IMG/VR virus record: IMGVR_UViG_3300027806_000003
Coordinates: 1-64,000 of that record
Direction: 5' to 3' (one strand)
From: a virus
Length of the DNA stretch: 64,000 nt
Shown here: positions 1-64,000 of the stretch, one piece after another
Position numbering within the stretch: position 1 is the first letter of the stretch
How the letters are laid out: every line of letters starts with the position of its first letter
Notes under the pieces: model-generated
What the model was told of the DNA's origin: nothing
The model's database searches: none
The model's input: the letters and a program-made list of their open reading frames with translations, nothing else
Made by a program: the position numbers and the translations under genes

Positions 1-42
1 TTCCCAAGCTGAATGTCGGGAGTTCGATCCTCCTCGCCCGCT
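1..42 (+). tRNA. tRNA-Gly(CCC), 3' part only
   Basis: The window opens inside a tRNA gene. Bases 1-7 (ttcccaa) are the anticodon loop with CCC at bases 3-5, bases 8-12 the 3' anticodon stem, 13-17 the variable loop, 18-34 the T arm (gggag / ttcgatc / ctcct), 35-41 the acceptor strand cgcccgc and 42 the discriminator T. The acceptor sequence is typical of bacterial tRNA-Gly. CCA is not encoded. The 5' half lies off the left edge, so it is unknown whether this is a whole tRNA or a duplicated 3' half left by phage integration. Confidence 0.85.
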
Positions 43-120
43 TTAGCAGACCCTAGTTTCCTCGACTGGATCTGCGAGGCCCTGCTCGGGCCGCTGCCAC
101 TGAACAGCATTGAGCGCAAC

Positions 121-164
121 GCCGACCCAAGCCCCCGGCCGCTAACCGGGGGCTCGGCGTTTTT
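121..164 (+). terminator. Rho-independent terminator
   Basis: A strong hairpin is formed by AGCCCCCGG (130-138) and CCGGGGGCT (146-154), extended outside by GCCG (121-124) and CGGC (155-158), and followed by five T residues at 160-164. It sits 80 bases after the tRNA and ends that transcript before the plus-strand accessory genes. Confidence 0.85.
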
Positions 165-355
165 GGGCTCAGTCAGGTGGTGCGGGGTGCAAGAAAATCA
201 AGGGGTACCTCTGGGTTTGATGTGTACCGGCTGTGGAAAAGGGCAAGGGGTATCGACTCCCGGCCTATCCATCGGCTCGAATGTGGGGCGGGTTGAGCCG
301 GATCTGGGCCTGCGTGTGTAGGTCACCAACGGCGGGTTATCGGTGGAGAGGCTTC

Positions 356-811
356 ATGGCTCGCTGGAACGTCGAAGTGATCAGCCCGAGCACCGGCGCT
401 CAGCGTCTCGTGGAAGTCAGGGCTGCCTCGTCCGATGAGGCTCGGACCATCGCCTCGGACATGCAGATCGGCGTTGTCGGGACGGCGGTGCGGCTGCCCG
501 ACCTCCCGCCCACAGACGAGCAGATGGCGGCGGTGCTGGATCGGTTGACGATGATCGAAGCCGCGGCGATGAGAATCGCGAAGTCCCGATTGGTTGAGCG
601 GCCGCGTCGGTCTGTCGCGTGGGGGATCGTTCTCGGCGTTCTGTTCTTGATGCTGATCTGGCTCGTGTTGCTGCTGAGCGTGGTGGCACTGAATGCGATC
701 TTTGCAGTATCGCTGATGAACGAGTTGACGAAGCGAGCTCAGACGAATCCCGCTCCTGCGCCGAGTTCGATCTTGTCCACGCCCCGGGAGCCTGGGCGTC
801 TCTCTCGATGA
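356..811 (+). CDS. Small membrane protein with N-terminal VEV-type domain
   Basis: The 151-residue product has an N-terminal domain (residues about 1-48, RWNVEVISPSTG then VEVRAASSDEAR) and one transmembrane helix (about 88-112) with a short polar tail. The ATG at 356 is chosen because GGAGAG lies just upstream and the homology with the next gene starts there; an in-frame upstream start would add an unrelated leader. The same N-terminal pattern opens the next gene and the phage 1 gene at 41991. It may be a lysogenic accessory gene of prophage 2 or a host gene. Function unknown. Confidence 0.7.
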   Translation: MARWNVEVISPSTGAQRLVEVRAASSDEARTIASDMQIGVVGTAVRLPDLPPTDEQMAAVLDRLTMIEAAAMRIAKSRLVERPRRSVAWGIVLGVLFLMLIWLVLLLSVVALNAIFAVSLMNELTKRAQTNPAPAPSSILSTPREPGRLSR

Positions 812-824
812 ATGGAGTTCTGTC

Positions 825-1475
825 GTGCCCGATTGGAAGATCGAAGTCATCAGCCCGCGGGATGGAACAATCTCGCACGTGGAGGTCAAGGCTCCGACTG
901 CGGAGGTCGCGCGTCAGGCTGTTGCGCTCACGGGTGCTGGAGTCGTCGGCGCGGCGACGCTTATCCGCCTGGATGCCGATCCGGTAGTCGTCACGGCTGC
1001 GCGTCCCGACGATCAGCCCGAGCGGGAGCTCGCGGACCTGCGGCCGTCGGTGCTGCTGATGGTGCCTCCCGTGTTTGGCCTGTGCGCCTGGTCGTCGCTC
1101 ACGTACTTGCTCATCGCGATGGTGCCCGGACCGATGGAGGCGCTGCTCGCGCTTGTCGCCGGCTGCATGGCCTTCTGGTCGATCGTTCGCGTGCTGGACT
1201 GTGCGATGTACATTCATCGCACGCGACTCGTGCTCACAAGCCAGAGGGTGATTGCCCGCGGCGGCACGCTCTTTACAACGAAGCGCATGGAGTCTCCGCT
1301 CCGGTCTGTGGAGACGATCGGCACGGCGAACACGCTGTGGGGAAGCGTGCTGGGTCTCTGGACCGTCGGCGTGTCATTCAACGGCGGCACTCGGACGCAG
1401 ATCCGCGGCGTCGCCGAGGCTCCCGTGGTTGTTGAGAAGCTCAATCGAGCCATCGAGCAGCAGCGACGGCGCTGA
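825..1475 (+). CDS. Membrane protein with bacterial PH domain (bPH_2/DUF304-like)
   Basis: The 216-residue product starts at a GTG preceded by GGAG. Residues 1-48 resemble the N-terminus of the preceding protein (WKIEVISPRDG, VEVKAPTAEVAR). Two hydrophobic segments follow (about 70-130). The C-terminal part (about 130-210) has the pattern of bacterial PH domains: LVLTSQRVIARGG, a conserved ETIG stretch, GLWTVGVSFNGG, and a final helix. Such domains are found in membrane-tethered proteins of uncertain role. It lies 13 bases after the previous gene, so probably co-transcribed. The PH assignment is by motif recognition only. Confidence 0.7.
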   Translation: MPDWKIEVISPRDGTISHVEVKAPTAEVARQAVALTGAGVVGAATLIRLDADPVVVTAARPDDQPERELADLRPSVLLMVPPVFGLCAWSSLTYLLIAMVPGPMEALLALVAGCMAFWSIVRVLDCAMYIHRTRLVLTSQRVIARGGTLFTTKRMESPLRSVETIGTANTLWGSVLGLWTVGVSFNGGTRTQIRGVAEAPVVVEKLNRAIEQQRRR

Positions 1476-1504
1476 GCGTCAGTTCCCTTTACGGACTCCC
1501 AGAC

Positions 1505-2344
1505 ATGCCCGATCTAGAAACGAAGCGCAAGCCCCGTGTCCGCATGACCCAGGTGCAGGCCGCGACCCCCGCGGGCAGGAAGCTCGTTGAGTCGATTCTC
1601 CAAGCGTGCCATGACGGGCAGATCGAGTACCGCGAGGCCGAACAGGTCTTCACGTGTCTGGCGGCGGTCGGCGAATCGATCCCCGCGGCTGGATACCTGC
1701 GCGTCATCCTGATGGAGTCGCTCGAGGATGGCTCGATCGACGAGCACGATGCCTATCGCCTCAAGCAGGCCTTCATCGACGTCGTTCCGCGCGAGGTTAA
1801 GCCGGTCATCGAGACCCACCTGCAGGGGATCGGGCTTCCGGCTCCCGAGGTGGTGTCGCACATCGACCAGCCTCCGTGGTGGTCGGACCCGATGACTGGC
1901 AAGCAGGCGCAGTTCATCGCCAGCCTGGGCGGCGTCGTGCGTGGCGACATGACCAAGGGCCAGGCGAGCCTCCTGATCGATCAGTTGCTCAATCGCCAAC
2001 CGCCGACGCCGCGGCAGATCATGCTCCTTCGCTTCTTCAATCGCCTCGACCTAGCGGACTCTTCGCGCGAAGAGATCAGCGGGTTCGTCGCGGAGCTCAC
2101 CCGCTCCGATCCCGAAGCGATGTTGTACTGGGATCGGTTCAAGGCCCAGACTCAGCAACCCAAGGGATGCCGCGATCCGCTGGTCGTGCCGATCGGCGCG
2201 TACGCGAAGATGAAGGCGGGAAAGACCTTCACGCCCAGCATCGCTGGATCGAACGGATCTCGGCGGCGAATCGTCGCTTTGATCATCGCTCTGATCGCCT
2301 TCATCGTCGCCTCAGCGCTCGTTCAGACGCTGCTGGGGGCGTAA
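1505..2344 (+). CDS. Hypothetical tail-anchored protein
   Basis: A 279-residue soluble protein ending in a single hydrophobic helix (about 256-276), which suggests a tail anchor facing the cytoplasm. Residues 130-185 contain two consecutive short motifs, TGKQAQFIASLGG with a following ASLLIDQLL helix, and PTPRQIMLLRFFNRLDL. This paired motif recurs in uncharacterised phage and plasmid proteins as I recall it, but no function is assigned. The gene follows the PH-domain gene by 29 bases and shares its composition, so the three genes from 356 look like one unit. The ribosome binding site is weak. Confidence 0.65.
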   Translation: MPDLETKRKPRVRMTQVQAATPAGRKLVESILQACHDGQIEYREAEQVFTCLAAVGESIPAAGYLRVILMESLEDGSIDEHDAYRLKQAFIDVVPREVKPVIETHLQGIGLPAPEVVSHIDQPPWWSDPMTGKQAQFIASLGGVVRGDMTKGQASLLIDQLLNRQPPTPRQIMLLRFFNRLDLADSSREEISGFVAELTRSDPEAMLYWDRFKAQTQQPKGCRDPLVVPIGAYAKMKAGKTFTPSIAGSNGSRRRIVALIIALIAFIVASALVQTLLGA

Positions 2345-2453
2345 GGCGATCACCCTTGCTGACAACCGGGTTATTTGGATATTCACTCCACTCATCTAGG
2401 GGCAACTGAAATCCGAACAAGCAGTGGAACCACTGGTTGTGAGCAGGCTGGCG

Positions 2454-2482
2454 TTGTCAATGGCCTGGGGACGCCCGATACT
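2454..2482 (+). promoter_or_regulatory. Candidate sigma70-type promoter
   Basis: TTGTCA at 2454-2459 (five of six match to TTGACA), a 17-base spacer, and GATACT at 2477-2482 (four of six match to TATAAT). It lies about 70 bases before the start of the two-gene unit at 2555 in an otherwise empty 210-base gap. Prediction by eye only. Confidence 0.4.
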
Positions 2483-2554
2483 TCATCGTGCTGAATGCAC
2501 GCGGCGAATTGGGTTTGCTTGATCCGCCGCCCTGAACCCGGAAAGGGAATACCG

Positions 2555-2926
2555 ATGTCCGTGCTTGTTCGCGCCAATGTTCGCCTCTTGGAGAGCCCCA
2601 AGGTTCTCGAGGCCCATCTTTTTGACCTCGGATTGACGATCTCGGCTCCGGACGACGCGTCCTTGGTCTCTGAGATCCGCGCGGCGCTCATCGGGCACTA
2701 CATCATTGCCAATCGCGAGAGTCGCGTTCCGTTTGCCGATATGGTTTGCAGCCCGGGCTTTGCTGACGAGGAGCTGTACAACCGGACCCACGTGCTTAAG
2801 GGCACGAACGCTCGACGACTCGATCTGCCTTCCGACGTTCGAGAGGCGTTGTCCAAGGCTCTTGGCCTCGTCAATCGAAACGGGACGCATCCGGCTGATT
2901 CTGTTCGCCTCGTGGTGGCCGCGTGA
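2555..2926 (+). CDS. Hypothetical protein, first gene of an overlapping pair
   Basis: The ATG at 2555 has GGAAAGGGA upstream and gives 123 residues; an in-frame ATG 60 bases earlier lacks a good ribosome binding site. The protein is mixed alpha/beta with no motif I recognise; the centre (residues about 45-70) includes GHYIIANRESRVPFADM. Its stop overlaps the GTG start of the next gene (GTGA), so the two are translationally coupled. The size and coupling resemble a toxin-antitoxin pair, but there is no sequence support for that beyond the architecture. Confidence 0.6.
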   Translation: MSVLVRANVRLLESPKVLEAHLFDLGLTISAPDDASLVSEIRAALIGHYIIANRESRVPFADMVCSPGFADEELYNRTHVLKGTNARRLDLPSDVREALSKALGLVNRNGTHPADSVRLVVAA

Positions 2927-3204
2927 GTCAGGTTTCTGGCGAGCCTTGGCTTGCTCGAGATGGGTTGCCGCCAATGACTGGCGAGCACCTTGTTGAGTAT
3001 CTGCGCGCGAGTGGCGCTGTGATCGAGGTAGTTGTGCACGAGGCCGCAAGGGGTCTTGAGAGACCTCTTTTCATTGCGACGCTCAACGGCCGCTCGATTC
3101 CACTGCCGCTGTTTCGCGACCGTCCAATATCTCCGCGGCATGCCCGGGATCTGTGTCAGCGGCTCGGACTACCGGTGCCCTCGAACTGGGCAGTTGTGAT
3201 GTGA
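2923..3204 (+). CDS. Hypothetical small basic protein, second gene of the pair
   Basis: The 93-residue product starts at the GTG that overlaps the upstream stop by four bases. A central segment, FIATLNGRSIPLPLF followed by ISPRHARDLCQRLGLP, loosely recalls the strand-helix end of HicA-like folds, where a short beta strand is followed by a helix ending in a leucine-rich turn. The catalytic histidine expected of HicA is not clearly present, so this is only a possibility. The gene converges on the phage gene ending at 3249, with a 44-base gap and no obvious terminator. Confidence 0.6.
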   Translation: MSQVSGEPWLARDGLPPMTGEHLVEYLRASGAVIEVVVHEAARGLERPLFIATLNGRSIPLPLFRDRPISPRHARDLCQRLGLPVPSNWAVVM

Positions 3205-3248
3205 CTGGCGATCGGATCTGTGCCTGTCATTTCCCGAGGGCCTTACGC

Positions 3249-3740
3249 CTACATCGCCGTCGCACGAAGGTGCCTATGGCGATGCAGTTTCCGCCGGCAC
3301 ACCCGAAGCCATCGGTCTAGGTTCGTCGCGGCCCACCATGCGACGCGCACGGCCCGCTTTGCCTGCACGATGCACCCGCACCCCGGAACCTTCGGGGCTC
3401 TCACCGTGCTGATGCTGCCCTTGCTCCACAGCTCGAGGCGCTGCCACATCGGCGCGCCGTGAGTCTTCACGCGGATGTTCAGCCGCCCGATCGTGATCGG
3501 CGTGTGGACGATGCCCTTGGCATCCGGATGGCGGCCCTCGGGGCAAGGCAGGCCGTAGACCGTGTGCTCGTCCACCGTGTACCCCGACCGCGAGCACACG
3601 CCGGCATCGGCGTGCTCGCCGGTCTGCCGCATGTTCGGGCACGCCGCGCAGATGACCGCTCGCGTCACCGTCTGTCCGTCGCGCTTCGCGCCGTTGCGAC
3701 ACGCGATCGTGCCCTTTGTCTGTCCGCATCCGCAGGTCAT
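3249..3740 (-). CDS. Phage tail-end cysteine-rich protein, copy in prophage 2
   Basis: The ATG at 3740 overlaps the stop of the upstream gene (ATGA) and follows GGAGGAGGGAACC. The 163-residue product starts MTCGCGQTKG and contains several CxxC-type pairs (CAACPNM, CSRSG, PCPEG, GCGC), suggesting metal binding. Its first 76 residues lie in the 1,061-bp direct repeat and match the copy at 42461-42949; beyond 3513 the two copies remain homologous but diverge (GIVHTPITIGRLNIRV here, GVVSTPITIGRVSVRV there). Last gene of the late tail operon. Function unknown; the position suggests a distal tail or host-contact accessory protein. Confidence 0.75.
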   Translation of the reverse strand: MTCGCGQTKGTIACRNGAKRDGQTVTRAVICAACPNMRQTGEHADAGVCSRSGYTVDEHTVYGLPCPEGRHPDAKGIVHTPITIGRLNIRVKTHGAPMWQRLELWSKGSISTVRAPKVPGCGCIVQAKRAVRVAWWAATNLDRWLRVCRRKLHRHRHLRATAM

Positions 3741-4573
3741 GGAAGGTTCCCTCCTCCGCCGATAATGCCGCGGCACTCTGGCGTGTCGGTAAAGTACGCT
3801 TTGGGGTTCCTTCGGTCGCCAGAGCCTGGTGCGCTGAACTGCTTGAACCCAGAAGATTCGGCTTCGTCAAACTCGCCATTACCAAGATTGAGACGCTGAA
3901 GCCTGTAGTACGCGGAGCGTCGGCAGTCAAAGAACGCCCGAACGATGTCCACTTCGCACGCCCCGCACGCCAAGATGTCAGGCGGCGGGGGCTGCCTGCC
4001 AAAGCAAGAAAAGAACCCGCTGAATGGGCCGTTGGGGTATGGTTCGGAGGCGAAGCAGTTGAAGGGTTGCGGCGTTACTTGGCTCACCGTCGTGGTGGTG
4101 CCGCTAACCGGGTCTGTCCTGATGCGAGTTAGCGTGGCGGAGCCCGACCATTCACAGCAGTCTCCGGGGGTCGCGTTAGGCCGCTGCGACCACGTGACAT
4201 TGCTCTCGAAGATTTGCTCTTCAACCGTCTCGCCGCCGGCTCGAACGGATCGACTCTTGAAGGTCCATCGCATCCGCGCGGTCATGCCTGCAATCTGGCA
4301 CTCGTCGGTCGGAATAAGGTATGTGCCAGGCGGCGCGTTTGGGTCGATCGGATTCGGATCGTCGATCATCCTGCACAGAAATGGACAGCAACAATTCGCA
4401 CACACCGCGTTTGTGCCAACATCGGCACATCGGGCTATCTGTTCTCCCTGCGGCTGAAATGGAAGCGGACAACCTGTGCCATACTCCGGACCTCGGGGTG
4501 CCGACGGGTCGAACCACGGCGGCGGGCCGCCCGGCCCCCACGGCGGCTCGCCATTCCACCCATCACCGCAGCA
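3513..4573. repeat. 1,061-bp direct repeat, copy 1
   Basis: This segment matches 42722-43782 without gaps (constant offset 39,209); proteins read from several frames are the same in both. It covers the last 279 codons of the 305-residue tail protein and the first 76 codons of the next gene. At 4574 the sequences become unrelated; at 3513 they drop to diverged homology. The spacing equals one complete phage genome. Confidence 0.95.
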
Positions 4574-4654
4574 CTCCTCGGCGCACGCGGCGGTGGCCCC
4601 GCGTCCGCCCTTCCGCCCGCCCTTGCCGTTGATCCGCAGCATCTTCTGGGCCAT
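3737..4654 (-). CDS. Cysteine-rich distal tail protein, phage 1 version
   Basis: The 305-residue product is rich in Cys, Pro and Gly: an N-terminal GGRKGGRG stretch, CCGDGWNG, a PPWGPGGPPPW run, a CxxCCCPFLC cluster, then a domain with ECQIAGMTARMRWTF and CEWSGSATLTRIRT that looks like beta-sandwich sequence. Clustered cysteines are unusual for phage tail proteins. Residues from about 28 to the end match the prophage 2 copy at 42946; only the first 27 differ. It begins next to the stop of the gene at 4655 and overlaps the following gene by ATGA. Likely a tail-tip or receptor-contact component; inference from position. Confidence 0.75.
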   Translation of the reverse strand: MAQKMLRINGKGGRKGGRGATAACAEECCGDGWNGEPPWGPGGPPPWFDPSAPRGPEYGTGCPLPFQPQGEQIARCADVGTNAVCANCCCPFLCRMIDDPNPIDPNAPPGTYLIPTDECQIAGMTARMRWTFKSRSVRAGGETVEEQIFESNVTWSQRPNATPGDCCEWSGSATLTRIRTDPVSGTTTTVSQVTPQPFNCFASEPYPNGPFSGFFSCFGRQPPPPDILACGACEVDIVRAFFDCRRSAYYRLQRLNLGNGEFDEAESSGFKQFSAPGSGDRRNPKAYFTDTPECRGIIGGGGNLP

Positions 4655-5128
4655 TCACACACCTCCCTCGCCGCCCGCACTCACGCAGTCATCGGGCGCG
4701 ATCTGCTCACGGAGAATCCACAGCCGCGCCACCGGCTCCCCCTCGCTGTCGACCTCGCGCACCACAAAGCACAGATCGCCAACGACCGACGGATGAATCA
4801 CCCAGTCATCTCCGCGGCTCGGCCGCCCGTAGTACGGCGTCATGTTCGCCTGCTCGAATCTCTCGCCCAGCGCCGTGACCGTGTACGTCACGCTCCCGGC
4901 CGCCGTCGGCGTGTTGTGGCTGGCGGTCGTGATGCGGCATGGGATCACCATCCGCGCCAGCAGCAGCGCAAAGGCGTGCAGCGCATCGGCGGGCCTTCCG
5001 GCAACGCCCTGCTCGCGCACCTGCGCGATCGCCGCGCCCAGCGCGTTGAAGACTTCGGCGGTGATCGGATCACGCCGCTGCACAGTCGGGATCGCCGGCA
5101 GCGGCGTCTGGTTCGGCTGCGTGCTCAT
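4655..5128 (-). CDS. Distal tail protein
   Basis: A 157-residue protein starting MSTQPNQTPLPAIP at an ATG that overlaps the upstream stop (ATGA). The C-terminal half (SVTYTVTALGERF, then VIHPSVVGDLCFVVRE and LWILREQ) matches in pattern the C-terminal end of the much longer prophage 2 protein at 43863 (SVNYSVKIRG, VPAIVGARALCIRDD, WYLLIQE), so the two are positional and partial sequence homologues. The phage 1 form lacks about 250 N-terminal residues of that protein. Role inferred only from position between tape measure and tail end. Confidence 0.7.
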   Translation of the reverse strand: MSTQPNQTPLPAIPTVQRRDPITAEVFNALGAAIAQVREQGVAGRPADALHAFALLLARMVIPCRITTASHNTPTAAGSVTYTVTALGERFEQANMTPYYGRPSRGDDWVIHPSVVGDLCFVVREVDSEGEPVARLWILREQIAPDDCVSAGGEGGV

Positions 5129-5910
5129 GGGAACAGCACCCCCGCGTCCCAGGAGATCTCGGGGTAGATCTTGGCGCTGACAAGCCCCACGCTCCAGTCC
5201 AGCACCCCGCTGCTGTTCTCCGGTGCCCAGCGCACCAGGTGATCCTCGGCCGCCACAAACTCCAGCACGAACCGCAGCACGCCGTCGACAACCTCCGGGG
5301 CTCGAATGCCCCGGAACCGCAGTTTGCCCGCGTTGTAGTTCTGCTTGCCGCTGATGCCATAGGGCCGCGGCACCGCGATCGTGTTGGCGTTGACGCTGTC
5401 CAGGTAACTCAGGATCGTGTTGTTGTTCGTCGCGTACCAGCTCGGCGAGCGGAAGACCGTCACGCGGATGATCCTGCGGCTGATCTCCCGGGGCACGCCC
5501 TGCCCGTTGGCCAGGGGCCTCGCGCTGGTCGGCGCTCCGGTATCGGGCCGCCAGGGCTGGTAGATGATCACGCTGTCCTTCTCGACATCCTCCTCGCAGA
5601 AGGCCGTGTTGGCGATCGCCCGCCGCCGCGCCGCCCCGATCGTCGGCGGCGCAAAGTCGCAGGTCACTTCCCACTGGCGATTGGGCGACACGCCGCCGAT
5701 GTACTGCGGGTCCATGCTCTGCAGCAGGCTCAGCGCACCCGCGCCAGCGCTGAAGGCGTCGAACATCGCCGGCATACCCGTCGCCGCGTAGACCGCATCG
5801 AGATCATCGGCCCCGAGCACGCGGTAGATCTTCCGCCCAACATACCCGTCGGTGGTGCGCCGCAGCGACGGCGCCTTGCCCGTAGCCGTGATCAGTTCCG
5901 CCGTCGCCAT
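5125..5910 (-). CDS. Distal tail structural protein
   Basis: The 261-residue product starts at an ATG with GAAAGGAAGCGACC upstream. It directly follows the tape measure gene after a repeat-filled gap (5937-6042) and overlaps the next gene by ATGA. The sequence is beta-rich (YIGGVSPNRQWEVTC, RFVLEFVAAEDHLVRW, DWSVGLVSAKIYPEISWDAG) as expected for a distal tail or hub protein. It sits where prophage 2 has its 277-residue protein at 45089. No specific family recognised. Confidence 0.7.
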   Translation of the reverse strand: MATAELITATGKAPSLRRTTDGYVGRKIYRVLGADDLDAVYAATGMPAMFDAFSAGAGALSLLQSMDPQYIGGVSPNRQWEVTCDFAPPTIGAARRRAIANTAFCEEDVEKDSVIIYQPWRPDTGAPTSARPLANGQGVPREISRRIIRVTVFRSPSWYATNNNTILSYLDSVNANTIAVPRPYGISGKQNYNAGKLRFRGIRAPEVVDGVLRFVLEFVAAEDHLVRWAPENSSGVLDWSVGLVSAKIYPEISWDAGVLFP

Positions 5911-5936
5911 GGTCGCTTCCTTTCACCTTCGCAGCT

Positions 5937-5999
5937 TCTTCCCGGTCCTCCACCGGTTCCCACCGGGGCAGGTGCGGCGTCTTCGCCGCGGAGGGGGCG
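5937..5999. repeat. Repeat family B, copy 1
   Basis: A CT-rich arm, the core GGGGCAGGTGCGGCGTCTTC and a closing GCGGAGGGGGCG, the same plan as the copies near 11551, 13984, 18904, 22550, 39113 and 40739. It lies just upstream (minus strand) of the gene starting at 5910. Confidence 0.7.
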
Positions 6000-6001
6000 C
6001 A

Positions 6002-6042
6002 TTCATTTGGCCATTTGACCACTTGCCCATTTGCCCATTTGC
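6002..6042. repeat. Octanucleotide array, ATTTGACC type
   Basis: About five units of an 8-base repeat related to ATTTGACC and ATTTGCCC, between the tape measure stop (6056) and the next start. Same unit as arrays at 18987, 23989 and 42463. Confidence 0.8.
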
Positions 6043-6055
6043 CGCGTCTTCGCGG

Positions 6056-7474
6056 CTACCCAAACACCGCCCCCCCGTCCCTGGCCGCGATCTTCTCCAG
6101 CAGCACCACGGCCCGCTGCACACCCGCCGCGGTCTGCTGCGTACTCGTGGCCGTCGCCTGAGCAAAGGCCATCGCGGGCGACACACCAAAGACCTGGGCC
6201 GCCAGCCCCGCGTTGATCGCCCCGCCCGCCAGCGTGCGGGCCTGGGTGAAACTGCTCGGCTCGGGCCTGCTCGCCTCGGCGGCAAAGCGTCCGCGCAGGG
6301 CCTCGTTGGCGATCAGCGCCCGCGTCCGCTCGCTCTCGCTCAGGCTGGTGTTCTTGAGGATCTCCGCCCGCCGCTGCTCAAACTCCAGCGCCGTGGCCGC
6401 CAGGTCCGCGTCCTTCTGCCGCCCCTGCAATCGCAGGAGTTCGATGCGGTACTGCTCCTCCTGCAGCCGGATCGCCTCGGCGGCCGCGTCCTGCTCCTGC
6501 TGCCTGGTCATGTTCATGCGGGCCTGCGTGGCCTCGTAGGCGGCCTGGGCCTGGTCGATGAGCTCCTGCCGCGCGATCGGGTCGGCCACGTCCATCGCCG
6601 CGGCGCGGGCCTGCAGGAACGCGGCCTGGGATGAGAAGAACTCCGCCTCGCGGTCATCGCCCCGGCTCTGGGCCAGCGCCGCGCGGCTCTGGGCGATGGC
6701 GATCTGGGTCTTCTCGATTTCCTTCTCCGCCGCCAGCCTGCTCTCGCTCTCGGTCTTCATCGCCTTGGCCGCGGCCTCGGCGGTGCGCTTCTGCTCCTCG
6801 AGCAACGCGATGGCCGCCTCGCGGCCCCGCAACTCCGCCCGCGCCGCATCATCGAGCCCCTTGTCCTGGGCGATCGCCTGCTGCCTCCGCATCAGGTCAA
6901 GCTGAGAGGCCAGCGCCGCGGCGGTATCCTCGTCGCCGCGGGCGCGTGCCTCGCGGATCTTCTGCTCAAGGGCCAGCTCTTCCTTGCGGGCCTCAATGCG
7001 CAGCCGATCGGCCCTTGCCTCAAGCGACTGAATCGTGCTCCGTACAATGCCGCTGGGATCGCCCTCGTCGCCGACCAACCCTAATCCGATCTGCACAGTC
7101 GTCTGCACGGCGCGTTCATACACACGATTGAGATAGTCCAGGAACCCGGCCGCTGCACCGCCTGCAATCGCGTAGCTCCTGGCCAGATCACCGCCGATGT
7201 TCCGGCTGAGCCTGCTGCTTGCTGCGGACAGCTGATCGACCTTGGGCAGCAACTCCGCATACTGCTCCTGATACTGCCGGGTCATCCTGATCGCCACGGC
7301 CGTCATCGCCGCAAGAGTGCCCACGCCACCGCCGGCAACACCGAACGCGCGACCGGCCATGATCCACGACTGATTCAGCGTGCGTGCGGACATCTCGCCG
7401 GTCGTCTGCACGCGCCGCAGCCCGCGCACGACATCCGCATCGTCCATCGTCGCCACAATCCGCACATCGCTCAT
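6056..7474 (-). CDS. Tail tape measure protein, phage 1
   Basis: The 472-residue protein starts with a small N-terminal domain (MSDVRIVATMDDADVVRGLRR), typical of tape measure proteins, then a hydrophobic stretch near residues 42-65, a second Gly/Ala-rich one near 105, and a very long alanine-, glutamate- and arginine-rich coiled coil (about 145-390) before a hydrophobic C-terminus. It lies between a gp10-like gene, with which it overlaps by ATGA, and distal tail genes. It is short for a tape measure, implying a short siphophage tail. Assignment rests on composition, order and N-terminal pattern. Confidence 0.8.
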   Translation of the reverse strand: MSDVRIVATMDDADVVRGLRRVQTTGEMSARTLNQSWIMAGRAFGVAGGGVGTLAAMTAVAIRMTRQYQEQYAELLPKVDQLSAASSRLSRNIGGDLARSYAIAGGAAAGFLDYLNRVYERAVQTTVQIGLGLVGDEGDPSGIVRSTIQSLEARADRLRIEARKEELALEQKIREARARGDEDTAAALASQLDLMRRQQAIAQDKGLDDAARAELRGREAAIALLEEQKRTAEAAAKAMKTESESRLAAEKEIEKTQIAIAQSRAALAQSRGDDREAEFFSSQAAFLQARAAAMDVADPIARQELIDQAQAAYEATQARMNMTRQQEQDAAAEAIRLQEEQYRIELLRLQGRQKDADLAATALEFEQRRAEILKNTSLSESERTRALIANEALRGRFAAEASRPEPSSFTQARTLAGGAINAGLAAQVFGVSPAMAFAQATATSTQQTAAGVQRAVVLLEKIAARDGGAVFG

Positions 7475-8253
7475 CGTGGTGCTCCCGCGTTCATGCTTGC
7501 CAAGATCGCCTTGCGTCCGGTGGTGATCCCCAGTTGCCGCAGCAGCGCCGCGGCCTTCTGCGCCAGCCGTTTCTTGAACTCCACGATCCGCGCGTGGGGC
7601 TCGCGGTTGGACACCATGATCGTGCTCCGCTCCGGGGTGTGCTCGGCTCTGCCGACTCCGCCGTAGACCTTGGCCCGCACCGTCGTCAGCCTCGGCCTGC
7701 CGCTCCTGGTGCGCGTCTTGCCGAAGATCAGCACCCCCTGCCCGCCGCTGGCCATGTACAGATCAAGCTCGGTCCGGCTCCGCCGGTGCCGATCGTCCGC
7801 GTCCTCTTCCCACTTGCGCAGTTTGGTCAGCCGCGTCCGCAGTTCCCGCAGCCGCAGTTGCATCGCGCTCGACCGCCGCCCCTGGGCGATCGTCGCCTCG
7901 GCCGACCGCAAACTCCGCTCGGTCTTGTCCACGGCCATGCGCGCCACCTGCAGTTCCTTCCACCGCTCGACAACCTGCACCGCCAGCCGATCGGCCCACT
8001 GCTCGGCAAAGCGGCTCTTGCGCACCTCCGGCACGGGAAACGGGCCGATGCCCGCCTGGTTGCCCGCCATCGCCCACGCGCGGCTGTACCGCATCGTGTC
8101 GCGCGGGCTCACGGCCAGCACCGCCCGCATCGCCGTGCGGAAACTCATCCGCATCGCTTCCACACGCGCGCCGGGGATCCTCCGCCGCGCAAACTCGATC
8201 CGCTCCTTCAGCGGCCGCACGTTCACGCGTACAACCATCGCCCCGGTGCTCAT
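7471..8253 (-). CDS. HK97 gp10-like tail completion protein
   Basis: A 260-residue basic protein. The N-terminal MVVRVNVRPLKERIEFARRR and the C-terminal REPHARIVEFKKRLAQK with a final helix are typical of gp10-type minor tail or neck proteins, whose end usually carries a HARIVEFG-like motif. A long coiled-coil insertion (about residues 95-150, rich in Arg and Glu) is unusual for the family and absent from the prophage 2 homologue at 47953. It overlaps both neighbours by ATGA. Its position downstream of the tail chaperones is unusual, since gp10 homologues commonly precede the tail tube gene. Confidence 0.7.
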   Translation of the reverse strand: MSTGAMVVRVNVRPLKERIEFARRRIPGARVEAMRMSFRTAMRAVLAVSPRDTMRYSRAWAMAGNQAGIGPFPVPEVRKSRFAEQWADRLAVQVVERWKELQVARMAVDKTERSLRSAEATIAQGRRSSAMQLRLRELRTRLTKLRKWEEDADDRHRRSRTELDLYMASGGQGVLIFGKTRTRSGRPRLTTVRAKVYGGVGRAEHTPERSTIMVSNREPHARIVEFKKRLAQKAAALLRQLGITTGRKAILASMNAGAPR

Positions 8254-8498
8254 GGCCTGCCCGCTTCCTGCGTCATGCGCACAAGTTCAAAGGCCACAAG
8301 CTGCTCGCGCAGCCCCGGCTCAAAGGCGTCGATCTCCCTCGGGTCGATCGCAAATCGCTCGCACACCCGCAGGTGCATGTACAGCCCGGTGTACGCCAGG
8401 CCCGCATCGGCCTTGCCGACAAGGCCCAGGAGCCGTTCATCGTCGGCCTCCGCCGCGGTCGGTCGTTGCCTCTGCTCGCCGCGGCCCGAGCGGATCAG
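8250..8498 (-). CDS. Tail assembly chaperone T extension, made by -1 frameshift
   Basis: This reading frame has no start of its own. It continues from the upstream gene after a -1 slip at GGGAAAC (8504-8498) and adds 82 residues to give a 306-residue fusion. The product reads KLIRSGRGEQ, then DDERLLGLVGKADAGLAYTG, then LRVCERFAIDPREIDAFEPG, which resembles the T part of lambda GT-type chaperones. It ends at a TGA overlapping the next start (ATGA). The extension would recruit tail tube subunits to the tape measure during assembly, as known for lambda G/GT. Confidence 0.75.
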   Translation of the reverse strand: MIRSGRGEQRQRPTAAEADDERLLGLVGKADAGLAYTGLYMHLRVCERFAIDPREIDAFEPGLREQLVAFELVRMTQEAGRP

Positions 8499-9169
8499 TT
8501 TCCCACCAGCCCCAGCTGCTGCTCCCTGCCCAGCGCCGCGCCGCTGGTGTCCTCAAGGGCCGCTCGCAGGTGCCGCAGCAGCCTGTGCGTCGCGGCCCGG
8601 GCCGCCTCCTGCGGGCTTGAGGCGTGCTCCTGGGCCGCATCGCGGCAGATCGCCTCGGCCGCCTGAGCCAAAGGCGATTGGCCCGCGGCAAAGAGCGGGT
8701 CATCGAGCATTTGGCCGATGATCGCCGCCGCCGCGGCCCGGTCCCTGGCCTTGCGCGCACCCAGCGTCGTCGGCCCGGCCTCGAGCCCGACCAGCCGCAC
8801 AAACGCGTCCTGCAGTTCCTGGGCCGTGACCAGTCCGAGCAACCTCTCGGCCAGCTCGCCAAGGGCCTCGGGGCTGTCGCCGGTGGCCCACGGCTTGCCG
8901 CCGTTGACCTGCGCGTCGCACATCTTCCCCGCCACGGCCACCCGCGCGGCCATGAGCGTCAGGTTGTGGTCGGCGCGGCTTCTGGACGGCCCGGCCGCCC
9001 CGGCCCCGGCGCCCTTGCGGACCGCCGCCGCGTCGTAGATCGCCCCCACGGCGTTCTCGACCGCCGCCACATCGCGGGCGCTCAGCCCGCTGAGCACCAC
9101 CGAGCACCCGCCGATCGGCACCGCCTCGCTGGCCATCGCCCGCGCAAATCCCGCCAAACTGAACATCGC
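8495..9169 (-). CDS. Tail assembly chaperone G
   Basis: The 224-residue protein starts MFSLAGFARAMASEAVPIGG at an ATG with AAAGGA nine bases upstream; in-frame ATGs upstream lie in the octamer array. It is mainly helical, as G-type chaperones are. The last codons GGA AAC TGA, preceded by G, form the slippery heptamer GGGAAAC directly before the stop, so a fraction of ribosomes should slip to the -1 frame and make the longer GT product. Position between tail tube and tape measure fits the conserved tail chaperone slot. Confidence 0.78.
   Translation of the reverse strand, partial: AMFSLAGFARAMASEAVPIGGCSVVLSGLSARDVAAVENAVGAIYDAAAVRKGAGAGAAGPSRSRADHNLTLMAARVAVAGKMCDAQVNGGKPWATGDSPEALGELAERLLGLVTAQELQDAFVRLVGLEAGPTTLGARKARDRAAAAAIIGQMLDDPLFAAGQSPLAQAAEAICRDAAQEHASSPQEAARAATHRLLRHLRAALEDTSGAALGREQQLGLVGN
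8498..8504 (-). promoter_or_regulatory. Programmed -1 frameshift site GGGAAAC
   Basis: The heptamer fits X XXY YYZ in the correct frame (codons GGA AAC preceded by G) and abuts the zero-frame stop. Lambda uses GGGAAAG at the equivalent place. After slipping, the -1 frame stays open for 82 codons with chaperone-like sequence. Confidence 0.8.
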
Positions 9170-9183
9170 GCCCATTCCTTTCC

Positions 9184-9231
9184 GCTTTGCCCTTTGCTGC
9201 TTTGCTGCTTTGCCCTTTGCCCTTTGCCCTT
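9184..9231. repeat. Octamer array, TTTGCTGC/TTTGCCC type
   Basis: Seven degenerate 7-8 base units of TTTGCCC and TTTGCTGC fill the gap between the tail tube stop (9244) and the start of the chaperone gene (9169). Confidence 0.8.
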
Positions 9232-9243
9232 CCCACCCCCCCC

Positions 9244-9738
9244 TTACGCCGTCGCGTCCCAAGCGTCCTCGATCGCGGGCATGTTCTTGCACCGGATCGT
9301 CAGCGTCCAGGTGTCGTGGCTGTCGGTAGAGCTGCTCAGCACCGCGTTGGTCACGCGCGAGCGTGCGAAGGTCTGCGTCACGCCCGAGGTTGCGCCGAAG
9401 TACGCCAAGCGCGTGATGCGGAGGTCCACCTCCGAGCGCAGGCCCGCGGCGGTGTGGGCCGGGCGCAGGGCCGCCACGGCGTTGTCGGTCCCGCTGAAGG
9501 TGCCCGTGGTGACCTTGATCACCAGCGTCAGCTCCCCTTCCTGCTGGCCGAGCACGTAGGTGCTGCCAAGCACGCCGTACTGCTCATCGGTGTACTCGCG
9601 CGGGCCGGGCTCGGTGATCTGCAGGCTCTGCGGCACCACGCCGAGGATCTCCTCGAACGTGCCCGAGCCCGCGGGCTTGATCTCGACCTTGCCGCCGGAG
9701 TTAAAGTGCGTGTTGTTGCCCGAGTTCTTGGCCGCCAT
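9244..9738 (-). CDS. Major tail tube protein, phage 1
   Basis: A 164-residue beta-rich protein starting MAAKNSGNNTHFNSGGKVEI with AAAGGAGCATGAACC upstream. It contains an EGELTLVIKVTTGTFSG stretch and ends with DTWTLTIRCKNMPAIEDAW, consistent with a tail tube fold. The gene immediately precedes the tail chaperone pair, the conserved location for the tube gene. It is isolated from both neighbours by octamer arrays, perhaps reflecting its own high expression. Assignment is by position and fold pattern. Confidence 0.72.
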   Translation of the reverse strand: MAAKNSGNNTHFNSGGKVEIKPAGSGTFEEILGVVPQSLQITEPGPREYTDEQYGVLGSTYVLGQQEGELTLVIKVTTGTFSGTDNAVAALRPAHTAAGLRSEVDLRITRLAYFGATSGVTQTFARSRVTNAVLSSSTDSHDTWTLTIRCKNMPAIEDAWDATA

Positions 9739-9750
9739 GGTTCATGCTCC

Positions 9751-9838
9751 TTTGTTTGCTGCTCTGCCCTTTGCTGCTCTGCCCTTTGCTGCTCTGGCCT
9801 TTGCCGATTTGCTGCTTTGCCCTTTGCTGCTTTGGCCT
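9751..9838. repeat. Octamer array, TTTGCTGC/TCTGCCC type
   Basis: The longest array of this type: about eleven units of TTTGCTGC, TCTGCCC and TTTGGCC, running from the tail tube ribosome binding site almost to the stop of the upstream gene. Confidence 0.8.
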
Positions 9839-9848
9839 CTCGGCCCGC

Positions 9849-10427
9849 TCATCCCACCTGGAACGCCGCCTGAATCACCGTCACCTCCGTCAGCCCCGCC
9901 CGGTCGTGCGCATCGGCGACCGTCGCCCGCACGCACGAGGCCACGGCAAAGTCCGCCGCGGGCACGGGGGGCTGTCTGCTTGAGCCCATGGCCAGCAGCG
10001 CCCGCAGCAGCGTCTGCACCGCCTGCGGGTGCCGCCACGCGCTGCGCTGCTGCTGGTTCTGGCTCTCAGCGGGCGAGCCTCCGCTGCGTCCGCTGGGCGT
10101 CACAACCTCGAGCTCGACCGTCACCTCGCTCATGCTCACGTTGACATTGCCCTGCGCATCGGGCGGCGTGGCCCCGTGCCGCGTGGCGGTGTACGAAACG
10201 CCGTTGATCCTGATCCACGAGCCGGGGATCGGCGCCGCTCCCTCGTGGTCCTGGTCCGACGGATCGCCATCACCAACATCCGCATCAGGGTCCGGCTGGC
10301 ATCCGATCAGGGGCAGGTACTCGGCAAAGACCTCCTCGGGGTGCCCGGCGTTGGCCAGCACCTTGGCCGTAGCCATGAGATATTCCACCAGCGCCTTGTA
10401 GAGTCCGGCGTGATCCATCATCGCCAT
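9849..10427 (-). CDS. Tail completion-type protein
   Basis: The 192-residue protein starts with a helix MAMMDHAGLYKALVEYLMATAKVLAN after AAAGGA at good spacing, then an acidic loop and beta strands (SWIRINGVSYTATRHGA, VSMSEVTVELEVVTPSGR), then a helical region HPQAVQTLLRALLAM. The order of an N-terminal helix and a beta core fits tail terminator or completion proteins that lie just before the tail tube. It occupies the same slot as the prophage 2 protein at 50640. Family not certain. Confidence 0.65.
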   Translation of the reverse strand: MAMMDHAGLYKALVEYLMATAKVLANAGHPEEVFAEYLPLIGCQPDPDADVGDGDPSDQDHEGAAPIPGSWIRINGVSYTATRHGATPPDAQGNVNVSMSEVTVELEVVTPSGRSGGSPAESQNQQQRSAWRHPQAVQTLLRALLAMGSSRQPPVPAADFAVASCVRATVADAHDRAGLTEVTVIQAAFQVG

Positions 10428-10445
10428 CGCGTGCGTCCTTTGCTT

Positions 10446-10835
10446 TTACCCGGCCTTGGGCCCGGTGGTTGAGAGCACCAGAAACTTGCCGTCGCTGACG
10501 CTCCTGGCGTCGGCGATGTGCCGCGTGATATCACCGTCGATCAGCGTCCACCCTCGCTCGGGCCGGTACTGCGTGCCGTCCTGGTTCAGGTCGGCCAGCA
10601 GCACCGTGTACTCGATCGTCGAGCTCCTGCGCGACGCCCCGCCCATGCCGCCGCCGGCATAGATCAGGCTCTCCTCTCCCCGCACCGCCTGCACGCTCAG
10701 GCTCACGTCGGTCCCGCCGATCGTGCCCTGCTCGATGTTCATCCGCCCGCTGGCGATGCGCCCCTTGAGCGTGACGGTCCGCCCCAGTACCGCCGCCACC
10801 TCCCCGCGCAGATACGCCGCCAGTTGAGCATCCAA
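10446..10835 (-). CDS. Head-tail connector-type protein
   Basis: A TTG start at 10835 is chosen because GGAAGGAG lies six bases upstream and the region before it is an octamer array. The 129-residue protein begins DAQLAAYLRGEVAAVLGR and has beta strands (TVEYTVLLADLNQDG-like and RGWTLIDGDITRHIADARS). It corresponds in position and general pattern to the prophage 2 gene at 51113. The function in head closure is inferred from order. Confidence 0.6.
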   Translation of the reverse strand: MDAQLAAYLRGEVAAVLGRTVTLKGRIASGRMNIEQGTIGGTDVSLSVQAVRGEESLIYAGGGMGGASRRSSTIEYTVLLADLNQDGTQYRPERGWTLIDGDITRHIADARSVSDGKFLVLSTTGPKAG

Positions 10836-10850
10836 GCGCGACTCCTTCCC

Positions 10851-10893
10851 ACGCCACTGCGCCACTCTGCCACTGCGCCACTCCGCCACTTCC
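10851..10893. repeat. Octamer array, GCCACTGC type
   Basis: Five units of GCCACTNN with 8-base periodicity between the stop at 10899 and the TTG start at 10835. Confidence 0.8.
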
Positions 10894-10898
10894 CCGCG

Positions 10899-11528
10899 TC
10901 ACACGCTCCCCACCTCCACCGCCACCGCCGCCGCCGTGCTGCCGCTGGCCGCGGCGAAGGCCTCGACCAGCAGCGCCTCGGCGCCGCTGGGCGCGGGCAG
11001 GATCAGCGCCGCGGGCGTGGTCAACTCCAGCCCAGTGCCGCCTGCCGCGGGGTCGATCGCCACCGGCGAGCCGCGGCCCATCGCCGCCAGGTCCGCCTGG
11101 TACTCGGGCGACGGCGCAAAGTCGATGAACTTGGCCCATCGGTATGAGTTTGGGATTTGCCCATCTCCGCCGCTGGCACCGACCAGCACGGTCCCCGTGG
11201 TCACCGTCGCGGTGCCCAAAAGGCTGATCGTTCCGTCTCGGCCACCGGCGGCCGCTGGTCCGGCCCGCTGCTGAATGGCCCAGATCGCCACACGCACGCC
11301 CGTGTCGTTCACGCCGTCCATCGCCGCGCGAACTTTGAGCATCGCCCGCGGCCCCTCGGGCCCGTTGCGGTCGATGTCCACGCGCCGCACCTGCCGCGCT
11401 CCGCCCGCGTTGGCCGGCATCAGCGCCGCCAGCACATCCTGCCGCGTCACATCACCGATCTGCCGCGGCGTCAGCGCCGCCGCCGTATCGGCCGCCAGCA
11501 CGTTGCCCACAATCGCCACCCTGTTCAT
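10899..11528 (-). CDS. Phage structural protein, uncharacterised
   Basis: The ATG at 11528 follows GGAGCGACC and gives 209 residues. The sequence opens MNRVAIVGNVLAADTAAAL, has PRQIGDVTRQDVLAALMP and a Gly/Ser/Ala-rich beta region, and ends in a low-complexity alanine-rich segment. It lies between the beta-helix protein and a connector-like protein in the head-tail region. No family recognised. Reading further upstream in frame would only translate repeat family B and the octamer array, so that extension is rejected. Confidence 0.65.
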   Translation of the reverse strand: MNRVAIVGNVLAADTAAALTPRQIGDVTRQDVLAALMPANAGGARQVRRVDIDRNGPEGPRAMLKVRAAMDGVNDTGVRVAIWAIQQRAGPAAAGGRDGTISLLGTATVTTGTVLVGASGGDGQIPNSYRWAKFIDFAPSPEYQADLAAMGRGSPVAIDPAAGGTGLELTTPAALILPAPSGAEALLVEAFAAASGSTAAAVAVEVGSV

Positions 11529-11550
11529 GGTCGCTCCGTTTCTGTTTTCG

Positions 11551-11605
11551 CTCCTCCCCCTGTTCCTACCGGGGGAGGTGCGGCGTCTTCGCCGCGGAGG
11601 GGGTG
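11551..11605. repeat. Repeat family B, copy 2
   Basis: CTCCTCCCCC arm, GGGGGAGGTGCGGCGTCTTC core and closing GCGGAGGGGG, in the gap between two structural genes. Confidence 0.7.
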
Positions 11606-11620
11606 CCTCCGCCTTTGCCT

Positions 11621-11664
11621 CTGCCACTCCGCCACTGCGCCACTCTGCCACTGTGCCACTTCCC
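11621..11664. repeat. Octamer array, GCCACTCC type
   Basis: Five units of GCCACTNN abutting the stop of the beta-helix protein gene at 11671. Confidence 0.8.
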
Positions 11665-11670
11665 GCCCCG

Positions 11671-13896
11671 TCACTGCCTCCCCGGCGCCCGCCTCGGCAC
11701 GCTCGGCCCGATCCACGCCATATCCGCCGGCCTCCCGTCAAGGTCCACCCCGGGCCTCAGCCATCGGATGTACGGCACACCGCCGCGCACAAACGTGCTG
11801 CCGGTGATGAACGGGCTGCCCAGCAGCGTCGGCGATCGTGTGTTGTTGATCCCGAAGAACTCGTTGGTCCCGGCGGAGATGATGTTGTCGATGTCTCGAT
11901 TGCCGAAGTACCCGTTGAACTCCTGGCCGCCCGTGCCGCCGACGGCCGGTGCGCGGTTGCGGATCATCGTCCCGTTGGTGTCCACGCTCAGCGCGTACAC
12001 CCCTTCAAAGGTAAAGGCCGTGTTGGTCGCCGTCACGCGCTCAAAGAGCCCCGCGCTGGTCCGCTGCCTCAGCAGCAGGTGCATGCTCTGGTTGCGGTGG
12101 CCTTTGAACGTCACGGCGCAGTGGCTGAAGATGATCGCCGGATCACCGCCCGGCGTGGTGCCGACGGTGAATGCGGCAAAGAACGTGTCGGCCGTTCCGG
12201 TCCGCGTGCGAAAGTCCAGCGCGATCTCGCAGGCCAGGTAGAGCACATTGTTCGTGCTCCCGCCGGCAAAGCTCGCCAGGACCGATGCGGGCGACGGGGC
12301 CATGCTCGCGGCGATGCGGCTGCTGACAAAGGCCGTGTCGGTGGTGGTGATCAGCGCCGCCAGCGGCCCGGGTGGCTGGGTGCTCTGGATCACGCGGCTC
12401 CGCCAGCTCGTGGCCAGTTCGGGGTTCGGCCGCGCCGCGTTGCCGCGCGGGTCGCTCCCGCCGATGGCCACGAACGATCCACCCGCCGCCATGGCCTCGG
12501 TGTCGATGCGGCAGCGGTAGATGATGGACAGGTCCGGCCCCGGTGCCGATGCGCCCGCGTGGCTGTACCAGCCGTAGGCCACGCCGATCGGCGCCGCGGT
12601 CGTGCCCGTGCCGCTGCTGCCCCCGCCGTTGACGCTCATCAGGTTTCCGAAGCCCAGCCGCTCATCGGCGTAGATCACCTCATTGCGTCCGCCCTCGGTG
12701 TAGCAGACGGCGGTGGTGCTGTTGCCGGTCTGGTCGCCCTGCGTCCAGCCCGAGAAGTTGCCCTGCCAGAGCGTGGTTCCCCCGGTCAGTCCCGCGCTGG
12801 TCACAAGCTGCCCGTAGGCGTGGTGCCCGGTGTAGGCCGCGATGGAGTTTGTCACCGCCGCCACGTTGTTCTGGTGATGCGTCAGGTGTATGGCGTAGGC
12901 CTGGCTCACGCCGTCGGGTCTGTTCATCCCCCAGCCGATCGCCGCGATCGAGTCGATGCGCACGTTGTTGACGTTGCTCGTGCTGATCCCGCGCGTGGTG
13001 CTCACCACCGCTTCCACGCGGCTGTTCGTCGCCCAGTTGGTGGCCCGGGCCGCCCGCGGCCGCACAAAGAGCCGCTGGTTGGTCGTGTCGTACACGGCGC
13101 TGTCCTGCCCCGCGTCGGCCTGCATCGCCGTCAGCGCCGTATCGAGCGTGGTCCCCGCGGCCAGCCGCCCGTACCAGCGGATCGTGTTTGTGCCCAAGCC
13201 GTACGCGCGGCCGTCGACCGGGTCGGTCTCGGCGTAGAGCACGTGGTACACCACATTGCTCTCGGTCCGGTGCCAGATCGCCGTGTACGCCGCGTTGATC
13301 GCGGTGCTGGCGGTCCAGTCGCCGGAGTAGGGGGCCAGCGTGCCGCGCAGTTGCGGCAGCCGTGCGCGGTCGCCCGCGGTGTGGGTGCCGGCCGTCAGCG
13401 CCGGGTCGATGTACGAGGAGAAACTGAAGTTGTCAACCGCCGGCAGATCGATCTGCGAGCCGGCCAGGTTGCCCGTGTCCACGCGCAGCGTATCGCCGCG
13501 GCGCAGGTACCAGGTCCAGTTCGGCCCGCTGGTCACGCTGGCCATCAGCGACCGCAGGTCGGCCGTGTGCCGCACCCCGTAGGCCGTCGCGGGCGTGAGC
13601 CCATCGCGGCCGCCGCCGCTGATCGCCCCGGTGGCCGAGCCGTTGGCATCGAATCGCACAAACCGCACCGAGCGCCCGGGAGCCGTGATCGGCGTCCGCC
13701 GCAGGATCAGCTCGATCGCCGCCTCAACGTAGTCCAGCTCAGCCACGGTCCCCGGCGCAGGCGGCGCACCGAGCGTCCCGATCACCAGCCGATTCTGCGC
13801 CGCCGCCGAAGGCACCAGCAGCACGAACACCATCGCCGCCGCGAACACCACCAGCGACACCACCGCCGCCGTCAGATTGCGCAGAACAGTCCGCAT
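11671..13896 (-). CDS. Secreted beta-helix-type protein, phage 1
   Basis: The ATG at 13896 follows GAGGTG at six bases. The 741-residue product has a classical signal peptide (residues about 1-33, a long hydrophobic core ending PSAAA before QNRL), so the predicted mature protein is exported. The body has repeated short strands with Asn/Thr/Gly turns and histidine clusters (GVSQAYAIHLTHHQNN, AYTGHHAYGQLVT), as in right-handed parallel beta-helix tail spikes or polysaccharide-active proteins. It is a clear homologue of the 710-residue prophage 2 protein at 56315, which has no signal peptide. It sits among head genes rather than at the tail end. Confidence 0.7.
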   Translation of the reverse strand: MRTVLRNLTAAVVSLVVFAAAMVFVLLVPSAAAQNRLVIGTLGAPPAPGTVAELDYVEAAIELILRRTPITAPGRSVRFVRFDANGSATGAISGGGRDGLTPATAYGVRHTADLRSLMASVTSGPNWTWYLRRGDTLRVDTGNLAGSQIDLPAVDNFSFSSYIDPALTAGTHTAGDRARLPQLRGTLAPYSGDWTASTAINAAYTAIWHRTESNVVYHVLYAETDPVDGRAYGLGTNTIRWYGRLAAGTTLDTALTAMQADAGQDSAVYDTTNQRLFVRPRAARATNWATNSRVEAVVSTTRGISTSNVNNVRIDSIAAIGWGMNRPDGVSQAYAIHLTHHQNNVAAVTNSIAAYTGHHAYGQLVTSAGLTGGTTLWQGNFSGWTQGDQTGNSTTAVCYTEGGRNEVIYADERLGFGNLMSVNGGGSSGTGTTAAPIGVAYGWYSHAGASAPGPDLSIIYRCRIDTEAMAAGGSFVAIGGSDPRGNAARPNPELATSWRSRVIQSTQPPGPLAALITTTDTAFVSSRIAASMAPSPASVLASFAGGSTNNVLYLACEIALDFRTRTGTADTFFAAFTVGTTPGGDPAIIFSHCAVTFKGHRNQSMHLLLRQRTSAGLFERVTATNTAFTFEGVYALSVDTNGTMIRNRAPAVGGTGGQEFNGYFGNRDIDNIISAGTNEFFGINNTRSPTLLGSPFITGSTFVRGGVPYIRWLRPGVDLDGRPADMAWIGPSVPRRAPGRQ

Positions 13897-13910
13897 CGAG
13901 CACACCTCGG

Positions 13911-13978
13911 AAATGGTCAAATGTCCAAATCAGAACCGGCCATCGGCCCCCGGCCATCGGCCATCGGCCCCCGGCTCT
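13911..13978. repeat. Octamer and GGCCATCGG arrays
   Basis: A short degenerate AAATGGTC array around the start region is followed by repeats of GGCCATCGG and CCCCCGGCC (13937-13978). The second type recurs near 39088 and 40628. Confidence 0.7.
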
Positions 13979-13983
13979 TCAAG

Positions 13984-14062
13984 CTCCTCCCCCGCCAACT
14001 GTGAGATTGGCCACCGGGGGAGGTGCCGCGCGCCACCTGTCATCCAGTCCGCGGAGGGGGCG
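13984..14062. repeat. Repeat family B, copy 3
   Basis: CTCCTCCCCC arm, GAGATTGGCCACCGGGGGAG, then GTGCCGCG and closing GCGGAGGGGGCG. Closest to the copy at 18904. Confidence 0.75.
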
Positions 14063-14073
14063 TCTCCCTTTGC

Positions 14074-14126
14074 CGCTTTGCCCTTTGCTGTTTTTCCCTC
14101 TGCCACTCTGCCACTGCGCCACTGCG
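14074..14126. repeat. Mixed octamer arrays
   Basis: TTTGCCGC/TTTGCCC units (14074-14098) run directly into GCCACTCT/GCCACTGC units, ending at the stop of the small membrane protein gene (14127). Confidence 0.75.
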
Positions 14127-14432
14127 TCACTCTGCCTTCAGATACCGCTCATTCCTCTCCGCCCGTCCTTCCATTCGGCCGAGCCTCTCCCGCACCGCCG
14201 TCAGGTCATCGCTGACCTTCTGCAGCTTGGTCTCAACGGCCTTGAGTGTCGTGCTGATCGACTCGAGCTCGCGTTCGCTGGTGGCGCTGGTCTGCCCGCC
14301 CTGGCCGAGCACCGACGGGATCTGCCCGCCGCCGATCCCCAGCGCCGCCGCGATACACATCAAGAGCACGGCCTGCGGCACCTTCAGCACCACCGCCGGC
14401 TTCTCCTGATGGCTCTTCCCGCTGATCGTCAT
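14127..14432 (-). CDS. Small membrane protein with coiled coil, i-spanin-like
   Basis: The ATG at 14432 follows GGAGG at six bases and gives 101 residues; an upstream in-frame start would lie in repeat family A. One transmembrane helix (about 14-36, AVVLKVPQAVLLMCIAAALGIGGG) is followed by a heptad-patterned coiled coil (ELESISTTLKAVETKLQKVSDDL to the end). It sits beside a lipoprotein gene, an arrangement shared with prophage 2 (48522 and 48737). An inner-membrane spanin or a holin is possible; neither can be proved from sequence. Confidence 0.65.
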   Translation of the reverse strand: MTISGKSHQEKPAVVLKVPQAVLLMCIAAALGIGGGQIPSVLGQGGQTSATSERELESISTTLKAVETKLQKVSDDLTAVRERLGRMEGRAERNERYLKAE

Positions 14433-14455
14433 CGCCATCCTCCGCATGTTGTATT

Positions 14456-14554
14456 CGGCCCCAACGGGGCCGAGGTGTGTAGCCACGGGTGCATCGCAGC
14501 GCAACCCGTGGATGTCTCATCACGCTTGGTCCTGCCCCGGCAGGGGCAGAGGAA
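14456..14554. repeat. Repeat family A, copy 1
   Basis: Three palindromic modules: CGGCCCC-aac-GGGGCCG, AGCCACGGGT ... ACCCGTGG, and CTGCCCC-ggc-AGGGGCAG followed by AGGAA. Same order in the copies at 23851, 24996, 39182 and 41800. Confidence 0.85.
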
Positions 14555-15160
14555 TCACGGCGCGCCCGCGGCCGTGCGGATCGCCTGGCCGAGCACATCA
14601 CCGATCATCTGGCCGACTTCGCCCTGGGCCTTGAGCTGCTCGATCACCAGCGCCCGCTGGTCCTCGCTGAGCTTGACCCAGTAGGCCACGAGCCGGTCAT
14701 AAGCCTCGTTGCTGGCCCTGGTCGGCTCGCTGGCCGTGGTTGTCAGCGCAAAGCCCTTCAGGTCGATGATCCCGGTTTTGGGGTCCACCTTGGCGTTGTC
14801 GGCCCTGATGTTGATGTCCGTGCCGCTGGCCACGTTGCCGATGAGCGTGCCATCGGGGAGCCTTCGCGTGTACAGCGTGCGCTGGGTCTGGTTTTGCGCC
14901 CACCAGCGGGCTTCCTGGTCGTTGACCACGGCGTATCCGGCCGGGCCGGTGCCGGTGGATTGGAGCGTCTCGCGTCCATCGGGCTCGAACACCCCGCCGA
15001 TGGTGATGGGGCTTGAGTTTTCAACGCGTCCGGTGGCCGCGTCGATCTGCGCCCGCGTCCCCGGCGCCACCGCCGTCTGCACGCACGCGGGCAGAATCAT
15101 CGCCGCCGCGGCGATCATCATCAGGGCCAAGGCCATCATCATCATCCTGACATTGCTCAT
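14555..15160 (-). CDS. Phage lipoprotein, o-spanin candidate
   Basis: A 201-residue protein whose first 26 residues form a lipoprotein signal peptide with lipobox LPAC and lipidated Cys26; the hydrophobic core is unusually rich in methionine (nine in 21 residues). The mature part has an extracytoplasmic beta-type region and a helical C-terminus (EDQRALVIEQLKAQGEVGQM). It starts after AAAGGAACATGCC. Together with the membrane coiled-coil protein downstream it could form a two-component lysis device or a superinfection protein; that is inference from the pairing. Confidence 0.65.
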   Translation of the reverse strand: MSNVRMMMMALALMMIAAAAMILPACVQTAVAPGTRAQIDAATGRVENSSPITIGGVFEPDGRETLQSTGTGPAGYAVVNDQEARWWAQNQTQRTLYTRRLPDGTLIGNVASGTDINIRADNAKVDPKTGIIDLKGFALTTTASEPTRASNEAYDRLVAYWVKLSEDQRALVIEQLKAQGEVGQMIGDVLGQAIRTAAGAP

Positions 15161-15190
15161 GGCATGTTCCTTTGCGTTGCTGCCAGAATC

Positions 15191-15225
15191 AACAAAAGGG
15201 CGGCGTCGGCATGGAGCCGGACGCC
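15191..15225 (-). terminator. Terminator after the major capsid gene
   Basis: On the minus strand GGCGTCCGGC pairs with GCC-GACGCC across a short loop, then GCCC and TTTTGTT. It lies about 85 bases after the capsid stop and just before the lipoprotein ribosome binding site. Confidence 0.65.
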
Positions 15226-15236
15226 ACCCCGTGGGG

Positions 15237-15296
15237 GGTGCAGAAGTGGTCGGTGCAGAAGTGGTCGGTGCAGAAGTGGTTGGTGCAGAAGTTGCA
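15237..15296. repeat. 15-bp tandem repeat, four copies
   Basis: Unit GGTGCAGAAGTGGTC, copies at 15237, 15252, 15267 and 15282; the fourth is degenerate. It lies between the capsid stop (15310) and the terminator hairpin, outside any gene. Confidence 0.85.
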
Positions 15297-15309
15297 GATG
15301 CGGCCCGAT

Positions 15310-16344
15310 TTACTCGGCCGCCATCACACCCTTGATGTTGAACGACGCCTCGATGTTCATCGCCAGCGGCAGAGCCGTCTGCATCGCGCCGATCAGGCGG
15401 TTGTGGGCGCCCTCGAATCGCTCGTACATCACCACCGACATGCCAAGGATGTCCTGGCTGCCCAGCGAATCGCCGCCCACGGGCGCGTTTTGGTTCAGGT
15501 GGATCAGCGTGCGGCCGAACTGCGGCTCAGCGCCGAAGGAGTCGGGGCTCACGTTTGTGGGCGTGTACGTCAGCAGCGCGTACTGGCGATCCCAGACGCG
15601 GCGGTTGACCGGCGACAGTCCGCGGCTGGCGTTGTTGCGGAGCATGCCCGCGATGTTCACGCGATCCACGCGGAAGATCTCGGCCATCTGCTCGGCCGTC
15701 AGCCGCGTGGGGTTGCGTCCGGCGTTGCCACCGGCAAACGTCGCCCTCACGGCGGTGTTGAGGCTGATCGGGCGGACAAGGTCCTGGCTGATCGTCAGCG
15801 TGTTGGGGCGGATGCCGCCGCTGGCCTTCTCGGCGGTGTCCAGACCGGTCAGGATCGTGCCGATGATGTCCGCGGCCGGATCGGTCCAGGCCGTGCCGAC
15901 GGTCACGCCCGTGGTTCCCGACGGCGGGAAGTTCGTGTCGTTGTTCAGGTACGCGCAGGTGTTCTGCTCGTAGGCCCGGACCACGTGCAGCGCGGTCAGT
16001 TCGGCGGCCTGCCGCTCGGCCTGATCGCGGATGCGCTCAGTCTGGCCGCGCAACTTGGTTTCGTCAAGGGCCAGCTCGAGGTTGTACTCCTCAAGGTCGT
16101 AGGACAGGAACTCCTGCGCACCCTCGATGCGGATGGCGCTGCCGCCGTATCCGCGCTTGGCGCTGCTGATGCCCTGGCTGTACACGGCCGTGGGCGTGAT
16201 CGGGATCTGCCCGTTGGTGTTCTCGACCACCAGCGCGGGGAAGATCGACAGCGCGACCGCGCCCTGCGTCAGCAGGCTGTACTTGCGGATCTCACCGTCA
16301 AGGTCGGGGCGGATCAGGCCGCCGTTTGCGGGGACAAATGCCAT
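15310..16344 (-). CDS. Major capsid protein, lambda E-like
   Basis: The 344-residue protein starts MAFVPANGGLIRPDLDGEIR after AGAAAGGACTCTGACC. It shows the features of lambda gpE-type capsid proteins: AIRIEGAQEFLSYDLEEYNLELALDETK pattern in the E-loop/N-arm region (given here only in part), a helix RIRDQAERQAAELTALHVVRA, and a C-terminal region ending in SFNIKGVMAAE. Length is close to the usual 340 residues. It follows the decoration protein gene as in lambda D-E order, and precedes a terminator, consistent with high expression. Confidence 0.85.
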   Translation of the reverse strand: MAFVPANGGLIRPDLDGEIRKYSLLTQGAVALSIFPALVVENTNGQIPITPTAVYSQGISSAKRGYGGSAIRIEGAQEFLSYDLEEYNLELALDETKLRGQTERIRDQAERQAAELTALHVVRAYEQNTCAYLNNDTNFPPSGTTGVTVGTAWTDPAADIIGTILTGLDTAEKASGGIRPNTLTISQDLVRPISLNTAVRATFAGGNAGRNPTRLTAEQMAEIFRVDRVNIAGMLRNNASRGLSPVNRRVWDRQYALLTYTPTNVSPDSFGAEPQFGRTLIHLNQNAPVGGDSLGSQDILGMSVVMYERFEGAHNRLIGAMQTALPLAMNIEASFNIKGVMAAE

Positions 16345-16415
16345 GGTCAGAGTCCTTTCTTGTTCGTTCTACCCGCACCGGCGGGCCGTTGTGTTCTTCG
16401 CGTCATATCGGGCAC

Positions 16416-16451
16416 GGCCGCGGGGACGCCGTCCTTGGCGTCCCCGCGGCC
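16416..16451 (-). promoter_or_regulatory. Perfect 15-bp stem hairpin before the capsid gene
   Basis: GGCCGCGGGGACGCC (16416-16430) and its exact complement (16437-16451) are separated by six bases. It lies between decoration and capsid genes. No T tract follows, so it may be a processing or stability structure rather than a terminator. Confidence 0.7.
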
Positions 16452-16473
16452 CCTGATGGGTCGTGGGTTGTTC

Positions 16474-17046
16474 TCAGTGCTGGATGATCAGCACTTCGTC
16501 GGTCGCCGCCAGCGTGCCAGCGGCGATGGTCACGTTGTTGCCGCTGGTCGTGACCGTCAGCGCGCCGCGATCCAGGCCCGCGTTGCTGCGCACCTGCACC
16601 TGCAAGCGCGTGCGGTTGGTCGGCTGGCCGACGTTGATCGTCACGCTGTTGGCCGCCGCGCCCGTGGCCGGACCGGCGTACAGGGTCGTGCGTCCGTCGT
16701 TGTCGAAGAGGATCGCCTCGATCTGCGCGTTGTCGCCGCTGGCCGTCTGCAGGGCAAGGCCGATGGCATCGCCGGTCGGCGTGGCGGTCACCTTGCCCGC
16801 GGCGTCGGGGTAGATCAGGCTCAGCGCCGTGATCGAGCCCGAGGCGGTCACCAGCGTTGCGCCGGGCACGCTGCGCGGCCAGAGGTCACCGGCCGCGCCC
16901 GCGGCGATCGTCGGTCCGATGTTGATCCCGTGCGGCACCTGGCCGGCACCGTTGAGGGTGATCGTCCCCGCCGCGCTGATGCGGCCCAGGCGAAACTGCG
17001 GGATGGCCACGGCGGCCGTTCCCTTGATCGTGTCGGTCACGTTCAT
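16474..17046 (-). CDS. Capsid decoration protein
   Basis: The 190-residue protein, starting MNVTDTIKGTAAVAIPQFRL after GAGAAGGAAAGGAATCGC, is Gly-, Ala- and Thr-rich and almost wholly beta. PTGDAIGLALQTASGDNAQI with a following LFDNDG resembles the conserved part of DUF2190-like and gpD-like cement proteins. It lies between the protease/scaffold gene and the major capsid gene, the slot used by lambda D. A prophage 2 protein of similar role is at 51544. Confidence 0.72.
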   Translation of the reverse strand: MNVTDTIKGTAAVAIPQFRLGRISAAGTITLNGAGQVPHGINIGPTIAAGAAGDLWPRSVPGATLVTASGSITALSLIYPDAAGKVTATPTGDAIGLALQTASGDNAQIEAILFDNDGRTTLYAGPATGAAANSVTINVGQPTNRTRLQVQVRSNAGLDRGALTVTTSGNNVTIAAGTLAATDEVLIIQH

Positions 17047-17169
17047 GCGATTCCTTTCCTTCTCGTGTGTGCGTGTGCGGCGACCGGTCCCGTGCCGCCT
17101 CTGGGGCCGTGGCCGGTGCCGTTGAATGTCGTTGCCCGTTTCTTAAAGGCTCTTGCCGCTCGGCCTTGG

Positions 17170-17742
17170 TCAGCCGATGAGTTCCTGCTGCAACCGCGTC
17201 AGGGCGGCGGGACCGAGCAGCCGATACCCGGCCGCGTCGACCTTCTTGGCCTCAGCGCAGGCGGCGGCAAAGTCGGCCTTCTTGGCGTACGCCGTGCGGA
17301 TGAGGCCTTCGGCCCGCTCGGTCGTCCCCTTGGCGTGCTCATGGCCATCGCCCCCCACGCCGCCGCTGGCGTTGCCCTGCGGGCCCTGGCCATCCTTGGC
17401 CAGGCTCAAGGGCGATCCATGCCCCTGGGCGGCGGTCGATGCGGCCTTCTTCACCCCCGCGTCGATCTTGCTCTGCAGCTCCGCGTTCTTGGCCTGCGCC
17501 GCCTTGAGCCGCTCACCGAGCACATCGGCAAAGGCCGCCTTGGCCTGGCTCATCGTCGCGCCGCGCTCCGCCTGGCCGAGCACAAACTCCGCCTCGCCCG
17601 CAAACGCGCTCTTGAGTTCGCCGATGCTCGCGGGCTTGTCCTGTGCCGCGGCGGGCGCGTTCTTGACCGCATCGGCCTGAATCTGGCCGATGAGCTCTTC
17701 GCCGCCGTCGAGCTTCTTGAGTCCTTCCAGTGTGATCGCCAT
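17170..17742 (-). CDS. Nested scaffold protein, Nu3-like
   Basis: An internal ATG of the protease gene at 17742 is preceded by AGGAAAGGA six bases away, a better ribosome binding site than that of the full gene. It would give a 190-residue protein starting MAITLEGLKKLDGGEELIGQ, alanine- and lysine-rich and largely helical with a coiled coil (ERLKAAQAKNAELQSKIDAG), as expected for a scaffold. Lambda makes scaffold Nu3 in the same way, from an internal start in gene C. Confidence 0.72.
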   Translation of the reverse strand: MAITLEGLKKLDGGEELIGQIQADAVKNAPAAAQDKPASIGELKSAFAGEAEFVLGQAERGATMSQAKAAFADVLGERLKAAQAKNAELQSKIDAGVKKAASTAAQGHGSPLSLAKDGQGPQGNASGGVGGDGHEHAKGTTERAEGLIRTAYAKKADFAAACAEAKKVDAAGYRLLGPAALTRLQQELIG

Positions 17743-18825
17743 GATCTGTCCTTTCCTGCCGCGCTGCGCGGCCCCTTGGGTGCTCCCGGCGTTGCCGCCG
17801 CGCTGGCCGCGGTCCGCCCGCAGCCGCGTCAGCGCCGCCGTCATATCCGTCACAACTTCATCAGCCAGCCCCGTGGCCACCGCTGCCGCACCGGCGTACC
17901 AGTGCTTGCCGCTCCAGCCCTGGGCGATCTCCACGCTCACGCCGCGGCCAGCGGCCACCGCCCGTGTGAACTGCTGGCCCATGGCGTCGATGTCTTCCTG
18001 GAGCGCCGCCCGCTGCGCATCGGTCAGCGGCTCGCGCCAGAGCTTCTTGATTTCGGCGCTGGCCACCGTCTGCGGCTTGATCCCCGCAATGGCCATCGCC
18101 TCAAAGTCCTCGTACCAGTGCAGCACCGTGCCGATGTTGCCGACCTCGGCATCGCTGGTGAGCATGAACAGCCCGGGCGTGCAGGCAGAGGCCAGGTAGA
18201 ACGCGGCGCTCATGCACCAACCCGCGCACATCACGCCGATGGGCTTGAGATCGCGCAGAGCCCTGATCTTCTCGGCCAGCGGGTCACACCCTATCGCTTC
18301 GCCACCGGGCGAATCGGCCACCATCAGAATCTCGCCAATCCGGGGGTCTTCGATCCCCGCCGTGATCGCCGCGGCGATGTCCTCGTACGCCGATGCAAAC
18401 GCGTTTCCGTTGCTGTCGATCGCGTCCTCGACCTTGCGCACCAGCGGCCCGCTGAGCGGGATCACCAGCGTCGAGCCCTGCACGCTCGGCGCGGCCAGCG
18501 ACCAGTACTCGCGTCCCGCGTAGGTGCTCAGGGCCTGCTTCTCGGGCGCGCTTGCGCCACCATCGTCGTGCCAGGCCGCCGGGCCAACAGCCGGTCCAGC
18601 AGCCGGGCCAGCATCCGCGCTCGCGTGATCAAGGCCGGCTCGTTTGCTCCGCACAGACCGTCCAGCGTCTCGCATCATCGCGTTTAGGCGGATGCCGCCG
18701 CTGACATCGACCTCGCCAAGGGCGACCCGGCGCAGCATCGCCCGCGCGGCCATGTCAACGCTCGCCTCGAGCATCCACGGCTTATTCATCGCAGCCGCGG
18801 CACGGATTGTCCAGTGCATGTGCAT
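17170..18825 (-). CDS. S49-family capsid maturation protease with C-terminal scaffold
   Basis: The 551-residue product has an N-terminal region of unclear start (ATG at 18825, alternatives at 18819 and 18789), then an S49/SppA-like domain: SPGGEAIG turn, nucleophile Ser206 in CAGWCMSAAFYLA, and the general-base lysine near 260 in AEIKKLWREPLT, followed by the family helix AALQEDIDAMGQQFTRAVAAGRG (in part). From residue 362 the sequence is scaffold-like. This fits lambda gpC: it would cleave portal and scaffold in the prohead. Position between portal and decoration gene agrees. Confidence 0.82.
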   Translation of the reverse strand: MHMHWTIRAAAAMNKPWMLEASVDMAARAMLRRVALGEVDVSGGIRLNAMMRDAGRSVRSKRAGLDHASADAGPAAGPAVGPAAWHDDGGASAPEKQALSTYAGREYWSLAAPSVQGSTLVIPLSGPLVRKVEDAIDSNGNAFASAYEDIAAAITAGIEDPRIGEILMVADSPGGEAIGCDPLAEKIRALRDLKPIGVMCAGWCMSAAFYLASACTPGLFMLTSDAEVGNIGTVLHWYEDFEAMAIAGIKPQTVASAEIKKLWREPLTDAQRAALQEDIDAMGQQFTRAVAAGRGVSVEIAQGWSGKHWYAGAAAVATGLADEVVTDMTAALTRLRADRGQRGGNAGSTQGAAQRGRKGQIMAITLEGLKKLDGGEELIGQIQADAVKNAPAAAQDKPASIGELKSAFAGEAEFVLGQAERGATMSQAKAAFADVLGERLKAAQAKNAELQSKIDAGVKKAASTAAQGHGSPLSLAKDGQGPQGNASGGVGGDGHEHAKGTTERAEGLIRTAYAKKADFAAACAEAKKVDAAGYRLLGPAALTRLQQELIG

Positions 18826-18835
18826 TCGCTATTGG

Positions 18836-18880
18836 CCCTCTACCCATGTGCGCCCGTGGAGCATTTCTATGTCCCACCGC
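18836..18880. repeat. Repeat family C, copy 1
   Basis: CTCTACCCATGTGCGCC, GTGGAGCATTTCTATGTC, nearly the same as 22493-22538. On the minus strand it supplies the GTAGAGGG that may act as ribosome binding site for the protease gene. Confidence 0.7.
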
Positions 18881-18903
18881 CAAACCGGCCCCGGCATCAA
18901 CAG

Positions 18904-18982
18904 ATCCTCCCCCGCCCAATGTCAGATTGGCCACCGGGGGAGGTGCCGCGGCCCAAATGTCATCCGGGCGGCGGAGGGGGTG
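18904..18982. repeat. Repeat family B, copy 4
   Basis: CTCCCCCGCCC arm, GTCAGATTGGCCACCGGGGG, GTGCCGCGGCCC, ending GCGGAGGGGGTG. Lies between family C copy 1 and an octamer array in one composite cassette. Confidence 0.75.
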
Positions 18983-18986
18983 CCTT

Positions 18987-19021
18987 TATTTGGTCATTTG
19001 ACCATTTGACCATTTGCCCAT
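18987..19021. repeat. Octamer array, ATTTGACC type
   Basis: About four and a half units of ATTTGACC/ATTTGGTC abutting the portal stop codon at 19022. Confidence 0.8.
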
Positions 19022-20638
19022 TTACGCTGGCGGCGCTTCGCCGCCAGCGGCCTGCCCCGGCATCAGCACCGGCTCGATGCCCAGCTCGCGCTCGATCTGC
19101 TTCTCCTCGCTGCGTTCGGCGGCCACGCTGGCAAAGTCGCGCCCGCCCAGCTGCTCGGCCGCTTCGCGCTTGCTCATGAGGTTCGCGTTGATCGCCGCCA
19201 CCAGCGCCGCCGTTTCCTTCTCCGGGTCAAACTGGCCGATGGGCAGGCCGATCCAACGCACGCCCATCGGGCTCAGCGCGTAGGCCAGTTCCTCTTGGCT
19301 CAGGTCGATCACGCCCGCCTGTGCCCACTCGCGCAGCCGCCACTGGTAGATCGGCGTGCACACGGTCCGCACAAAGTGCGCGAGCATCATCCGCCGCTGC
19401 CGCATCGCCATCATCACCGCCGTGCGTCCGGCGTAGGCGGTGCTCTGGCTGGCGTCCAAAAGCAGCACCTCCAGCGGCAGGCCCATGCGTGCCCCGAGCA
19501 CCCGCAGGAGCATCCGCAGGCTCGCGTCAAACGACGCGGCCGGGTACGGGCTCTGCGGCATGCTCACGGTCACATCCTCGCCGACATAGTGCACGCTGCC
19601 GGCCGGAATCTCCGTTGTCTTGGGGCTTGTCGGGCTGGCCGCCGCCTTGGGCGCGCCGATGAGCTTGCTGGTCAGTTCCGGCCTGCGCGAAGAAACAAAC
19701 GCCGCCAGCCGGCTGGTCAGGTCGCACGCGCGGATGTACGAGCTGAACATATCGTCGGCGCCGATGATCCGGTCGATCATCCCGCGCAGCGCGCTGATGC
19801 CGCGGTACTGGCTGATCTGATCCACGTTGGCCAGGAACACCGCGCCGCGTGCATCCACGCGCGCGATGTCCACACCGCTGGGCGCTCCGTCCTTGAACAC
19901 CGCCACGCGGTAGCGCAGCACGCGTCCGTCGCTATCGAGCTCCAGCCCCTCGGCGGGCAGATCCTGGCTCTGCGGCCTTGGCCCGTCTCGCACGAGCTGG
20001 GCCTCGACCATCTGCACCGTCCGGCCGACCATCGGATCGTCGCCCTGGGCCACCAGCACGCCCAGCACATCGCCGTCGAGGTACGCCGAGCGCAGCAGTT
20101 CCCGCTGCAGGCCGCCCCAGCCGTACCGCCGTGTGTGCTCGGCGCTCTCGGCCCATTCGATGAACAGGTCTTCGATCATCCGGGCCTTTTCGGTCCGGCC
20201 CTGCGGCAGCACGGTCTGCGGGTACAGCCCATCACCCAGCAGGAAGTCCACCGCGCTGTCGATCAGCAGCGGCGCGAGCGTGGTGGTGCGGTAGGCCTGG
20301 CGTGCGGCCCGGGCCACGGCGCTCCTTCGCGTCTCGCGGGCGATGCGTCCGCCCGCGGCATTGATCGGCGGCGAATCCTTGCGACCGCTCGACAGATCCG
20401 CTTCGGTGTACGGTGCGGAGCCTCGGCCGGCCGAGCCGAACGACGCCGACGCGTTCATGGCCGCGCCCGGTGCGGCCCTGCGCCACTGCCTGACCGACTC
20501 AAGTTGCGCCCGCGCAAGAGCCGACCGCGCCTCCGCCTCGGCCTTGTCGGCTCGCAGGCTCGCCACGCTGGCATCCACGCGCGCGCGCGTGATCGTCGCC
20601 ACCTTGCCGGTGGGCCTGTTGCTGGGCTTGCTGGCCAT
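19022..20638 (-). CDS. Portal protein, lambda B-like
   Basis: The ATG at 20638 follows AGGAAAGGG and gives 538 residues starting MASKPSNRPTGKVATITRAR. Features of lambda-type portals are visible: an N-terminal helical region, DSAVDFLLGDGLYPQT, the tail RYGWGGLQRELLRSAYLDGD, and a conserved MGLPLEVLLLDASQSTAYAG stretch with the following YQWRLREWA. The protein would form the dodecameric head vertex through which DNA enters. It lies between small head genes and the protease gene as in lambda B-C order. Confidence 0.85.
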   Translation of the reverse strand: MASKPSNRPTGKVATITRARVDASVASLRADKAEAEARSALARAQLESVRQWRRAAPGAAMNASASFGSAGRGSAPYTEADLSSGRKDSPPINAAGGRIARETRRSAVARAARQAYRTTTLAPLLIDSAVDFLLGDGLYPQTVLPQGRTEKARMIEDLFIEWAESAEHTRRYGWGGLQRELLRSAYLDGDVLGVLVAQGDDPMVGRTVQMVEAQLVRDGPRPQSQDLPAEGLELDSDGRVLRYRVAVFKDGAPSGVDIARVDARGAVFLANVDQISQYRGISALRGMIDRIIGADDMFSSYIRACDLTSRLAAFVSSRRPELTSKLIGAPKAAASPTSPKTTEIPAGSVHYVGEDVTVSMPQSPYPAASFDASLRMLLRVLGARMGLPLEVLLLDASQSTAYAGRTAVMMAMRQRRMMLAHFVRTVCTPIYQWRLREWAQAGVIDLSQEELAYALSPMGVRWIGLPIGQFDPEKETAALVAAINANLMSKREAAEQLGGRDFASVAAERSEEKQIERELGIEPVLMPGQAAGGEAPPA

Positions 20639-20662
20639 ATCGCGTTCGTCCCTTTCCTGCGT

Positions 20663-20712
20663 TGCCCTTTGCTGCTCTGCCGCTTTGCCCTTTGCTGCTT
20701 TGCCGATTTCCC
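20663..20712. repeat. Octamer array, TTTGCTGC type
   Basis: Six units of TTTGCTGC/TCTGCCGC/TTTGCCC directly upstream of the portal ribosome binding site. Confidence 0.8.
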
Positions 20713-20720
20713 GCGGCCGC

Positions 20721-21242
20721 TCAGCCCTCAAGTCTGCGCAGTTCCGCCTCCAGCGCGTACCGCTCGGCCACCAGCGGCTGGAAGATCTCCCGCTCCTGCC
20801 GCTCGTATTCGCGGGTGATCTCCTGCGCCTCGGCCTCGAGCTCTTCGATCACACGCTGGCGGCGAGAGTGGACCTCAGCCCGGCGCATCTTGATGTCGTC
20901 GAGCACCTTGACCGGCTGGCCGATCTGGTTCAGCCGCGTGCGGATCTGCCCCGCCCGCTCGGCCCGCGCACGCTCGGACCGCTCGTGCTCATCGGCATCG
21001 TGCGCATCGACCTCCGCGGCCGCATCCAGCTCAACATCGGTCTCAACATCCAGCTCGGTATCCTCCACCTCGGCACCGCTCGCACGCGCGCCCGCACCAG
21101 CATCAAACGGCGCGGTCTCATCCCCGGCCCCGGCGTCGAGCCCACCATCACCCACCGGCGTCTCCGCCGAGCCGCTGCGGTTTGTCGTGCTCAGCGTCGA
21201 GGCCGCCGCCGCGTTCACGTCTTTATTGCCCTTGCGTGCCAT
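20721..21242 (-). CDS. Acidic coiled-coil head-region protein
   Basis: The ATG at 21242 follows AAAGGAAACAAGC and gives 173 residues. Residues about 1-35 are low-complexity, 36-90 are acidic (EVEDTELDVETDVELDAAAE) and 95-173 form a long coiled coil (RRQRVIEELEAEAQEITREY). Residues about 11-30 are encoded by the antisense of a 61-bp segment that is also found in the integrase gene (32078-32138). No family recognised; the place between terminase and portal suggests a packaging or connector accessory. Confidence 0.65.
   Translation of the reverse strand: MARKGNKDVNAAAASTLSTTNRSGSAETPVGDGGLDAGAGDETAPFDAGAGARASGAEVEDTELDVETDVELDAAAEVDAHDADEHERSERARAERAGQIRTRLNQIGQPVKVLDDIKMRRAEVHSRRQRVIEELEAEAQEITREYERQEREIFQPLVAERYALEAELRRLEG
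21152..21212. repeat. 61-bp perfect direct repeat, copy 1
   Basis: Matches 32078-32138 base for base, starting CCACCGGCGTCTCC and ending GCCGCCGCCGC, with different flanks. Here it is antisense to the coiled-coil gene; in the other copy it is sense coding sequence of the integrase. Confidence 0.95.
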
Positions 21243-21249
21243 GCTTGTT

Positions 21250-21300
21250 TCCTTTTTGCTGCTCTGCTGATTTGCTGCTCTGCTGCTTTGAGCTTCGAGC
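21250..21300. repeat. Octamer array, TTTGCTGC/TCTGCTGA type
   Basis: Five to six units between the stop at 21305 and the ribosome binding site of the coiled-coil gene. Confidence 0.75.
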
Positions 21301-21304
21301 TTTG

Positions 21305-21547
21305 TCACACCACCACGTACGTCCCGCCCCCTCCGCCATTTCCATCACCGACCACCGCCGCCAGCATGCGTTCTTCCTCGATAAGCATGTTCAGAAGGCT
21401 CGTCAGCGAACCGCTGGCCACGCTCATGTTCCCGCCGCTGACATCCGGCCCGATCTTCTGCGTGACTTCGACGATGTGCAGCCGCAGCCGCGCCAGCCGC
21501 TCGGCATCGCTCGAGTACCCCCGCCAGTCCGCGTACTGCCACATCAT
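21305..21547 (-). CDS. Small head-joining-type protein
   Basis: An 80-residue protein starting MMWQYADWRGYSSDAERLAR, overlapping the upstream stop by ATGA. It is helical, with RLARLRLHIVEVTQKIG and LTSLLNMLIEEERMLAAVV, and ends in a Gly-rich tail. Position between the Nu1-like gene and the portal corresponds to lambda W (head completion), but sequence similarity to gpW is not obvious. It may also be a portal-associated helical peptide. Confidence 0.6.
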   Translation of the reverse strand: MMWQYADWRGYSSDAERLARLRLHIVEVTQKIGPDVSGGNMSVASGSLTSLLNMLIEEERMLAAVVGDGNGGGGGTYVVV

Positions 21548-22491
21548 GCCGCCTCCTGTTCCGTCGCTGCGTCCGCCATCACCGCCGCCCCCCCCGCCGC
21601 CGCTCCTGTTCCGCTCCGCTCCTGCAGCGCCGCCGCCGCCCGCTGGCGGATCTCCAGAACCAGTCTTTCGGCCGCGGCCCGCAGCCGGGCCACGCTCATG
21701 GGGTCCATCGGCTCGGCGCTCTGGCCGCGATCGCCGGCAACCGGCGGCAGGCCGATCTGTGCCAGGTCCGCCAGCCTCTGCGGCAGGCCGTCGATCGCGT
21801 GCACCAGCCCGGTGATCACCTCCTGCATCGCCGCCGCCGCCGCCGCACGGTCGACCAGCTCGCCGCGCTTGGCCTTCATGGCCATGTCCTTGCTGCTGGC
21901 CTCGATCAGCGCCCGCAGGTTCTCCGCGTCGGCCCTGGTCACCCGGCCGATCACTTCATTCAGCACGCCCGGGTCGCTGATCGATCGCCCGTTCAAGATC
22001 CGCATCAGGCTCAAGCCCTCGCCCTGCTCGGCCGCTTCCATGGCGGCCTCGCGCACAGCCTGCCCCAGCGGCGACTGGTCAAAGGCCTGCCCCGGCTCAC
22101 CGGCTGCGGTCGACCGACCACGGCCACCCCCGCGCCCATTCACACGCCCGGCCACGCTCCCGGCTACGCCGGACGCACGCCGCACGCCCCGCACGTTCAG
22201 CCCGGCCTTGCGTCCGGCCCCGCCGCGAATCCCGCCGTGGTGCGCGGTCGACGCCTCCACCGCGTGCGCCTTGTTCGTCTTTGCCCAGGCCACGCACGCG
22301 GCCTGGTCGAACCACCTCTGCCCGCTGGCCACCGTGTGCGGCATGCCGTCGCGCACGTAGTTCGTGATCGTCATGCGCGTCACGCCCAGCGCCTTGGCCA
22401 GCTTGCCCGCGCCGACCATTCCCGGCGGCGGCAACTCCGCCGCCCCCGGCAGCAGCAGCCCACCCGAGTTGTCGCCGGTTGCTTCGCCCAT
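21544..22491 (-). CDS. Nu1-like terminase small subunit
   Basis: The 315-residue protein starts MGEATGDNSGGLLLPG. Residues about 25-60 form a winged helix-turn-helix of the Nu1/MerR type (GAGKLAKALGVTRMTITNYV, then RDGMP and QRWFDQAACVAWA). The C-terminal half, with KRGELVDRAAAAAAMQEVIT and HAIDGLPQRLADLA, follows the pattern of lambda Nu1 after its DNA-binding domain. The middle is a Gly/Arg-rich linker. It would recognise cos or pac DNA. Unusually it lies after, not before, the large subunit gene. Confidence 0.7.
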   Translation of the reverse strand: MGEATGDNSGGLLLPGAAELPPPGMVGAGKLAKALGVTRMTITNYVRDGMPHTVASGQRWFDQAACVAWAKTNKAHAVEASTAHHGGIRGGAGRKAGLNVRGVRRASGVAGSVAGRVNGRGGGRGRSTAAGEPGQAFDQSPLGQAVREAAMEAAEQGEGLSLMRILNGRSISDPGVLNEVIGRVTRADAENLRALIEASSKDMAMKAKRGELVDRAAAAAAMQEVITGLVHAIDGLPQRLADLAQIGLPPVAGDRGQSAEPMDPMSVARLRAAAERLVLEIRQRAAAALQERSGTGAAAGGAAVMADAATEQEAA

Positions 22492-22492
22492 G

Positions 22493-22690
22493 GCCTCTAC
22501 CCATGTGCGCCGGTGGTGCATTTCTATGTCTCATCGCGCTCTTCGCACCTCCCCCGCTCGGCGGGGGAGGTGCCGAGTCCCAAGTGTCATTTGGGAGGCG
22601 GAGGGGGCGCCCGCCTTCAGCCCCAACGGGGCCGCGGCCTGCCCCCCAATAGCCACGGGTGGAGCCCGCGCTTCCCGGGCGCAGCCCGTG
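22493..22690. repeat. Composite cassette of repeat families C, B and A
   Basis: Family C copy 2 (22493-22538), family B copy 5 (22550-22611) and a partial family A (22619-22690) lie back to back in the gap between terminase stop and Nu1-like start. It shows the modular way these repeats are combined. Confidence 0.75.
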
Positions 22691-22696
22691 AACGCC

Positions 22697-24976
22697 TCAC
22701 CCACGCTCCTCCTGATACAGCTCCACCGCCATCTGCCGCGTGAACGTCCGCACCTCGTTTCTGTCCGCGATCGCGCAGGCATACACCTCGCAGTCCAGCA
22801 GGTGGTTGTCCTTCCGCCCCTCGCGCAGTTCCCACACCGCCATCGCGCGGCCGTACCGGTCCGTCGCCACCACTTGCCGCTCGGCGGTCACCTGGTGCCA
22901 GTACCGGTCGTGATTGTCGCCCCTGCGGACCGTGCCCCCCGGCTCGGTTCGGTCGGCGGTGTACGCCGGCCACCACCACCGCTGCTTGTCGGCCTCGATG
23001 CTCAGCCTGTCTGAGCCATCCCGTGCCGCCGTCGGCGGCGCCGCGGCCATGTGGCCAACGATCATCGTTTTGTAGTAACTGCCACCAACCATCAGCAGCA
23101 GCCTCGGCGCAGCGCGCCCCGCCGCACCCCTGCCCGCCCCGCCGATCTGGCTCATGCGGAAGTTCACAAGCCCCGGCCGTGATTCGCTCATGCCCTTGGC
23201 CGCCTGCGCCCCCGTCTGGTCGCACGCCGCGTACACCTCGCTGGTCCGGTCGCCCGAGTCCACGGCCAGATCAATGATCGGCAGGCCAACTCGCTCGATC
23301 ATGCCCTCGGGCCGCTCAAGTGTGTACCGCAGCCCCTGCAGGCCCGCCAGTTCATGCCCGTCGACCAAGGGGTACCGCCGGCTCTTGACCCGCTCGATCG
23401 CGCCGACCAGCGCGTGCCGATCGCCGGCCTCGAGCGCGCCGTAGTCGATCAGCCAACTCGACCGCCCCTCTGCGCCAAACCCGCGCACCACGTAGTAGAT
23501 CCGGTCGGCCTGCACATCCACGCCCGCGAACAGCGCCAAACATCCGCGCGGCACCGTCCCGCGTCGGTACCCGCCATCGGCCAGGCTCAGGCAGTGCGCC
23601 TTCATGCTCCCCGGCTCGATCGACCGCCCCACGGCCTGCGTCGCGCGGCCGAGCATGCCCGCCCACCACTTGTCCGGCGGGTTCTTGCCGAGCTTGACGT
23701 AGTCGTGCACCAGGCTCGCCCACGTGGTCCACGGCGAATACATGCCGGAGATTGAGAACGACGCCACCCGCGTCCTTGGCCCCTCGCCCACGACCCCCGC
23801 CCGCTCCCCGCCCGCCTCCCTCCGCTCCCACGCAAACGCAAAGGCATCTTCGGCCCCGAAGGGGCCGAGGGATGTAGCCACGGGTGCAGCCCGCGCTTGG
23901 CGGGCAGAACCCGTGGAAGCCTCCGCATCCGAATCCTGCCCCGGAGGGGCAGAGGAAGCTTCATCGGACCCGACGCCTTCCCCTTCTCCCATTTGACCAT
24001 TTGACCATTTGACCATTTGGCCCTTTTTGACCCACACCCCCCGCCGCATCATCGCCGCCTTGTACTTCTCATCGATCTCCGCCCCGCAGCACTCGCACAC
24101 GTACACGCACGATTGCTCGGCGTCCAAGGGGTCAACGTCATCACGGTCTTTCCCCTCCCAGTCCAGTTGCTCGAAGGACAACTCGCGGTACTCGCCGCAG
24201 TGGGGGCAGGGCACGTGATACGTCCGCTGGTCCCCCTGCTTGTAGAGCCGATCGATGCCCTGATCGGCGGCCCCCGGCGTCGACACGGCCATCCGCACCG
24301 CGGCGTCCTTGAAGGTCTTGGTCCGTTCGCACGCCAGTTCCCACGCGTCCTTGCTCCACTCCTCAACCTCATCACCGATCAGGTAGCGGATCGGCAGGCT
24401 CTTCAGGTCCGCATCGCTCCGCGTGCCGCGCAGAAAGACCGTGCTCTGGCCGATGGTCAGGTCGGCGATGCGGGCTTCCTTGCCATCGAGAGCGCCCGCG
24501 TTCTTGAGTTTGTTCTTGATCCTGGGCGTGGCGCGAATCGCGGGGATGAGCCTCTTGCGGTTCTGCTCGCGTGCGAAGTCCGTCGACGGGTACACCACCA
24601 TCGCCGGCCCCGGCGCGTTGTCGATGCACGCAAAGAGCACGTTGATCGCCGCTTCGGTCGCGCCGACCTGGGAGCACTTGATCACGACCACATCCGAGTA
24701 CAGCCCGCTGGCGGCCGCGTCCATGATGTCCACCAGGTACGGCGTGACATCGTTCCGCCAGGGCCCCGGCCTGTGGCTCGACTCGGCCGCCACACCGCGG
24801 TGCCGCTCGGCCCACTGGCTCGGCGTCAGCCGCTCCTGCGGACGGATCACCCCGGCGGCCACGCTCAGCAGAAACGCGCGATCACCGCCATCGGCCACCG
24901 CCGCCCCCCCCGCACCAGCATCTACGCCGGACGCCACGACCGCCACCGCCGCCCCCGCCGAAGCCGCCGCGCTCAT
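22697..24976 (-). CDS. Terminase large subunit, GpA family, with in-frame repeat insertion
   Basis: The 759-residue protein has a GpA-type N-terminus (LTPSQWAERHRG), ATPase with Walker-A-like KCSQVGATEA (about 96-105) and Walker-B-like LIGDEVEEW (about 199-206), a zinc-ribbon-like CPHCGEYR with a later CECCGAEID, and a nuclease domain with GVDVQAD and LLDCEVYACA. Between residues about 316 and 395 (WVKKG to RVASFSISGMYSPW) the gene encodes an octamer array and repeat family A in frame. This enzyme cuts concatemeric DNA and pumps it into the prohead. It overlaps the preceding gene by ATGA. Confidence 0.85.
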   Translation of the reverse strand: MSAAASAGAAVAVVASGVDAGAGGAAVADGGDRAFLLSVAAGVIRPQERLTPSQWAERHRGVAAESSHRPGPWRNDVTPYLVDIMDAAASGLYSDVVVIKCSQVGATEAAINVLFACIDNAPGPAMVVYPSTDFAREQNRKRLIPAIRATPRIKNKLKNAGALDGKEARIADLTIGQSTVFLRGTRSDADLKSLPIRYLIGDEVEEWSKDAWELACERTKTFKDAAVRMAVSTPGAADQGIDRLYKQGDQRTYHVPCPHCGEYRELSFEQLDWEGKDRDDVDPLDAEQSCVYVCECCGAEIDEKYKAAMMRRGVWVKKGQMVKWSNGQMGEGEGVGSDEASSAPPGQDSDAEASTGSARQARAAPVATSLGPFGAEDAFAFAWERREAGGERAGVVGEGPRTRVASFSISGMYSPWTTWASLVHDYVKLGKNPPDKWWAGMLGRATQAVGRSIEPGSMKAHCLSLADGGYRRGTVPRGCLALFAGVDVQADRIYYVVRGFGAEGRSSWLIDYGALEAGDRHALVGAIERVKSRRYPLVDGHELAGLQGLRYTLERPEGMIERVGLPIIDLAVDSGDRTSEVYAACDQTGAQAAKGMSESRPGLVNFRMSQIGGAGRGAAGRAAPRLLLMVGGSYYKTMIVGHMAAAPPTAARDGSDRLSIEADKQRWWWPAYTADRTEPGGTVRRGDNHDRYWHQVTAERQVVATDRYGRAMAVWELREGRKDNHLLDCEVYACAIADRNEVRTFTRQMAVELYQEERG
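23851..24025. repeat. Repeat family A copy 3 plus octamer array, inside the terminase gene
   Basis: Family A (23851-23955) and four to five units of ATTTGACC (23989-24025) interrupt the terminase coding sequence without shifting its frame. Confidence 0.85.
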
Positions 24977-25323
24977 CGCACCACCTCCGCGACTTCGGCC
25001 CCAACGGGGCCGAGGGATGCAGCCACGGGTGGAGCGCAGCGCAACCCGTGGACCGCCCCCGACTCATCGCCCTGCCCCAAAGGGGCAGAGGAATCGGCCA
25101 TCAACGTCCCGCCCTGAGCCCCCACGCATCCGCACGCCAAACCCGCAATCATCTTCCTGATCGTCCGCGGATCAATCGCGTGCCGCCTGGCCGCCGCCCG
25201 CGCGGTTTGGCCCTCGACGATCACCGCCCGCACCGCCTCAAACCGCGCCGCCGCCTCGGCCTTCTCCCCCTGCGTCCACCCCAGGCAGTACGCTGCCAGC
25301 CACTCTTCCGGCGGCATGTTCAT
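24973..25323 (-). CDS. HTH protein upstream of terminase
   Basis: A 116-residue product starting MNMPPEEWLAAYCLGWTQGE. Residues about 25-62 form a homeodomain-like helix-turn-helix (AVIVEGQTARAAARRHAIDP then RTIRKMIAG), as in terminase small subunits and transposase-like DNA-binding proteins. From residue about 78 the sequence is read out of repeat family A (24996-25092), so the natural C-terminus has been replaced or extended. It overlaps both neighbours by ATGA. A second candidate small terminase is the Nu1-like gene at 21544. Confidence 0.65.
   Translation of the reverse strand: MNMPPEEWLAAYCLGWTQGEKAEAAARFEAVRAVIVEGQTARAAARRHAIDPRTIRKMIAGLACGCVGAQGGTLMADSSAPLGQGDESGAVHGLRCAPPVAASLGPVGAEVAEVVR
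24996..25092. repeat. Repeat family A, copy 4
   Basis: CGGCCCC-aac-GGGGCCG, AGCCACGGGT...ACCCGTGG and CTGCCCC-aa-AGGGGCAG modules, wholly within the 3' end of the HTH gene. Confidence 0.85.
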
Positions 25324-26024
25324 CCGTTACCCCCCGCGGCGTACGCCGCGATCACTTCTTCGGCGCTCCGCCGATCATCCTCGATTCCGCGCTCGCGTTG
25401 CCGCAGCGTGGCCAGCACGCTGGCCTCATCGAACGCGCGAGCGCTCCGCACCCCGCGAGCCGCCGCGGCCGATGCGCCGCACGGCTGCCTGGCCAGCCAG
25501 TCCCGCACCTTGTCCATGGTCGACCGGCCCCGGGCCCACGGATCCAGCCGCACCACATCCTCGCCGAGCTCCGCCGCCAGCATGCACTGGGCCGTGTGCA
25601 GGTCATCGGCCCGCGTGTCATCGCTGACCAGCTCGGCGTACTCGAGGCTCAGCCCGCCGCCGCGCACCCGCACGCGAACGTACCGCGTCTGGGCGCACGC
25701 GCGCGGGTACCGCCGCGGCCGCGAGCCCGGCAGTGGGGGCGTGCTCACGCGGCCGAACCGATCCACGCCGCACGCCGGCACCAGGCCCGGGATGCCGAAA
25801 GCCCCAGCGCGATCCCCACCACAAAATCGTGTTGATCCCTCGCCCATGATCCCCATCACCGCGTGGGCGCGGTCGGTCGCATCGGCCGTGCTGATCATCT
25901 CGCACGCGCTCTCATCGGCGCAGACCAGCACCTCGGCCCTGTTCGGGCACAGCTGATCCTGGTGCGATTGCTCCTGCTCGCCCCGCCACGCCTTGGGTTT
26001 TCTTCCAGCCTTCGCCGCGCCCAT
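25320..26024 (-). CDS. Hypothetical phage protein
   Basis: The 234-residue product starts MGAAKAGRKPKAWRGEQEQS after GCGGAGGTGACCG. Residues 20-60 include CPNRAEVLVCADESACEMIS; the centre is Arg-rich (RYVRVRVRGGGLSLEYAELV); the end is a charged helix (RERGIEDDRRSAEEVIAAY). It overlaps the following HTH gene by ATGA. The place before the terminase suggests a role linked to replication or packaging, but no motif is recognised. Confidence 0.6.
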   Translation of the reverse strand: MGAAKAGRKPKAWRGEQEQSHQDQLCPNRAEVLVCADESACEMISTADATDRAHAVMGIMGEGSTRFCGGDRAGAFGIPGLVPACGVDRFGRVSTPPLPGSRPRRYPRACAQTRYVRVRVRGGGLSLEYAELVSDDTRADDLHTAQCMLAAELGEDVVRLDPWARGRSTMDKVRDWLARQPCGASAAAARGVRSARAFDEASVLATLRQRERGIEDDRRSAEEVIAAYAAGGNG

Positions 26025-26039
26025 CGGTCACCTCCGCAC

Positions 26040-26108
26040 ACGCCATCCACGCCCATCCGCTCATCCGCCCATCCGCTCAGGCCGTCATCCGCCCAGCCGC
26101 CCATCCGC
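26040..26108. repeat. Octamer array, GCCCATCC type
   Basis: About nine degenerate units of GCCCATCC, GCTCATCC and GTCATCCG fill most of the short gap before the start at 26024. Confidence 0.75.
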
Positions 26109-26357
26109 TCACCCGCTTATCGCCGTTCGCTCGTGCGCCTCGGCGATCGCCAGCGCCGCCTCAAAGCTCGCCGCGCTGTGCTCGCTCATCAGCCCAGGCT
26201 CCGAGCACGAGACCTTGAACAACCCACCAGGCCTCCGCGGCGCGATGATCGTGAAGTGAATCGGCGAGTCCGGCCTGCTCAGCCCGCTGGCCGCCACCCA
26301 CACCACCGCCCGCCCACGCCCCGCCTCTTGCACAAACTCCAACGCCCGCTCGCTCAC
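26109..26357 (-). CDS. Hypothetical small protein
   Basis: A GTG at 26357 preceded by AGGAGCAAGGGC gives an 82-residue protein (SERALEFVQEAGRGRAVVWV, then SPIHFTIIAPRRPGGLFKVS and a closing helix AASFEAALAIAEAHERTA). A compact alpha/beta protein; no family recognised. The stop lies at the edge of the octamer array. Confidence 0.6.
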   Translation of the reverse strand: MSERALEFVQEAGRGRAVVWVAASGLSRPDSPIHFTIIAPRRPGGLFKVSCSEPGLMSEHSAASFEAALAIAEAHERTAISG

Positions 26358-26406
26358 GCCCTTGCTCCTTGTATAGTCATTGCATCGGCATGACAACCGA
26401 TTATCT

Positions 26407-27078
26407 TTACCCGATCGCCGCGCGGGCGTCGATCGCCTCGCGTTCCCATTCCTTCTCCGGCTCAACGCGCCGCACCACGATCGGCCGCCCCATCCGGTCC
26501 GGGTGCAACTCGGTCACCACGCCAGGCCACGCATCGCGCCGCCGCAGGCAGATGTGCACCAGTTGCCGCGCCGAGCCCTGCACCACGTCGACCGCGACCA
26601 CGCTCTCTCCCACGTTTCGCACGTGCGAGAGCACCTGCAGCATCGCGGCCATCGTCGCCGGGCCCAGCGGCTTGCCGTTGCGGCTGGCCCGCTGATCGGT
26701 CGACGCCGCCGCCGCCCATCGCTCGGCCGCCAGCGCCCCCGGCCCGGCGCGGTAGGCCGCGATCGCCGCGCTCCGCTCGGCCACGCTCGGCCGCCGGCCC
26801 CGACCACCGCCACCATCACCGCCGCCCGCGCCCTCCTCCAGCAGCGGCCCGACCTTCTCCAGCAGCATGTTGCCGATTCGTGCGCAGTCGCCCGGCGTCA
26901 GGTCGCCCAGCTCGCACATCGAGGCCAGCGTCGGCCCCACACACCGAACGAACAGATCCACCGGCATCTTGGCCAGCTCGCCCACCTCCGCCGCCACATC
27001 ACGCCTATCGCCGCCACCCTCGCGGCCCCGCGGCATCGCGTCGATGATCATGGCCACCTCGCCGCTCCTCATCTTCAT
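26407..27078 (-). CDS. Hypothetical phage protein
   Basis: The 223-residue product overlaps the preceding gene by ATGA. The N-terminal 70 residues are helical (VGELAKMPVDLFVRCVGPTL), a Gly-rich hinge follows (GGGDGGGGRGRR), and residues 130-210 contain a beta pattern (NVGESVVAVDVVQGSARQLV). Not recognised. It forms a short operon with the next two genes downstream of the primase-helicase. Confidence 0.6.
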   Translation of the reverse strand: MKMRSGEVAMIIDAMPRGREGGGDRRDVAAEVGELAKMPVDLFVRCVGPTLASMCELGDLTPGDCARIGNMLLEKVGPLLEEGAGGGDGGGGRGRRPSVAERSAAIAAYRAGPGALAAERWAAAASTDQRASRNGKPLGPATMAAMLQVLSHVRNVGESVVAVDVVQGSARQLVHICLRRRDAWPGVVTELHPDRMGRPIVVRRVEPEKEWEREAIDARAAIG

Positions 27079-27734
27079 CGCTCACCCCCTTCTTCCTGCC
27101 CGCCATCAGCGCGGGAGTCATCGACCACGCGAGCAGTCCCCACCACCGGCCGCGGCGCACGCTCGCACTCGCACACATACGGCTCGCCGCAGGCACACCC
27201 CGGCCAGCTCCGCGCCGCCACCGCGGCCTCAACCGGCACCTCGCGCCCGCCGCACGGACAGCACCCGCGCGAGCCCGCCAAGCCCGCACCCCGGCCCGCA
27301 CCACAACCCACACCACCGCCCGCACCCCGGCGCGCCCGCTTGGCCCGCACATACGGCCGCAGCCTTCGCATCTCCACGATTCGCCGCGAGCGCCGCACAT
27401 CAGCCGCCACATCGCGCCCAACGGCCACGAGCAGCCCGACCGCCACCCCCAGCAGCGTCACCAGCAGCCCGATCTGCACCAATCCCGTGGAATACTCAAC
27501 AACCCACCACGCCGCCGCATGGCCGAGCATCCACCCCAGCCACGCCCCGAGCACCACCAGCACCACCGCCAGCACACCCACCAGCCCCCGAGGCACCCCG
27601 CGAACAACCGCCAGCGCCGCCCGCGCCACCGCCAGCGCCAGCGCCGCCCGCGACACAACCCACCCCGCCGCCGCGGCCACACTCCTGCCCAGCCACCAAG
27701 CCCGCCCCCAACCATCAGCCCCGGCAAAACGCAT
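27075..27734 (-). CDS. Membrane protein with cysteine-rich tail
   Basis: A 219-residue protein with three hydrophobic stretches (about 12-40, 42-68 and 75-100, rich in Ala, Val and Leu) and a basic, then cysteine-rich C-terminal domain (CCPCGG at about 165, CACGEPYVCEC at about 187) that could bind zinc. The ribosome binding site is weak, so the exact start is uncertain. Unusual among phage replication-region genes; may be a membrane-located accessory protein of the lysogen. Confidence 0.55.
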   Translation of the reverse strand: MRFAGADGWGRAWWLGRSVAAAAGWVVSRAALALAVARAALAVVRGVPRGLVGVLAVVLVVLGAWLGWMLGHAAAWWVVEYSTGLVQIGLLVTLLGVAVGLLVAVGRDVAADVRRSRRIVEMRRLRPYVRAKRARRGAGGGVGCGAGRGAGLAGSRGCCPCGGREVPVEAAVAARSWPGCACGEPYVCECERAPRPVVGTARVVDDSRADGGQEEGGER

Positions 27735-28264
27735 ATGACCGCCCGAGCCTCATCGGCTCGGAGCGGTGTGCAGCCGCTCCCTTGGTGTTGGTGCGACGAT
27801 GATATGCCCGCACCCCCGCCAATGCAACAATCCACACCCCCATTCCACCAGGCCGCGATCGGGATGCACGGGTTCGAACGGGTTCCAGCCTAGAGCGAGC
27901 GCCAAGAGCAAATATCACCCAAGCATTTCGATATTGCCACAAAGGCCAACCATGGCCCGCGCACCGGTTCACGCTCGGCCATCCCCCCGCACCCCACGCC
28001 CGGATGCTCGGCCAATCCGTTTCACGCCACCCCCAACCCGTTCACCCCATCAAACCCCACCACCAACCCCATCCAATCCACCCCAACCCCACCTCCACTC
28101 CACCCCAAGCGGCCTAAATCAACCCCACCGCCCCCATCCATCCCAAAAACGGGACGCCTTCGGTACTGCGGGCCACGTAAGGGCTCCGGTAGTACCGACG
28201 TGGGGGGGGCCTCAGAGCACCTCAGAACGCCGATTTCTCTGCCTCATGGGGTGCGGGGCGACGA
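27735..28264. other. 530-bp non-coding gap with G-rich minus strand
   Basis: No gene is supported here. The plus strand is strikingly C-rich between 28029 and 28140 (eight or more runs of four C), so the transcribed strand and mRNA would be G-rich and able to form quadruplexes. An inverted repeat TCGGTACT (28160-28167) and AGTACCGA (28191-28198) follows. The gap sits directly downstream of the primase-helicase and may hold a replication origin or a termination region; that is a guess. Confidence 0.5.
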
Positions 28265-31102
28265 TCAGAACACCGGCACGCCGTCGCCCTGCTGTTCAGG
28301 CTGAGCGCCGTAGCCAATGGTGAACTCCGCGGGCCTGCGTGCCAGACCAAGATATGCCGGCACTCGCTCGCTATTGATCGTGTTGCGCTGCACCCGCCGG
28401 ACCGACGGCGCTGCGACCAGCAGTTTGCGGCCGAAGATGTTGCGAGCCAGCATCTTCTTCTCATCGATTTTTGTGTGATTGCACCAGCGCATGTACTCGG
28501 TGTACACCTCGTCCGTGGCAACCCACGAATCAGGCTCACGCACAAACCCAAAGCGGCTGTCTTCGAGGAAGTCCAGCACGTGCGACTGCTGCCGCCGAAG
28601 ATCGTCGGCCATCTCCTGGCCGTGCTCGCTCATGGCCCACGGGCTCCCCGACGTACGCAGTCTCCGAAGGTGATACAGCGCATAGAGCGCAATGCCCGTG
28701 CCCTCGCCGCGGATGCCCGCCTTGATCGACGGGTCGGCCTTGCCCACAAACGACTGCGAGAAGGGGATCACAACCTGCCGCCTGGCCAGTGCGCCCGAGT
28801 TGTCGGGCAGCGTGGCCGGCTCGTTGTAACTGATCAGAATCTGAGCCGCAATCCGCACCTGCTGCGCCTCTGAGTAGAGCCTTCGCACCGTCAGCATGTC
28901 GCCGCCGCTCAGCTTCTTGAGCCCCTCCATCGCCGCCGCGGCGTCCACCTTGCCCAGGCTCGCGTCGTGCAGGATCACCGCACGCTTGCCCACCATCTTG
29001 GTCAGGCCGCGATCGTCGGCGAAGTCGCCAAGGCTCGCGGCGCACACAGCCTCCTCGCCGATCATCGAAGTCACCGCCTCAAACGCCGACGACTTGCCGC
29101 TGCCCGGCGGCCCGATCAGCAGGAAGATCCGCTCGTGGCTCACATCGGCCGTCAGGCAGAGTGCGAACATGCCGCCTAGACAGTTGCCCCAGTTGGCGTC
29201 CTCGGCGGGCGCGACACTGTTGAGCCACCTGGAGAAGCACGGAGCCAGCCGCTCAACCTCCGCCATCCACACGGCCGGGCGCTCGGCCTCGGGCGCGGCC
29301 TCGATGCGGTCGACGGCCTCAGCCGGAAACGCGTATGGCAGCACCTGCTCGCTGAACCACCGAGGCGTATGCGGCCGCATGATCAGTTCCCCACGTGCCC
29401 ACGCTTCCACGTCCACCAGCGCATCGGCGAACGCGATCACCGAGTCCGCACGCCACATACCCTGATCTTCGGCCGTCCCCCGTGCGCCCAAGTCACCCCA
29501 CACCGGCTGCCCCGCCGCGTCAAAGGTTGTCGGTGCCCAGCACGGCACCGACACATCGGGTTCGACGCGCACGATGCACTCGCTCGCCAGCGCCTGCACA
29601 ACCTCCGTCGTGGTTTTCGGCCCGGGGTTCATCGGCGCGGGCCCGTACGTGTCGCCCTGCTTTTTCATGACCTGGTAGCGCTGCAGGAGCTGCTGCGTCT
29701 CCGTGGTCAAGTCCTCATCGGTCTTTCGCACGTACGCGTAGCCGCCGCCGCGCCGCTTCTCCCACGAGTACCACTGCCCGCCGAACCGCACGCGGTGCCA
29801 CCTCTGCCCCTCGCGCTCGCCGGTTGGGTGGTACATCGGCCAGTCCATCAGCAGCCGCCGCGCCCTCGGCAGAGCCCCATCGGGCATCACGTCGGCAATA
29901 TCCGCCCCGCCCGCAGCGCCCGCGCCGATGGTGTAGAGCGTCCGCTCGGCGCTGGCCGGCTCGCTGCGCTGCTCGGCCGCCGCACGCTCGAGGTACGTCA
30001 TCGAACCCTTGCCCAGAATCGCCTCGCGCACCACCTCGGCGCCCGCACGCACGTACACATCGAGCCAGTCCAGGCCCTTGATCGTGCAGCCGCCCTCACC
30101 AAAGACCTCTGGCACGTGGTCCGAGCCCGGCATGGCCAGCGTCACCGTCAGCCACGGACAGTCGGCTCGCAAACGCTTGGCCAGGTCGGCGCTGGCGTCG
30201 GGCCCAGCGGCGTTGCCCTGCTCGTTGCGCTTGTCCCGGTCAACCGCGATCACCACGCGGCTCAGCGGCCCCGGCCTGCCGAAGAGCTCGCCGGGGAGCT
30301 GGAGCTGGCGCACGCCGTTGGCGCTGATCGCGGCCCACACACCAACGCCCGAGCCATGGCCAACGCGGCACGCCGCGGCGATCGCCAGCGCGGTCTCCAC
30401 GCCCTCGGCGATCACCAGCGTGCCGCCCTCGGCGGGCTTGAAGAGCCGGCAGGCCGCACCGGCCATAACGCCCATGCTGCGCTTGGCGGCGGCCCCTCCA
30501 AGGTCGGCCTTGCCGCCATCGGGGCCAAGGAAGATCCGCTGCAGGCCCACCACGCTCCGCGGGTCGGCCCGCACGCACGCGCACAAGATCGCGGGCCCTT
30601 CGTGCTCTTTGTTCACCTCACCGAGATACGCCTTCGTCTTGGCCACCAGCCGCAGCGACTGGGGCGTCTCGCCCAGGTCGACCAGCGCGATACCCCGCCG
30701 CGCGATGTACTGGCGTATGTCGGCGTGCTTCGGCGTGCCCTGACCCCAGAGCCTCTTAGCCGTGTCGATCTTCCGCTGCTCGGCCAGTTCCTCTTCGGCC
30801 TTGATTCTCGCCAGTTCGATCGGCCCGAGCGTGCGAACGCTCGCCGATGCGCCATCATCGGGCACAAAGATGTAGTCGCCCTCCCCGTACGGCTGACCAC
30901 CGGGGTTGATCATGCGGTACCCGGTGATGTTCATGCCCCCGCTGGAGGCGGCGGTGCCGCCCTCGCCGGTGACAAAGCAGTGCACGGTTCCGTCGGGCCA
31001 CGTGCCCTTCTTGCCGGGGGTTGGTCCATCGGTCCGGCAGCAGCGTGAGGAACCGCCGCAGATCGGGCAGGGCCGCTTTTTCCCAAACTCTTTCCAAGCC
31101 AT
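28265..31102 (-). CDS. Phage primase-helicase (zinc finger, TOPRIM, SF3/D5-like)
   Basis: The 945-residue protein starts MAWKEFGKKRPCPICGG with GGAGGTC upstream. A zinc-finger-like N-terminus (CPICGGSSRCC and a later HCF) is followed by a TOPRIM domain (LVIAEGVETALAIAAA near 228, VDRD near 286), a linker and a C-terminal helicase with Walker A GPPGSGKSS (about 662-670), a Walker-B-like VILHDASL and ISYNEPATLPDNSGA as sensor-type motif. It would prime and unwind DNA at the phage fork. It is the first gene after attP on the minus strand. Confidence 0.85.
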   Translation of the reverse strand: MAWKEFGKKRPCPICGGSSRCCRTDGPTPGKKGTWPDGTVHCFVTGEGGTAASSGGMNITGYRMINPGGQPYGEGDYIFVPDDGASASVRTLGPIELARIKAEEELAEQRKIDTAKRLWGQGTPKHADIRQYIARRGIALVDLGETPQSLRLVAKTKAYLGEVNKEHEGPAILCACVRADPRSVVGLQRIFLGPDGGKADLGGAAAKRSMGVMAGAACRLFKPAEGGTLVIAEGVETALAIAAACRVGHGSGVGVWAAISANGVRQLQLPGELFGRPGPLSRVVIAVDRDKRNEQGNAAGPDASADLAKRLRADCPWLTVTLAMPGSDHVPEVFGEGGCTIKGLDWLDVYVRAGAEVVREAILGKGSMTYLERAAAEQRSEPASAERTLYTIGAGAAGGADIADVMPDGALPRARRLLMDWPMYHPTGEREGQRWHRVRFGGQWYSWEKRRGGGYAYVRKTDEDLTTETQQLLQRYQVMKKQGDTYGPAPMNPGPKTTTEVVQALASECIVRVEPDVSVPCWAPTTFDAAGQPVWGDLGARGTAEDQGMWRADSVIAFADALVDVEAWARGELIMRPHTPRWFSEQVLPYAFPAEAVDRIEAAPEAERPAVWMAEVERLAPCFSRWLNSVAPAEDANWGNCLGGMFALCLTADVSHERIFLLIGPPGSGKSSAFEAVTSMIGEEAVCAASLGDFADDRGLTKMVGKRAVILHDASLGKVDAAAAMEGLKKLSGGDMLTVRRLYSEAQQVRIAAQILISYNEPATLPDNSGALARRQVVIPFSQSFVGKADPSIKAGIRGEGTGIALYALYHLRRLRTSGSPWAMSEHGQEMADDLRRQQSHVLDFLEDSRFGFVREPDSWVATDEVYTEYMRWCNHTKIDEKKMLARNIFGRKLLVAAPSVRRVQRNTINSERVPAYLGLARRPAEFTIGYGAQPEQQGDGVPVF

Positions 31103-31127
31103 CCATGACCTCCGAGCAGACGTAGAA

Positions 31128-31306
31128 GCGCACCACCGGCCGCAGGTGGTGCGCCTTCAAGTTTCACAGATCAAACCCGCAACACGACCCCGCTGTTAAC
31201 CGGCAGGTTATAGGTTCGAGTCCTATTCGGGGAGTTCAAAAGAGCCTTGTTTTCCCGCACGAAACGCGCACCACCGCGCACCACGCAAAAACCACCGCGC
31301 ACCACC
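31128..31306. other. attP of phage 1 with arm-type repeats
   Basis: GCGCACCACC occurs at 31128-31137, inverted at 31145-31154, and again at 31266-31275, 31276-31285 (last base differs) and 31297-31306. These flank the tRNA-Asn 3' half on both sides, as integrase arm-binding sites flank a core. The first two copies form a 10-bp-stem inverted repeat. Both arms being present indicates an intact attP, not an attL or attR hybrid. Confidence 0.75.
31193..31234 (+). other. tRNA-Asn(GTT) 3' half, attachment core
   Basis: The sequence matches tRNA-Asn from base 32: anticodon loop CTGTTAA (GTT at 31195-31197), CCGGC stem, variable loop AGGTT, T arm ATAGG/TTCGAGT/CCTAT, acceptor TCGGGGA and discriminator G. 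The 5' half is absent: bases before 31193 do not pair. This is the standard form of a tRNA-derived attachment core carried by a phage, ending about 115 bases before the integrase gene. Confidence 0.88.
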
Positions 31307-31350
31307 TTCCCGACCCGCACAGGCCCCTCGGCCCCGTGTACGCTGGCCCC

Positions 31351-32715
31351 ATGCCCCGCCCTCTGCCCATGATGCGAAAGCACGCCCGCGGCATGTGGAC
31401 CGTGCGGATCGACGGCATCGACCACTACCTCGGCCTGGACCGCACCGCTGCCGAGGCCCAATACGCCCAGCTCATCGCCGAAGTCGCCGCCGCCCGCGCC
31501 GACGAGGCCGAGGCGATCGCCGCGGCCCACGCCGCCGCCCCTGCCGGCAGCACGCGCCGCGAGCCGACGATCGCCCAGGTCATCACCGCGTACATCACGC
31601 AGCGCACCGCCGAGCGTGGCCGCGGCACGGCCCGCTACGACCGCACCAGCCTGCGCCGCCTGGCCAGCACTTTTCCCAAGCTTCCGCTCAGCCGTCTCTC
31701 GGCCCCGCTGGTGGCCGCCATGGCCGCCGACGCCCAGCAGTCGGGCCTTGCCCCCCGCACGGTCTCGCACGAACTGACGGCCATCAAGGGCCTCATGCGC
31801 TGGGCCGCGCTGAACTACCCGCACATCCGCCTGGCCTGGAACCGTGACGCCCTGCCCCGCGTCCGCGTGCCGCGCAGCCCCCGGCGCTACCAGCCCGTGG
31901 CGTACATCGCAAAGTACATCCTCGCGCACGAGGCCTACGACCCCCGCATCGCCCCGTGGCTTCGGCTGCAGTTCCTGGCCGCCCTCCGCCCGATCGAAAC
32001 AACCCGCATCATCCACGGCCAGTACGAGTTTCACCGCCCCGAGCTCGGCGAGTATGTCCTGGCCATCGACAACAAAACCACCGGCGTCTCCGCCGAGCCG
32101 CTGCGGTTTGTCGTGCTCAGCGTCGAGGCCGCCGCCGCCCTCGCGGCCGCCACGGCCGAGCCTCCGCCCTGGAGCTGCCCTCAGCCGGGCGAGCCGGCCT
32201 CCAACGCCTCGGGTGCCGATCAGGTCTTCCGCCGCGCCTGGCGTGGCCAGCACACCAAGAGCACCACGCTCATCGAGGCCCTGAGCGTCCGCCGCCCGCG
32301 TCAGTCTGGCGTCGGCCCGCCGCCGGGCTTCCCGCGTCACTTCCTGCGTCACTCGGCGTATCAGGCTCTTCTCGACGCCCTGCCCGAGCAGCAGAGCACG
32401 GCCAAGATGCTCGCCGGCCACGTCCAGCCCGGGGCCTGGAGCGCCTACGCCGATGCTCCGTGGCACCGCTGGCGCGATCAGATCAGCAGTGCCTTGACGC
32501 TCACCGCGCACGAGTCAGCCCTCCTTGCCGATCCGGCCTTCGCCGCCGTGCTCGAGAAGATCCGCGCCGAGAGTCCCGTGCGTGCCAAGCTGGCCCTGGG
32601 CCTGCCCGCCAGCCACCGCGGCATGCTCAAGGGCCGCAGGCTCGGCCCCCGTCAGCGTGCCCTTGAGTCCCCGTCCGGCGACACCGGCTCGGCGACGGTC
32701 GACGGCGGCCGCTGA
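31351..32715 (+). CDS. int: Tyrosine recombinase (phage integrase)
   Basis: The 454-residue protein (from ATG 31351; a GTG at 31336 is an alternative) has a SAM-like N-terminal DNA-binding region (TIAQVITAYITQRTAE), and catalytic motifs ALRPIETTR (Arg near 212), HFLRHSAY (near 330), AGHVQP (near 356) and nucleophile Tyr366. It would recombine attP with the tRNA-Asn gene. A 61-bp stretch (32078-32138, TGVSAEPLRFVVLSVEAAAA) is shared base for base with 21152-21212. The 3' end overlaps the antisense gene at 32515 by 201 bases. Confidence 0.85.
   Translation: MPRPLPMMRKHARGMWTVRIDGIDHYLGLDRTAAEAQYAQLIAEVAAARADEAEAIAAAHAAAPAGSTRREPTIAQVITAYITQRTAERGRGTARYDRTSLRRLASTFPKLPLSRLSAPLVAAMAADAQQSGLAPRTVSHELTAIKGLMRWAALNYPHIRLAWNRDALPRVRVPRSPRRYQPVAYIAKYILAHEAYDPRIAPWLRLQFLAALRPIETTRIIHGQYEFHRPELGEYVLAIDNKTTGVSAEPLRFVVLSVEAAAALAAATAEPPPWSCPQPGEPASNASGADQVFRRAWRGQHTKSTTLIEALSVRRPRQSGVGPPPGFPRHFLRHSAYQALLDALPEQQSTAKMLAGHVQPGAWSAYADAPWHRWRDQISSALTLTAHESALLADPAFAAVLEKIRAESPVRAKLALGLPASHRGMLKGRRLGPRQRALESPSGDTGSATVDGGR
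32078..32138. repeat. 61-bp perfect direct repeat, copy 2
   Basis: Internal to the integrase gene, between the first arginine motif and the HxxR motif. Matches 21152-21212; spacing 10,926 bp. Confidence 0.95.
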
Positions 32716-32898
32716 TCGTTCCCGCTCGAGCCTGGCCCGTGCGGCGATGGACAACACACGGGGTGCGGGGCTCATGTACTTCTCGAGCCCAAGCCGCCGG
32801 GCCAGGAGCCGCGTCTGCGTGACCGGCCCGCACGTCACGGCCAGTTCCGCGGGCCGCATGCGGCCGACCAGATCCAAGCACTTTTCGGTGTGATTCAC
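32515..32898 (-). CDS. Small early protein overlapping the integrase gene
   Basis: A GTG start at 32898 overlaps the stop of the upstream gene (GTGA). The first 60 residues (MNHTEKCLDLVGRMRPAELA, then TRLLARRLGLEKYMSPAPRV) look like a real protein; the rest is antisense to the integrase 3' end and low in complexity. The coupling supports translation. It is the last gene of the early operon. Function unknown; a repressing effect on int by antisense transcription is conceivable. Confidence 0.5.
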   Translation of the reverse strand: MNHTEKCLDLVGRMRPAELAVTCGPVTQTRLLARRLGLEKYMSPAPRVLSIAARARLERERSAAAVDRRRAGVAGRGLKGTLTGAEPAALEHAAVAGGQAQGQLGTHGTLGADLLEHGGEGRIGKEG

Positions 32899-33305
32899 GC
32901 CGCACCTCCCGCCATCATCTCGCGCACCTGTCCCTCAACCTTGCCAACGATCTCCAGCGCCTGCCGCCGCGCTTGCCGGTTGCGATCGCTGCCCCTGGCC
33001 TCATCGGCTCCCGCCTCTTGCCTGGCCAGTTCGATCATCTCCGGCATTCTGATGACCGAGCTATGCCCGGTCCCGTGCGGCCGCACCCGATCGGCAACCT
33101 CCGGCCACGAGAGCCGCGACAACGTGCGCAGCAGGTACGCCATCGCCCACCGCGCTGCCAGCACCTGCGGCATGCGGCCGATGCCGCGAATCTCGCCGAT
33201 CGGCACACCGCTGGCGAACACCACCATCAGCACAACGGCATCCGGCTCGGCACGCCAAAGCCCCCTGGGCACCAGATGCGAACTCAGCGACTGGGCAACG
33301 CTCAC
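32895..33305 (-). CDS. DnaA domain IV-like DNA-binding protein
   Basis: The 136-residue product begins at a GTG that overlaps the methyltransferase stop (GTGA). Its centre, AARWAMAYLLRTLSRLSWPE followed by VADRVRPHGTGHSSVI, matches the pattern of the DnaA C-terminal domain: basic helix ending in a Leu-rich turn, LSxxE, and the GRDHST-like signature, here GTGHSSV. No AAA+ domain is present. It could bind DnaA boxes at the phage or host origin. The N-terminal half (SSHLVPRGLWRAEPDAVVLM) is unrecognised. Confidence 0.72.
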   Translation of the reverse strand: MSVAQSLSSHLVPRGLWRAEPDAVVLMVVFASGVPIGEIRGIGRMPQVLAARWAMAYLLRTLSRLSWPEVADRVRPHGTGHSSVIRMPEMIELARQEAGADEARGSDRNRQARRQALEIVGKVEGQVREMMAGGAA

Positions 33306-35092
33306 GCCACACCTCCCACCCGCCCCGCATCGACTCCCGCCGCCACGCGCGCCCCTACGCGCGGCAGGTTCGCCCGCACCAGCGCCGCCGCCTGCACGGG
33401 CGACACGGCGTTGCCGATCAGCCGCACGGCCTCTCGCTGCGTGGCCGGCCAGATGTACGTTTCGGGGAACCCCATCGCCGCCGCCAGCTCGCGCGGCTTG
33501 AGCATGCGAAACAGGATGTCGACCATCGGCCGCCGCACAACCAGCCCCGGCTGATTCGCATCGTGCAGGCTCACGTACACCAGCCCATCGGCATCGGCCA
33601 CCGCCACGCCCAGCCGCACCAGGAGCCCGGCCACGGCCAGCGCCCGCCGCCGCATCTCCGGGCTCATCGTCAACGTCTGCTCGCCAACCGCCGCCGCGAC
33701 GATGCCATGGCGATCGTGCGTCGTCACGGTCCCCAGCGGCTCGAGCACATCGCGCCCGCCGCTCTCGGCCCCGTAGAACGCCAGCGCCACCGGGCACACC
33801 AGCCCACTCTGTCCTCCGGTGGTAACGGTCGGCAGCGGCTGCTCCATCGTGCCGCCGGTGTGCCCCGTGGTGTTGTGCATGATCACCGGCATCGCCACCG
33901 CGCGATGGTCTCGCGTCAGCACAGTGCCCATTGGCTCCGACGCCGGAACCGCTCGACACGTCGGCCCTCCGGCAGAGAGCACCATCGGGCACACCAGCCC
34001 CTGGTGCATCCCGCCCGCGGCGATCGTCGCCATGGGCTCTTGCACATCGCGGCCCTGCCCGTTGCGCCGCAGCACGCCGAGCACCGGCGTGACCACGGCC
34101 AAGTCCTGCCGCGTGGTCTGGGTGGGCATCGGCCGCAGCACATCGGCCACATGCCACCCCCCGCCGGTCTGCGTCACGCGGAGGCAGAACGGCCGCGGCG
34201 AGTTGATGACGTACCGCCTGATCCCTTCGCCGATCCGCGCGAGCGTCTTGTCCGCGAGCGGCCTTTCCCGCTCGAAGATGCTCCGCCCGAGGTCGGTCCA
34301 GTCGATGACATCCGCCGCGCAGCGGGCATCGGCGGCCTTGCCCCGCGCAGCGGATGCTTCCGGCCACGCCGGAGCGTGGCCATCTCTGCGTGCGATCACG
34401 TACAACCGCTTCCTTCGGCACGCAGCACCGAAGTCCGCGGCATCCATCACCCGCCACTCAACCTTGTACCCCAGCCTCCGCAGCATCGCCGCCCACCGCC
34501 TGAACGTCTGGCCCTTTCGCCCGGGCACGGGCTCGAGCACCGTGCGTCCCTGCGCATCGCGCACCGCGCGGCCGTGTTCATCGGTGCGCGCCCGCGTCGG
34601 TCCCCACTCAAGGAACTCCGGCACGTTCTCGACCATGATGATCCGCGGCCTGTGCCGCTCATCGAGCTCGCGTGCCCACTTGATCACCACCCACGCCAGG
34701 CTCCGCACGCGGCCCGATACCGGCGCGGCCCCTCGCGCCCGCGAGAAGTGCCGGCAGTCGGGAGAAGCCCAGAGCACGCCGACCGGCCGCGGCTTTCCGT
34801 CAGCCCCGCGGATGACGCTGCCCGGTGCCTCGGCCCAGACATCACCGAGCCGGTGGTTCGTGCGCGGGTGGTTGCGTGCGTGCGTCAGCACGGCCACTTC
34901 GGAGTGGTTCACGCACTCGTGCACCAGCAGCCCGGCATCTTCCATGCCCTGCGTCGCCCCACCGCCGCCGGCAAAGAGATCAACGTTGATCTCCCCGGGC
35001 AGGGGTCCGCCGCAGACCGACTCGGCCAGGCTCAACCTCGCCGCCGATTCAAAGTCCAGCATGTCCATCATGTCCGCAGGGCTGACCGTCAC
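33302..35092 (-). CDS. C5 cytosine DNA methyltransferase
   Basis: A GTG at 35092 with GGGAGAAG upstream gives 596 residues. Motif I is DLFAGGGGAT (about 35-44), motif IV is the variant SPDC (about 108-111) in place of PPC, motif VI ENV (about 154), motif VIII RKRLYVI, and motif X GNAVSP near the end. The target-recognition region (about 290-470) contains several similar PxPTxTT-type units. It methylates cytosine in DNA, probably to protect the phage from restriction; no restriction partner is seen, so it is an orphan enzyme. It overlaps both neighbours by GTGA. Confidence 0.88.
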   Translation of the reverse strand: MTVSPADMMDMLDFESAARLSLAESVCGGPLPGEINVDLFAGGGGATQGMEDAGLLVHECVNHSEVAVLTHARNHPRTNHRLGDVWAEAPGSVIRGADGKPRPVGVLWASPDCRHFSRARGAAPVSGRVRSLAWVVIKWARELDERHRPRIIMVENVPEFLEWGPTRARTDEHGRAVRDAQGRTVLEPVPGRKGQTFRRWAAMLRRLGYKVEWRVMDAADFGAACRRKRLYVIARRDGHAPAWPEASAARGKAADARCAADVIDWTDLGRSIFERERPLADKTLARIGEGIRRYVINSPRPFCLRVTQTGGGWHVADVLRPMPTQTTRQDLAVVTPVLGVLRRNGQGRDVQEPMATIAAGGMHQGLVCPMVLSAGGPTCRAVPASEPMGTVLTRDHRAVAMPVIMHNTTGHTGGTMEQPLPTVTTGGQSGLVCPVALAFYGAESGGRDVLEPLGTVTTHDRHGIVAAAVGEQTLTMSPEMRRRALAVAGLLVRLGVAVADADGLVYVSLHDANQPGLVVRRPMVDILFRMLKPRELAAAMGFPETYIWPATQREAVRLIGNAVSPVQAAALVRANLPRVGARVAAGVDAGRVGGVA

Positions 35093-35238
35093 GATTGCTT
35101 CTCCCGCTGTCCACCCCGGTCGCACCCAACCCCCATCCGCCCGCACACACCGTCAACCACCGCTTCAACCATCAGGTACACCACCACCGCCGCCGCGGCA
35201 CACACCACCGCCGCCGCGGCGATCAACACCGCGCTCAC
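35089..35238 (-). CDS. 49-residue membrane peptide
   Basis: A GTG at 35238 overlapping the upstream stop gives a short protein with one transmembrane helix (SAVLIAAAAVVCAAAAVVVY) and a charged tail. Its stop overlaps the methyltransferase start (GTGA). Four-base overlaps at both ends support it as a real coupled gene. Function unknown. Confidence 0.6.
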   Translation of the reverse strand: MSAVLIAAAAVVCAAAAVVVYLMVEAVVDGVCGRMGVGCDRGGQREKQS

Positions 35239-35768
35239 GCAGCACCGCCTTCGATCGGGTTTCCGTTGACGTAGTGCCACAGCCGATCGAACGCCTCTTC
35301 GCACGGGTCAAAACCGCGATAGGCACGGATCACACCGCGCAGCGCCTCAACAATCAACTCGGCCTCGGCCGGCCCATTGGCCGCGGCGATCGACCACACA
35401 CCCTCTGCGGTCTTGATGCGCACCACATAGTCACCGGTGGCATCATCGCGATGATCAGTGACAACGATGTTCTGCGTGTGCCGGTGTGAGCCGCTGTTCA
35501 GCCGCTTATGGATGCCCGTCGCGGCCTCGGCCAGCCGGTCCCTCACCGCCGCGAGCGCCGCTTCCCGCGATGAATACACCTGCCGCATGGCAAAGTTCCC
35601 GCCGATGCCCGGGAAGTGAATGAAGACCGCGCTCTGCGAGGCGCTGAGCGTCCAGACCGGGTGCTCCGAAGCATCCATGTCCTTGTCCGAATGCAGCACA
35701 AAGACCGGCCCTTCATGCTCACAGATCTTCTTCCCACACGCCATCGTCGCTTCGCTGATCTTGCCCAT
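35235..35768 (-). CDS. Hypothetical early protein
   Basis: The ATG at 35768 lies eight bases after AAGGGAG. The 177-residue product has a short Cys motif (MACGKKICEHEGPVFVLHSD), a beta-rich centre (VWTLSASQSAVFIHFPGIGG) and a C-terminal alpha/beta region (DYVVRIKTAEGVWSIAAANG, then ALRGVIRAYRGFDPCEEAFD). Not recognised. The start is preceded by an octamer array. Confidence 0.6.
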   Translation of the reverse strand: MGKISEATMACGKKICEHEGPVFVLHSDKDMDASEHPVWTLSASQSAVFIHFPGIGGNFAMRQVYSSREAALAAVRDRLAEAATGIHKRLNSGSHRHTQNIVVTDHRDDATGDYVVRIKTAEGVWSIAAANGPAEAELIVEALRGVIRAYRGFDPCEEAFDRLWHYVNGNPIEGGAA

Positions 35769-35779
35769 CGTCATGCTCC

Positions 35780-35822
35780 CTTGACTTTGCTGCTTTGCCC
35801 TTTGCTGCTTTGCCCTTTTCTC
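35780..35822. repeat. Octamer array, TTTGCTGC type
   Basis: Four to five units of TTTGCTGC/TTTGCCC between the stop at 35828 and the ribosome binding site of the gene at 35768. Confidence 0.8.
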
Positions 35823-35827
35823 AGCGT

Positions 35828-36418
35828 CTACTTCCCCCTGCGCTGCCCCGTGCTCTCCGGCTCGCTCCCGCTCCGCACCCCCGCCCGCTGCTCGATGTGC
35901 CACCGGCGCACGCGCGTCGCCGCCGCGGCCGCGCTCACCAGCGCATCGGCCAGCTCCATCGCCGAGCCGCTGGCCATATCCGGCAGCGTCACGTACGCGC
36001 GCCCGTCGCCGCCGCTCTCGCTCAGGCTCACGCGCACCATCCCGGGCGCGACGATCCGCACCGTGTGCCCGCTCAAGCTCGCGTAGACCACGCGGTCGAG
36101 CGTGCTCAGTTCCATCTTCGCGGCCTGGTCACCATTGACCGCGCGGCCGAGCAGCTCGCTCAGCGATCGCGCCGCATCGGCCAGCACGCGGCCGATCCCC
36201 TCGGCCTGGCCGATCGCGGCCCTGGTCCCGCCCGGCAGTTCCGCGGGCTCAACGTCCAGGCTCGCCCGCTGCACGCTCCCGCGCTCATCGGCCATGTTCG
36301 CCTCCTCGGTGATCGTCACGGTCAAGCCTTCCCGGCCGGGCTCCCGGCCAACATCCACGCGCAGCAGCCCCACCGCCCACGGGCACACGCCCCGGGCCAC
36401 CACGACAGGCACACGCAT
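35828..36418 (-). CDS. Hypothetical early protein
   Basis: The ATG at 36418 follows AAAGGAAATGCA. The 196-residue protein has a basic N-terminal beta region (MRVPVVVARGVCPWAVGLLR), a helical middle (GIGRVLADAARSLSELLGRA) and strands (SGHTVRIVAPGMVRVSLSES) then a helix and basic end. No family recognised. It is preceded by a strong hairpin (36485-36506). Confidence 0.6.
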   Translation of the reverse strand: MRVPVVVARGVCPWAVGLLRVDVGREPGREGLTVTITEEANMADERGSVQRASLDVEPAELPGGTRAAIGQAEGIGRVLADAARSLSELLGRAVNGDQAAKMELSTLDRVVYASLSGHTVRIVAPGMVRVSLSESGGDGRAYVTLPDMASGSAMELADALVSAAAAATRVRRWHIEQRAGVRSGSEPESTGQRRGK

Positions 36419-36484
36419 TGCATTTCCTTTCGTGCCTCCGGCGGCTCTTGAACTCACGCCGCCCGCACACACCTTGCAAATCCC

Positions 36485-36506
36485 GCCGCCGGGTGTCCCC
36501 GGCGGC
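36485..36506 (-). promoter_or_regulatory. GC-rich hairpin in early operon
   Basis: GCCGCCGGG (36485-36493) and CCCGGCGGC (36498-36506) around a TGTC loop. It lies between two early genes. No T tract follows; it may slow or process the transcript. Confidence 0.55.
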
Positions 36507-36532
36507 AGGCATCCGTGGAGAGAGAGAATGCC

Positions 36533-37471
36533 TTACGCCTCGAACGACCAGGCCTGAACGTTGCTCTTCATCGGCAGCGCCTCGAACACGCCGACGCTCT
36601 TGATGCCGCCATCGCCCTCACGGCCAGCGGCGATTTCCTTGAGCGTTCGGCGAACAACGCCCGCCAGCCAGCCCACCGCTTCCGCCTCGGCCCGCTCGAC
36701 CTGCCCGGCCTTGGCCCGCAGCAGCAGCGGCTTGTCCGCCAGAGCGTCAACATCCAGCGTGGCGCCGACGCGCTGCATGTGCGGAACCTCATCGATCAGC
36801 ACGTTGTCCCACACCGCCGCATCGATGACCACGTCCTCGGGCAGCTTGTCGGTGCCGGTCACTTCGGCCACGATGTCAACATCCACCTTGCTGGCACCCT
36901 GGCTGATCTTGCTGGTGCCCGTGGTGTTGCTGACGCTCTTCAGATCGCTGATAAGCTCGACCAAGTTGGCCGGCTCGTAGCGGGCCTGCATGTCGGTCTT
37001 CAGCAGCGTGCGCAGCTCCCGCTGGCCCGTCCGCTGGCTCTGCCGCAGGGCCCGCACGCGATGCCAAGTCTGCGAAATCGCCAGATCCATCCGCACGCCG
37101 TCGCCGTAGGCGATCGCTTCTTCATCTCGGTAAGCCTCGATCGCACCGAGGCTCACCAGCACAATGGGCTTGTACGGGCTGTCACCGCCGCCGCAGATCC
37201 GGTCGAGCATCGCGCACAGCGCGTCAACCGTCAGCGCCACCAACCGCACCGGCGGCTCAAGCGGCGACACCACCAGCCCCTCAACCTCCTCGCTGGTCAG
37301 CGCCCGTCCCGCGGCCCGGTCATAAACGATCTTGGTCCCGTTGGCCTTGTCGACATCGCTCACCGTCAGGCCCAGGTTCGCGCCCTTGCTCTCGGCCCAC
37401 TTGAGCACCTCGATCTGCCCACCACCGCCACCACCACCACCCGCCGTACCGCCATTCTTCTCACTGCTCAT
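36533..37471 (-). CDS. Hypothetical early protein
   Basis: The 312-residue protein starts MSSEKNGGTA after AAGGAACATGCA, followed by a run of eight glycines. It is a long acidic alpha/beta protein with LKTDMQARYEPANLVELISD and VSNTTGTSKISQGASKVDVD near the middle and a helical part (VERAEAEAVGWLAGVVRRTL). The size and place resemble uncharacterised phage recombination or single-strand-annealing accessory proteins, but there is no motif to support that. Largest unknown of the early operon. Confidence 0.6.
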   Translation of the reverse strand: MSSEKNGGTAGGGGGGGGQIEVLKWAESKGANLGLTVSDVDKANGTKIVYDRAAGRALTSEEVEGLVVSPLEPPVRLVALTVDALCAMLDRICGGGDSPYKPIVLVSLGAIEAYRDEEAIAYGDGVRMDLAISQTWHRVRALRQSQRTGQRELRTLLKTDMQARYEPANLVELISDLKSVSNTTGTSKISQGASKVDVDIVAEVTGTDKLPEDVVIDAAVWDNVLIDEVPHMQRVGATLDVDALADKPLLLRAKAGQVERAEAEAVGWLAGVVRRTLKEIAAGREGDGGIKSVGVFEALPMKSNVQAWSFEA

Positions 37472-37554
37472 TGCATGTTCCTTGTCTTCACCGCCACACG
37501 TTGCACATCCACCATGCCGCACCCTTGCTCAGAACCAGCCGCGACGATCGCGGC

Positions 37555-37947
37555 TTACTCGCTCTGATCCTCAAGACCGCCGAAGGTCGCCTGCGCCACG
37601 TTGTCAGGATCGCCGCCGATCACGCCGGCAAACAACCGCTCACCGGTGGCCCGATCAACCGTCTCGGTGATCATGCACTCGTGGCCCTCGGTCTGCTGCG
37701 GCGGAACCACCGATCGGATCGCCACGTTGATCGTCGCCGTCGGCGCGGATTCCCCGGAGCCCTCATCGTCGCCGTGGCTCTTGGGGGTCACGCTCATCAC
37801 GATCGTCAACTTCCGCGCCGCGTTCACGCCGGGCCGCTTGGCCACATCGCGGAGCACCGTCCCGAGTTCCTTGTTGAAGATCTTGCCCACCAGCCCCTTC
37901 TTGAGCTTGCCGACCGCCCCCAGATCCAAGACCGCTCGCTGCGCCAT
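37555..37947 (-). CDS. Hypothetical early protein
   Basis: The ATG at 37947 follows AGAAAGGAATACGC and gives 130 residues. A basic N-terminal helix region (MAQRAVLDLGAVGKLKKGLV) is followed by strands (AARKLTIVMSVTPKSHG, PTATINVAIRSVVPPQQTEG) and an acidic C-terminus. A beta-barrel nucleic-acid-binding fold is possible. Not recognised. Confidence 0.6.
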   Translation of the reverse strand: MAQRAVLDLGAVGKLKKGLVGKIFNKELGTVLRDVAKRPGVNAARKLTIVMSVTPKSHGDDEGSGESAPTATINVAIRSVVPPQQTEGHECMITETVDRATGERLFAGVIGGDPDNVAQATFGGLEDQSE

Positions 37948-38039
37948 GCGTATTCCTTTCTGCACCCGACCATGTTGCACACGCCCCTTTGCGCAGCGGA
38001 GTGCAACACACACTCCGCCGCGCGCCGGTGGCGACACCA

Positions 38040-38645
38040 TTACAAACCCTTCCGCCCCCCGGCCCCAGCCGCGCCCCCCGCCGTTTGCCCCATCCCCGTC
38101 GCCCGCTGCTGCATCTCACTGGCCAGCAGCATCAGCCGCCCCGCCTGGTCGGCCAGGGCCTGCGCCTCGTCCTTACTAATGACCGTGTCCTGCGCCGCGG
38201 CGTTCAGCCGCTCGGCCAGCATGCCGACCGAGGCCATCACGCCCAGCATCATGCGGTCAAGGCTCTGCGCCGCCGCGTCGGCCTCGCTCTCGGCCACCAG
38301 CGCGAATCCCCACTCCTCGCCCAGCCGCGACACCAGCCACGCCCGCGCGTCATCCGGCAGGTGCGGGATCAGCTTGAACAGCTGGAACCAGGGCACATGC
38401 CGATCCGCCTTGCTCGGCGAGAGCCAGGCCACGATCGTCTCGTACGAGATCCCGAGCCGATTGGCCAGGAACCGCCGCGTCACACCCAGCTCCTCGCACC
38501 GATGCACCGCCCCGCGGAAGAGCTCCTCCGCCCGCGCCCCCACCGGATCACGCACGAGATCCTCCTTGATCTCACCGTCTGCTCGCCGCAGGTCTGGCCG
38601 CCGCCCGTCCAGAAGTTTCCCGCGTTGTTGGCTTGTTATGTCCAT
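38040..38645 (-). CDS. HTH regulator-like early protein
   Basis: The 201-residue protein starts MDITSQQRGKLLDGRRPDLR. Residues about 45-75 contain a helix-turn-helix (GVTRRFLANRLGISYETIVA then WLSPSKADRHVP), as in Cro/C1-type proteins. The C-terminal half is a helical bundle rich in Ala and Met (LDRMMLGVMASVGMLAERLN). It may regulate the early operon. An ATG 21 bases earlier is an alternative start inside the octamer array. Confidence 0.65.
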   Translation of the reverse strand: MDITSQQRGKLLDGRRPDLRRADGEIKEDLVRDPVGARAEELFRGAVHRCEELGVTRRFLANRLGISYETIVAWLSPSKADRHVPWFQLFKLIPHLPDDARAWLVSRLGEEWGFALVAESEADAAAQSLDRMMLGVMASVGMLAERLNAAAQDTVISKDEAQALADQAGRLMLLASEMQQRATGMGQTAGGAAGAGGRKGL

Positions 38646-38665
38646 GGACCCACGCAATCCTTCCA

Positions 38666-38706
38666 TCACTGTGCCACTGCGCCACTCCGCCACTGCACCA
38701 CTGCCC
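38666..38706. repeat. Octamer array, GCCACTGC type
   Basis: Five units of GCCACTNN/CACCACTG just upstream of the HTH gene. Confidence 0.8.
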
Positions 38707-38777
38707 GCATCACTTCCCAACCAAACCCGCGTGCCGGGGCGCCAGCCCCGGCCGCGAGCGCACCAGCGCGGCCTCGC

Positions 38778-39860
38778 TCACACGCCCACCGTGTTTGCCT
38801 GCTCCGCACCGCCAACACCGCCAGCCGTTCCCCCAGCCGCCCCCCCGCCCCCGCCCGCCGCCACCACCGCCTCCAGCTCCGCCAAGCGCGACACCAGCGC
38901 CGCCACATCCGCCGCCAGCGCCCTGGCCGCCGCGGCGTCGATCCCCGCCCCCCGCTCAGCGCTCACGCTGATCCGAGCCAGCACCCGCTGCGCATGCCCC
39001 CTTGCCGCCACCACCGCCTTCTCAGCCGCCGCGAACATCGGCACCAGACTCAGCTGCACCGCCGCCGGCTGCACCACCCCCGCGGCCATCGGCCCCCGGC
39101 CATCGGTCTTTGATCCTCCCACGTTTCCTAACGGGGGAGGTGGCGAGTCCTCGAGCCGGATGGGGTCCCCGCCTTCGCCTTCGGCCCCGAAGGGGCCGCG
39201 GCCTGCCCCCCCAATAGCCACGTGTGCAACCCGTGGAAACGTCTGCACGCTCGCTCCTGCCCCGGCAGGGGCAGAGGAGAGCCCCGCCAATCCACCCCCA
39301 GCATTTCCCCTCGGAGTTGGACCAATCGGTCCAACTTCAAGGGTTCTCCCCGGCCCGCCGATGGCACCGACGATGATCTCGGCCTCGTGCGTGCTCAGCC
39401 GGCCTTCGTCGGCGTTGCGGCTGATCCGCGCCGCCATCGTGGCGTGTCCCGCCTGGGCCAGCCGCTTGGCCGCGTCCTTGGCCGCCGCCCGCACCGCCTG
39501 CTCGTTCATGTCCCCGTCGCGGCCAAAGGCCTCGCCCAGCGCGATCGCCCGGCTGACCAGCTTGGCGTGGAGCTGGCTCTCTCGCTGCCACTGCCCCCAG
39601 GCCCCGTGCCTGCCGCGTGCCATGAGCTGCTGCCGCACCGCGATCAGGTACGCCCCAAGCTGCACCCGCGCCCGCAGCAGATCCTTCTTCTTCACCGCCA
39701 CCAGGCTGGCCAGGCTCCCCGCCCGCGCGATACTCGCCCCCCAGGTCACCTCGAGCGTGGCCCCGTCCACCGTCGGCACCACCAGCGGCGCGTACACGCC
39801 AGCGCCAGCCCCAACGGCAACACCAGCCGCCGCCCCCGACTCAATCCGCAGTGCGGTCAT
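38778..39860 (-). CDS. DUF3102-like early protein with in-frame repeats
   Basis: The 360-residue protein overlaps the preceding small frame by ATGA. Residues about 55-105 (VKKKDLLRARVQLGAYLIAV, then QQLMARGRHGAWGQWQRESQ) resemble DUF3102-type phage proteins in which a helix with AK or AR is followed by a GxWxxW segment. Residues about 190-265 are encoded by repeat families A and B (39113-39279) and a GGCCATCGG array. The C-terminus is an alanine-rich helix plus a Gly-rich tail. The repeats seem to split a helical protein into two halves. Confidence 0.62.
   Translation of the reverse strand: MTALRIESGAAAGVAVGAGAGVYAPLVVPTVDGATLEVTWGASIARAGSLASLVAVKKKDLLRARVQLGAYLIAVRQQLMARGRHGAWGQWQRESQLHAKLVSRAIALGEAFGRDGDMNEQAVRAAAKDAAKRLAQAGHATMAARISRNADEGRLSTHEAEIIVGAIGGPGRTLEVGPIGPTPRGNAGGGLAGLSSAPAGAGASVQTFPRVAHVAIGGAGRGPFGAEGEGGDPIRLEDSPPPPLGNVGGSKTDGRGPMAAGVVQPAAVQLSLVPMFAAAEKAVVAARGHAQRVLARISVSAERGAGIDAAAARALAADVAALVSRLAELEAVVAAGGGGGAAGGTAGGVGGAEQANTVGV
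39088..39279. repeat. GGCCATCGG array, repeat B and repeat A inside a gene
   Basis: GGCCATCGG units (39088-39112), family B copy 6 (39113-39175) and family A copy 5 (39182-39279) are all within the coding sequence of the DUF3102-like gene and keep its frame open. Confidence 0.8.
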
Positions 39861-39943
39861 GGCTCACCCCCGTCATCGGCCCCGGGCTCAATCACCACGC
39901 CCGCTCCTTCCCACTTCCTCTTGCTCTTGCTCTTGCTCCTCAC
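39857..39943 (-). CDS. 28-residue coupled micro-ORF
   Basis: A GTG at 39943 overlapping the upstream stop (GTGA) opens a 28-codon frame starting RSKSKSKRKW and ending at a TGA that overlaps the next start (ATGA). Basic N-terminus from a TTGCTC hexamer repeat, acidic C-terminus. The exact coupling at both ends is the only evidence; it may serve just to couple translation. Confidence 0.4.
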   Translation of the reverse strand: MRSKSKSKRKWEGAGVVIEPGADDGGEP

Positions 39944-40614
39944 GCCGCACCCCCATCCTGCCGCCCGGCCTGCCCCTCTTCCCTCCGCTCCCCTTCCCTT
40001 CGCGTCTTCGCGTCTTCGTGCGCCCGCCCCCGCGCCTTCTCCTCCGCCTCCATCTCGCGTATGAACTCCGCGTGCTCGGCCCCCAGCAGCCTGGCCATCA
40101 GCCCGATCGGCGTGCCGTCCAGGTCCGCCAGCCCGGCGACGATCTCCAGCCCGTGATAGCACAGGGTCTGCGTCACGGTCCCGCCCCCGGCGGTGCCCTC
40201 GCTCCACTTGCACAGCCCGTCTCGTTTGCTGGCCCAGGTCATGGCCACCGCGTGGTAGAGCCCGCTGGCGTCGATCGGCATGCCGATGCTGCGTGCCCGC
40301 TGGGCGACCTGAACCCAGTCCACCTGGTCAACATCCGCCCGTCCGCAGTGCACCAGCGTCTCGGTGATCAGCCCCGCGGCCACGGCCCGCGCCGTGATCT
40401 GGTGGGCCTCGCAGATCAGTTCCCGCCCCCGCCGCCGCGCCTCGGCGATCGACCACACATCGGCGGTCACCGCATCGGGCAGGCGGTACACCATCTGCCC
40501 CACCGGCGGCCTCGGTGCCCGCCCGAACTCGCCAACCGGCTCGAGCCCCATCGCCGCGGCCTCGGCCCCCAGCGCCGGCAGCCGGCCCTTCTCATCTCGC
40601 TGCACGCTGATCAC
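39940..40614 (-). CDS. Hypothetical early protein
   Basis: A GTG at 40614 overlapping the upstream stop gives 224 residues, ISVQRDEKGRLPALGAEAAA at the start. The core is alpha/beta (ADVWSIAEARRRGRELICEA, VDWVQVAQRARSIGMPIDAS) and the end is a charged coil (REMEAEEKARGRAHEDAKTR). Not recognised. An upstream in-frame extension would only translate repeat DNA and is rejected. Confidence 0.62.
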   Translation of the reverse strand: MISVQRDEKGRLPALGAEAAAMGLEPVGEFGRAPRPPVGQMVYRLPDAVTADVWSIAEARRRGRELICEAHQITARAVAAGLITETLVHCGRADVDQVDWVQVAQRARSIGMPIDASGLYHAVAMTWASKRDGLCKWSEGTAGGGTVTQTLCYHGLEIVAGLADLDGTPIGLMARLLGAEHAEFIREMEAEEKARGRAHEDAKTRREGERREEGQAGRQDGGAA

Positions 40615-40949
40615 AGGCCACCCCCAGCGTTCTGGCCCTCGGCCATCGGGATGCGGCCCCCGGACCCAACGGGGCCGCGGGATGTCGCCACGGGTGAAGC
40701 GCAGCGCAACCCGTGGACAGCCTTCGCCCCCACAGATCCTTCCCCGCCCACCGTCAGATTGGCCAACCGGGGAGGTGCCGAGTCCCAAGTGTCATTTGGG
40801 AGGCGGAGGGGGCGAGCCGCTCGCGCCACCGGCCTGACCACCGCCGCCACCAGCCTTCGGATCGCGGCATCACTGGCCTCGGCCTCAACGAACACAAGCC
40901 GCATCGCTGCGGCTGGTGGTGTCGGTACAACGGGTCTGGTCTTGTTCAC
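40611..40949 (-). CDS. First early gene, C-terminus from repeats
   Basis: A GTG at 40949 gives 112 residues. The first 50 (NKTRPVVPTPPAAAMRLVFV, then DAAIRRLVAAVVRPVARAAR) look like a small DNA-binding or regulatory protein; from about residue 51 the frame runs through repeat families B and A and a GGCCATCGG array. The stop overlaps the next start (GTGA). As first gene after the immunity region it is in the position of a Cro-type or anti-repressor gene, but has no clear HTH. Confidence 0.5.
   Translation of the reverse strand: MNKTRPVVPTPPAAAMRLVFVEAEASDAAIRRLVAAVVRPVARAARPLRLPNDTWDSAPPRLANLTVGGEGSVGAKAVHGLRCASPVATSRGPVGSGGRIPMAEGQNAGGGL
40628..40813. repeat. Composite of GGCCATCGG units, repeat A and repeat B
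   Basis: GGCCATCGG-type units (40628-40660), a short family A copy 6 (40661-40720) and family B copy 7 (40739-40813) lie in tandem inside the 3' part of the first early gene. Confidence 0.8.
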
Positions 40950-41093
40950 GCGCGTGCTCCACTGCCCTCTCGGGCCTTGTCGGGTCGGCGGCCATCCACG
41001 GTCGCCGTGCCCCTAAAACCCGCGGCGAGCGTTGAAACTCGCCGAGGGCTGGATGGCTTTCGTGGGCCTTGAACCCCACGCACGCACGGGAGG

Positions 41094-41173
41094 ATTGTGC
41101 CATGCGTAGGGCATATGTCAAACACAAGTGTCAAAGAAGTCTATAAATCCCCGGTTTGGGGCGTTTGTTGACA
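41094..41173. promoter_or_regulatory. Immunity-region operators and divergent promoters
   Basis: TGTCAAA occurs at 41116-41122 and 41129-41135, and its complement-related TTGACA at 41168-41173. On the minus strand TTGACA (41121-41116), a 16-base spacer and CACAAT (41099-41094) form a candidate early promoter. The plus strand has TATAAA at 41142. The area lies between the divergent repressor and early genes, as expected for an operator region. Predicted by eye. Confidence 0.5.
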
Positions 41174-41200
41174 TTGCCACCACACACGGAAGACTCATGC

Positions 41201-41794
41201 ATGAACCCGGTCGCAGAACTTCGCCGGGGGCGGGGTCTGACGCAGAGTGAACTCGCCGCCGCGGCGGGCGTGCATCTTCGCACCGTCTGGCGAATGGAGC
41301 ATGACAGAGGCTCGGCAACACTTCCGAGCGTCACCGCCGTAGTGATCGCGCTGCACGACTCCTCCGGAGTTTCTGAGGATGAACTGTTTTCTGTTGCCCG
41401 CCACTTTGGGCTTCCGCCGGCCCCGATACTGGCTCGCCTTGGAGTTCAATCGGTGCGATCAGGAACGGCGCCGGCAAGCGTTGCGGACACCGATCGGCTC
41501 ATCGCAAAGCTGCGCGTTGCCATCGCGGAGCTCGGCGTAGCAGCCGTCGAACAGCACCTCAATGACGTTCTCATGGCGGCTTTTGCCAAAAACTCGCCGC
41601 CGCCCGCGACCGCCGTTGGTGCCACTTCCGATGAGCATGTCATGACCGTCGCATCGAACCCCCGCAAGAGCCCGCTCGGCCCGAACATCCTGGAGCAGGA
41701 GTTTCGCCACTACTCGCCAGCCCCTCCACCAGCCGCGCCCACCGAGCCTCAGCAGTCCCCGTCCAAGCCCGCCCCCAAACGCCGACCCGGATAA
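41201..41794 (+). CDS. XRE-family phage repressor
   Basis: The ATG at 41201 gives 197 residues. Residues 1-60 form an XRE helix-turn-helix (PVAELRRGRGLTQSELAAAA then GVHLRTVWRMEHDRG). The rest is a helical dimerisation-type region (IAKLRVAIAELGVAAVEQHL) and a Pro-rich tail. It diverges from the early operon and is the best candidate for the lysogeny repressor of phage 1. No autoprotease domain is visible, so induction would differ from lambda CI. Confidence 0.75.
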   Translation: MNPVAELRRGRGLTQSELAAAAGVHLRTVWRMEHDRGSATLPSVTAVVIALHDSSGVSEDELFSVARHFGLPPAPILARLGVQSVRSGTAPASVADTDRLIAKLRVAIAELGVAAVEQHLNDVLMAAFAKNSPPPATAVGATSDEHVMTVASNPRKSPLGPNILEQEFRHYSPAPPPAAPTEPQQSPSKPAPKRRPG

Positions 41795-41799
41795 CTCTT

Positions 41800-41896
41800 C
41801 GGCCCCGAAGGGGCCGAGGTATGTAGCCACGGGTGGAGCGCAGCGCAACCCGTGGACAGCCTTCCCCTTCATTCCTGCCCCGGCAGGGGCAGAGGA
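41800..41896. repeat. Repeat family A, copy 7
   Basis: A complete copy (CGGCCCC-gaa-GGGGCCG, AGCCACGGGT...ACCCGTGG, CTGCCCC-ggc-AGGGGCAG) directly after the repressor stop. Confidence 0.85.
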
Positions 41897-41990
41897 GTCT
41901 CGGAGCCACGATCCCGCCCGCCCGCACGCGACCATCGCCGCTCTCTTTGCTTTGCCGCTTCACCGCGATCATCATCAAAGGCCCTCCCTC

Positions 41991-42431
41991 ATGCCCAGGT
42001 ATCACATCCACACCGTCATCGACGGCCGCCGCAAGATCGCCAAGCTCGATGCACCCTCCGAGGCCGCCGCCCGCGATCAGGCCACCCGCGCGGGCCTGAT
42101 CATCAACGCCATCGAGCTCGCTCCCGAGCCGCCCCAGCCCGCCAGCCAGCCCGCGCCGGAACCGCTCATCACGCCCGCCTCGGCGCCTCCGCACGATGCT
42201 GCCATCGCCGATCTCCTCGCCCGCATCCACGCGGATCTTGTCGTGCTCAAGGCCCACACAGCTTTCCTCGAGCCCATCGCCCGGTGCGAACTTCTCCGGC
42301 GTCCAAACTTCACGCTCATCGCCACCGTCTGCCTGGGCATCTTCTTCGGCGTGGTCTTCCTGCTGGTCGTGGCGTTCTTCGTGCTCCTGTTCTTTAACCA
42401 GGTCGGTCGTTTCACCCGCACCGGCGGCTGA
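41991..42431 (+). CDS. Small membrane protein with N-terminal VEV-type domain, phage 1
   Basis: The 146-residue protein starts MPRYHIHTVIDGRRKIAKLD, a domain that resembles the N-termini of the proteins at 356 and 825 (short strand, G turn, strand, EAAARDQATRAG helix, strand). A Pro-rich linker follows, then a helix (about 65-90) and one transmembrane segment (about 108-135). It lies downstream of the repressor on the same strand and so is probably expressed in the lysogen. Candidate superinfection or host-fitness gene; inference only. Confidence 0.65.
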   Translation: MPRYHIHTVIDGRRKIAKLDAPSEAAARDQATRAGLIINAIELAPEPPQPASQPAPEPLITPASAPPHDAAIADLLARIHADLVVLKAHTAFLEPIARCELLRRPNFTLIATVCLGIFFGVVFLLVVAFFVLLFFNQVGRFTRTGG

Positions 42432-42460
42432 CACCCACCCGCCGACCGCACCAACCACCC

Positions 42461-42949
42461 TTATTTGACCATTTGACCATTTGACCATTTGGCTCTTCGC
42501 CTCCGCCCCACCCTCCACCACCGGTCCAGGTTCGTCACCGCCCACAGCGTGACCCTGACCGCTCGCTTGAGCGGAATCACGCATCCGCACCCGGGCACCT
42601 TCGGCGCCAGCGGCGTGCTGATCTTGCCCTGGCTCCAAAGCTCCAGCCGTTGCCACATCGGCGATCCCCGCGTCCGCACACGCACGCTCACACGCCCGAT
42701 CGTGATCGGCGTGCTGACCACGCCCTTGGCATCCGGATGGCGGCCCTCGGGGCAAGGCAGGCCGTAGACCGTGTGCTCGTCCACCGTGTACCCCGACCGC
42801 GAGCACACGCCGGCATCGGCGTGCTCGCCGGTCTGCCGCATGTTCGGGCACGCCGCGCAGATGACCGCTCGCGTCACCGTCTGTCCGTCGCGCTTCGCGC
42901 CGTTGCGACACGCGATCGTGCCCTTTGTCTGTCCGCATCCGCAGGTCAT
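42461..42949 (-). CDS. Phage tail-end cysteine-rich protein, copy in phage 1
   Basis: The 162-residue protein is the counterpart of 3249-3740. Its first 76 residues match that copy; the remainder is diverged homologue (STPITIGRVSVRVRTRGSPM, then LWSQGKISTPLAPKVPGCGC). The last residues, KWSNGQMVK, are read from an octamer array, showing that this end belongs to phage 1. It overlaps the upstream tail gene by ATGA. Confidence 0.75.
   Translation of the reverse strand: MTCGCGQTKGTIACRNGAKRDGQTVTRAVICAACPNMRQTGEHADAGVCSRSGYTVDEHTVYGLPCPEGRHPDAKGVVSTPITIGRVSVRVRTRGSPMWQRLELWSQGKISTPLAPKVPGCGCVIPLKRAVRVTLWAVTNLDRWWRVGRRRRAKWSNGQMVK
42463..42492. repeat. Octamer array, ATTTGACC type
   Basis: Three to four units of ATTTGACC forming the 3' end of the tail-end gene of phage 1. 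The rightmost octamer array seen; none was noticed to the right of the second repeat copy. Confidence 0.85.
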
Positions 42950-43782
42950 GGAAGGTTCCCTCCTCCGCCGATAATGCCGCGGCACTCTGGCGTGTCGGTA
43001 AAGTACGCTTTGGGGTTCCTTCGGTCGCCAGAGCCTGGTGCGCTGAACTGCTTGAACCCAGAAGATTCGGCTTCGTCAAACTCGCCATTACCAAGATTGA
43101 GACGCTGAAGCCTGTAGTACGCGGAGCGTCGGCAGTCAAAGAACGCCCGAACGATGTCCACTTCGCACGCCCCGCACGCCAAGATGTCAGGCGGCGGGGG
43201 CTGCCTGCCAAAGCAAGAAAAGAACCCGCTGAATGGGCCGTTGGGGTATGGTTCGGAGGCGAAGCAGTTGAAGGGTTGCGGCGTTACTTGGCTCACCGTC
43301 GTGGTGGTGCCGCTAACCGGGTCTGTCCTGATGCGAGTTAGCGTGGCGGAGCCCGACCATTCACAGCAGTCTCCGGGGGTCGCGTTAGGCCGCTGCGACC
43401 ACGTGACATTGCTCTCGAAGATTTGCTCTTCAACCGTCTCGCCGCCGGCTCGAACGGATCGACTCTTGAAGGTCCATCGCATCCGCGCGGTCATGCCTGC
43501 AATCTGGCACTCGTCGGTCGGAATAAGGTATGTGCCAGGCGGCGCGTTTGGGTCGATCGGATTCGGATCGTCGATCATCCTGCACAGAAATGGACAGCAA
43601 CAATTCGCACACACCGCGTTTGTGCCAACATCGGCACATCGGGCTATCTGTTCTCCCTGCGGCTGAAATGGAAGCGGACAACCTGTGCCATACTCCGGAC
43701 CTCGGGGTGCCGACGGGTCGAACCACGGCGGCGGGCCGCCCGGCCCCCACGGCGGCTCGCCATTCCACCCATCACCGCAGCA
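42722..43782. repeat. 1,061-bp direct repeat, copy 2
   Basis: Matches 3513-4573 without gaps. It ends at 43783, where the N-terminal codons of the tail protein differ entirely from copy 1, and starts at 42722, where the homology falls from identity to clear divergence. Confidence 0.95.
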
Positions 43783-43866
43783 GTTCGGCGGCGGCGGACA
43801 CGCGCCGGTGTACAGCTTGCCCGCGGCCGTCGTGATGATCTTGCCGTTATCGAGCTGGTAGATCAT
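42946..43866 (-). CDS. Cysteine-rich distal tail protein, prophage 2 version
   Basis: The 306-residue protein starts MIYQLDNGKIITTAAGKLYT, a short N-terminal arm unlike the phage 1 form, then has the same 278 residues as the protein at 3737. It overlaps the upstream gene by ATGA and the downstream one as well. The interchange of N-terminal arms beside an identical body suggests that the arm docks the protein on different tails. Confidence 0.75.
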   Translation of the reverse strand: MIYQLDNGKIITTAAGKLYTGACPPPPNCCGDGWNGEPPWGPGGPPPWFDPSAPRGPEYGTGCPLPFQPQGEQIARCADVGTNAVCANCCCPFLCRMIDDPNPIDPNAPPGTYLIPTDECQIAGMTARMRWTFKSRSVRAGGETVEEQIFESNVTWSQRPNATPGDCCEWSGSATLTRIRTDPVSGTTTTVSQVTPQPFNCFASEPYPNGPFSGFFSCFGRQPPPPDILACGACEVDIVRAFFDCRRSAYYRLQRLNLGNGEFDEAESSGFKQFSAPGSGDRRNPKAYFTDTPECRGIIGGGGNLP

Positions 43867-45089
43867 GTCGGCCCCGGCGCGGGCTCAGGCTCGCAGACCT
43901 GGACTTCGAGCCGCTCTTGGATGAGCAGGTACCAGCCAAGGCCTCCGTCGCCGTTGTCGTCCCGAATGCACAGCGCGCGAGCGCCGACGATCGCTGGCAC
44001 GATGATGCCGTCGGGCATCACCGGTGTCCCCCAATGCGGCCGCACGTTCGTGAGGGTCTGGTCGGTGCCGCGGATCTTCACCGAGTAGTTGACCGACGAG
44101 ACGACCGTCGGCTCCGTCGCGCTCGCCGCGGTGATCTCGCCGATGAGAATGTTTGGCGTCGGGCGCTCGAACGCGAACAGCGTCTCGCCGGTCGTCGTTC
44201 GCTGGGGCCACGCGTGCACGATCGTTCCGGGTCGGACCTGCTCGAGCCACTCGTTCTCTCGATGCGTGGTGTCGGTGTGTGTGGCTTCGAGCAGGTTGAT
44301 CGCGCGATACGGCTGGAAGTCGGCCGAGGTGATCCCTCCCGGCTTCGCCACCCACGTGCCGAAGTCGGGGCTCTCGGGGTCAGTGTCCCAGGCGACCTGC
44401 GTGAAGTGATACAGGTAGCGGTACTGCCTGGTCTCTGCCGGGTCTGAGCCCGGCACTTCCCACGGCTCGGCGTTGTCGATACGAATCGTGATCGGCCCCG
44501 CCGGCAAGGGGCCGAGGTGCAGCATGGCCCACAGCGGGAGTGGTTCTTCCGGCGTGCCGTGCCCAGGCTCTTCGTCGCCGCTGAAGCCGGCTTCCGCCGC
44601 GATGATGGTGAACTCGCCGACCTCGCCGGCATGCAGCGTGCGCGACCCGGCGCGGAGGCTCGCACGACTCTGGCCCTCGCGCGTGATGATCACCAGCGCC
44701 GGGACCATCCCGTGGACGACGACCGGGCCGACCGCTCCCGGCAGGATGGGCCTGGCGGCGATGCATGTGCGGCCTACATGGGTCTCCGCCGGCTCGATGA
44801 GCCTCATGACGGGGCGGGTCTGGAACAGGTTCGCCGATGGATCGACCAGGTCATCCTCGCCGACTCGGGCCGGCTCCCAGCACGGGCCGCCGAGTGCCAT
44901 CGCCTGGCCCTTCTCGATCAGCGTGGCCGTGGTGTTGAGCGCGGCGAGCACGCGGGGCCGCTCTGTGGAGTCTTCGGTAGTTTGGCCGAGGGTGCGAGAC
45001 TCCGCGGCCGCGGCGGCTTGCTGCCAGCGGTTGAGGGTGCTTGCCTTGAGCCTGACATTCTCGCCGGATTGGAAGATCCGTTCGGCCAT
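43863..45089 (-). CDS. Distal tail protein, prophage 2
   Basis: A 408-residue protein starting MAERIFQSGENVRLKASTLN. It is beta-rich throughout (HAGEVGEFTIIAAEAGFSGD, GPLPAGPITIRIDNAEPW). The C-terminal 90 residues (SSVNYSVKIRGTDQTLTNVR, then LGWYLLIQERLEV) resemble the shorter phage 1 protein at 4655. Likely a tail hub or fibre-like component by position. It overlaps the tail-end gene by ATGA. Confidence 0.7.
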   Translation of the reverse strand: MAERIFQSGENVRLKASTLNRWQQAAAAAESRTLGQTTEDSTERPRVLAALNTTATLIEKGQAMALGGPCWEPARVGEDDLVDPSANLFQTRPVMRLIEPAETHVGRTCIAARPILPGAVGPVVVHGMVPALVIITREGQSRASLRAGSRTLHAGEVGEFTIIAAEAGFSGDEEPGHGTPEEPLPLWAMLHLGPLPAGPITIRIDNAEPWEVPGSDPAETRQYRYLYHFTQVAWDTDPESPDFGTWVAKPGGITSADFQPYRAINLLEATHTDTTHRENEWLEQVRPGTIVHAWPQRTTTGETLFAFERPTPNILIGEITAASATEPTVVSSVNYSVKIRGTDQTLTNVRPHWGTPVMPDGIIVPAIVGARALCIRDDNGDGGLGWYLLIQERLEVQVCEPEPAPGPT

Positions 45090-45922
45090 CAGGGCTCCGG
45101 GAGATCGAGCGCCGCAAACGAGACTTCGTCGTACACGCGGTCGATGTGTGCAAGGTCGGGGATCTTCCGAAGACGGCCGCTGGCGTCGGGAACGTCTCGG
45201 TACTGCACCGAGAGATAGTGCCAGCCCTTCTTTCCCGGTATGTTGATGAACTCGCCTGGCGGCGCTCCAGCGTTGATGACGAATGCGTCCTTGTTCTCAG
45301 AGATCGCAAACTGGGAGACGATCTCATAGTCGCCATTGGCGATTCGCGGCTCCCCGCGCGAGCCAAGGAACAGCACCTCGCCTGGCTCGAAGCCGCGGAA
45401 GTTGTCTGAGTTCACTTTGAACGCGTTCCGGTTGATCGTCCGGAGCCACGCCGTTGTGATGGAGCCGACCGGCTTGAACCCCCGCTCGGTCAGGATCCCG
45501 TTGCCCGTTGGAACGGACACGCCCTGGGGCACGCCGTTCTCGTCGATGTTGAGCGCGCCGCCCGTCAGTGTGCTGACCCCGCCCGCGTTGCCCCAAGAGC
45601 CAATGTGCTCGAGCGAGTAGGTCAGGAGGACTTCGCTCCGCTGAGTCTCGAAGGACTGGAAGAAGTCGGTCGTCTGTGGCTGAACGCGGATCGAACCGCC
45701 GGAAGTGGAGCCCCAGGTAACTCGGCCCTCGTAGACGCCGACTGTGACCGGGCGGATGATCGGATCGCCTCGCCTCAGCCGCCCAAGGTTGGCGGGGGTG
45801 TTGGCTACCAGGTGTGCGAGAACGGTGTCGGGGTTCGTTTCACCGCGCAGAATGTACAGCCGGCTCTGTTGGGCAGTGCCTTGCTCAAACCCGCCGCCGA
45901 CCTCAATCATTTCGATGGGCAT
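45089..45922 (-). CDS. Distal tail structural protein, prophage 2
   Basis: A 277-residue protein starting MPIEMIEVGGGFEQGTAQQS, beta-rich with an N-terminal domain (SRLYILRGETNPDTVLAHLV) and a C-terminal domain (GWHYLSVQYRDVPDASGRLR). It lies four bases after the tape measure stop and shares one base with the next start. It corresponds in place to the phage 1 gene at 5125. Family not recognised. Confidence 0.7.
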   Translation of the reverse strand: MPIEMIEVGGGFEQGTAQQSRLYILRGETNPDTVLAHLVANTPANLGRLRRGDPIIRPVTVGVYEGRVTWGSTSGGSIRVQPQTTDFFQSFETQRSEVLLTYSLEHIGSWGNAGGVSTLTGGALNIDENGVPQGVSVPTGNGILTERGFKPVGSITTAWLRTINRNAFKVNSDNFRGFEPGEVLFLGSRGEPRIANGDYEIVSQFAISENKDAFVINAGAPPGEFINIPGKKGWHYLSVQYRDVPDASGRLRKIPDLAHIDRVYDEVSFAALDLPEP

Positions 45923-45925
45923 GGC

Positions 45926-47956
45926 TTATCCCAGGTTCAGGTAACCGGGCTCCATCCGCTCGACGGCTCGCTGGATGCTCGAGATCTTGCTGTCGATCCG
46001 CTCGAGGACCTGGCCGGTCGGTCCGCCGCGGAGGCCCGCCAGGGCCGTGTCGGTCAGGTTGAATGCACCGCGGACCCCGCCGAACTGAGAGATCGCCTCG
46101 AAGGCCTCGCCGATGCTCTCCATCGCGGCCTTGACCTTCGGCGCTGCCGCTTCTGGGCCGAAGGGATTCGCACCGCCGGCCTCGTACCAGGCGGCAAACG
46201 CGTCGGCCTGGGCCTTGGCTCGCGACTCCTCTAGGCCTGCACGTGCAGCGTCAATTTCCTTTTGCAACGCGTCGATTGGCGACTGAAGTATCGACCCGAA
46301 GTCCTTGCCGATCGCCTCGATCATCTGCTTGCGATAGCCCTCCTGGGCGTTGTAGTTCTCGAGGTACTGCCTACCCGCGTCGCCGAACAGTCCCTCCGCT
46401 CGCAGATCCCGCTCCGCGATCGTGTTCTCAAGACTTGCGTTGTGGCGCTTTTGCCAACGTACCAGCCACGAGTCGGTACTGAATGCTTCTCTGGCTCTGT
46501 TCCACCGAACGCTAGGATCCATTCCCGCGAGCCCTTCAAGCCCAGCACCGATCGCGAAGTACGCGCCGGCGATCGAGTCACCCACGAACTCAGCGGCGTT
46601 GACCAGCGGCGTCGCGACTCCCTTGTTCAAATCGAGCCGTGCATCCAAAAACTCAGCGTCTATCCGGTTGGCCAGCCCCGCGATTCCCTTGGCTCCAGCG
46701 GACTCGCCGTACTGATCCGGCGCTATCGTGGCGGCGACGGCGCTCGTCGCGCTCGCCATGAGCTTTGCGAGGGTCTCGCCGATCCAGGTGAAGAGGTTCT
46801 GAAATGCCTGCGCGATGCTCTTTGCCGCGGTCAGGAACGCCATCTGGAGAGAATTCGCTGCGATCTTCCCCGCCGTCTCCATGTCTCCGCTCTGCATCGC
46901 CTTCGTGAGATCGTCGAGCACGCCCTTCGTCGCTGTCCAGGCATCACCGATCATTTCGCCCGCTGCTCGGAGTGCTTCGCTCGGACCAACGGTGAAGGAG
47001 ACGACCGCCGCGGCCAGTCCGACAACGGCTCCCGTTACGAGCACGATCGGGCTCGCGAGCAGGCCGATGCCGATGGCAGCTGCCTTGGCGGCGATCGCCA
47101 AGGTCACGAGTGCTGAACCAAGGACCACTGCGCCCGCTGCTGTTGCGCCCAGCGCCATGATGACCGCGGGGTTGGCGGAGACGAAGTTGCCGAACTGCGC
47201 GATCAGCGGCGTGATCGTCTCCAGCGCGACCGTCATCGCGGGGGCGAAGGCCTCGCCGATCTTCTGGCTCGTACGAGCGATCGAGGCTTCGAGCTCATCG
47301 AACCGGTCGGCAAGCGCTGCGCCAGCCCTGGCGGTGCTCGTGCTCATCGTCAGCCCGAGCTCCCGCGCCCGCGCCCGCATGTCCTGAAGCCCCTTGGCCC
47401 CGCGGTCCAGAAGTGGTATCAGGCTCGCGCCTGAGCGGCCGAAGATGCCCATCGCCGCGGCGGTCTTCTGCGCCGGGTCCTGGATCGCGGCGATCGCGTC
47501 GGCGATGACCTCAAACTGGCGGTCTGGGTGCAGGCCCTGCAGCTGCTCAATCGTCAGCCCCAGATCCTCGAGCGCTCCGACAGACCCGGCGTCGCCCTGC
47601 ATCGCGCCGGCCAGGACACGCTGCATCCTGGCAACGCTGCTGGTCAGGTCGCTTATCTCGAGGTTCGCCTGCTGGACGCCGAGCTTCAGCTCGCTGATCG
47701 CCTCGACGGACATGCCCGTCTTTGTCGCCATGGTGTCGATGTCATCGGCGCTGTTGGCGAACAGCTTCGCCATGGTCGCGAGGCCTCCCAGGGCTGCGCC
47801 GCCGAGAGCGATGCTCGCGCCGCCGATCTTGCCGACCGACGCCGCGAAGGAGTTGAGTCGCTTCTCAGCGTTCGACATCGCCCGGTGAAACTTCTCGTCA
47901 CGTGCGCCAAGCTCCACGAACGCGCGCCCAGCTCGGATGGCGGCTGCCACACTCAT
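45926..47956 (-). CDS. Tail tape measure protein, prophage 2
   Basis: The 676-residue protein has the N-terminal pattern of phage tape measures (RAFVELGARDEKFHRAMSNA, AEKRLNSFAASVGKIG), a TMP-core region with ALEDLGLTIEQLQGLHPDRQ, two or three hydrophobic stretches (about 255-330) and a helical C-terminus. It sets tail length and may help eject DNA through the membranes. It overlaps the gp10-like gene by ATGA. Longer than the phage 1 version (472), so a longer tail would be expected. Confidence 0.85.
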   Translation of the reverse strand: MSVAAAIRAGRAFVELGARDEKFHRAMSNAEKRLNSFAASVGKIGGASIALGGAALGGLATMAKLFANSADDIDTMATKTGMSVEAISELKLGVQQANLEISDLTSSVARMQRVLAGAMQGDAGSVGALEDLGLTIEQLQGLHPDRQFEVIADAIAAIQDPAQKTAAAMGIFGRSGASLIPLLDRGAKGLQDMRARARELGLTMSTSTARAGAALADRFDELEASIARTSQKIGEAFAPAMTVALETITPLIAQFGNFVSANPAVIMALGATAAGAVVLGSALVTLAIAAKAAAIGIGLLASPIVLVTGAVVGLAAAVVSFTVGPSEALRAAGEMIGDAWTATKGVLDDLTKAMQSGDMETAGKIAANSLQMAFLTAAKSIAQAFQNLFTWIGETLAKLMASATSAVAATIAPDQYGESAGAKGIAGLANRIDAEFLDARLDLNKGVATPLVNAAEFVGDSIAGAYFAIGAGLEGLAGMDPSVRWNRAREAFSTDSWLVRWQKRHNASLENTIAERDLRAEGLFGDAGRQYLENYNAQEGYRKQMIEAIGKDFGSILQSPIDALQKEIDAARAGLEESRAKAQADAFAAWYEAGGANPFGPEAAAPKVKAAMESIGEAFEAISQFGGVRGAFNLTDTALAGLRGGPTGQVLERIDSKISSIQRAVERMEPGYLNLG

Positions 47957-48525
47957 CGGAGATCTCCGGTCTTACGCAACGCGTCCTGCCACGCCTGGCG
48001 AAGCCCAGCGAGGCCCTTGCCGAACGCCGGCCGCATGAAGGGCCGTGCCGCCATGGTCCTGGTCTTCTTCACCCAGCGCCCCTGGGTCTGCCACGTCGAA
48101 CCGTCCGACCGAATCCTGACGCGGCCGGGTTCGAAGGTTCGGAACCGCACCGTTCCGCCGAACTCGAGGACCTCTGGAGCGCCCGTCGGCTTGTTCGTTC
48201 GGGCAGGGCCGATGATGATGCTGCCCGTCGCGCGGTCGTACGAGAAGAAGACAAACTTCCGCAGGAGCGAGTTGGGATCACGGACGAAGGGCGGGTTGCC
48301 CGGCGCGCTGTACTCGGTCTCGTCGCTCCAGTTGACGACGCCCTCGATCTCCTGCCGAATGAGCTTCTTCCGCCGAGTCTTCAGCAGCTTGCGGGCCTGC
48401 TGCCGCACGTTCCCGCCGAGGGCGAACAGCGCGCGGTACCGGGCCTCGTTCATCGACGTGATGATGTCCTTCCGGTTGAAGAAGCCGGCCTTCATGCCCT
48501 TGATGGTCGCGGTCGGGGTGATCAT
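47953..48525 (-). CDS. gp10-like tail completion protein, prophage 2
   Basis: A 190-residue basic protein with MNEARYRALFALGGNVRQQA at the N-terminus, SAPGNPPFVRDPNSLLRKFV and SYDRATGSIIIGP in the centre, and VLEFGGTVRFRTF, the recognisable EFGG signature of HK97 gp10-type proteins. It would complete the tail or neck. It overlaps both neighbours by ATGA. As in phage 1 it is placed beside the tape measure gene, a shared peculiarity of the two genomes. Confidence 0.75.
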   Translation of the reverse strand: MITPTATIKGMKAGFFNRKDIITSMNEARYRALFALGGNVRQQARKLLKTRRKKLIRQEIEGVVNWSDETEYSAPGNPPFVRDPNSLLRKFVFFSYDRATGSIIIGPARTNKPTGAPEVLEFGGTVRFRTFEPGRVRIRSDGSTWQTQGRWVKKTRTMAARPFMRPAFGKGLAGLRQAWQDALRKTGDLR

Positions 48526-48740
48526 CGGTCGTCGCGGTGCTGCTTGCGATGCTCTTCGAGAAGGCTCAGTCGGGTCTCGTGGCCGTGCAGACGATCCTCG
48601 AGCTTTTCAATGGTCCTGGACAACTCGCGCACGTCCGCGCCGAGTCGCTGAATGGTCGACATCAGACGCCCAATGCCGATCAAGATTCCGGCCGCGGACA
48701 TCAGGATGGTCAGGAGCGTGAGCCCGTTGTCGAGAGTCAT
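48522..48740 (-). CDS. Small membrane protein with coiled coil, prophage 2
   Basis: The 72-residue product has a transmembrane helix (about 5-26, NGLTLLTILMSAAGILIGIG) and a heptad-patterned coiled coil (LGADVRELSRTIEKLEDRLH) ending in a charged tail. It overlaps the lipoprotein gene upstream and the gp10-like gene downstream by ATGA. Parallel to the phage 1 gene at 14127. Candidate inner-membrane spanin or holin; unproved. Confidence 0.65.
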   Translation of the reverse strand: MTLDNGLTLLTILMSAAGILIGIGRLMSTIQRLGADVRELSRTIEKLEDRLHGHETRLSLLEEHRKQHRDDR

Positions 48741-49501
48741 GCTTTGGGATCCGTTGCAGGTGATGAAGATGATGTCGGCGGCTGCATCGCCGCCAGCACT
48801 CGCATGAGCGCCGCGTTCTGTGCCGCGGCGGTTGCTTCGTCCCAAGCCTCGTCGGCGAGGCGCTTGCGGGCCAGCCCCTCGGCCAGGCCCTCGTCGTACG
48901 ACTTGTCCGCTTGCTTCTGCCCGCGGCGAGTGATGCCGTACGCGCCAACGCCCGCAGCGCCGATACCCAGCAGGGTGCCGAGCCCGCTGAGGTTGACGCC
49001 GGCCTGACCGGCAGCTGCCTGGACGTATGGGTTGTCAGTGATGAACTTCAGGGCTGCCGCGCTCTGCTGGCGCTTGGTCTCGATCTCCGCCAGGGCGTTG
49101 TTTGCCACGGTCTCGATCGTCGTCAGACTCTGCTCCAGCCGCGCCTTGGCCGCCGCGGCATCGGCCACGCTCTGAGACACGGCCTGCTCCGTTTCGACGA
49201 CAATCTGCTCCAGCTCGCTCTTGGCCTGAGCCTCACCAATGGCCACATCGCGGCGGACCTTCGACGCCCGCAACTCGGCCTGTGCGCGTGCCGCGAGGAT
49301 GCGAGCCTCCGCCGCGTCCTGCTGCGCCTTGGCCTCGGCTTCCTTGGCCGCGGCCATCTGGTCCGACTTGATGCGGACCTGCGTTGCGGTGACCTGCTTC
49401 CCGGAGCCGTACGGGTCTTCGATCTTCGGTTCGAGGAATCCGCAGCCTGCGATGATGAGCGCGATGGCGGCGACGACGATGGCGATCGGGGTGCTCTTCA
49501 T
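48737..49501 (-). CDS. Coiled-coil lipoprotein, prophage 2
   Basis: A 254-residue protein with a lipoprotein signal (lipobox LIIAGC, Cys20), a long Ala/Glu/Lys coiled coil (about 48-135), and a Gly-rich hydrophobic segment (LSGLGTLLGIGAAGVGAYGI) before a charged helix. It overlaps the T-like frame by ATGA. The pairing with a small coiled-coil membrane protein repeats that of phage 1, but this lipoprotein is much longer than known outer-membrane spanins. Confidence 0.68.
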   Translation of the reverse strand: MKSTPIAIVVAAIALIIAGCGFLEPKIEDPYGSGKQVTATQVRIKSDQMAAAKEAEAKAQQDAAEARILAARAQAELRASKVRRDVAIGEAQAKSELEQIVVETEQAVSQSVADAAAAKARLEQSLTTIETVANNALAEIETKRQQSAAALKFITDNPYVQAAAGQAGVNLSGLGTLLGIGAAGVGAYGITRRGQKQADKSYDEGLAEGLARKRLADEAWDEATAAAQNAALMRVLAAMQPPTSSSSPATDPKA

Positions 49502-49761
49502 AGTGTGGCTCTCTGAGCGAGGATCTGGAACTCGGCGGCGCTCACGCGAGAGTCGTCGGTTCCGTCGGTTTGAGGCATGAAGTCCGAGGGCTTGGTTCGG
49601 TTTCCGGCGAGGTTCGCCACCAAGCTCATGAGGCGTGCGGTCTGTCCGCAGTGGAACTGCGTGGCCCCCGCCCACATGGCGATCAGCTGCCATTCCTGGA
49701 GGCCGTCGAGGCTGTTGAGGCCGATGGCTCCGGCGATTTGCCAGGCGTTGATCCAGGCACA
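49498..49761 (-). CDS. Tail chaperone T-like frame, prophage 2
   Basis: A frame of 87 codons in -1 relation to the preceding gene, with good protein sequence: CAWINAWQIAGAIGLNSLDG, LQEWQLIAMWAGATQFHCGQ, TARLMSLVANLAGNR. It overlaps that gene by 79 bases and lacks a convincing start or ribosome binding site, so it is probably reached by -1 frameshifting. No canonical X XXY YYZ heptamer was found, so the slip site is unknown. The coordinates give the first codon of clear coding sequence. Confidence 0.55.
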   Translation of the reverse strand, partial: CAWINAWQIAGAIGLNSLDGLQEWQLIAMWAGATQFHCGQTARLMSLVANLAGNRTKPSDFMPQTDGTDDSRVSAAEFQILAQRATL

Positions 49762-50144
49762 AGGTCGACGGCCAGGCTCAGAACCTGGTCCGCCGCGCTC
49801 TGCGCCGCCTTCTCCTGAGCTTGGCGCACCTTTCGAATCTGCTTGGCCGCGGCGCGCAGGAACGCCCCGCGGCCCCCAACGAAATCCGCCAGTGCCTCCA
49901 GCAGGACCTCGGTGCCGGCCTCGATCCGCTCGAGGCTGTCGAACTTGGCGGCCCACTCCTCCGGGGTGCACTTCGGCTGGCAGCAGATGTGGAGGATGGT
50001 CACGACCGCCTTGCTGTTGGCCAGCGTTTCGACGGTCGTTGCGGGTGCACCCAGGAGGTCGTAGCCGGCCTGCCGGATCTGATCGAGCAGGCCGAAGTGC
50101 AGTCGGAACTCGTAGCGCTCGTTGGCGATCGCGAAGGCTTGCAT
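49683..50144 (-). CDS. Tail assembly chaperone G-like, prophage 2
   Basis: The 153-residue protein starts MQAFAIANERYEFRLHFGLL, has a helical core (CTPEEWAAKFDSLERIEAGT, LLEALADFVGGRGAFLRAAA) and ends in a low-complexity Ser/Thr/Pro tail after residue about 125. The place between tail tube and tape measure and the helical character fit a tail chaperone. The tail likely represents the ungapped default frame after the point where frameshifting ribosomes leave. Confidence 0.65.
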   Translation of the reverse strand: MQAFAIANERYEFRLHFGLLDQIRQAGYDLLGAPATTVETLANSKAVVTILHICCQPKCTPEEWAAKFDSLERIEAGTEVLLEALADFVGGRGAFLRAAAKQIRKVRQAQEKAAQSAADQVLSLAVDLVPGSTPGKSPEPSASTASTASRNGS

Positions 50145-50195
50145 GTGGCTCTCCGAAGGTCAGCGGCTGGGTGGGAGCGTGATCGACCTGGCGAC

Positions 50196-50636
50196 TCAGC
50201 CCGTCACGGTTGAGAAGTTGGGCGAGATCGTCGCGTGCGGCGTCGGCCGCAGGGTGATGGTGATCTGGACGGTCGTGTTGGCCTGCTCGGGCTGGCTGAT
50301 GCCCTCGACCATGAATACGGCCTCGAAGACCACGGTGCCCACGATGGCGATGGCGTCCGTGGTGAACTTCAGATGCACCGACGTCTGATTGATGAACGCC
50401 GTTCGCAAAGCGATGTAGCTCGCGTCGTCCGGCTCGAGGTTCAGCACTATCGACGCCGAGATGTCGATCTTGCCCGGGATGTACAGCGAGAACTTCGAGT
50501 CCCGGCTGCTCGCATCGACCGCCTGCCCGCTCAGCTGCAGCTCCGTCGAGACGACGTTCTTGATGAGCGCGGGGGCGAGCGGATCGCCCGTCATCAGATA
50601 GACCTTGTGAAAGTCGCCGGTTCGCTTGGTTCCCAT
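50196..50636 (-). CDS. Major tail tube protein, prophage 2
   Basis: A 146-residue beta-rich protein starting MGTKRTGDFHKVYLMTGDPL, with SKFSLYIPGKIDISASIVLN, FTTDAIAIVGTVVFEAVFMV and NTTVQITITLRPTPHATIS. The strand pattern is that of siphophage tail tube proteins of about 150 residues. It lies directly before the chaperone pair, the conserved place. The phage 1 counterpart (9244) is not obviously related in sequence. Confidence 0.75.
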   Translation of the reverse strand: MGTKRTGDFHKVYLMTGDPLAPALIKNVVSTELQLSGQAVDASSRDSKFSLYIPGKIDISASIVLNLEPDDASYIALRTAFINQTSVHLKFTTDAIAIVGTVVFEAVFMVEGISQPEQANTTVQITITLRPTPHATISPNFSTVTG

Positions 50637-50639
50637 GGG

Positions 50640-51116
50640 TCACTCCTGGTCGTGGTCGCTGGTGTGCACGCTGTAGCGTGCGAGGATGTTGATGAGCGCG
50701 ACCGCCTGCGTCTCCCGCAGTGCGGTGTGCTCGATGGACCTGTCGCTCGTCGTTGCCTGCCACTCTGCGAGAATGCCGGGGCCGAGCGTCAGGTGCTTGC
50801 GTGTCAGTGCAGCACGAACATTGGCCGCGACGATCATCATCGCCTTGGCTTCCGCGAAGGTGTTCACCGCTCGGCGGATCACGGTCACGCCGACGCCGAT
50901 CTCGTGGCGATCGCCATCGCGCGAGACCGGCTCGATCGTGTAGTCGGATGCGTAGACCAGCGTGATGACGTCGTTGTCGCGAACGTCGCGGACCACCGAT
51001 GCCAAGGGCGCGGCGGCGGTCTGGACGATCAGGCCCAGGCCGTTGGTCTCCGGCGCGGTCTGCAGGAGCTCGGCGACCTCTTCGACGACCCGCGCATCAA
51101 GGGCGAGGCGGCTCAC
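50640..51116 (-). CDS. Tail terminator-type protein, prophage 2
   Basis: A GTG at 51116 overlapping the upstream stop (GTGA) gives 158 residues: a helix (RVVEEVAELLQTA), a beta core (DVITLVYASDYTIEPVSRDG, EIGVGVTVIRRAVNTF) and helices (EAKAMMIVAANVRAALTRKH). The order helix-beta-helix and place just before the tube gene fit a tail terminator. It corresponds to the phage 1 gene at 9849. Confidence 0.65.
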   Translation of the reverse strand: MSRLALDARVVEEVAELLQTAPETNGLGLIVQTAAAPLASVVRDVRDNDVITLVYASDYTIEPVSRDGDRHEIGVGVTVIRRAVNTFAEAKAMMIVAANVRAALTRKHLTLGPGILAEWQATTSDRSIEHTALRETQAVALINILARYSVHTSDHDQE

Positions 51117-51493
51117 AGCGCACCTCCCGCGGCGGTGGTGCGGATGCGGATGCTCGTTCGATCGGCGGTCTGGTAGGACCAGGCGTCGAGGCCGGGCCGT
51201 GCGATCACGCGATAGATGACCGTCTGTCCGCCGACCGTGTCGCGGATCTGGTCGCCGGCCGCGGGGCGGAAGAGCGCGGCGCCGATCCTCAGATCCGCTG
51301 CGGTCACCGTCCAATCCTGGGTGCGAACCTCGACGACGACGTCGTCGTTGGTGACGGCCTCGCCGCGGGTCTGACCTGGCATGGCCCGGACCGTGATCTG
51401 CTCGTTCGTCGCCGCGCGAATGTACACCACCTCACGCGAGAGGCTGGTCTCGCGGACGCGGTTCAGAACGGCTTGGCCCTGCTGAAGGATCAA
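51113..51493 (-). CDS. Head-tail connector-type protein, prophage 2
   Basis: The TTG at 51493 gives 126 residues, but the natural start could be a little further upstream, where the frame stays open (LISLFRAGSLTGGLADLILQ). The protein has RPAAGDQIRDTVGGQTVIYR and a closing TSIRIRTTAAGGAL, a pattern seen in phage head-closure proteins (P-GD-I then YRV). It corresponds to the phage 1 gene at 10446. Confidence 0.6.
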   Translation of the reverse strand: MILQQGQAVLNRVRETSLSREVVYIRAATNEQITVRAMPGQTRGEAVTNDDVVVEVRTQDWTVTAADLRIGAALFRPAAGDQIRDTVGGQTVIYRVIARPGLDAWSYQTADRTSIRIRTTAAGGAL

Positions 51494-51543
51494 ATCGGCC
51501 AGCCCGCCTGTCAGCGAGCCGGCCCGGAAGAGAGAGATCAGGA

Positions 51544-52245
51544 TCAGGCCGCGAGCGGCTGCAGCACGAGGAAGAACCGGACCGCCGGCAGGTTGGCGGT
51601 TGCGCCATTCGTGACGTCAAGCCGCAGCTGCTCGTCGGGCAACAGCGCCGCGTGTGCCTGGTTCGGGACCGGCAGGTAAAAGGTCCCGCTGTTCGGCAGG
51701 GTGTTCACGTTGTTGTAAGTCGCGGTCGTGATCGAATTGCCCGCCTGGTCCTTGAAGTTGATGACGACCGTGTTGGCCGCGTCGACACCGCCGACGTTGC
51801 CCTGCGTGAGCCCGTAGATGCCGAGCACGCGGTGTCCGCGGGGAGCGACAAAGACCGGCCGGTCGGCGATGTCGGCACCGGCCGCCAGATCCTCGAGGTC
51901 CACCGGCACGATGAGCGACTGAGCCGGGTTGATGCGGCGGACCAGGACGGACGTCGTGTCATCCCCCGCCGCCTCGACGACGACGCCGGTGTCGAGGTTG
52001 CGAATGTCCCGCGTCGAGAGCCCTGTTGCCGGGTCGATGTACGCGCGCTCGCCCGGGACGAAGACCGTCGCCAAGGCCTTGTCGAGCTCGTCGATGCCCT
52101 CAAGCTGCAGGCCGACGAGCTCGTTGGCGGCGGTCGGGGTCGGGACCAGGCCTCGCACTGCGCCCACGTTCACGAACGTGCCTGCGGCCAGGGCCGCGGC
52201 CGGCCGGTGATTGATGCTGTCAGCGCGAGAACGACGAGTGTGCAT
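51544..52245 (-). CDS. Capsid decoration-type protein, prophage 2
   Basis: The 233-residue protein starts MHTRRSRADSINHRPAAALA after GCAAGGAGCACAC. The first half has the cement-protein pattern (AAGTFVNVGAVRGLVPTPTA, ELVGLQLEGIDELD); the second half is a separate beta domain (GNVGGVDAANTVVINFKDQA). It follows the capsid gene, the reverse of phage 1, where decoration precedes capsid. Function inferred by position and pattern. Confidence 0.65.
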   Translation of the reverse strand: MHTRRSRADSINHRPAAALAAGTFVNVGAVRGLVPTPTAANELVGLQLEGIDELDKALATVFVPGERAYIDPATGLSTRDIRNLDTGVVVEAAGDDTTSVLVRRINPAQSLIVPVDLEDLAAGADIADRPVFVAPRGHRVLGIYGLTQGNVGGVDAANTVVINFKDQAGNSITTATYNNVNTLPNSGTFYLPVPNQAHAALLPDEQLRLDVTNGATANLPAVRFFLVLQPLAA

Positions 52246-52344
52246 GTGTGCTCCTTGCTCGGGTGTGTGTGCCCCGCCAGTGCGGAGCGTGAATCCAGGC
52301 CCTTGGCTCTCGCCCTGGGCCTGGTTGAAGTCAGTGGGAGTCGA

Positions 52345-54486
52345 TCAGGCCTTGCCCTTGGACCAGGCGAGCCCGCGGCCATCGCCCTTGCCAGCGCCGT
52401 AGCGGGCATACGCACGGATCGAGAAGCCCAGGACGTCTGCCGGAGCGTCGACGGCCTCGACCGTGACGTCCTGATTGCCCTGGACAAAGACCATGTCCAC
52501 GGGCATGACCGAATCGCCGAGGATGGCGAAGTTGTCCTCCTGGCTGCCAGGGACGAACTTCGTCAAGGACATGAACGGGCTGCAGATCGGCGTGAGCTTG
52601 CCCTGGTGCGGGTTGTCGGCCAGCTTGGGCTTGTTGGCGGTCGTCGTCTCGTTGACCTGCTGGGCCTTGTACAGCAGATCCGCGGCGGTCTTGTTCTTCG
52701 TCGTGACCAGCACCTTGGTCGGCTGAAGGAGGATCGGCAGACCGTTCGCGTCGACCTGATCCATCAGCAGCCGCTCGAGGGCGCTGATCGATTCGATCGA
52801 GAAGGCCGAGTCCGCACCCTCGATGTAGTTCTTCCTGGCGGCGCTGATCTCCGTGCCGAGCATGGAGAAGAGCACCTTGTACGCATCAATTTCAATCTGC
52901 TGCGCGGCGTGCACGGCGAACATCCCGGGCAGGCGATCGAGCGCGCCGAGGTGGTCGTTGATGTACATGACCTCGGTGATGTTCACGATGCCGGCAATCT
53001 GCTTCGCCTGCGTCGTGAACTCGCTCTCCTGGAGGCTCACGTCCTGAATCGTGCCGTCCTTGGCGACTTCGCGCATCGTCCCCAAGAGATCGATCTGATA
53101 CGACTTGCTCGGCTGGAAGTTGGCGACGGGCCGCACGCTGCAGAACTGCCTCCAGGTCATGGGCTGCCGCTGCCACTGTTCCCGAAGGCGAGCGTCAACA
53201 TACGAGTTGAACACGCTGGCCAGGGGAATGGTGCTCGCCGAGGCGGCTTGGATCGTGCGCTTCGCCTGAGCACGAAGCTGCAAGTCCAGTGCCTTCGCGG
53301 CCCGGAGCTCATCGGTGTGCGACATGTTGACCGAGTACTCGCCGTGAGCGGCCAGGAACTGGCGGACGGTCTTCTGAAGCGACGAACCGAGGCTCAGGCG
53401 ATCGCCCTGCTCGACCGCCTGTGCGCCGAAGCGGCGGATGCGGTCATCGTCCTTCATGACTCCTGCGGTGAGGCCGGCCGCCAGGCAGAGGCCGATGGTC
53501 CCGGGCGTGGTGCCGCTGTTGATGTGCGCGGCGGGCGCGCTGGACGCCTTGAGCTTGAACACTTCGAGTTCGACCTTTTCGGCGGTCCACTTGTTCCTGA
53601 TGGCCTTCGCGGCCAGCTCGAGGTGGGTGGTGCCGCAGATCTCCAGGATCTTGCTCTGACGCTCGAGGTTCTGCGCGAGCTCCTCATCGCTGGCCTGGAT
53701 CGTCGATCGGCTGTTCGCCGCGGCCAGCCGCCCTCGGCTCGCGGCCTGAACGCCGGTCGCCGCGCCGGAGCCAGCGGCAGCCGCCTCGCCGGCCTTGGCC
53801 GCGTCGGCCTGCTCGGCGTCGTACTCCGCCTGCAACGTGGTCATCTCGTCGTCCGTCAGGTCCGCCAGGACCTTGCCCTTCGCCTTCACCCATGCCTCGA
53901 AGCCCATGCGTTTCTCCTTTGTTTCGCCCGCGCGCTGGGCGGCGAGCCTGGTTTCCGTGTCCGGGTCCGCGCCCGCCGCCACAAGCGACACTTCGCGGAG
54001 CCGTGACGTGGTGACGATTTCAACAGGGCCAACGACCTCGCGGCCGTTGACCACGGTCTTTTCTCCCGCTCTCAATTCCCTTGTCTCGATGACATCGATT
54101 CCAATCGAGGCCTCCCACGAATAGCCGTTTTTGGCCATCGCGACGACAAGGTCGGCCTCCGGGTACCCAATCGCGGACACCACGGCCGCGACATAGAGCT
54201 GGCCGGTGTCGACACGCGCCGACTCAAGATGACCGAGGATCTTGGACTCGTCGTGCTGACGCAGGAATGAGCGAGGCTTGCCCTCGCGGAGGTCGATCCC
54301 CGCCAAGTCGACGACGACCCCATCCCAGAAACCGGGATGCTCGATGCGGCTGCCTGTGTAGGCGAGACTCTCGAACCGCGGGAGCTTCGTGCCGTCCGCG
54401 TTCTGAAACTTCATGCTGCCGCCCGAGGAGGCGAGCCGAATCTGGCGCGTGCGCGAAACGTTGAGGTTGAGTCGGCGGGTCTTCAC
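52345..54486 (-). CDS. Prohead protease-scaffold-major capsid fusion
   Basis: One open frame of 713 residues starts at a GTG that overlaps the portal stop (GTGA). Residues 20-170 are a U35-type prohead protease: FLRQHDESKILGH with His78, SWEASIG with Ser127, and REVSLVAAGADPDT. Residues about 170-320 are a charged, helical delta/scaffold-like region. From about 330 the sequence is capsid-like, with RPVANFQPSKSYQIDLLGTM and GIVNITEVMYINDHLGALDR. No internal stop separates the parts, so processing must be autocatalytic. The mature capsid N-terminus is unknown. Confidence 0.82.
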   Translation of the reverse strand: MKTRRLNLNVSRTRQIRLASSGGSMKFQNADGTKLPRFESLAYTGSRIEHPGFWDGVVVDLAGIDLREGKPRSFLRQHDESKILGHLESARVDTGQLYVAAVVSAIGYPEADLVVAMAKNGYSWEASIGIDVIETRELRAGEKTVVNGREVVGPVEIVTTSRLREVSLVAAGADPDTETRLAAQRAGETKEKRMGFEAWVKAKGKVLADLTDDEMTTLQAEYDAEQADAAKAGEAAAAGSGAATGVQAASRGRLAAANSRSTIQASDEELAQNLERQSKILEICGTTHLELAAKAIRNKWTAEKVELEVFKLKASSAPAAHINSGTTPGTIGLCLAAGLTAGVMKDDDRIRRFGAQAVEQGDRLSLGSSLQKTVRQFLAAHGEYSVNMSHTDELRAAKALDLQLRAQAKRTIQAASASTIPLASVFNSYVDARLREQWQRQPMTWRQFCSVRPVANFQPSKSYQIDLLGTMREVAKDGTIQDVSLQESEFTTQAKQIAGIVNITEVMYINDHLGALDRLPGMFAVHAAQQIEIDAYKVLFSMLGTEISAARKNYIEGADSAFSIESISALERLLMDQVDANGLPILLQPTKVLVTTKNKTAADLLYKAQQVNETTTANKPKLADNPHQGKLTPICSPFMSLTKFVPGSQEDNFAILGDSVMPVDMVFVQGNQDVTVEAVDAPADVLGFSIRAYARYGAGKGDGRGLAWSKGKA

Positions 54487-56021
54487 TGGGCGGCCTCCTG
54501 CAGGTTGTTGTCGGCGCTGCCCTGGCCGCTCGCGGTCGATGATGCCGGCTGCGAGGCCTTGGGCTGCATGAACTCGAGCTGCGTGCCCCCGAGCATCGCG
54601 CGTTCGCTGCGGATCATGCTCGCTTGGCTGCGCGGGTCGCGCGTGCTGTACTGGCGGACGCAGTCGCCCCACGTCTTCAGTCCGTGGCGCACCGCTTCGA
54701 TGTCGGCGTTCATCGTCTTTTCAACGTCGACGTGCGGCCGGATCGGCCAGGCCCAGAAGGCCTGCAGTCGCAGCAGCAGCGATCGGAGCCGATAGGAGAA
54801 CTTGCCTTCGCCTGCTCGCGCCGCCCACAGCTGGTCGCTCTTGACGGCGTACCAGAGGTACTTGTCCAGGAGCGGGGCGATCACGAGCTCCTCGATCCGC
54901 ATCTGCCGGTCCTGCGTGGCCAGGTTGTACGACTGGAAGTCCAGTCGGGCGCTCGCGTACGAGTGCCCGCTGCTGTCGCCAAACGCGATGCAGTACGGCA
55001 TCAGCACCGCACGCGCCGCCTCCGTGACGACCGACTTGTAGTACTCGCCATACGTTGCGCCGCCGTGGCCGGGCTGCAGCATCTGCGCTTCCCAGCCTGC
55101 CGGCAGCGTGACCGCCATGCGGTTGGCGAGCGGGAGCGTCAGACCGGTCGCGACCTTGGCAGTCTGGCCGTCCGGCGGCGTGTCGGTCTTGAAGAACACG
55201 GCGAAGTTGGCGTTCGTCTCGGCCTGGGCAACCGTCGCCAGGCCGAACCGGCGAAGGTTGGCGAGCAGCGGGATGGCCGCGGCGATCGCGGGGAAGCCTC
55301 TTCGCTGGCCTGGGCGCTGCCAGTCGAATAGGTGCAGCATGTCCTCGGCGTCGACCGGCGTCGTCTCGAGCGACGCGCCCAGGCCGTTCACCTCGCCGGG
55401 GTGATCGACCCGCACGTGGTAGCGGATGGGGTTGCCGAAGGTGTCGTAATCGATGCCCGAGACATGCTCCGGCGACTCGAAGACAAACGGGGAGCTTTCG
55501 ACCTGGTCGGCTTCGAGGAGGCGAAGATCCAGCTGGATCGGGTGCTTGATCTTCGGGTTGTGGAGCATGACGCCGAAGGCCTCGCCGTCGATCGCCTCAG
55601 CGCGGACCATGACGGAGAGCTTGCGGCGCAGTGCGATCGCTCGCGCCCACTTCTGGAAGAGAACCTCGAACTCGTCGATCTCGGCGCGGAGGTCGTCGTC
55701 GGGCTGTTCGCCCATCGGAAGGTCAAGTTGCAGCGTCGGCCCGCGGCCGATCGTGTCGATGGTGAGCGTCTGCACCATGCCCGCCAGGACGGCGTTGTTG
55801 GCGGCTTCGGCGCGGCAGCGCTCGCGGGCGATGCGGCGGACCTGGGGTACCAGGCTCGCGATCGCCGAGCGGTCGTCGGCCGTCTGCAGGAAGTGACGCG
55901 CGATCTCCGGGGTGTTCCGCGCGATGTCGTACCGCGTGGCCTCGACTCGCGCAGGCTCAGCAGAAGCAGCCATGGCGGGCGGCGAGGCCTGGACACCGGT
56001 TGGAAGGTCTACGTAGATCAT
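54483..56021 (-). CDS. Portal protein, prophage 2
   Basis: The 512-residue protein shows lambda-family portal features: RCRAEAANNAVLAGMVQTLT, FEVLFQKWARAIALRRKLSV, HLFDWQRPGQRRGFPAIAAA and LPYCIAFGDSSGHSYASARL-like sequence (SSGHSYASAR motif). It forms the head vertex channel. It overlaps the capsid fusion gene and the gpW-like gene by 4 bases. Sequence is diverged from the phage 1 portal, although both belong to the same broad family. Confidence 0.82.
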   Translation of the reverse strand: MIYVDLPTGVQASPPAMAASAEPARVEATRYDIARNTPEIARHFLQTADDRSAIASLVPQVRRIARERCRAEAANNAVLAGMVQTLTIDTIGRGPTLQLDLPMGEQPDDDLRAEIDEFEVLFQKWARAIALRRKLSVMVRAEAIDGEAFGVMLHNPKIKHPIQLDLRLLEADQVESSPFVFESPEHVSGIDYDTFGNPIRYHVRVDHPGEVNGLGASLETTPVDAEDMLHLFDWQRPGQRRGFPAIAAAIPLLANLRRFGLATVAQAETNANFAVFFKTDTPPDGQTAKVATGLTLPLANRMAVTLPAGWEAQMLQPGHGGATYGEYYKSVVTEAARAVLMPYCIAFGDSSGHSYASARLDFQSYNLATQDRQMRIEELVIAPLLDKYLWYAVKSDQLWAARAGEGKFSYRLRSLLLRLQAFWAWPIRPHVDVEKTMNADIEAVRHGLKTWGDCVRQYSTRDPRSQASMIRSERAMLGGTQLEFMQPKASQPASSTASGQGSADNNLQEAAQ

Positions 56022-56221
56022 GTTCCGGGGGGCTGGGGGATGATCTTGACGAAGCCGATCGCGCTGAGTGGGTTGCTTGAGACGCTTGCCCGCTGGATCT
56101 CTCGGCGTGCCTCGATCGTCTCGGTCACGCTGTCGAGGGTGACCGACTGGCCATCCGACGTCGTCGAGCGCACGCCCTCTTTGGCTCGCTCCTCGATTTT
56201 CGTCTTCAGCTCGTCAGCCAT
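56018..56221 (-). CDS. gpW-like head-tail joining protein
   Basis: The ATG at 56221 follows AGGAGC and gives 67 residues. After an N-terminal helix (ADELKTKIEERAKEG) comes TTSDGQSVTLDSVTETIEAR, the hairpin-plus-helix pattern of lambda gpW-type proteins, then a hydrophobic tail. It lies just before the portal gene and overlaps it by ATGA, as W precedes B in lambda. Confidence 0.68.
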   Translation of the reverse strand: MADELKTKIEERAKEGVRSTTSDGQSVTLDSVTETIEARREIQRASVSSNPLSAIGFVKIIPQPPGT

Positions 56222-56286
56222 TGCAAGGGCTCCTGGTCCGCTTGGTTCTACCGACTGGTCCACCTTCGGGCAAGGGCTCGGGGGAA

Positions 56287-56309
56287 AACGTCCCAGCGTC
56301 TGGGACGTT
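56287..56309. terminator. 23-bp palindrome, copy 1, terminator-like
   Basis: AACGTCCCAG (56287-56296), CGT, CTGGGACGTT (56300-56309). On the minus strand it begins five bases after the stop of the beta-helix gene and ends in TTTT, so it can terminate that gene. An exact reverse complement occurs at 58847-58869. Confidence 0.75.
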
Positions 56310-56314
56310 CCGTG

Positions 56315-58447
56315 TCAATTCAGTCGTCGCGGACCGCCGATGGGGGGAGCGAGGGCGTCGAGCGGACCGAGCACCGCAAGGGCGAGCTCCCGGCCGTTGA
56401 GGTCGTACTCGGGCCTCAGCCAGTCCAGGTGTGGCTGCACTCGCGGCGTCGCCGACGCCAGGGCAAAGGGCGAGTCGAGGAACGTCGGCGAGTCGGTGAG
56501 GTTCACGCCGGGCACGACGTTGCCTCCGCCGAAGTCGCGTGGGACTTCACGAACACCGAAGAACTCGCAGCCGGCCATGCCTCCGGTGCCGCCGGCCGCG
56601 GGTGCTCCGTTGCGGAATCCAACGACGTTCTTGTCGGTGCCGCTGACCGGCGCGCCCCCAAGGAAGGTGAGGCGGCTGTTGACGCCGAAGCTCTTCGAGA
56701 ACTCCGTCGACCTGAATCGAGCGAGGAACTCGGCCATCTGGTTCGGCGCAGACTTGATCGTGAACTGCGAGTTGGCCATGGCGATGACGGGCGTCGAGCC
56801 CGTGTTCGTGGCGAAGATCGTCCAGTAGGTCGTGCTATTCCCGGCGAGCGATCGGGCGTCGATCTCGAAGCGGCTTCCCATGAAGAGCAGGTTGTTGTTC
56901 GAAGCGTTCAACGCGACGACTGCGCCCGAGCCCGACGTCCACGGGATCTGGACATCGCACCCGAGGTACGAGGTGTCCATCGACAGCGAGAGGGCTCCGA
57001 GCCGTCCGAGCGGCTGTCGGCAGAGGATGACGCGCGATCGCCCCCACGAGGTGGCAAGCTCGGCGTTGGGCTGGCTCTGGCCATCGCCGCGGCCGTCAGC
57101 GCCGCCGATGAAGACGACGCTCCCACCGTCGGCGACTGCGTCCTCGTCGATCTCGCAGTCCATGATGATGGCCAACGCCGGTGGCGGCTGGTTCGCACCC
57201 GCGTGACCGTACCAGCCCTGGCACACGCCACGGGGCGTGCTCGTAATCGTCGTGCCCGTTCCGTTGGTACCCAGGTTGAGCGACCGAAGGTTTCCACCGA
57301 TCAGCCGATCCCCGATGACCAAGAACTCGTTGCCGCCGCCTTGCGCGTAGTCCACGTGAACCGTCGAGTTTCCGAGGTTGTCTCCCTGCGTGAAGCCCGC
57401 CGAGTTTCGCCAGTAGAGCGTCGTCCCGCCCGTCGCGTTCAGGGCTGTGACGAGGTGGCCGTACGCGTGGTGACCGCTATAGCCGACCACGCAGTTGTCG
57501 ATGACGGCGTACTTGTTGCCCTCGTGGGTCAGATGAATGCAGTACGCCTGGCTGACGCCGACGTCGGAGTTCATGCCCCAGCCCGCAACGACGAGGCCGC
57601 TACTTCGGAAGCCCGTGACGTCGCCGACGCTGATACCCCGTGTCGTCGCGATCTGGGCTTCGATCCGGCCTGTGGTGTTCTGGATCGCGTTCCTCGCGGA
57701 CCGCGAAACGTGGAAGAGTCGCTGGTTCGTCGGGTCATAAACCGCGCTGTCCTGGTCGAGGGCCGCGAGCGTCGCCAGCTGCGCGGTGATCGTCGGGCTT
57801 GTCGCCGCGGTGAGCCGACCACCCCAGGCGATCGTCTGCCGACCCATGCCTCCCGCCGCTCCGTCGCGCGGATCATCCTCGGCGAAACGCGTGTGATACA
57901 CGGTCTGCGTGACGGAGCGGAACCAGACGTTGCCCGGCAGTCCGGCGTACCCGCCGCCGAGCGTGCTCGCGAGCGTCCACCCGCCGGCAAAGGGGGCGAG
58001 AAAGCCCAGGATCTGCGGCGCTCGTTGGAGCGAGCCCACGTCGTCAGCGCCCGCTGTCGCTGTGCCTCGATACCCGGTGATGGTGATGTTGTTCAGGTTG
58101 ATGTTGGTCTGCGAGCCCGCCAGGTTGGCGGGGTCGCAACGGAACACATCGCCGCGGCGGAGATAGATCGTCGTGTTCGCTTGTGCGTTCGCGGCGATGA
58201 TCGCGGCGAGGTCGGCCGTGTGCCGAGCGCCGAAGGCCAGTGCCGGTGTCGTCCCGTTCCTGGCTGGATTGGCACCAGTCACGGCACCGGTCGCCGACCC
58301 GTTCGCGTTGAACTCGATGTAGATCGAGTTTTGCCGCTGGATCGGGCACAGGCTCAGCAGGAGTTGAGCGCCGGCCTTGATCCACAGAAGCTCGGCGCGA
58401 GTGCCGGGCGCAGGAAGCGGTCCCTGGCTGTCGAGCAGGAAGGGCAT
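56315..58447 (-). CDS. Beta-helix-type protein, prophage 2
   Basis: The 710-residue protein starts MPFLLDSQGPLPAPGTRAEL and has no signal peptide. It is a homologue of the phage 1 protein at 11671: shared NGSATGA, RHTADL, YLRRGD, QDSAVYD, TNQRLF, GISV and GVSQAY segments, and the AYGHLVT region. The repeated short strands suggest a parallel beta-helix, as in tail spikes. It lies between terminase and portal genes in a cassette bounded by two copies of a 23-bp palindrome. A receptor or polysaccharide-binding role is inferred. Confidence 0.7.
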   Translation of the reverse strand: MPFLLDSQGPLPAPGTRAELLWIKAGAQLLLSLCPIQRQNSIYIEFNANGSATGAVTGANPARNGTTPALAFGARHTADLAAIIAANAQANTTIYLRRGDVFRCDPANLAGSQTNINLNNITITGYRGTATAGADDVGSLQRAPQILGFLAPFAGGWTLASTLGGGYAGLPGNVWFRSVTQTVYHTRFAEDDPRDGAAGGMGRQTIAWGGRLTAATSPTITAQLATLAALDQDSAVYDPTNQRLFHVSRSARNAIQNTTGRIEAQIATTRGISVGDVTGFRSSGLVVAGWGMNSDVGVSQAYCIHLTHEGNKYAVIDNCVVGYSGHHAYGHLVTALNATGGTTLYWRNSAGFTQGDNLGNSTVHVDYAQGGGNEFLVIGDRLIGGNLRSLNLGTNGTGTTITSTPRGVCQGWYGHAGANQPPPALAIIMDCEIDEDAVADGGSVVFIGGADGRGDGQSQPNAELATSWGRSRVILCRQPLGRLGALSLSMDTSYLGCDVQIPWTSGSGAVVALNASNNNLLFMGSRFEIDARSLAGNSTTYWTIFATNTGSTPVIAMANSQFTIKSAPNQMAEFLARFRSTEFSKSFGVNSRLTFLGGAPVSGTDKNVVGFRNGAPAAGGTGGMAGCEFFGVREVPRDFGGGNVVPGVNLTDSPTFLDSPFALASATPRVQPHLDWLRPEYDLNGRELALAVLGPLDALAPPIGGPRRLN

Positions 58448-58450
58448 GGC

Positions 58451-58753
58451 TTACTCCGTGGGGATGACAGAGGCGATCGCGTTGCCGCCGACGGCGCGGA
58501 GTCGCAGTGTCTTGAGGCCTGCCAGCTTGCCGCCGGTTCCAAGCTCGCGCTCCTTCCGAAACTCGACGGACGTCCCGGGGCTGACCTTGTGCCAGGTGGC
58601 TCCGTGAATCTCCGGCGCGTTGACCTCGACTGCCGTGGGGCTCGCGAACTCGCAGGTCACCAGGACGGACCGATAGGGCGCGCCGAAGTCGCCGTTGAAG
58701 ACTTCGTTGGTGGCTCCGCTGGCGATGGTGACCGAGTTGAAGGGCAGACTCAT
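58451..58753 (-). CDS. Small protein upstream of the beta-helix gene
   Basis: A 100-residue beta-rich protein starting MSLPFNSVTIASGATNEVFN, with RSVLVTCEFASPTAVEVNAP and FRKERELGTGGKLAGLKTLR. It lies three bases before the beta-helix gene within the same palindrome-bounded cassette, so it may be its chaperone, capsid attachment or trimerisation partner. No family recognised. Confidence 0.62.
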   Translation of the reverse strand: MSLPFNSVTIASGATNEVFNGDFGAPYRSVLVTCEFASPTAVEVNAPEIHGATWHKVSPGTSVEFRKERELGTGGKLAGLKTLRLRAVGGNAIASVIPTE

Positions 58754-58846
58754 GAGCGGCTCCGGTGGGGATCTCGCACGCGACGTGTGGCTGTCGTCGC
58801 GGAAGTCCTACCAGCTCACGCTGAGGGGATCAATGGGCGGCGGCGG

Positions 58847-58869
58847 AACGTCCCAGACGCTGGGACGTT
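58847..58869. repeat. 23-bp palindrome, copy 2
   Basis: AACGTCCCAG (58847-58856), ACG, CTGGGACGTT (58860-58869), the exact reverse complement of copy 1. It begins one base after the stop of the zinc-ribbon gene on the minus strand. Without a T tract, so perhaps a weaker terminator or a binding site. Confidence 0.75.
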
Positions 58870-58870
58870 C

Positions 58871-59176
58871 TCACAAAATTTGTTCGATGGTGCAGAAGAC
58901 GTGCTTGCAGTAGTCGCACTCGCGCCAGCGCTGGCGAAAGTTCGCCCCCACGTTGGTCTCGCGGAACCGGCTGGTCTTCACGCTCGCGTTGCAGCCACAC
59001 TTTGGGCAGCGGATCGGATCTCCGCTCGGCTGGTACGCGGGGTCGAGCGCGGCGTATGGCCCGCTCGGCGCTGCCGGCCCCGAGGTGGCATCTGCGGACG
59101 CGGGTGTCGGCGGCGGAGCTCCGCCGGCTGGACGCGCGGGTGGTGGACCCTTCTTGCCTTTGTCGCTCAGCCCCAT
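58871..59176 (-). CDS. Zinc-ribbon protein
   Basis: The 101-residue protein has a Pro/Ala-rich N-terminal half and a C-terminal zinc ribbon: CPKCGCNASVKTSRFRETN then WRECDYCKHVF, the CxxC plus CxxC arrangement seen in Ogr-type and NrdR-type proteins. It starts within the last codons of the terminase gene (10-base overlap). A transcription regulator or DNA-binding packaging accessory is likely. Confidence 0.7.
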   Translation of the reverse strand: MGLSDKGKKGPPPARPAGGAPPPTPASADATSGPAAPSGPYAALDPAYQPSGDPIRCPKCGCNASVKTSRFRETNVGANFRQRWRECDYCKHVFCTIEQIL

Positions 59177-61263
59177 GCGGAACTCCCGGGTTGACTGCCG
59201 ACCTGCCACAGCCTGGCGAGGTCGACGAATTCGCTGCCTTCGTCGCTGGTCGCGGTCGGCCACAAGGTCAGGCCTTCCATGCTCGCGGCCGCGGCGCAGC
59301 CGACGAGGCCGTCCCACCAGTGGTTGTCGCGGCCCGCGGCTCCGCCCCATTCGTCGAGCCGCCGGCCGTGGCCGACCGTGCGCGTCGGCCGCTCGGAGCG
59401 GATGTGGTCAATGAGCATGCGGTGCAGGTCCGCGTTCGCGTCGAGCTGGCCGTAGAAGGTCAGCGCGCCCGGGTCACCCGGTGCGGTGCGGAGGCGATCG
59501 GCGACGAACGTCTTCCAGTAGTTCACGTCAATCTGGAGGAGCCTCGTCGCTCGTGCGGCCTTGGGCGAGGTGAGCAGCCAGTGCAGGCCGCGGCGCTCGC
59601 CTGGTCTGATCTTCCAGGTGCTCATCGGGGACTTCGCCGCGGTGATGCCGACGCCGGCACTCGGCGTGATGATCGCTTTGTGTGGGCTGATCCTGGCGAT
59701 CTCGTGGACGATCTCGGTGCTGACGTTCCAGTTGGAGTCGATCAGCAGCCGGCTCAGCAGCATCTCTGCGCCGTCCTCTCGCAGCCACGTGCGGCCGCAG
59801 AGGTCGTTGGTCAGATCAATCAGGCCCTGGCGGAGCCGGGCCTGCTGGTCGTGCCCGGGGTAGCGCTTGCTCAGTGTCTCGCGGATGTCGCGGTTGCTGA
59901 AGTAGGCGTCGGCTTGGCCCGGCCAGGTGCCATAAGCGATCACGCTCCCGCGCATCCGCTCGCCCCAAGCGCAGATCACGTACCACAGCGCCTCGCCCTG
60001 CACGTCGACGAAGCCGGTGAGGTGGCTCGCGTAGAGGGGCACGCGGCCGCGCGGGAGACCGCTCAGCCTGGCGGCGAGATCGGCGGCGCTGAGGAGCTTG
60101 GCCTCCGTCTCATCGCGAAGCGGCTCCAGCTGATACTCGCTGGCGAACATCTGCGGGCGCAGGAGGTAGATGTGCATGAGGCTCTGCACGGCGCTCACGC
60201 ATCCGGGCTCGATTCGCTCCGGCCAATAGACCTCAGCGCCGTGGTCCAGCTGCTTGCGGTGTCGCTTGTAGAACGCGTTGACCTCGCCGAAGTCCTTCCG
60301 GAGGGTCGCCGCGCGGAGCAGCTCGAGGTACTGACCTCGCCAAAGGTCGAGCCGCTCGGGCATGGTGATCATCGCGCGGAACCGCTCGCCCGACCATTGC
60401 GGGCTCTTCTCGCGGTCGAGCAGCCGGTCGGCGAGGTCGTCATGCTCAATGACCGTGCAGGGGACGACCGTCGCGAGGGGCCGCGTCGGTCCCTGCAGGC
60501 CCTGCAGGCCGGACTCGAGCGTGCGTTGCCGAGAGACGACCTGGGCCGGGCTCCGCGCCGACGCGTCGGTCTGCGGGTCGTCGGCGATGACGAGCTCCGG
60601 CCTGACGGAACGGCCGTCGCGGCGCTGGTGATTCAGCCCGCGGAAGCCCGACTCGAGACCGACCGCCTCGATGATGCAGCCCGCGGCCTTGGAGCCCGGG
60701 ATGTCCGGGAGCACGATGACTCCGTCACCCCATTGCATGTGCGTGCGCCGGCCGTGGTGCAGCTGGCCCGCACATCGCCGCGGCTCGCCCTCGAGCGCCG
60801 CGATCGGATAGCAGACCTCCGGGAAGTCGGCGGCGAGTTCGACCGATGTCTCCAGCCAAGTCTTCAGCGTCGCGATCGACTGCTCCGCCTTCTTCTCTGA
60901 CGCGCCGACGAACAGGATGTACGGCACCCCGTTCAATGCGGCCCAGAGCGTGGCGGCCTCGCAGAGCTTGGTCTTTCCCGAGCCGCGTGGCATGCCGACG
61001 GCGAACCCTCCGCCCTGGCGGATGACGGCCTCCAGGACTTCGATCACTCGCAGGTGTGCTTTGCTGAATGTCAGCGCGAAGGTCGCCGGGAAGTACGTTC
61101 GGCAGAACGTCTCCAGGCTCGCGAGGCAGCGGTGCTTTCGTGCCGGCCGTGCGACCCTGGGGATGCGGCCGATGTCACGGCCCTCCCGCGAGATGCGCTG
61201 CTCACGCGCACCTGCAGACTTGAGCTTGCGCTGATAACTCGCTCCCTTGCCGGCCTTTGGCAC
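59167..61263 (-). CDS. Terminase large subunit, prophage 2
   Basis: The 698-residue protein has Walker A GMPRGSGKTKL (about 90-100), Walker B ELVIADDPQ (about 225), an ATPase coupling segment and a C-terminal nuclease-type region with FVDVQGEALWYVICAWGERM and LIDSNW. It differs from the GpA terminase of phage 1, so the two phages use distinct packaging enzymes. It starts after a divergent 85-base gap with the plus-strand HTH gene and ends overlapping the zinc-ribbon gene. Confidence 0.8.
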   Translation of the reverse strand: MPKAGKGASYQRKLKSAGAREQRISREGRDIGRIPRVARPARKHRCLASLETFCRTYFPATFALTFSKAHLRVIEVLEAVIRQGGGFAVGMPRGSGKTKLCEAATLWAALNGVPYILFVGASEKKAEQSIATLKTWLETSVELAADFPEVCYPIAALEGEPRRCAGQLHHGRRTHMQWGDGVIVLPDIPGSKAAGCIIEAVGLESGFRGLNHQRRDGRSVRPELVIADDPQTDASARSPAQVVSRQRTLESGLQGLQGPTRPLATVVPCTVIEHDDLADRLLDREKSPQWSGERFRAMITMPERLDLWRGQYLELLRAATLRKDFGEVNAFYKRHRKQLDHGAEVYWPERIEPGCVSAVQSLMHIYLLRPQMFASEYQLEPLRDETEAKLLSAADLAARLSGLPRGRVPLYASHLTGFVDVQGEALWYVICAWGERMRGSVIAYGTWPGQADAYFSNRDIRETLSKRYPGHDQQARLRQGLIDLTNDLCGRTWLREDGAEMLLSRLLIDSNWNVSTEIVHEIARISPHKAIITPSAGVGITAAKSPMSTWKIRPGERRGLHWLLTSPKAARATRLLQIDVNYWKTFVADRLRTAPGDPGALTFYGQLDANADLHRMLIDHIRSERPTRTVGHGRRLDEWGGAAGRDNHWWDGLVGCAAAASMEGLTLWPTATSDEGSEFVDLARLWQVGSQPGSSAWG

Positions 61264-61348
61264 TTATGGGTCTCGGGGGCTCCCCGCCATTTCGTGGCGT
61301 CCTGCCGGTGGGGTGGCTCAATCGTATCGGGAAAGGTATCGTCAGTGC

Positions 61349-61600
61349 ATGCCAAGTCTCCGCGAGCAACTCGAGCCCCACATCCGCGCGTTCGGCGTCG
61401 GCAGGTTGGCGGATGCGACCGGCATCCGCGGCCCGAACATCTCCGAGTTCCTTCATGGCAAGCGGAGCATGCGTGAGGAGAACCTCACCAAGATGGCGAC
61501 GGCGCTCGGCTTTGAGATCGTCATCCGCCGGACGAAGTCAGCCTCGGCGGGCGCTCGGCCGGCCGCTCGTCCCGCTGCTCGCCCGCGGCGTCGCGCGTGA
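61349..61600 (+). CDS. Small XRE-type regulator, plus strand
   Basis: An 83-residue protein starting MPSLREQLEPHIRAFGVGRL, with a helix-turn-helix (RLADATGIRGPNISEFLHGK) and ALGFEIVIRR at the end of the fold, then an Ala/Arg/Pro tail. It is the only plus-strand gene in this part of prophage 2, diverges from the terminase gene, and its end overlaps the convergent gene at 61538 by 63 bases. The two proteins are paralogous. Confidence 0.7.
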   Translation: MPSLREQLEPHIRAFGVGRLADATGIRGPNISEFLHGKRSMREENLTKMATALGFEIVIRRTKSASAGARPAARPAARPRRRA

Positions 61601-61786
61601 TCGGCGCGGTGGTTTGATGATCAGCGTTGCGCCGAGGGCCTTGACGATCGCCTCGATGTGCTTCACCGGCAGTTCCCGACGGCCGGCCATGTAGGCGTTC
61701 AGCGATGGGGCGTGGATGCCGATCTCCGCGGCGCAGCGGGCCTGGCCGTACTCGTTGATCAGTGGTGTCAGTTGTTCGCGGATCAT
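61538..61786 (-). CDS. Small XRE-type regulator, minus strand
   Basis: An 82-residue protein starting MIREQLTPLINEYGQARCAA, with helix-turn-helix AAEIGIHAPSLNAYMAGRR and KALGATLIIKPPRR, matching the pattern of the plus-strand protein (REQL, G, HTH, ALG, two strands). It overlaps the upstream gene by ATGA and the convergent paralogue by 63 bases. The pair may form a switch. Confidence 0.7.
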   Translation of the reverse strand: MIREQLTPLINEYGQARCAAEIGIHAPSLNAYMAGRRELPVKHIEAIVKALGATLIIKPPRRSRATPRASSGTSGRPSARRG

Positions 61787-62028
61787 GCGTGCTCCTGGAG
61801 AGTCTGGCGGATCTCGAGCGGGTCCCTCCCGGTCAGCACCGAGAGGGAGACGATCAGGTGTGAGAGGACTCGCTCATTCTTCGCGACGTCGCGTGCGGTC
61901 GCTGGCATTCTGCGGGCGCGCTTGTCGCCGGCCTCGATCGCGGCCTCGATCCCGGTCAGCAGCTTGAGCATCTGCAGGGCGGTGGTCTGGCGGCGGGACT
62001 CGGGCGCGAGCTTGTTCGTGATCTTCAT
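61783..62028 (-). CDS. Small early protein
   Basis: An 81-residue helical protein starting MKITNKLAPESRRQTTALQM after AAAGGAGCACCCCC. Helices LQMLKLLTGIEAAIEAG and VLSHLIVSLSVLTGRDPLEI are visible. Not recognised. Coupled by ATGA to the downstream HTH gene. Confidence 0.62.
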   Translation of the reverse strand: MKITNKLAPESRRQTTALQMLKLLTGIEAAIEAGDKRARRMPATARDVAKNERVLSHLIVSLSVLTGRDPLEIRQTLQEHA

Positions 62029-62050
62029 GGGGGTGCTCCTTTGGGGCGTT

Positions 62051-62284
62051 TCATTCGGCGTCGTTCAGGAAGGCCTCGACCTCTTCTGGCTCTTGGCTGC
62101 TGATGAATCCGACCAGGTTGATCAGGTCTTCGCGGATCTTGCCGAGGTCTCCGGCGTGGCCCCAGTTCTTCGGTTCGGCCTTCTGCTCGGCGTCGTGCCG
62201 GTCGAGCTCCATCTGCAGCACATCCATCAGGCGGGCGATGTCGTTGCGGCGAGCGGCGTAGGTCTGGGCGGCGGTTGCGGACAT
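62051..62284 (-). CDS. Small early protein
   Basis: A 77-residue acidic helical protein starting MSATAAQTYAARRNDIARLM after GTAAGGAGCACGACC, with DLGKIREDLINLVGFISSQE near the end. Not recognised. Confidence 0.62.
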   Translation of the reverse strand: MSATAAQTYAARRNDIARLMDVLQMELDRHDAEQKAEPKNWGHAGDLGKIREDLINLVGFISSQEPEEVEAFLNDAE

Positions 62285-62295
62285 GGTCGTGCTCC

Positions 62296-62589
62296 TTACT
62301 TCGTGATGGGGTTGCGGGGCTTGCTCTGCGCGTTCATGCCGCGGGCCTCTCGGCAGGCATCGCCGCGGCCCTGGCGGTAGCCGGTGCTCAGTCCTGCGGA
62401 GTAGCCGGCCTCGAAGGCCGCGGCGATCACCTCGCGGAGCGTGGCGACCGAGAGGTCGTGGAAGTCCAGGTGGTCGCGCCCGCGGGTCGCGAGCGTTTCG
62501 AGTTCAAGGTTGGTCCTCGCGGCCTCCATCGCGGCGCTCATGGCGTTGGTCTTTGCGGTCGCGTCGAGGCTGATCTTGCTGCTGCTCAT
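62296..62589 (-). CDS. DUF6900-like small protein
   Basis: A 97-residue protein starting MSSSKISLDATAKTNAMSAA after GAACAGGAGCAAGCA. The core LELETLATRGRDHLDFHDLS then VATLREVIAAAFEAGYSAG resembles the DUF6900 pattern (LETLETR, DxLDFHD, helix ending in AGY). Such proteins are common in phages and mobile elements, function unknown. A perfect 18-bp palindrome lies just upstream. Confidence 0.65.
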   Translation of the reverse strand: MSSSKISLDATAKTNAMSAAMEAARTNLELETLATRGRDHLDFHDLSVATLREVIAAAFEAGYSAGLSTGYRQGRGDACREARGMNAQSKPRNPITK

Positions 62590-62610
62590 TGCTTGCTCCT
62601 GTTCTCACAC

Positions 62611-62628
62611 ATTAGCACCCGTGCTAAT
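62611..62628. promoter_or_regulatory. 18-bp perfect palindromic operator
   Basis: ATTAGCACCCGTGCTAAT, two 8-base arms around CC, about 20 bases upstream of the DUF6900-like start and its ribosome binding site. AT-rich ends in a GC-rich genome make it stand out. Probable binding site for one of the small HTH proteins nearby. Confidence 0.65.
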
Positions 62629-62674
62629 CAATGCCAGCGCAATGCGAGAAAAGAAGAGCAGAATTGCAAAGATC

Positions 62675-63142
62675 TCAGCGGCGTTTCGCGGCCGCGATCG
62701 CGGCGGCCGCGAGCCTGGCCAGCTCGCTGACGGGATAGCCCTTCGGCCCGAGTCTCAGGGGTTCCAGGTGCTCGCGAACGGCGGCGAGTTCGAGGCTGCT
62801 TTCGTCATCGGCGGCGTGCGCCGGGGTCTCCGTGGGCGCGTCGAGGCGCATCAGCTTGACGAGCTCGGCCTGGGCGCGGAGGGCGGTGCGGTTGTCCTGC
62901 CCCTGCAGCGCGCGGCGGTAGATGTCCTCGAACCGAACGACGGCCTTGCCCCGCTCGACCGCTCGGCTCGCGTCGCCGGCCAGAATGATCCGGCGGTGGA
63001 CCTCGGCCATGGTCTCCTCGAGCGCGTCCGCCGGCACGCCGATCTTCGCCAGCGCGGCGTTCTTCAGATCGGTCGGGCTAAGCCCGCTGACGCTGAGGAG
63101 GATGAGCTTCTCGACGTGGCCCTGGTCAGGCGTCGCGGGCAT
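62675..63142 (-). CDS. Candidate terminase small subunit, prophage 2
   Basis: The 155-residue protein starts MPATPDQGHVEKLILLSVSG after GGAGGAGGCGC. It has a helical N-terminus with SPTDLKNAALAKIG and a helical segment VVRFEDIYRRALQGQDNRTA then LRAQAELVKLMRLDAP, a pattern frequent in small terminase-like phage proteins. It lies upstream of the large terminase with four small genes between. Assignment tentative. Confidence 0.55.
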   Translation of the reverse strand: MPATPDQGHVEKLILLSVSGLSPTDLKNAALAKIGVPADALEETMAEVHRRIILAGDASRAVERGKAVVRFEDIYRRALQGQDNRTALRAQAELVKLMRLDAPTETPAHAADDESSLELAAVREHLEPLRLGPKGYPVSELARLAAAAIAAAKRR

Positions 63143-63770
63143 GCGCCTCCTCCATCCATCGCGCGTGAAACCTCAGCAGGTCGGCGCTTTGCGTCAGCGT
63201 GAACTGCTCGATCGCGCGGCAGGTCCGCAGGTTGGCCGAGGACTCGACGACGAACGCTCGGCCGTCGGTCAGCCTGGCGGCGATGATCTTCGCGTGCGTC
63301 CGTGTCGCGCAGTACCAGCCCCCGCGGGCGGGGAGCTCGGCGCGAAGGCGGTTGCAGACGTCGGCCTCGTTGTAGTCCGACTCGTAGAAGTGGGAGACCA
63401 GAAGCCTGGTCGGCCCGATCACGCCGGCATCCATCGCGCTGAGAAGGCGCTGGGCGTTGGCGGCGTTGAAGCCGAGCGTCGCGAGCCAGAGGTCGGCGAT
63501 TCGCGCCGGGCTCGCGTGGATCAGGATCGCATCGACGAGGTCGTATCCGTCCCAGGCCCCGCTCATGAGGCCGTGCCAGGACTCGTTGTCCGCCGGCAGG
63601 CCCCCGAGCGCGTGAGCCGCGACGTCGGCCCTAGTCAGGTCGATCGTCTTCCGCCCCGCGGCGGTGCGCTTGAGCAGCGGTGTTCCTTCGAGCGGGATGG
63701 GCTTGGCCTTGGCGCGGCTCTCGCGCTCCGGCGATCGCGTCACGCCGAGGATCTCGTCGAGGTCATCCAT
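63126..63770 (-). CDS. PLD-like (HKD) phage protein
   Basis: The 214-residue protein has THAKIIAARLTDGRAFVVES then SANLRTCRAIEQF, one HxK...D...SxN motif of the phospholipase D superfamily, near residues 150-175. One motif implies a dimer, as in the Nuc-type nucleases. The upstream region (LYESDYN-type, HFYESDYNEADVCNRLRAEL) fits the same fold. It overlaps the methyltransferase gene by 8 bases and the next by 17. Could be a nuclease that processes DNA ends. Confidence 0.68.
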   Translation of the reverse strand: MDDLDEILGVTRSPERESRAKAKPIPLEGTPLLKRTAAGRKTIDLTRADVAAHALGGLPADNESWHGLMSGAWDGYDLVDAILIHASPARIADLWLATLGFNAANAQRLLSAMDAGVIGPTRLLVSHFYESDYNEADVCNRLRAELPARGGWYCATRTHAKIIAARLTDGRAFVVESSANLRTCRAIEQFTLTQSADLLRFHARWMEEAHARDA

Positions 63771-64000
63771 CGATCCGCTCCGCGGCCTTTCCCGCGAAGG
63801 CCTCCCATCGGGCGATGATCACGTCGCAGTACAGTGGGTCGAGCTCCATCAGGAACGCGCGGCGTCCGGTCATCTCCGCGGCGATAAGCGTCATCCCGCT
63901 CCCGCCGAAGAGGTCGAGGACGTTCTCGCCCGGGAGCGTGCTGTACTCAATCGCCCGGCGGGCCAGCTCGACGGGCTTCTCCGTGAGGTGGACCATCGCC
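63763..64000 (-). CDS. DNA adenine/cytosine-N4 methyltransferase, 3' end only
   Basis: Only the last 79 or so codons are in the window; the start lies off the right edge. The visible part has HLTEKPVELARRAIEYS, LDLFGGSGMTLIAAEMTGRR and MELDPLYCDVIIARWEAF, the C-terminal FxGxG motif and following Rossmann strands of amino-methyltransferases whose DPPY motif comes earlier. It would methylate phage DNA against restriction. Confidence 0.85.
   Translation of the reverse strand, partial: AMVHLTEKPVELARRAIEYSTLPGENVLDLFGGSGMTLIAAEMTGRRAFLMELDPLYCDVIIARWEAFAGKAAERIDG

Follow-up and report, generated by a model that had tools for sequence, protein, structure and literature searches.

Repeat DNA in frame within the large terminase gene of a putative planctomycete phage

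The gene for the large terminase subunit of the virus analysed here is interrupted by an in-frame insert of about 58 codons, which consists of an octamer array, a short spacer and one copy of a palindromic repeat (repeat A). The insert is a confirmed observation and not an artefact. Our preferred reading, to which we assign a probability of about 0.8, is that REP and octamer DNA of host type was inserted in frame into terL of a planctomycete phage and has been tolerated there. The window, a stretch of 64,000 bp, is part of a 79,354-bp IMG/VR record.

The insert between the ATPase and nuclease domains

The terminase gene and the components of its insert are located as follows.

22697-24976, minus strand: terL, terminase large subunit (GpA type), 759 aa, assigned by Pfam and alignment
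about 23849-24022, minus strand: in-frame insert, 174 bp, about 58 codons, residues 319-376, delimited by a drop in GC3 and absent in 33 homologues
23989-24022, plus strand: octamer array with four ATTTGACC-type units
23958-23988, minus strand: 31-bp spacer separating the octamers from repeat A
23846-23959, plus strand: repeat A, a GTAG-tagged REP with a hairpin on either flank, encoding SSAPPGQDSDAEASTGSARQARAAPVATSLGPFGAE

Read in the sense direction of terL, the four octamers come first and are followed by the spacer, for which no relative was found, and by the single repeat-A copy. On the sense strand the octamer array encodes the peptide GQMVKWSNGQM, and the reading frame stays open throughout the repeats. 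The proposal of the first-pass annotation that intergenic-type repeats lie in frame inside the terminase gene, and that they comprise repeat A and an octamer array, is thereby borne out. Pfam places GpA_ATPase at residues 67-315 and GpA_nuclease at residues 405-743, in agreement with the site previously suggested at the junction of both domains.

The extent of the insert was deduced from GC3. Native parts of the terminase have a GC3 of 0.88-0.89. At residues 319-376 it dropped to 0.57 (33/58 codons) versus an expected 0.885 (binomial P=1.2e-9), and at residues 377-395 it was again near-native with 0.84. Since GC3 recovers past residue 376, the insert is about 58 aa long and residues 377-395 appear to be an ordinary-looking linker. 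Hence, an insert is present within the earlier range of residues 316-395, but its size of 80 residues has to be corrected. The other called phage genes gave 13,488 windows of 58 codons, of which only 17 were as low; all of them are located in the gene at 38778-39860, where they fall on a repeat insert of its own. Chance similarity of the repeats is ruled out by the E-values and the GC3 test. Two contigs from other metagenomes are 100% identical over the insert region, so that an assembly artefact can be rejected.

The suggested alignment with homologues was carried out with 33 sequences from IMG/VR and Phycisphaerae genomes, in which the linker was counted between the positions matching residues 315 and 403. 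All of them lack the inserted stretch. Their ATPase-nuclease linkers comprise 6-42 residues versus 87 in the phage terminase, so that no homologue has a non-repeat linker of equal length. The two longest (L121 and L124), with 41 and 42 residues, come from Phycisphaerae genomes and show that the site tolerates length change; their sequences are unrelated to the phage insert. The exact position was not found empty in any relative, so that the insertion is deduced from homologues of 22-35% identity. The catalytic residues D487, D573 and D728 are invariant across the alignment and retained in the phage terminase, consistent with the former statement that the motifs on both sides are intact.

Structure modelling, which had also been recommended, supports the disorder claimed for the insert. 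AlphaFold predicted disorder for residues 327-392, with block pLDDT values of 30-38 over about 331-390, while both terminase domains mostly reached 70-95 with lower values in several loops. The model matches the large terminases of phages D6E, HK97 and T4, and no domain was found at the insert. S, A, P and G are abundant in the encoded peptide, from which trypsin would be expected to release AAPVATSLGPFGAEDAFAFAWER. Removal of the peptide, the other option raised before, is not supported. The Hint domain of inteins has at least about 130 aa; the insert has 58 residues, and Pfam gave no Hint-type match. A group I or II intron was discarded as well, as an Rfam search of the window returned zero matches to intron families. 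The insert contains no stop codon.

Repeat A and the octamers in Planctomycetota and in the phage

A 31-base core of repeat A was searched against 84,980 bacterial and archaeal genomes. The 45 matching stretches, one of which is the phage fragment L067 described below, all derive from Planctomycetota, mostly Phycisphaerales, apart from one uncultured bacterium. In IMG/VR the core was found in this virus only, also with a looser core pattern, and none of 42 tested terminase loci contained repeat A. Thus, repeat A is not a common phage element.

The host consensus displays a GTAG foot in front of a palindrome (CCACGGGT...ACCCGTGG) with a GC-rich hairpin on either side. GTAG precedes CCACGGGT 81 times in the host loci. 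Compensatory changes occur in the left hairpin, and the central stem is almost invariant. Ten planctomycete MAGs contain between 1 and at least 76 matches each, and inverted neighbouring pairs (BIME/REPIN) are common at host loci. Of 86 host copies, 85 are not mainly inside called genes; the sole copy that is more than half genic probably belongs to a run-on. Forty host open frames containing repeat A were listed, and the 14 longest gave mostly antisense or intergenic-looking translations (L079 and L053 apart), the open frame of L079 probably being a run-on into a sugar-isomerase-like gene. Foot, palindrome, copy number and intergenic position place repeat A among the GTAG REP families (PMC3733652), and it is apparently a planctomycete REP family that is undescribed in the open-access literature searched.

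Y1_Tnp genes are present in all ten MAGs. Twelve of them were examined, nine of which are of the GTYSQ type (one with GTHSQ). All nine (loci L144-L151 and L154) have repeat-A copies near both ends, including one weak upstream match, and no repeat A was detected near the three genes of other types. Repeat A is therefore apparently tied to one type of Y1 transposase, a link that is based on position. The Y motif of the GTYSQ-type enzymes reads YIAGQxEHH; the class 2 RAYT motif Y----NP is absent. Judged by motif alone, they would be subclass 1.2-like (Y---Q--HH). This signature has been described mostly from Cyanobacteria and Bacteroidetes, generally without terminal secondary structures (PMC6006769).

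Besides the terL copy, six further copies of repeat A were found in the window with E-values from 1.7e-7 to 9e-31. They are listed together with the genes that read through them.

14451-14556, plus strand: repeat A, intergenic
22614-22702, plus strand: repeat A at the 3' edge of terL, including the terL stop codon
24991-25095, plus strand: repeat A, in frame at the 3' end of the gene upstream of terL
24973-25323, minus strand: small HTH gene upstream of terL, weak HTH_28 match
38778-39860, minus strand: 360-aa gene reading in frame through repeat A and a repeat-B-like stretch
39178-39280, plus strand: repeat A inside gene 38778-39860, in the same frame as in terL
40661-40745, plus strand: repeat A, intergenic, followed by repeat B
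41796-41899, plus strand: repeat A, intergenic

Each of the seven phage copies stands alone, and their orientation is the same throughout. The foot is GTAG in the terL copy and GCAG, GTCG or ATAG in the others. Three of the seven lie inside called genes, where each is read as SSAP...GAE. In the small HTH gene, which overlaps terL by ATGA, repeat A encodes residues 77-111 of 116, and the edge of this copy is about 15 bp away from the terL start. The genic fraction differs from that of the hosts (3/7 vs 1/86; Fisher P=0.001), a contrast that is suggestive only, since no independent homologues were found for the two other interrupted genes. Repeat B, a CCTCCCCCG...CGGGGGAGG hairpin, occurs in the phage at 13980-14060, 18900-18980, 22564-22609 and 40769-40814; in the ten MAGs it had no match apart from the phage fragment itself.

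Octamers of the pattern (TTTGNCC)3 were found in five of the ten MAGs, and the reversed control gave zero matches. Of 18 MAG arrays checked, some of which are overlapping loci, 17 are intergenic. The exception (L172) carries the octamers in frame in a MAG gene, where they encode KWSNGQMVKWSNG, a peptide of the pattern seen in the terminase. Six homologues aligned with this gene all lack the octamer stretch. The gene has no Pfam match; its homologues and an RDHKPSN motif suggest a kinase-like protein. In the GGTCAAAT direction the array is stop-free in all frames, while the opposite direction has a stop in every frame. Repeat A and octamers occurred together once more, at MAG locus L176. Most octamer loci lack repeat A, which rules out a fixed unit of both. 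Three further arrays were located in the window.

6004-6043, plus strand: octamer array, intergenic
18995-19023, plus strand: octamer array immediately 3' of the portal gene
42463-42491, plus strand: octamer array from which gene 42461-42949 takes its C-terminal codons and stop

Architecture of the record and the putative host

The record contains two sets of head genes, around 15-25 kb and around 52-61 kb. The second comprises another terminase (59167-61263), portal and capsid set, with further coordinates 54483-56021 and 52345-54672. Repeat A, with its seven copies, and the ATTTGNCC arrays are confined to the region of the first set, and the second set is free of both. The repeat-bearing module is bounded by 313-bp direct repeats with 80% identity (3291-3603 and 42500-42812), each of which sits within a copy of one gene. 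An identical stretch of 44 bp is found at both ends of the record (1-44 and 79311-79354; 15311-15354 of L143). It is identical to the 3' terminus of the tRNA-Gly(CCC) gene of planctomycete MAGs, and an integrase gene adjoins the right end. The 44-bp stretch looks like an attachment core. This arrangement suggests that a prophage occupies tRNA-Gly and that another phage is nested inside it, which might have arisen by recombination.

One contig of planctomycete MAG 53600_E7 (L067, G003:C127; 3,577 bp) is 100% identical to phage positions 39236-42812. The same MAG has an intact tRNA-Gly(CCC) site and many octamer arrays. The repeats, the binning of this contig, which is no proof in itself, and the tRNA-Gly attachment site together point to a planctomycete host.

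Origin and fate of the insert

In our preferred reading, repeat A and the octamer array, both of host type, would have landed in an ATPase-nuclease linker that is naturally variable in length. Since the phage record has no Y1_Tnp gene, a phage-encoded Y1 transposase is ruled out as the mover and repeat A was most likely moved in trans, at a time when the phage may have been a prophage or replicating in a Phycisphaerae-type host. The insert presumably owes its survival to a total length divisible by three, a sense direction that is stop-free in frame and a disordered peptide rich in small residues, so that both domains would still fold and stay tethered. The peptide of about 58 residues is probably translated and remains in the protein, where its effect would be neutral or mild. 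We infer the act of transposition as well as the translation, retention and tolerance of the insert. The second terminase in the record could mean that the repeat-bearing one is under weak selection.

A stronger version, in which a subclass 1.2-like host Y1 transposase, of a type not regarded as acting on repeats, actively seeds REPs into resident prophages with preference for one strand and thereby rewrites phage proteins, is suggested by the uniform orientation of the seven copies, the common frame of the three genic ones and the adjacent module devoid of repeats. We consider it unlikely.

The best surviving alternative to insertion with tolerance is a terminase drifting toward a pseudogene in a defective prophage, in which packaging is dispensable and the open frame mere luck in GC-rich DNA. 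The presence of a second terminase, portal and capsid would fit, as would the position of the module between the 313-bp repeats, possibly nested in another phage. However, the gene runs over 759 codons without stop or frameshift, the catalytic residues are kept, GC3 is native outside the insert and intact frames with family matches are found for the remaining head genes of the module, which makes such decay improbable. Still less probable is a slippage switch, by which gain or loss of one octamer would shift the frame and turn packaging on or off in a fraction of the population. A unit length of 8, which is not a multiple of three, and about four nearly perfect units would suit this function, but the unit number is equal in all three assemblies and octamer arrays are widespread and mostly intergenic, so that no special role is needed. 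An insert with a function of its own, be it a regulatory linker or the contact site of another packaging protein, for which the 41-42-residue linkers of the two Phycisphaerae homologues might speak, is just as improbable, as the insert consists of repeats found elsewhere outside genes, is predicted to be disordered and has no sequence relationship to the long linkers.

Insertion of tolerated repeat DNA has precedents in bacteria. GTAG REPs of Opitutus terrae, Thauera and others are mostly intergenic, and some lie in frame in genes; their clusters encode up to 43-82 aa, and REP ends supply stop codons (PMC3733652). Repeat A shares with them the GTAG foot and palindrome, the intergenic bias, in-frame genic copies and a stop codon from the repeat end. 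It differs in interrupting a phage terminase, in its unit of about 105 bp, where hairpins flank the palindrome on both sides, and in the octamers that accompany it in the insert. The parallel drawn earlier with the Rickettsia RPE is apt as far as these are portrayed in PMC3733652, which cites them as palindromic repeats tolerated in frame in protein genes. The phage shows the same feature in three genes and in one frame; here the repeat is from Planctomycetota and linked to a Y1 transposase, the genes are those of a phage and the protein is a predicted one. As in REPtrons (TnpA-REP/RAYT classification, PMC6006769), an HUH-Y1 gene has on both sides copies of a palindrome that recurs many times elsewhere in the genome, but the planctomycete enzymes carry the subclass 1.2 signature Y---Q--HH.

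In-frame REPs and RPEs being known from bacterial genes, the kind of insert is not new. Neither a REP inside a terminase nor the phage setting and the planctomycete REP family was found in the open-access literature searched. The terminase takes in-frame palindromic inserts beyond bacterial genes into the packaging motor of a phage, illustrates the entry of host-type repeats into phage genes and marks the terminase linker as tolerant of length change. It also cautions that the linker between domains of a phage protein can consist of recent repeat DNA.

Other repeats were noted in the window. Degenerate octamer-type arrays (CTTTGCTG, CGCCACTC) occur at 9177-9231, 9755-9834, 10852-10890, 11619-11660, 14066-14136, 20650-20709, 35785-35818 and 38667-38704, nearly all of them intergenic and within the repeat-bearing module. 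A 68-bp direct repeat (21152-21219 and 32078-32145; 96% identity, 61 bp exact) is shared by two different genes, one of which is the integrase gene at 31369-32715.
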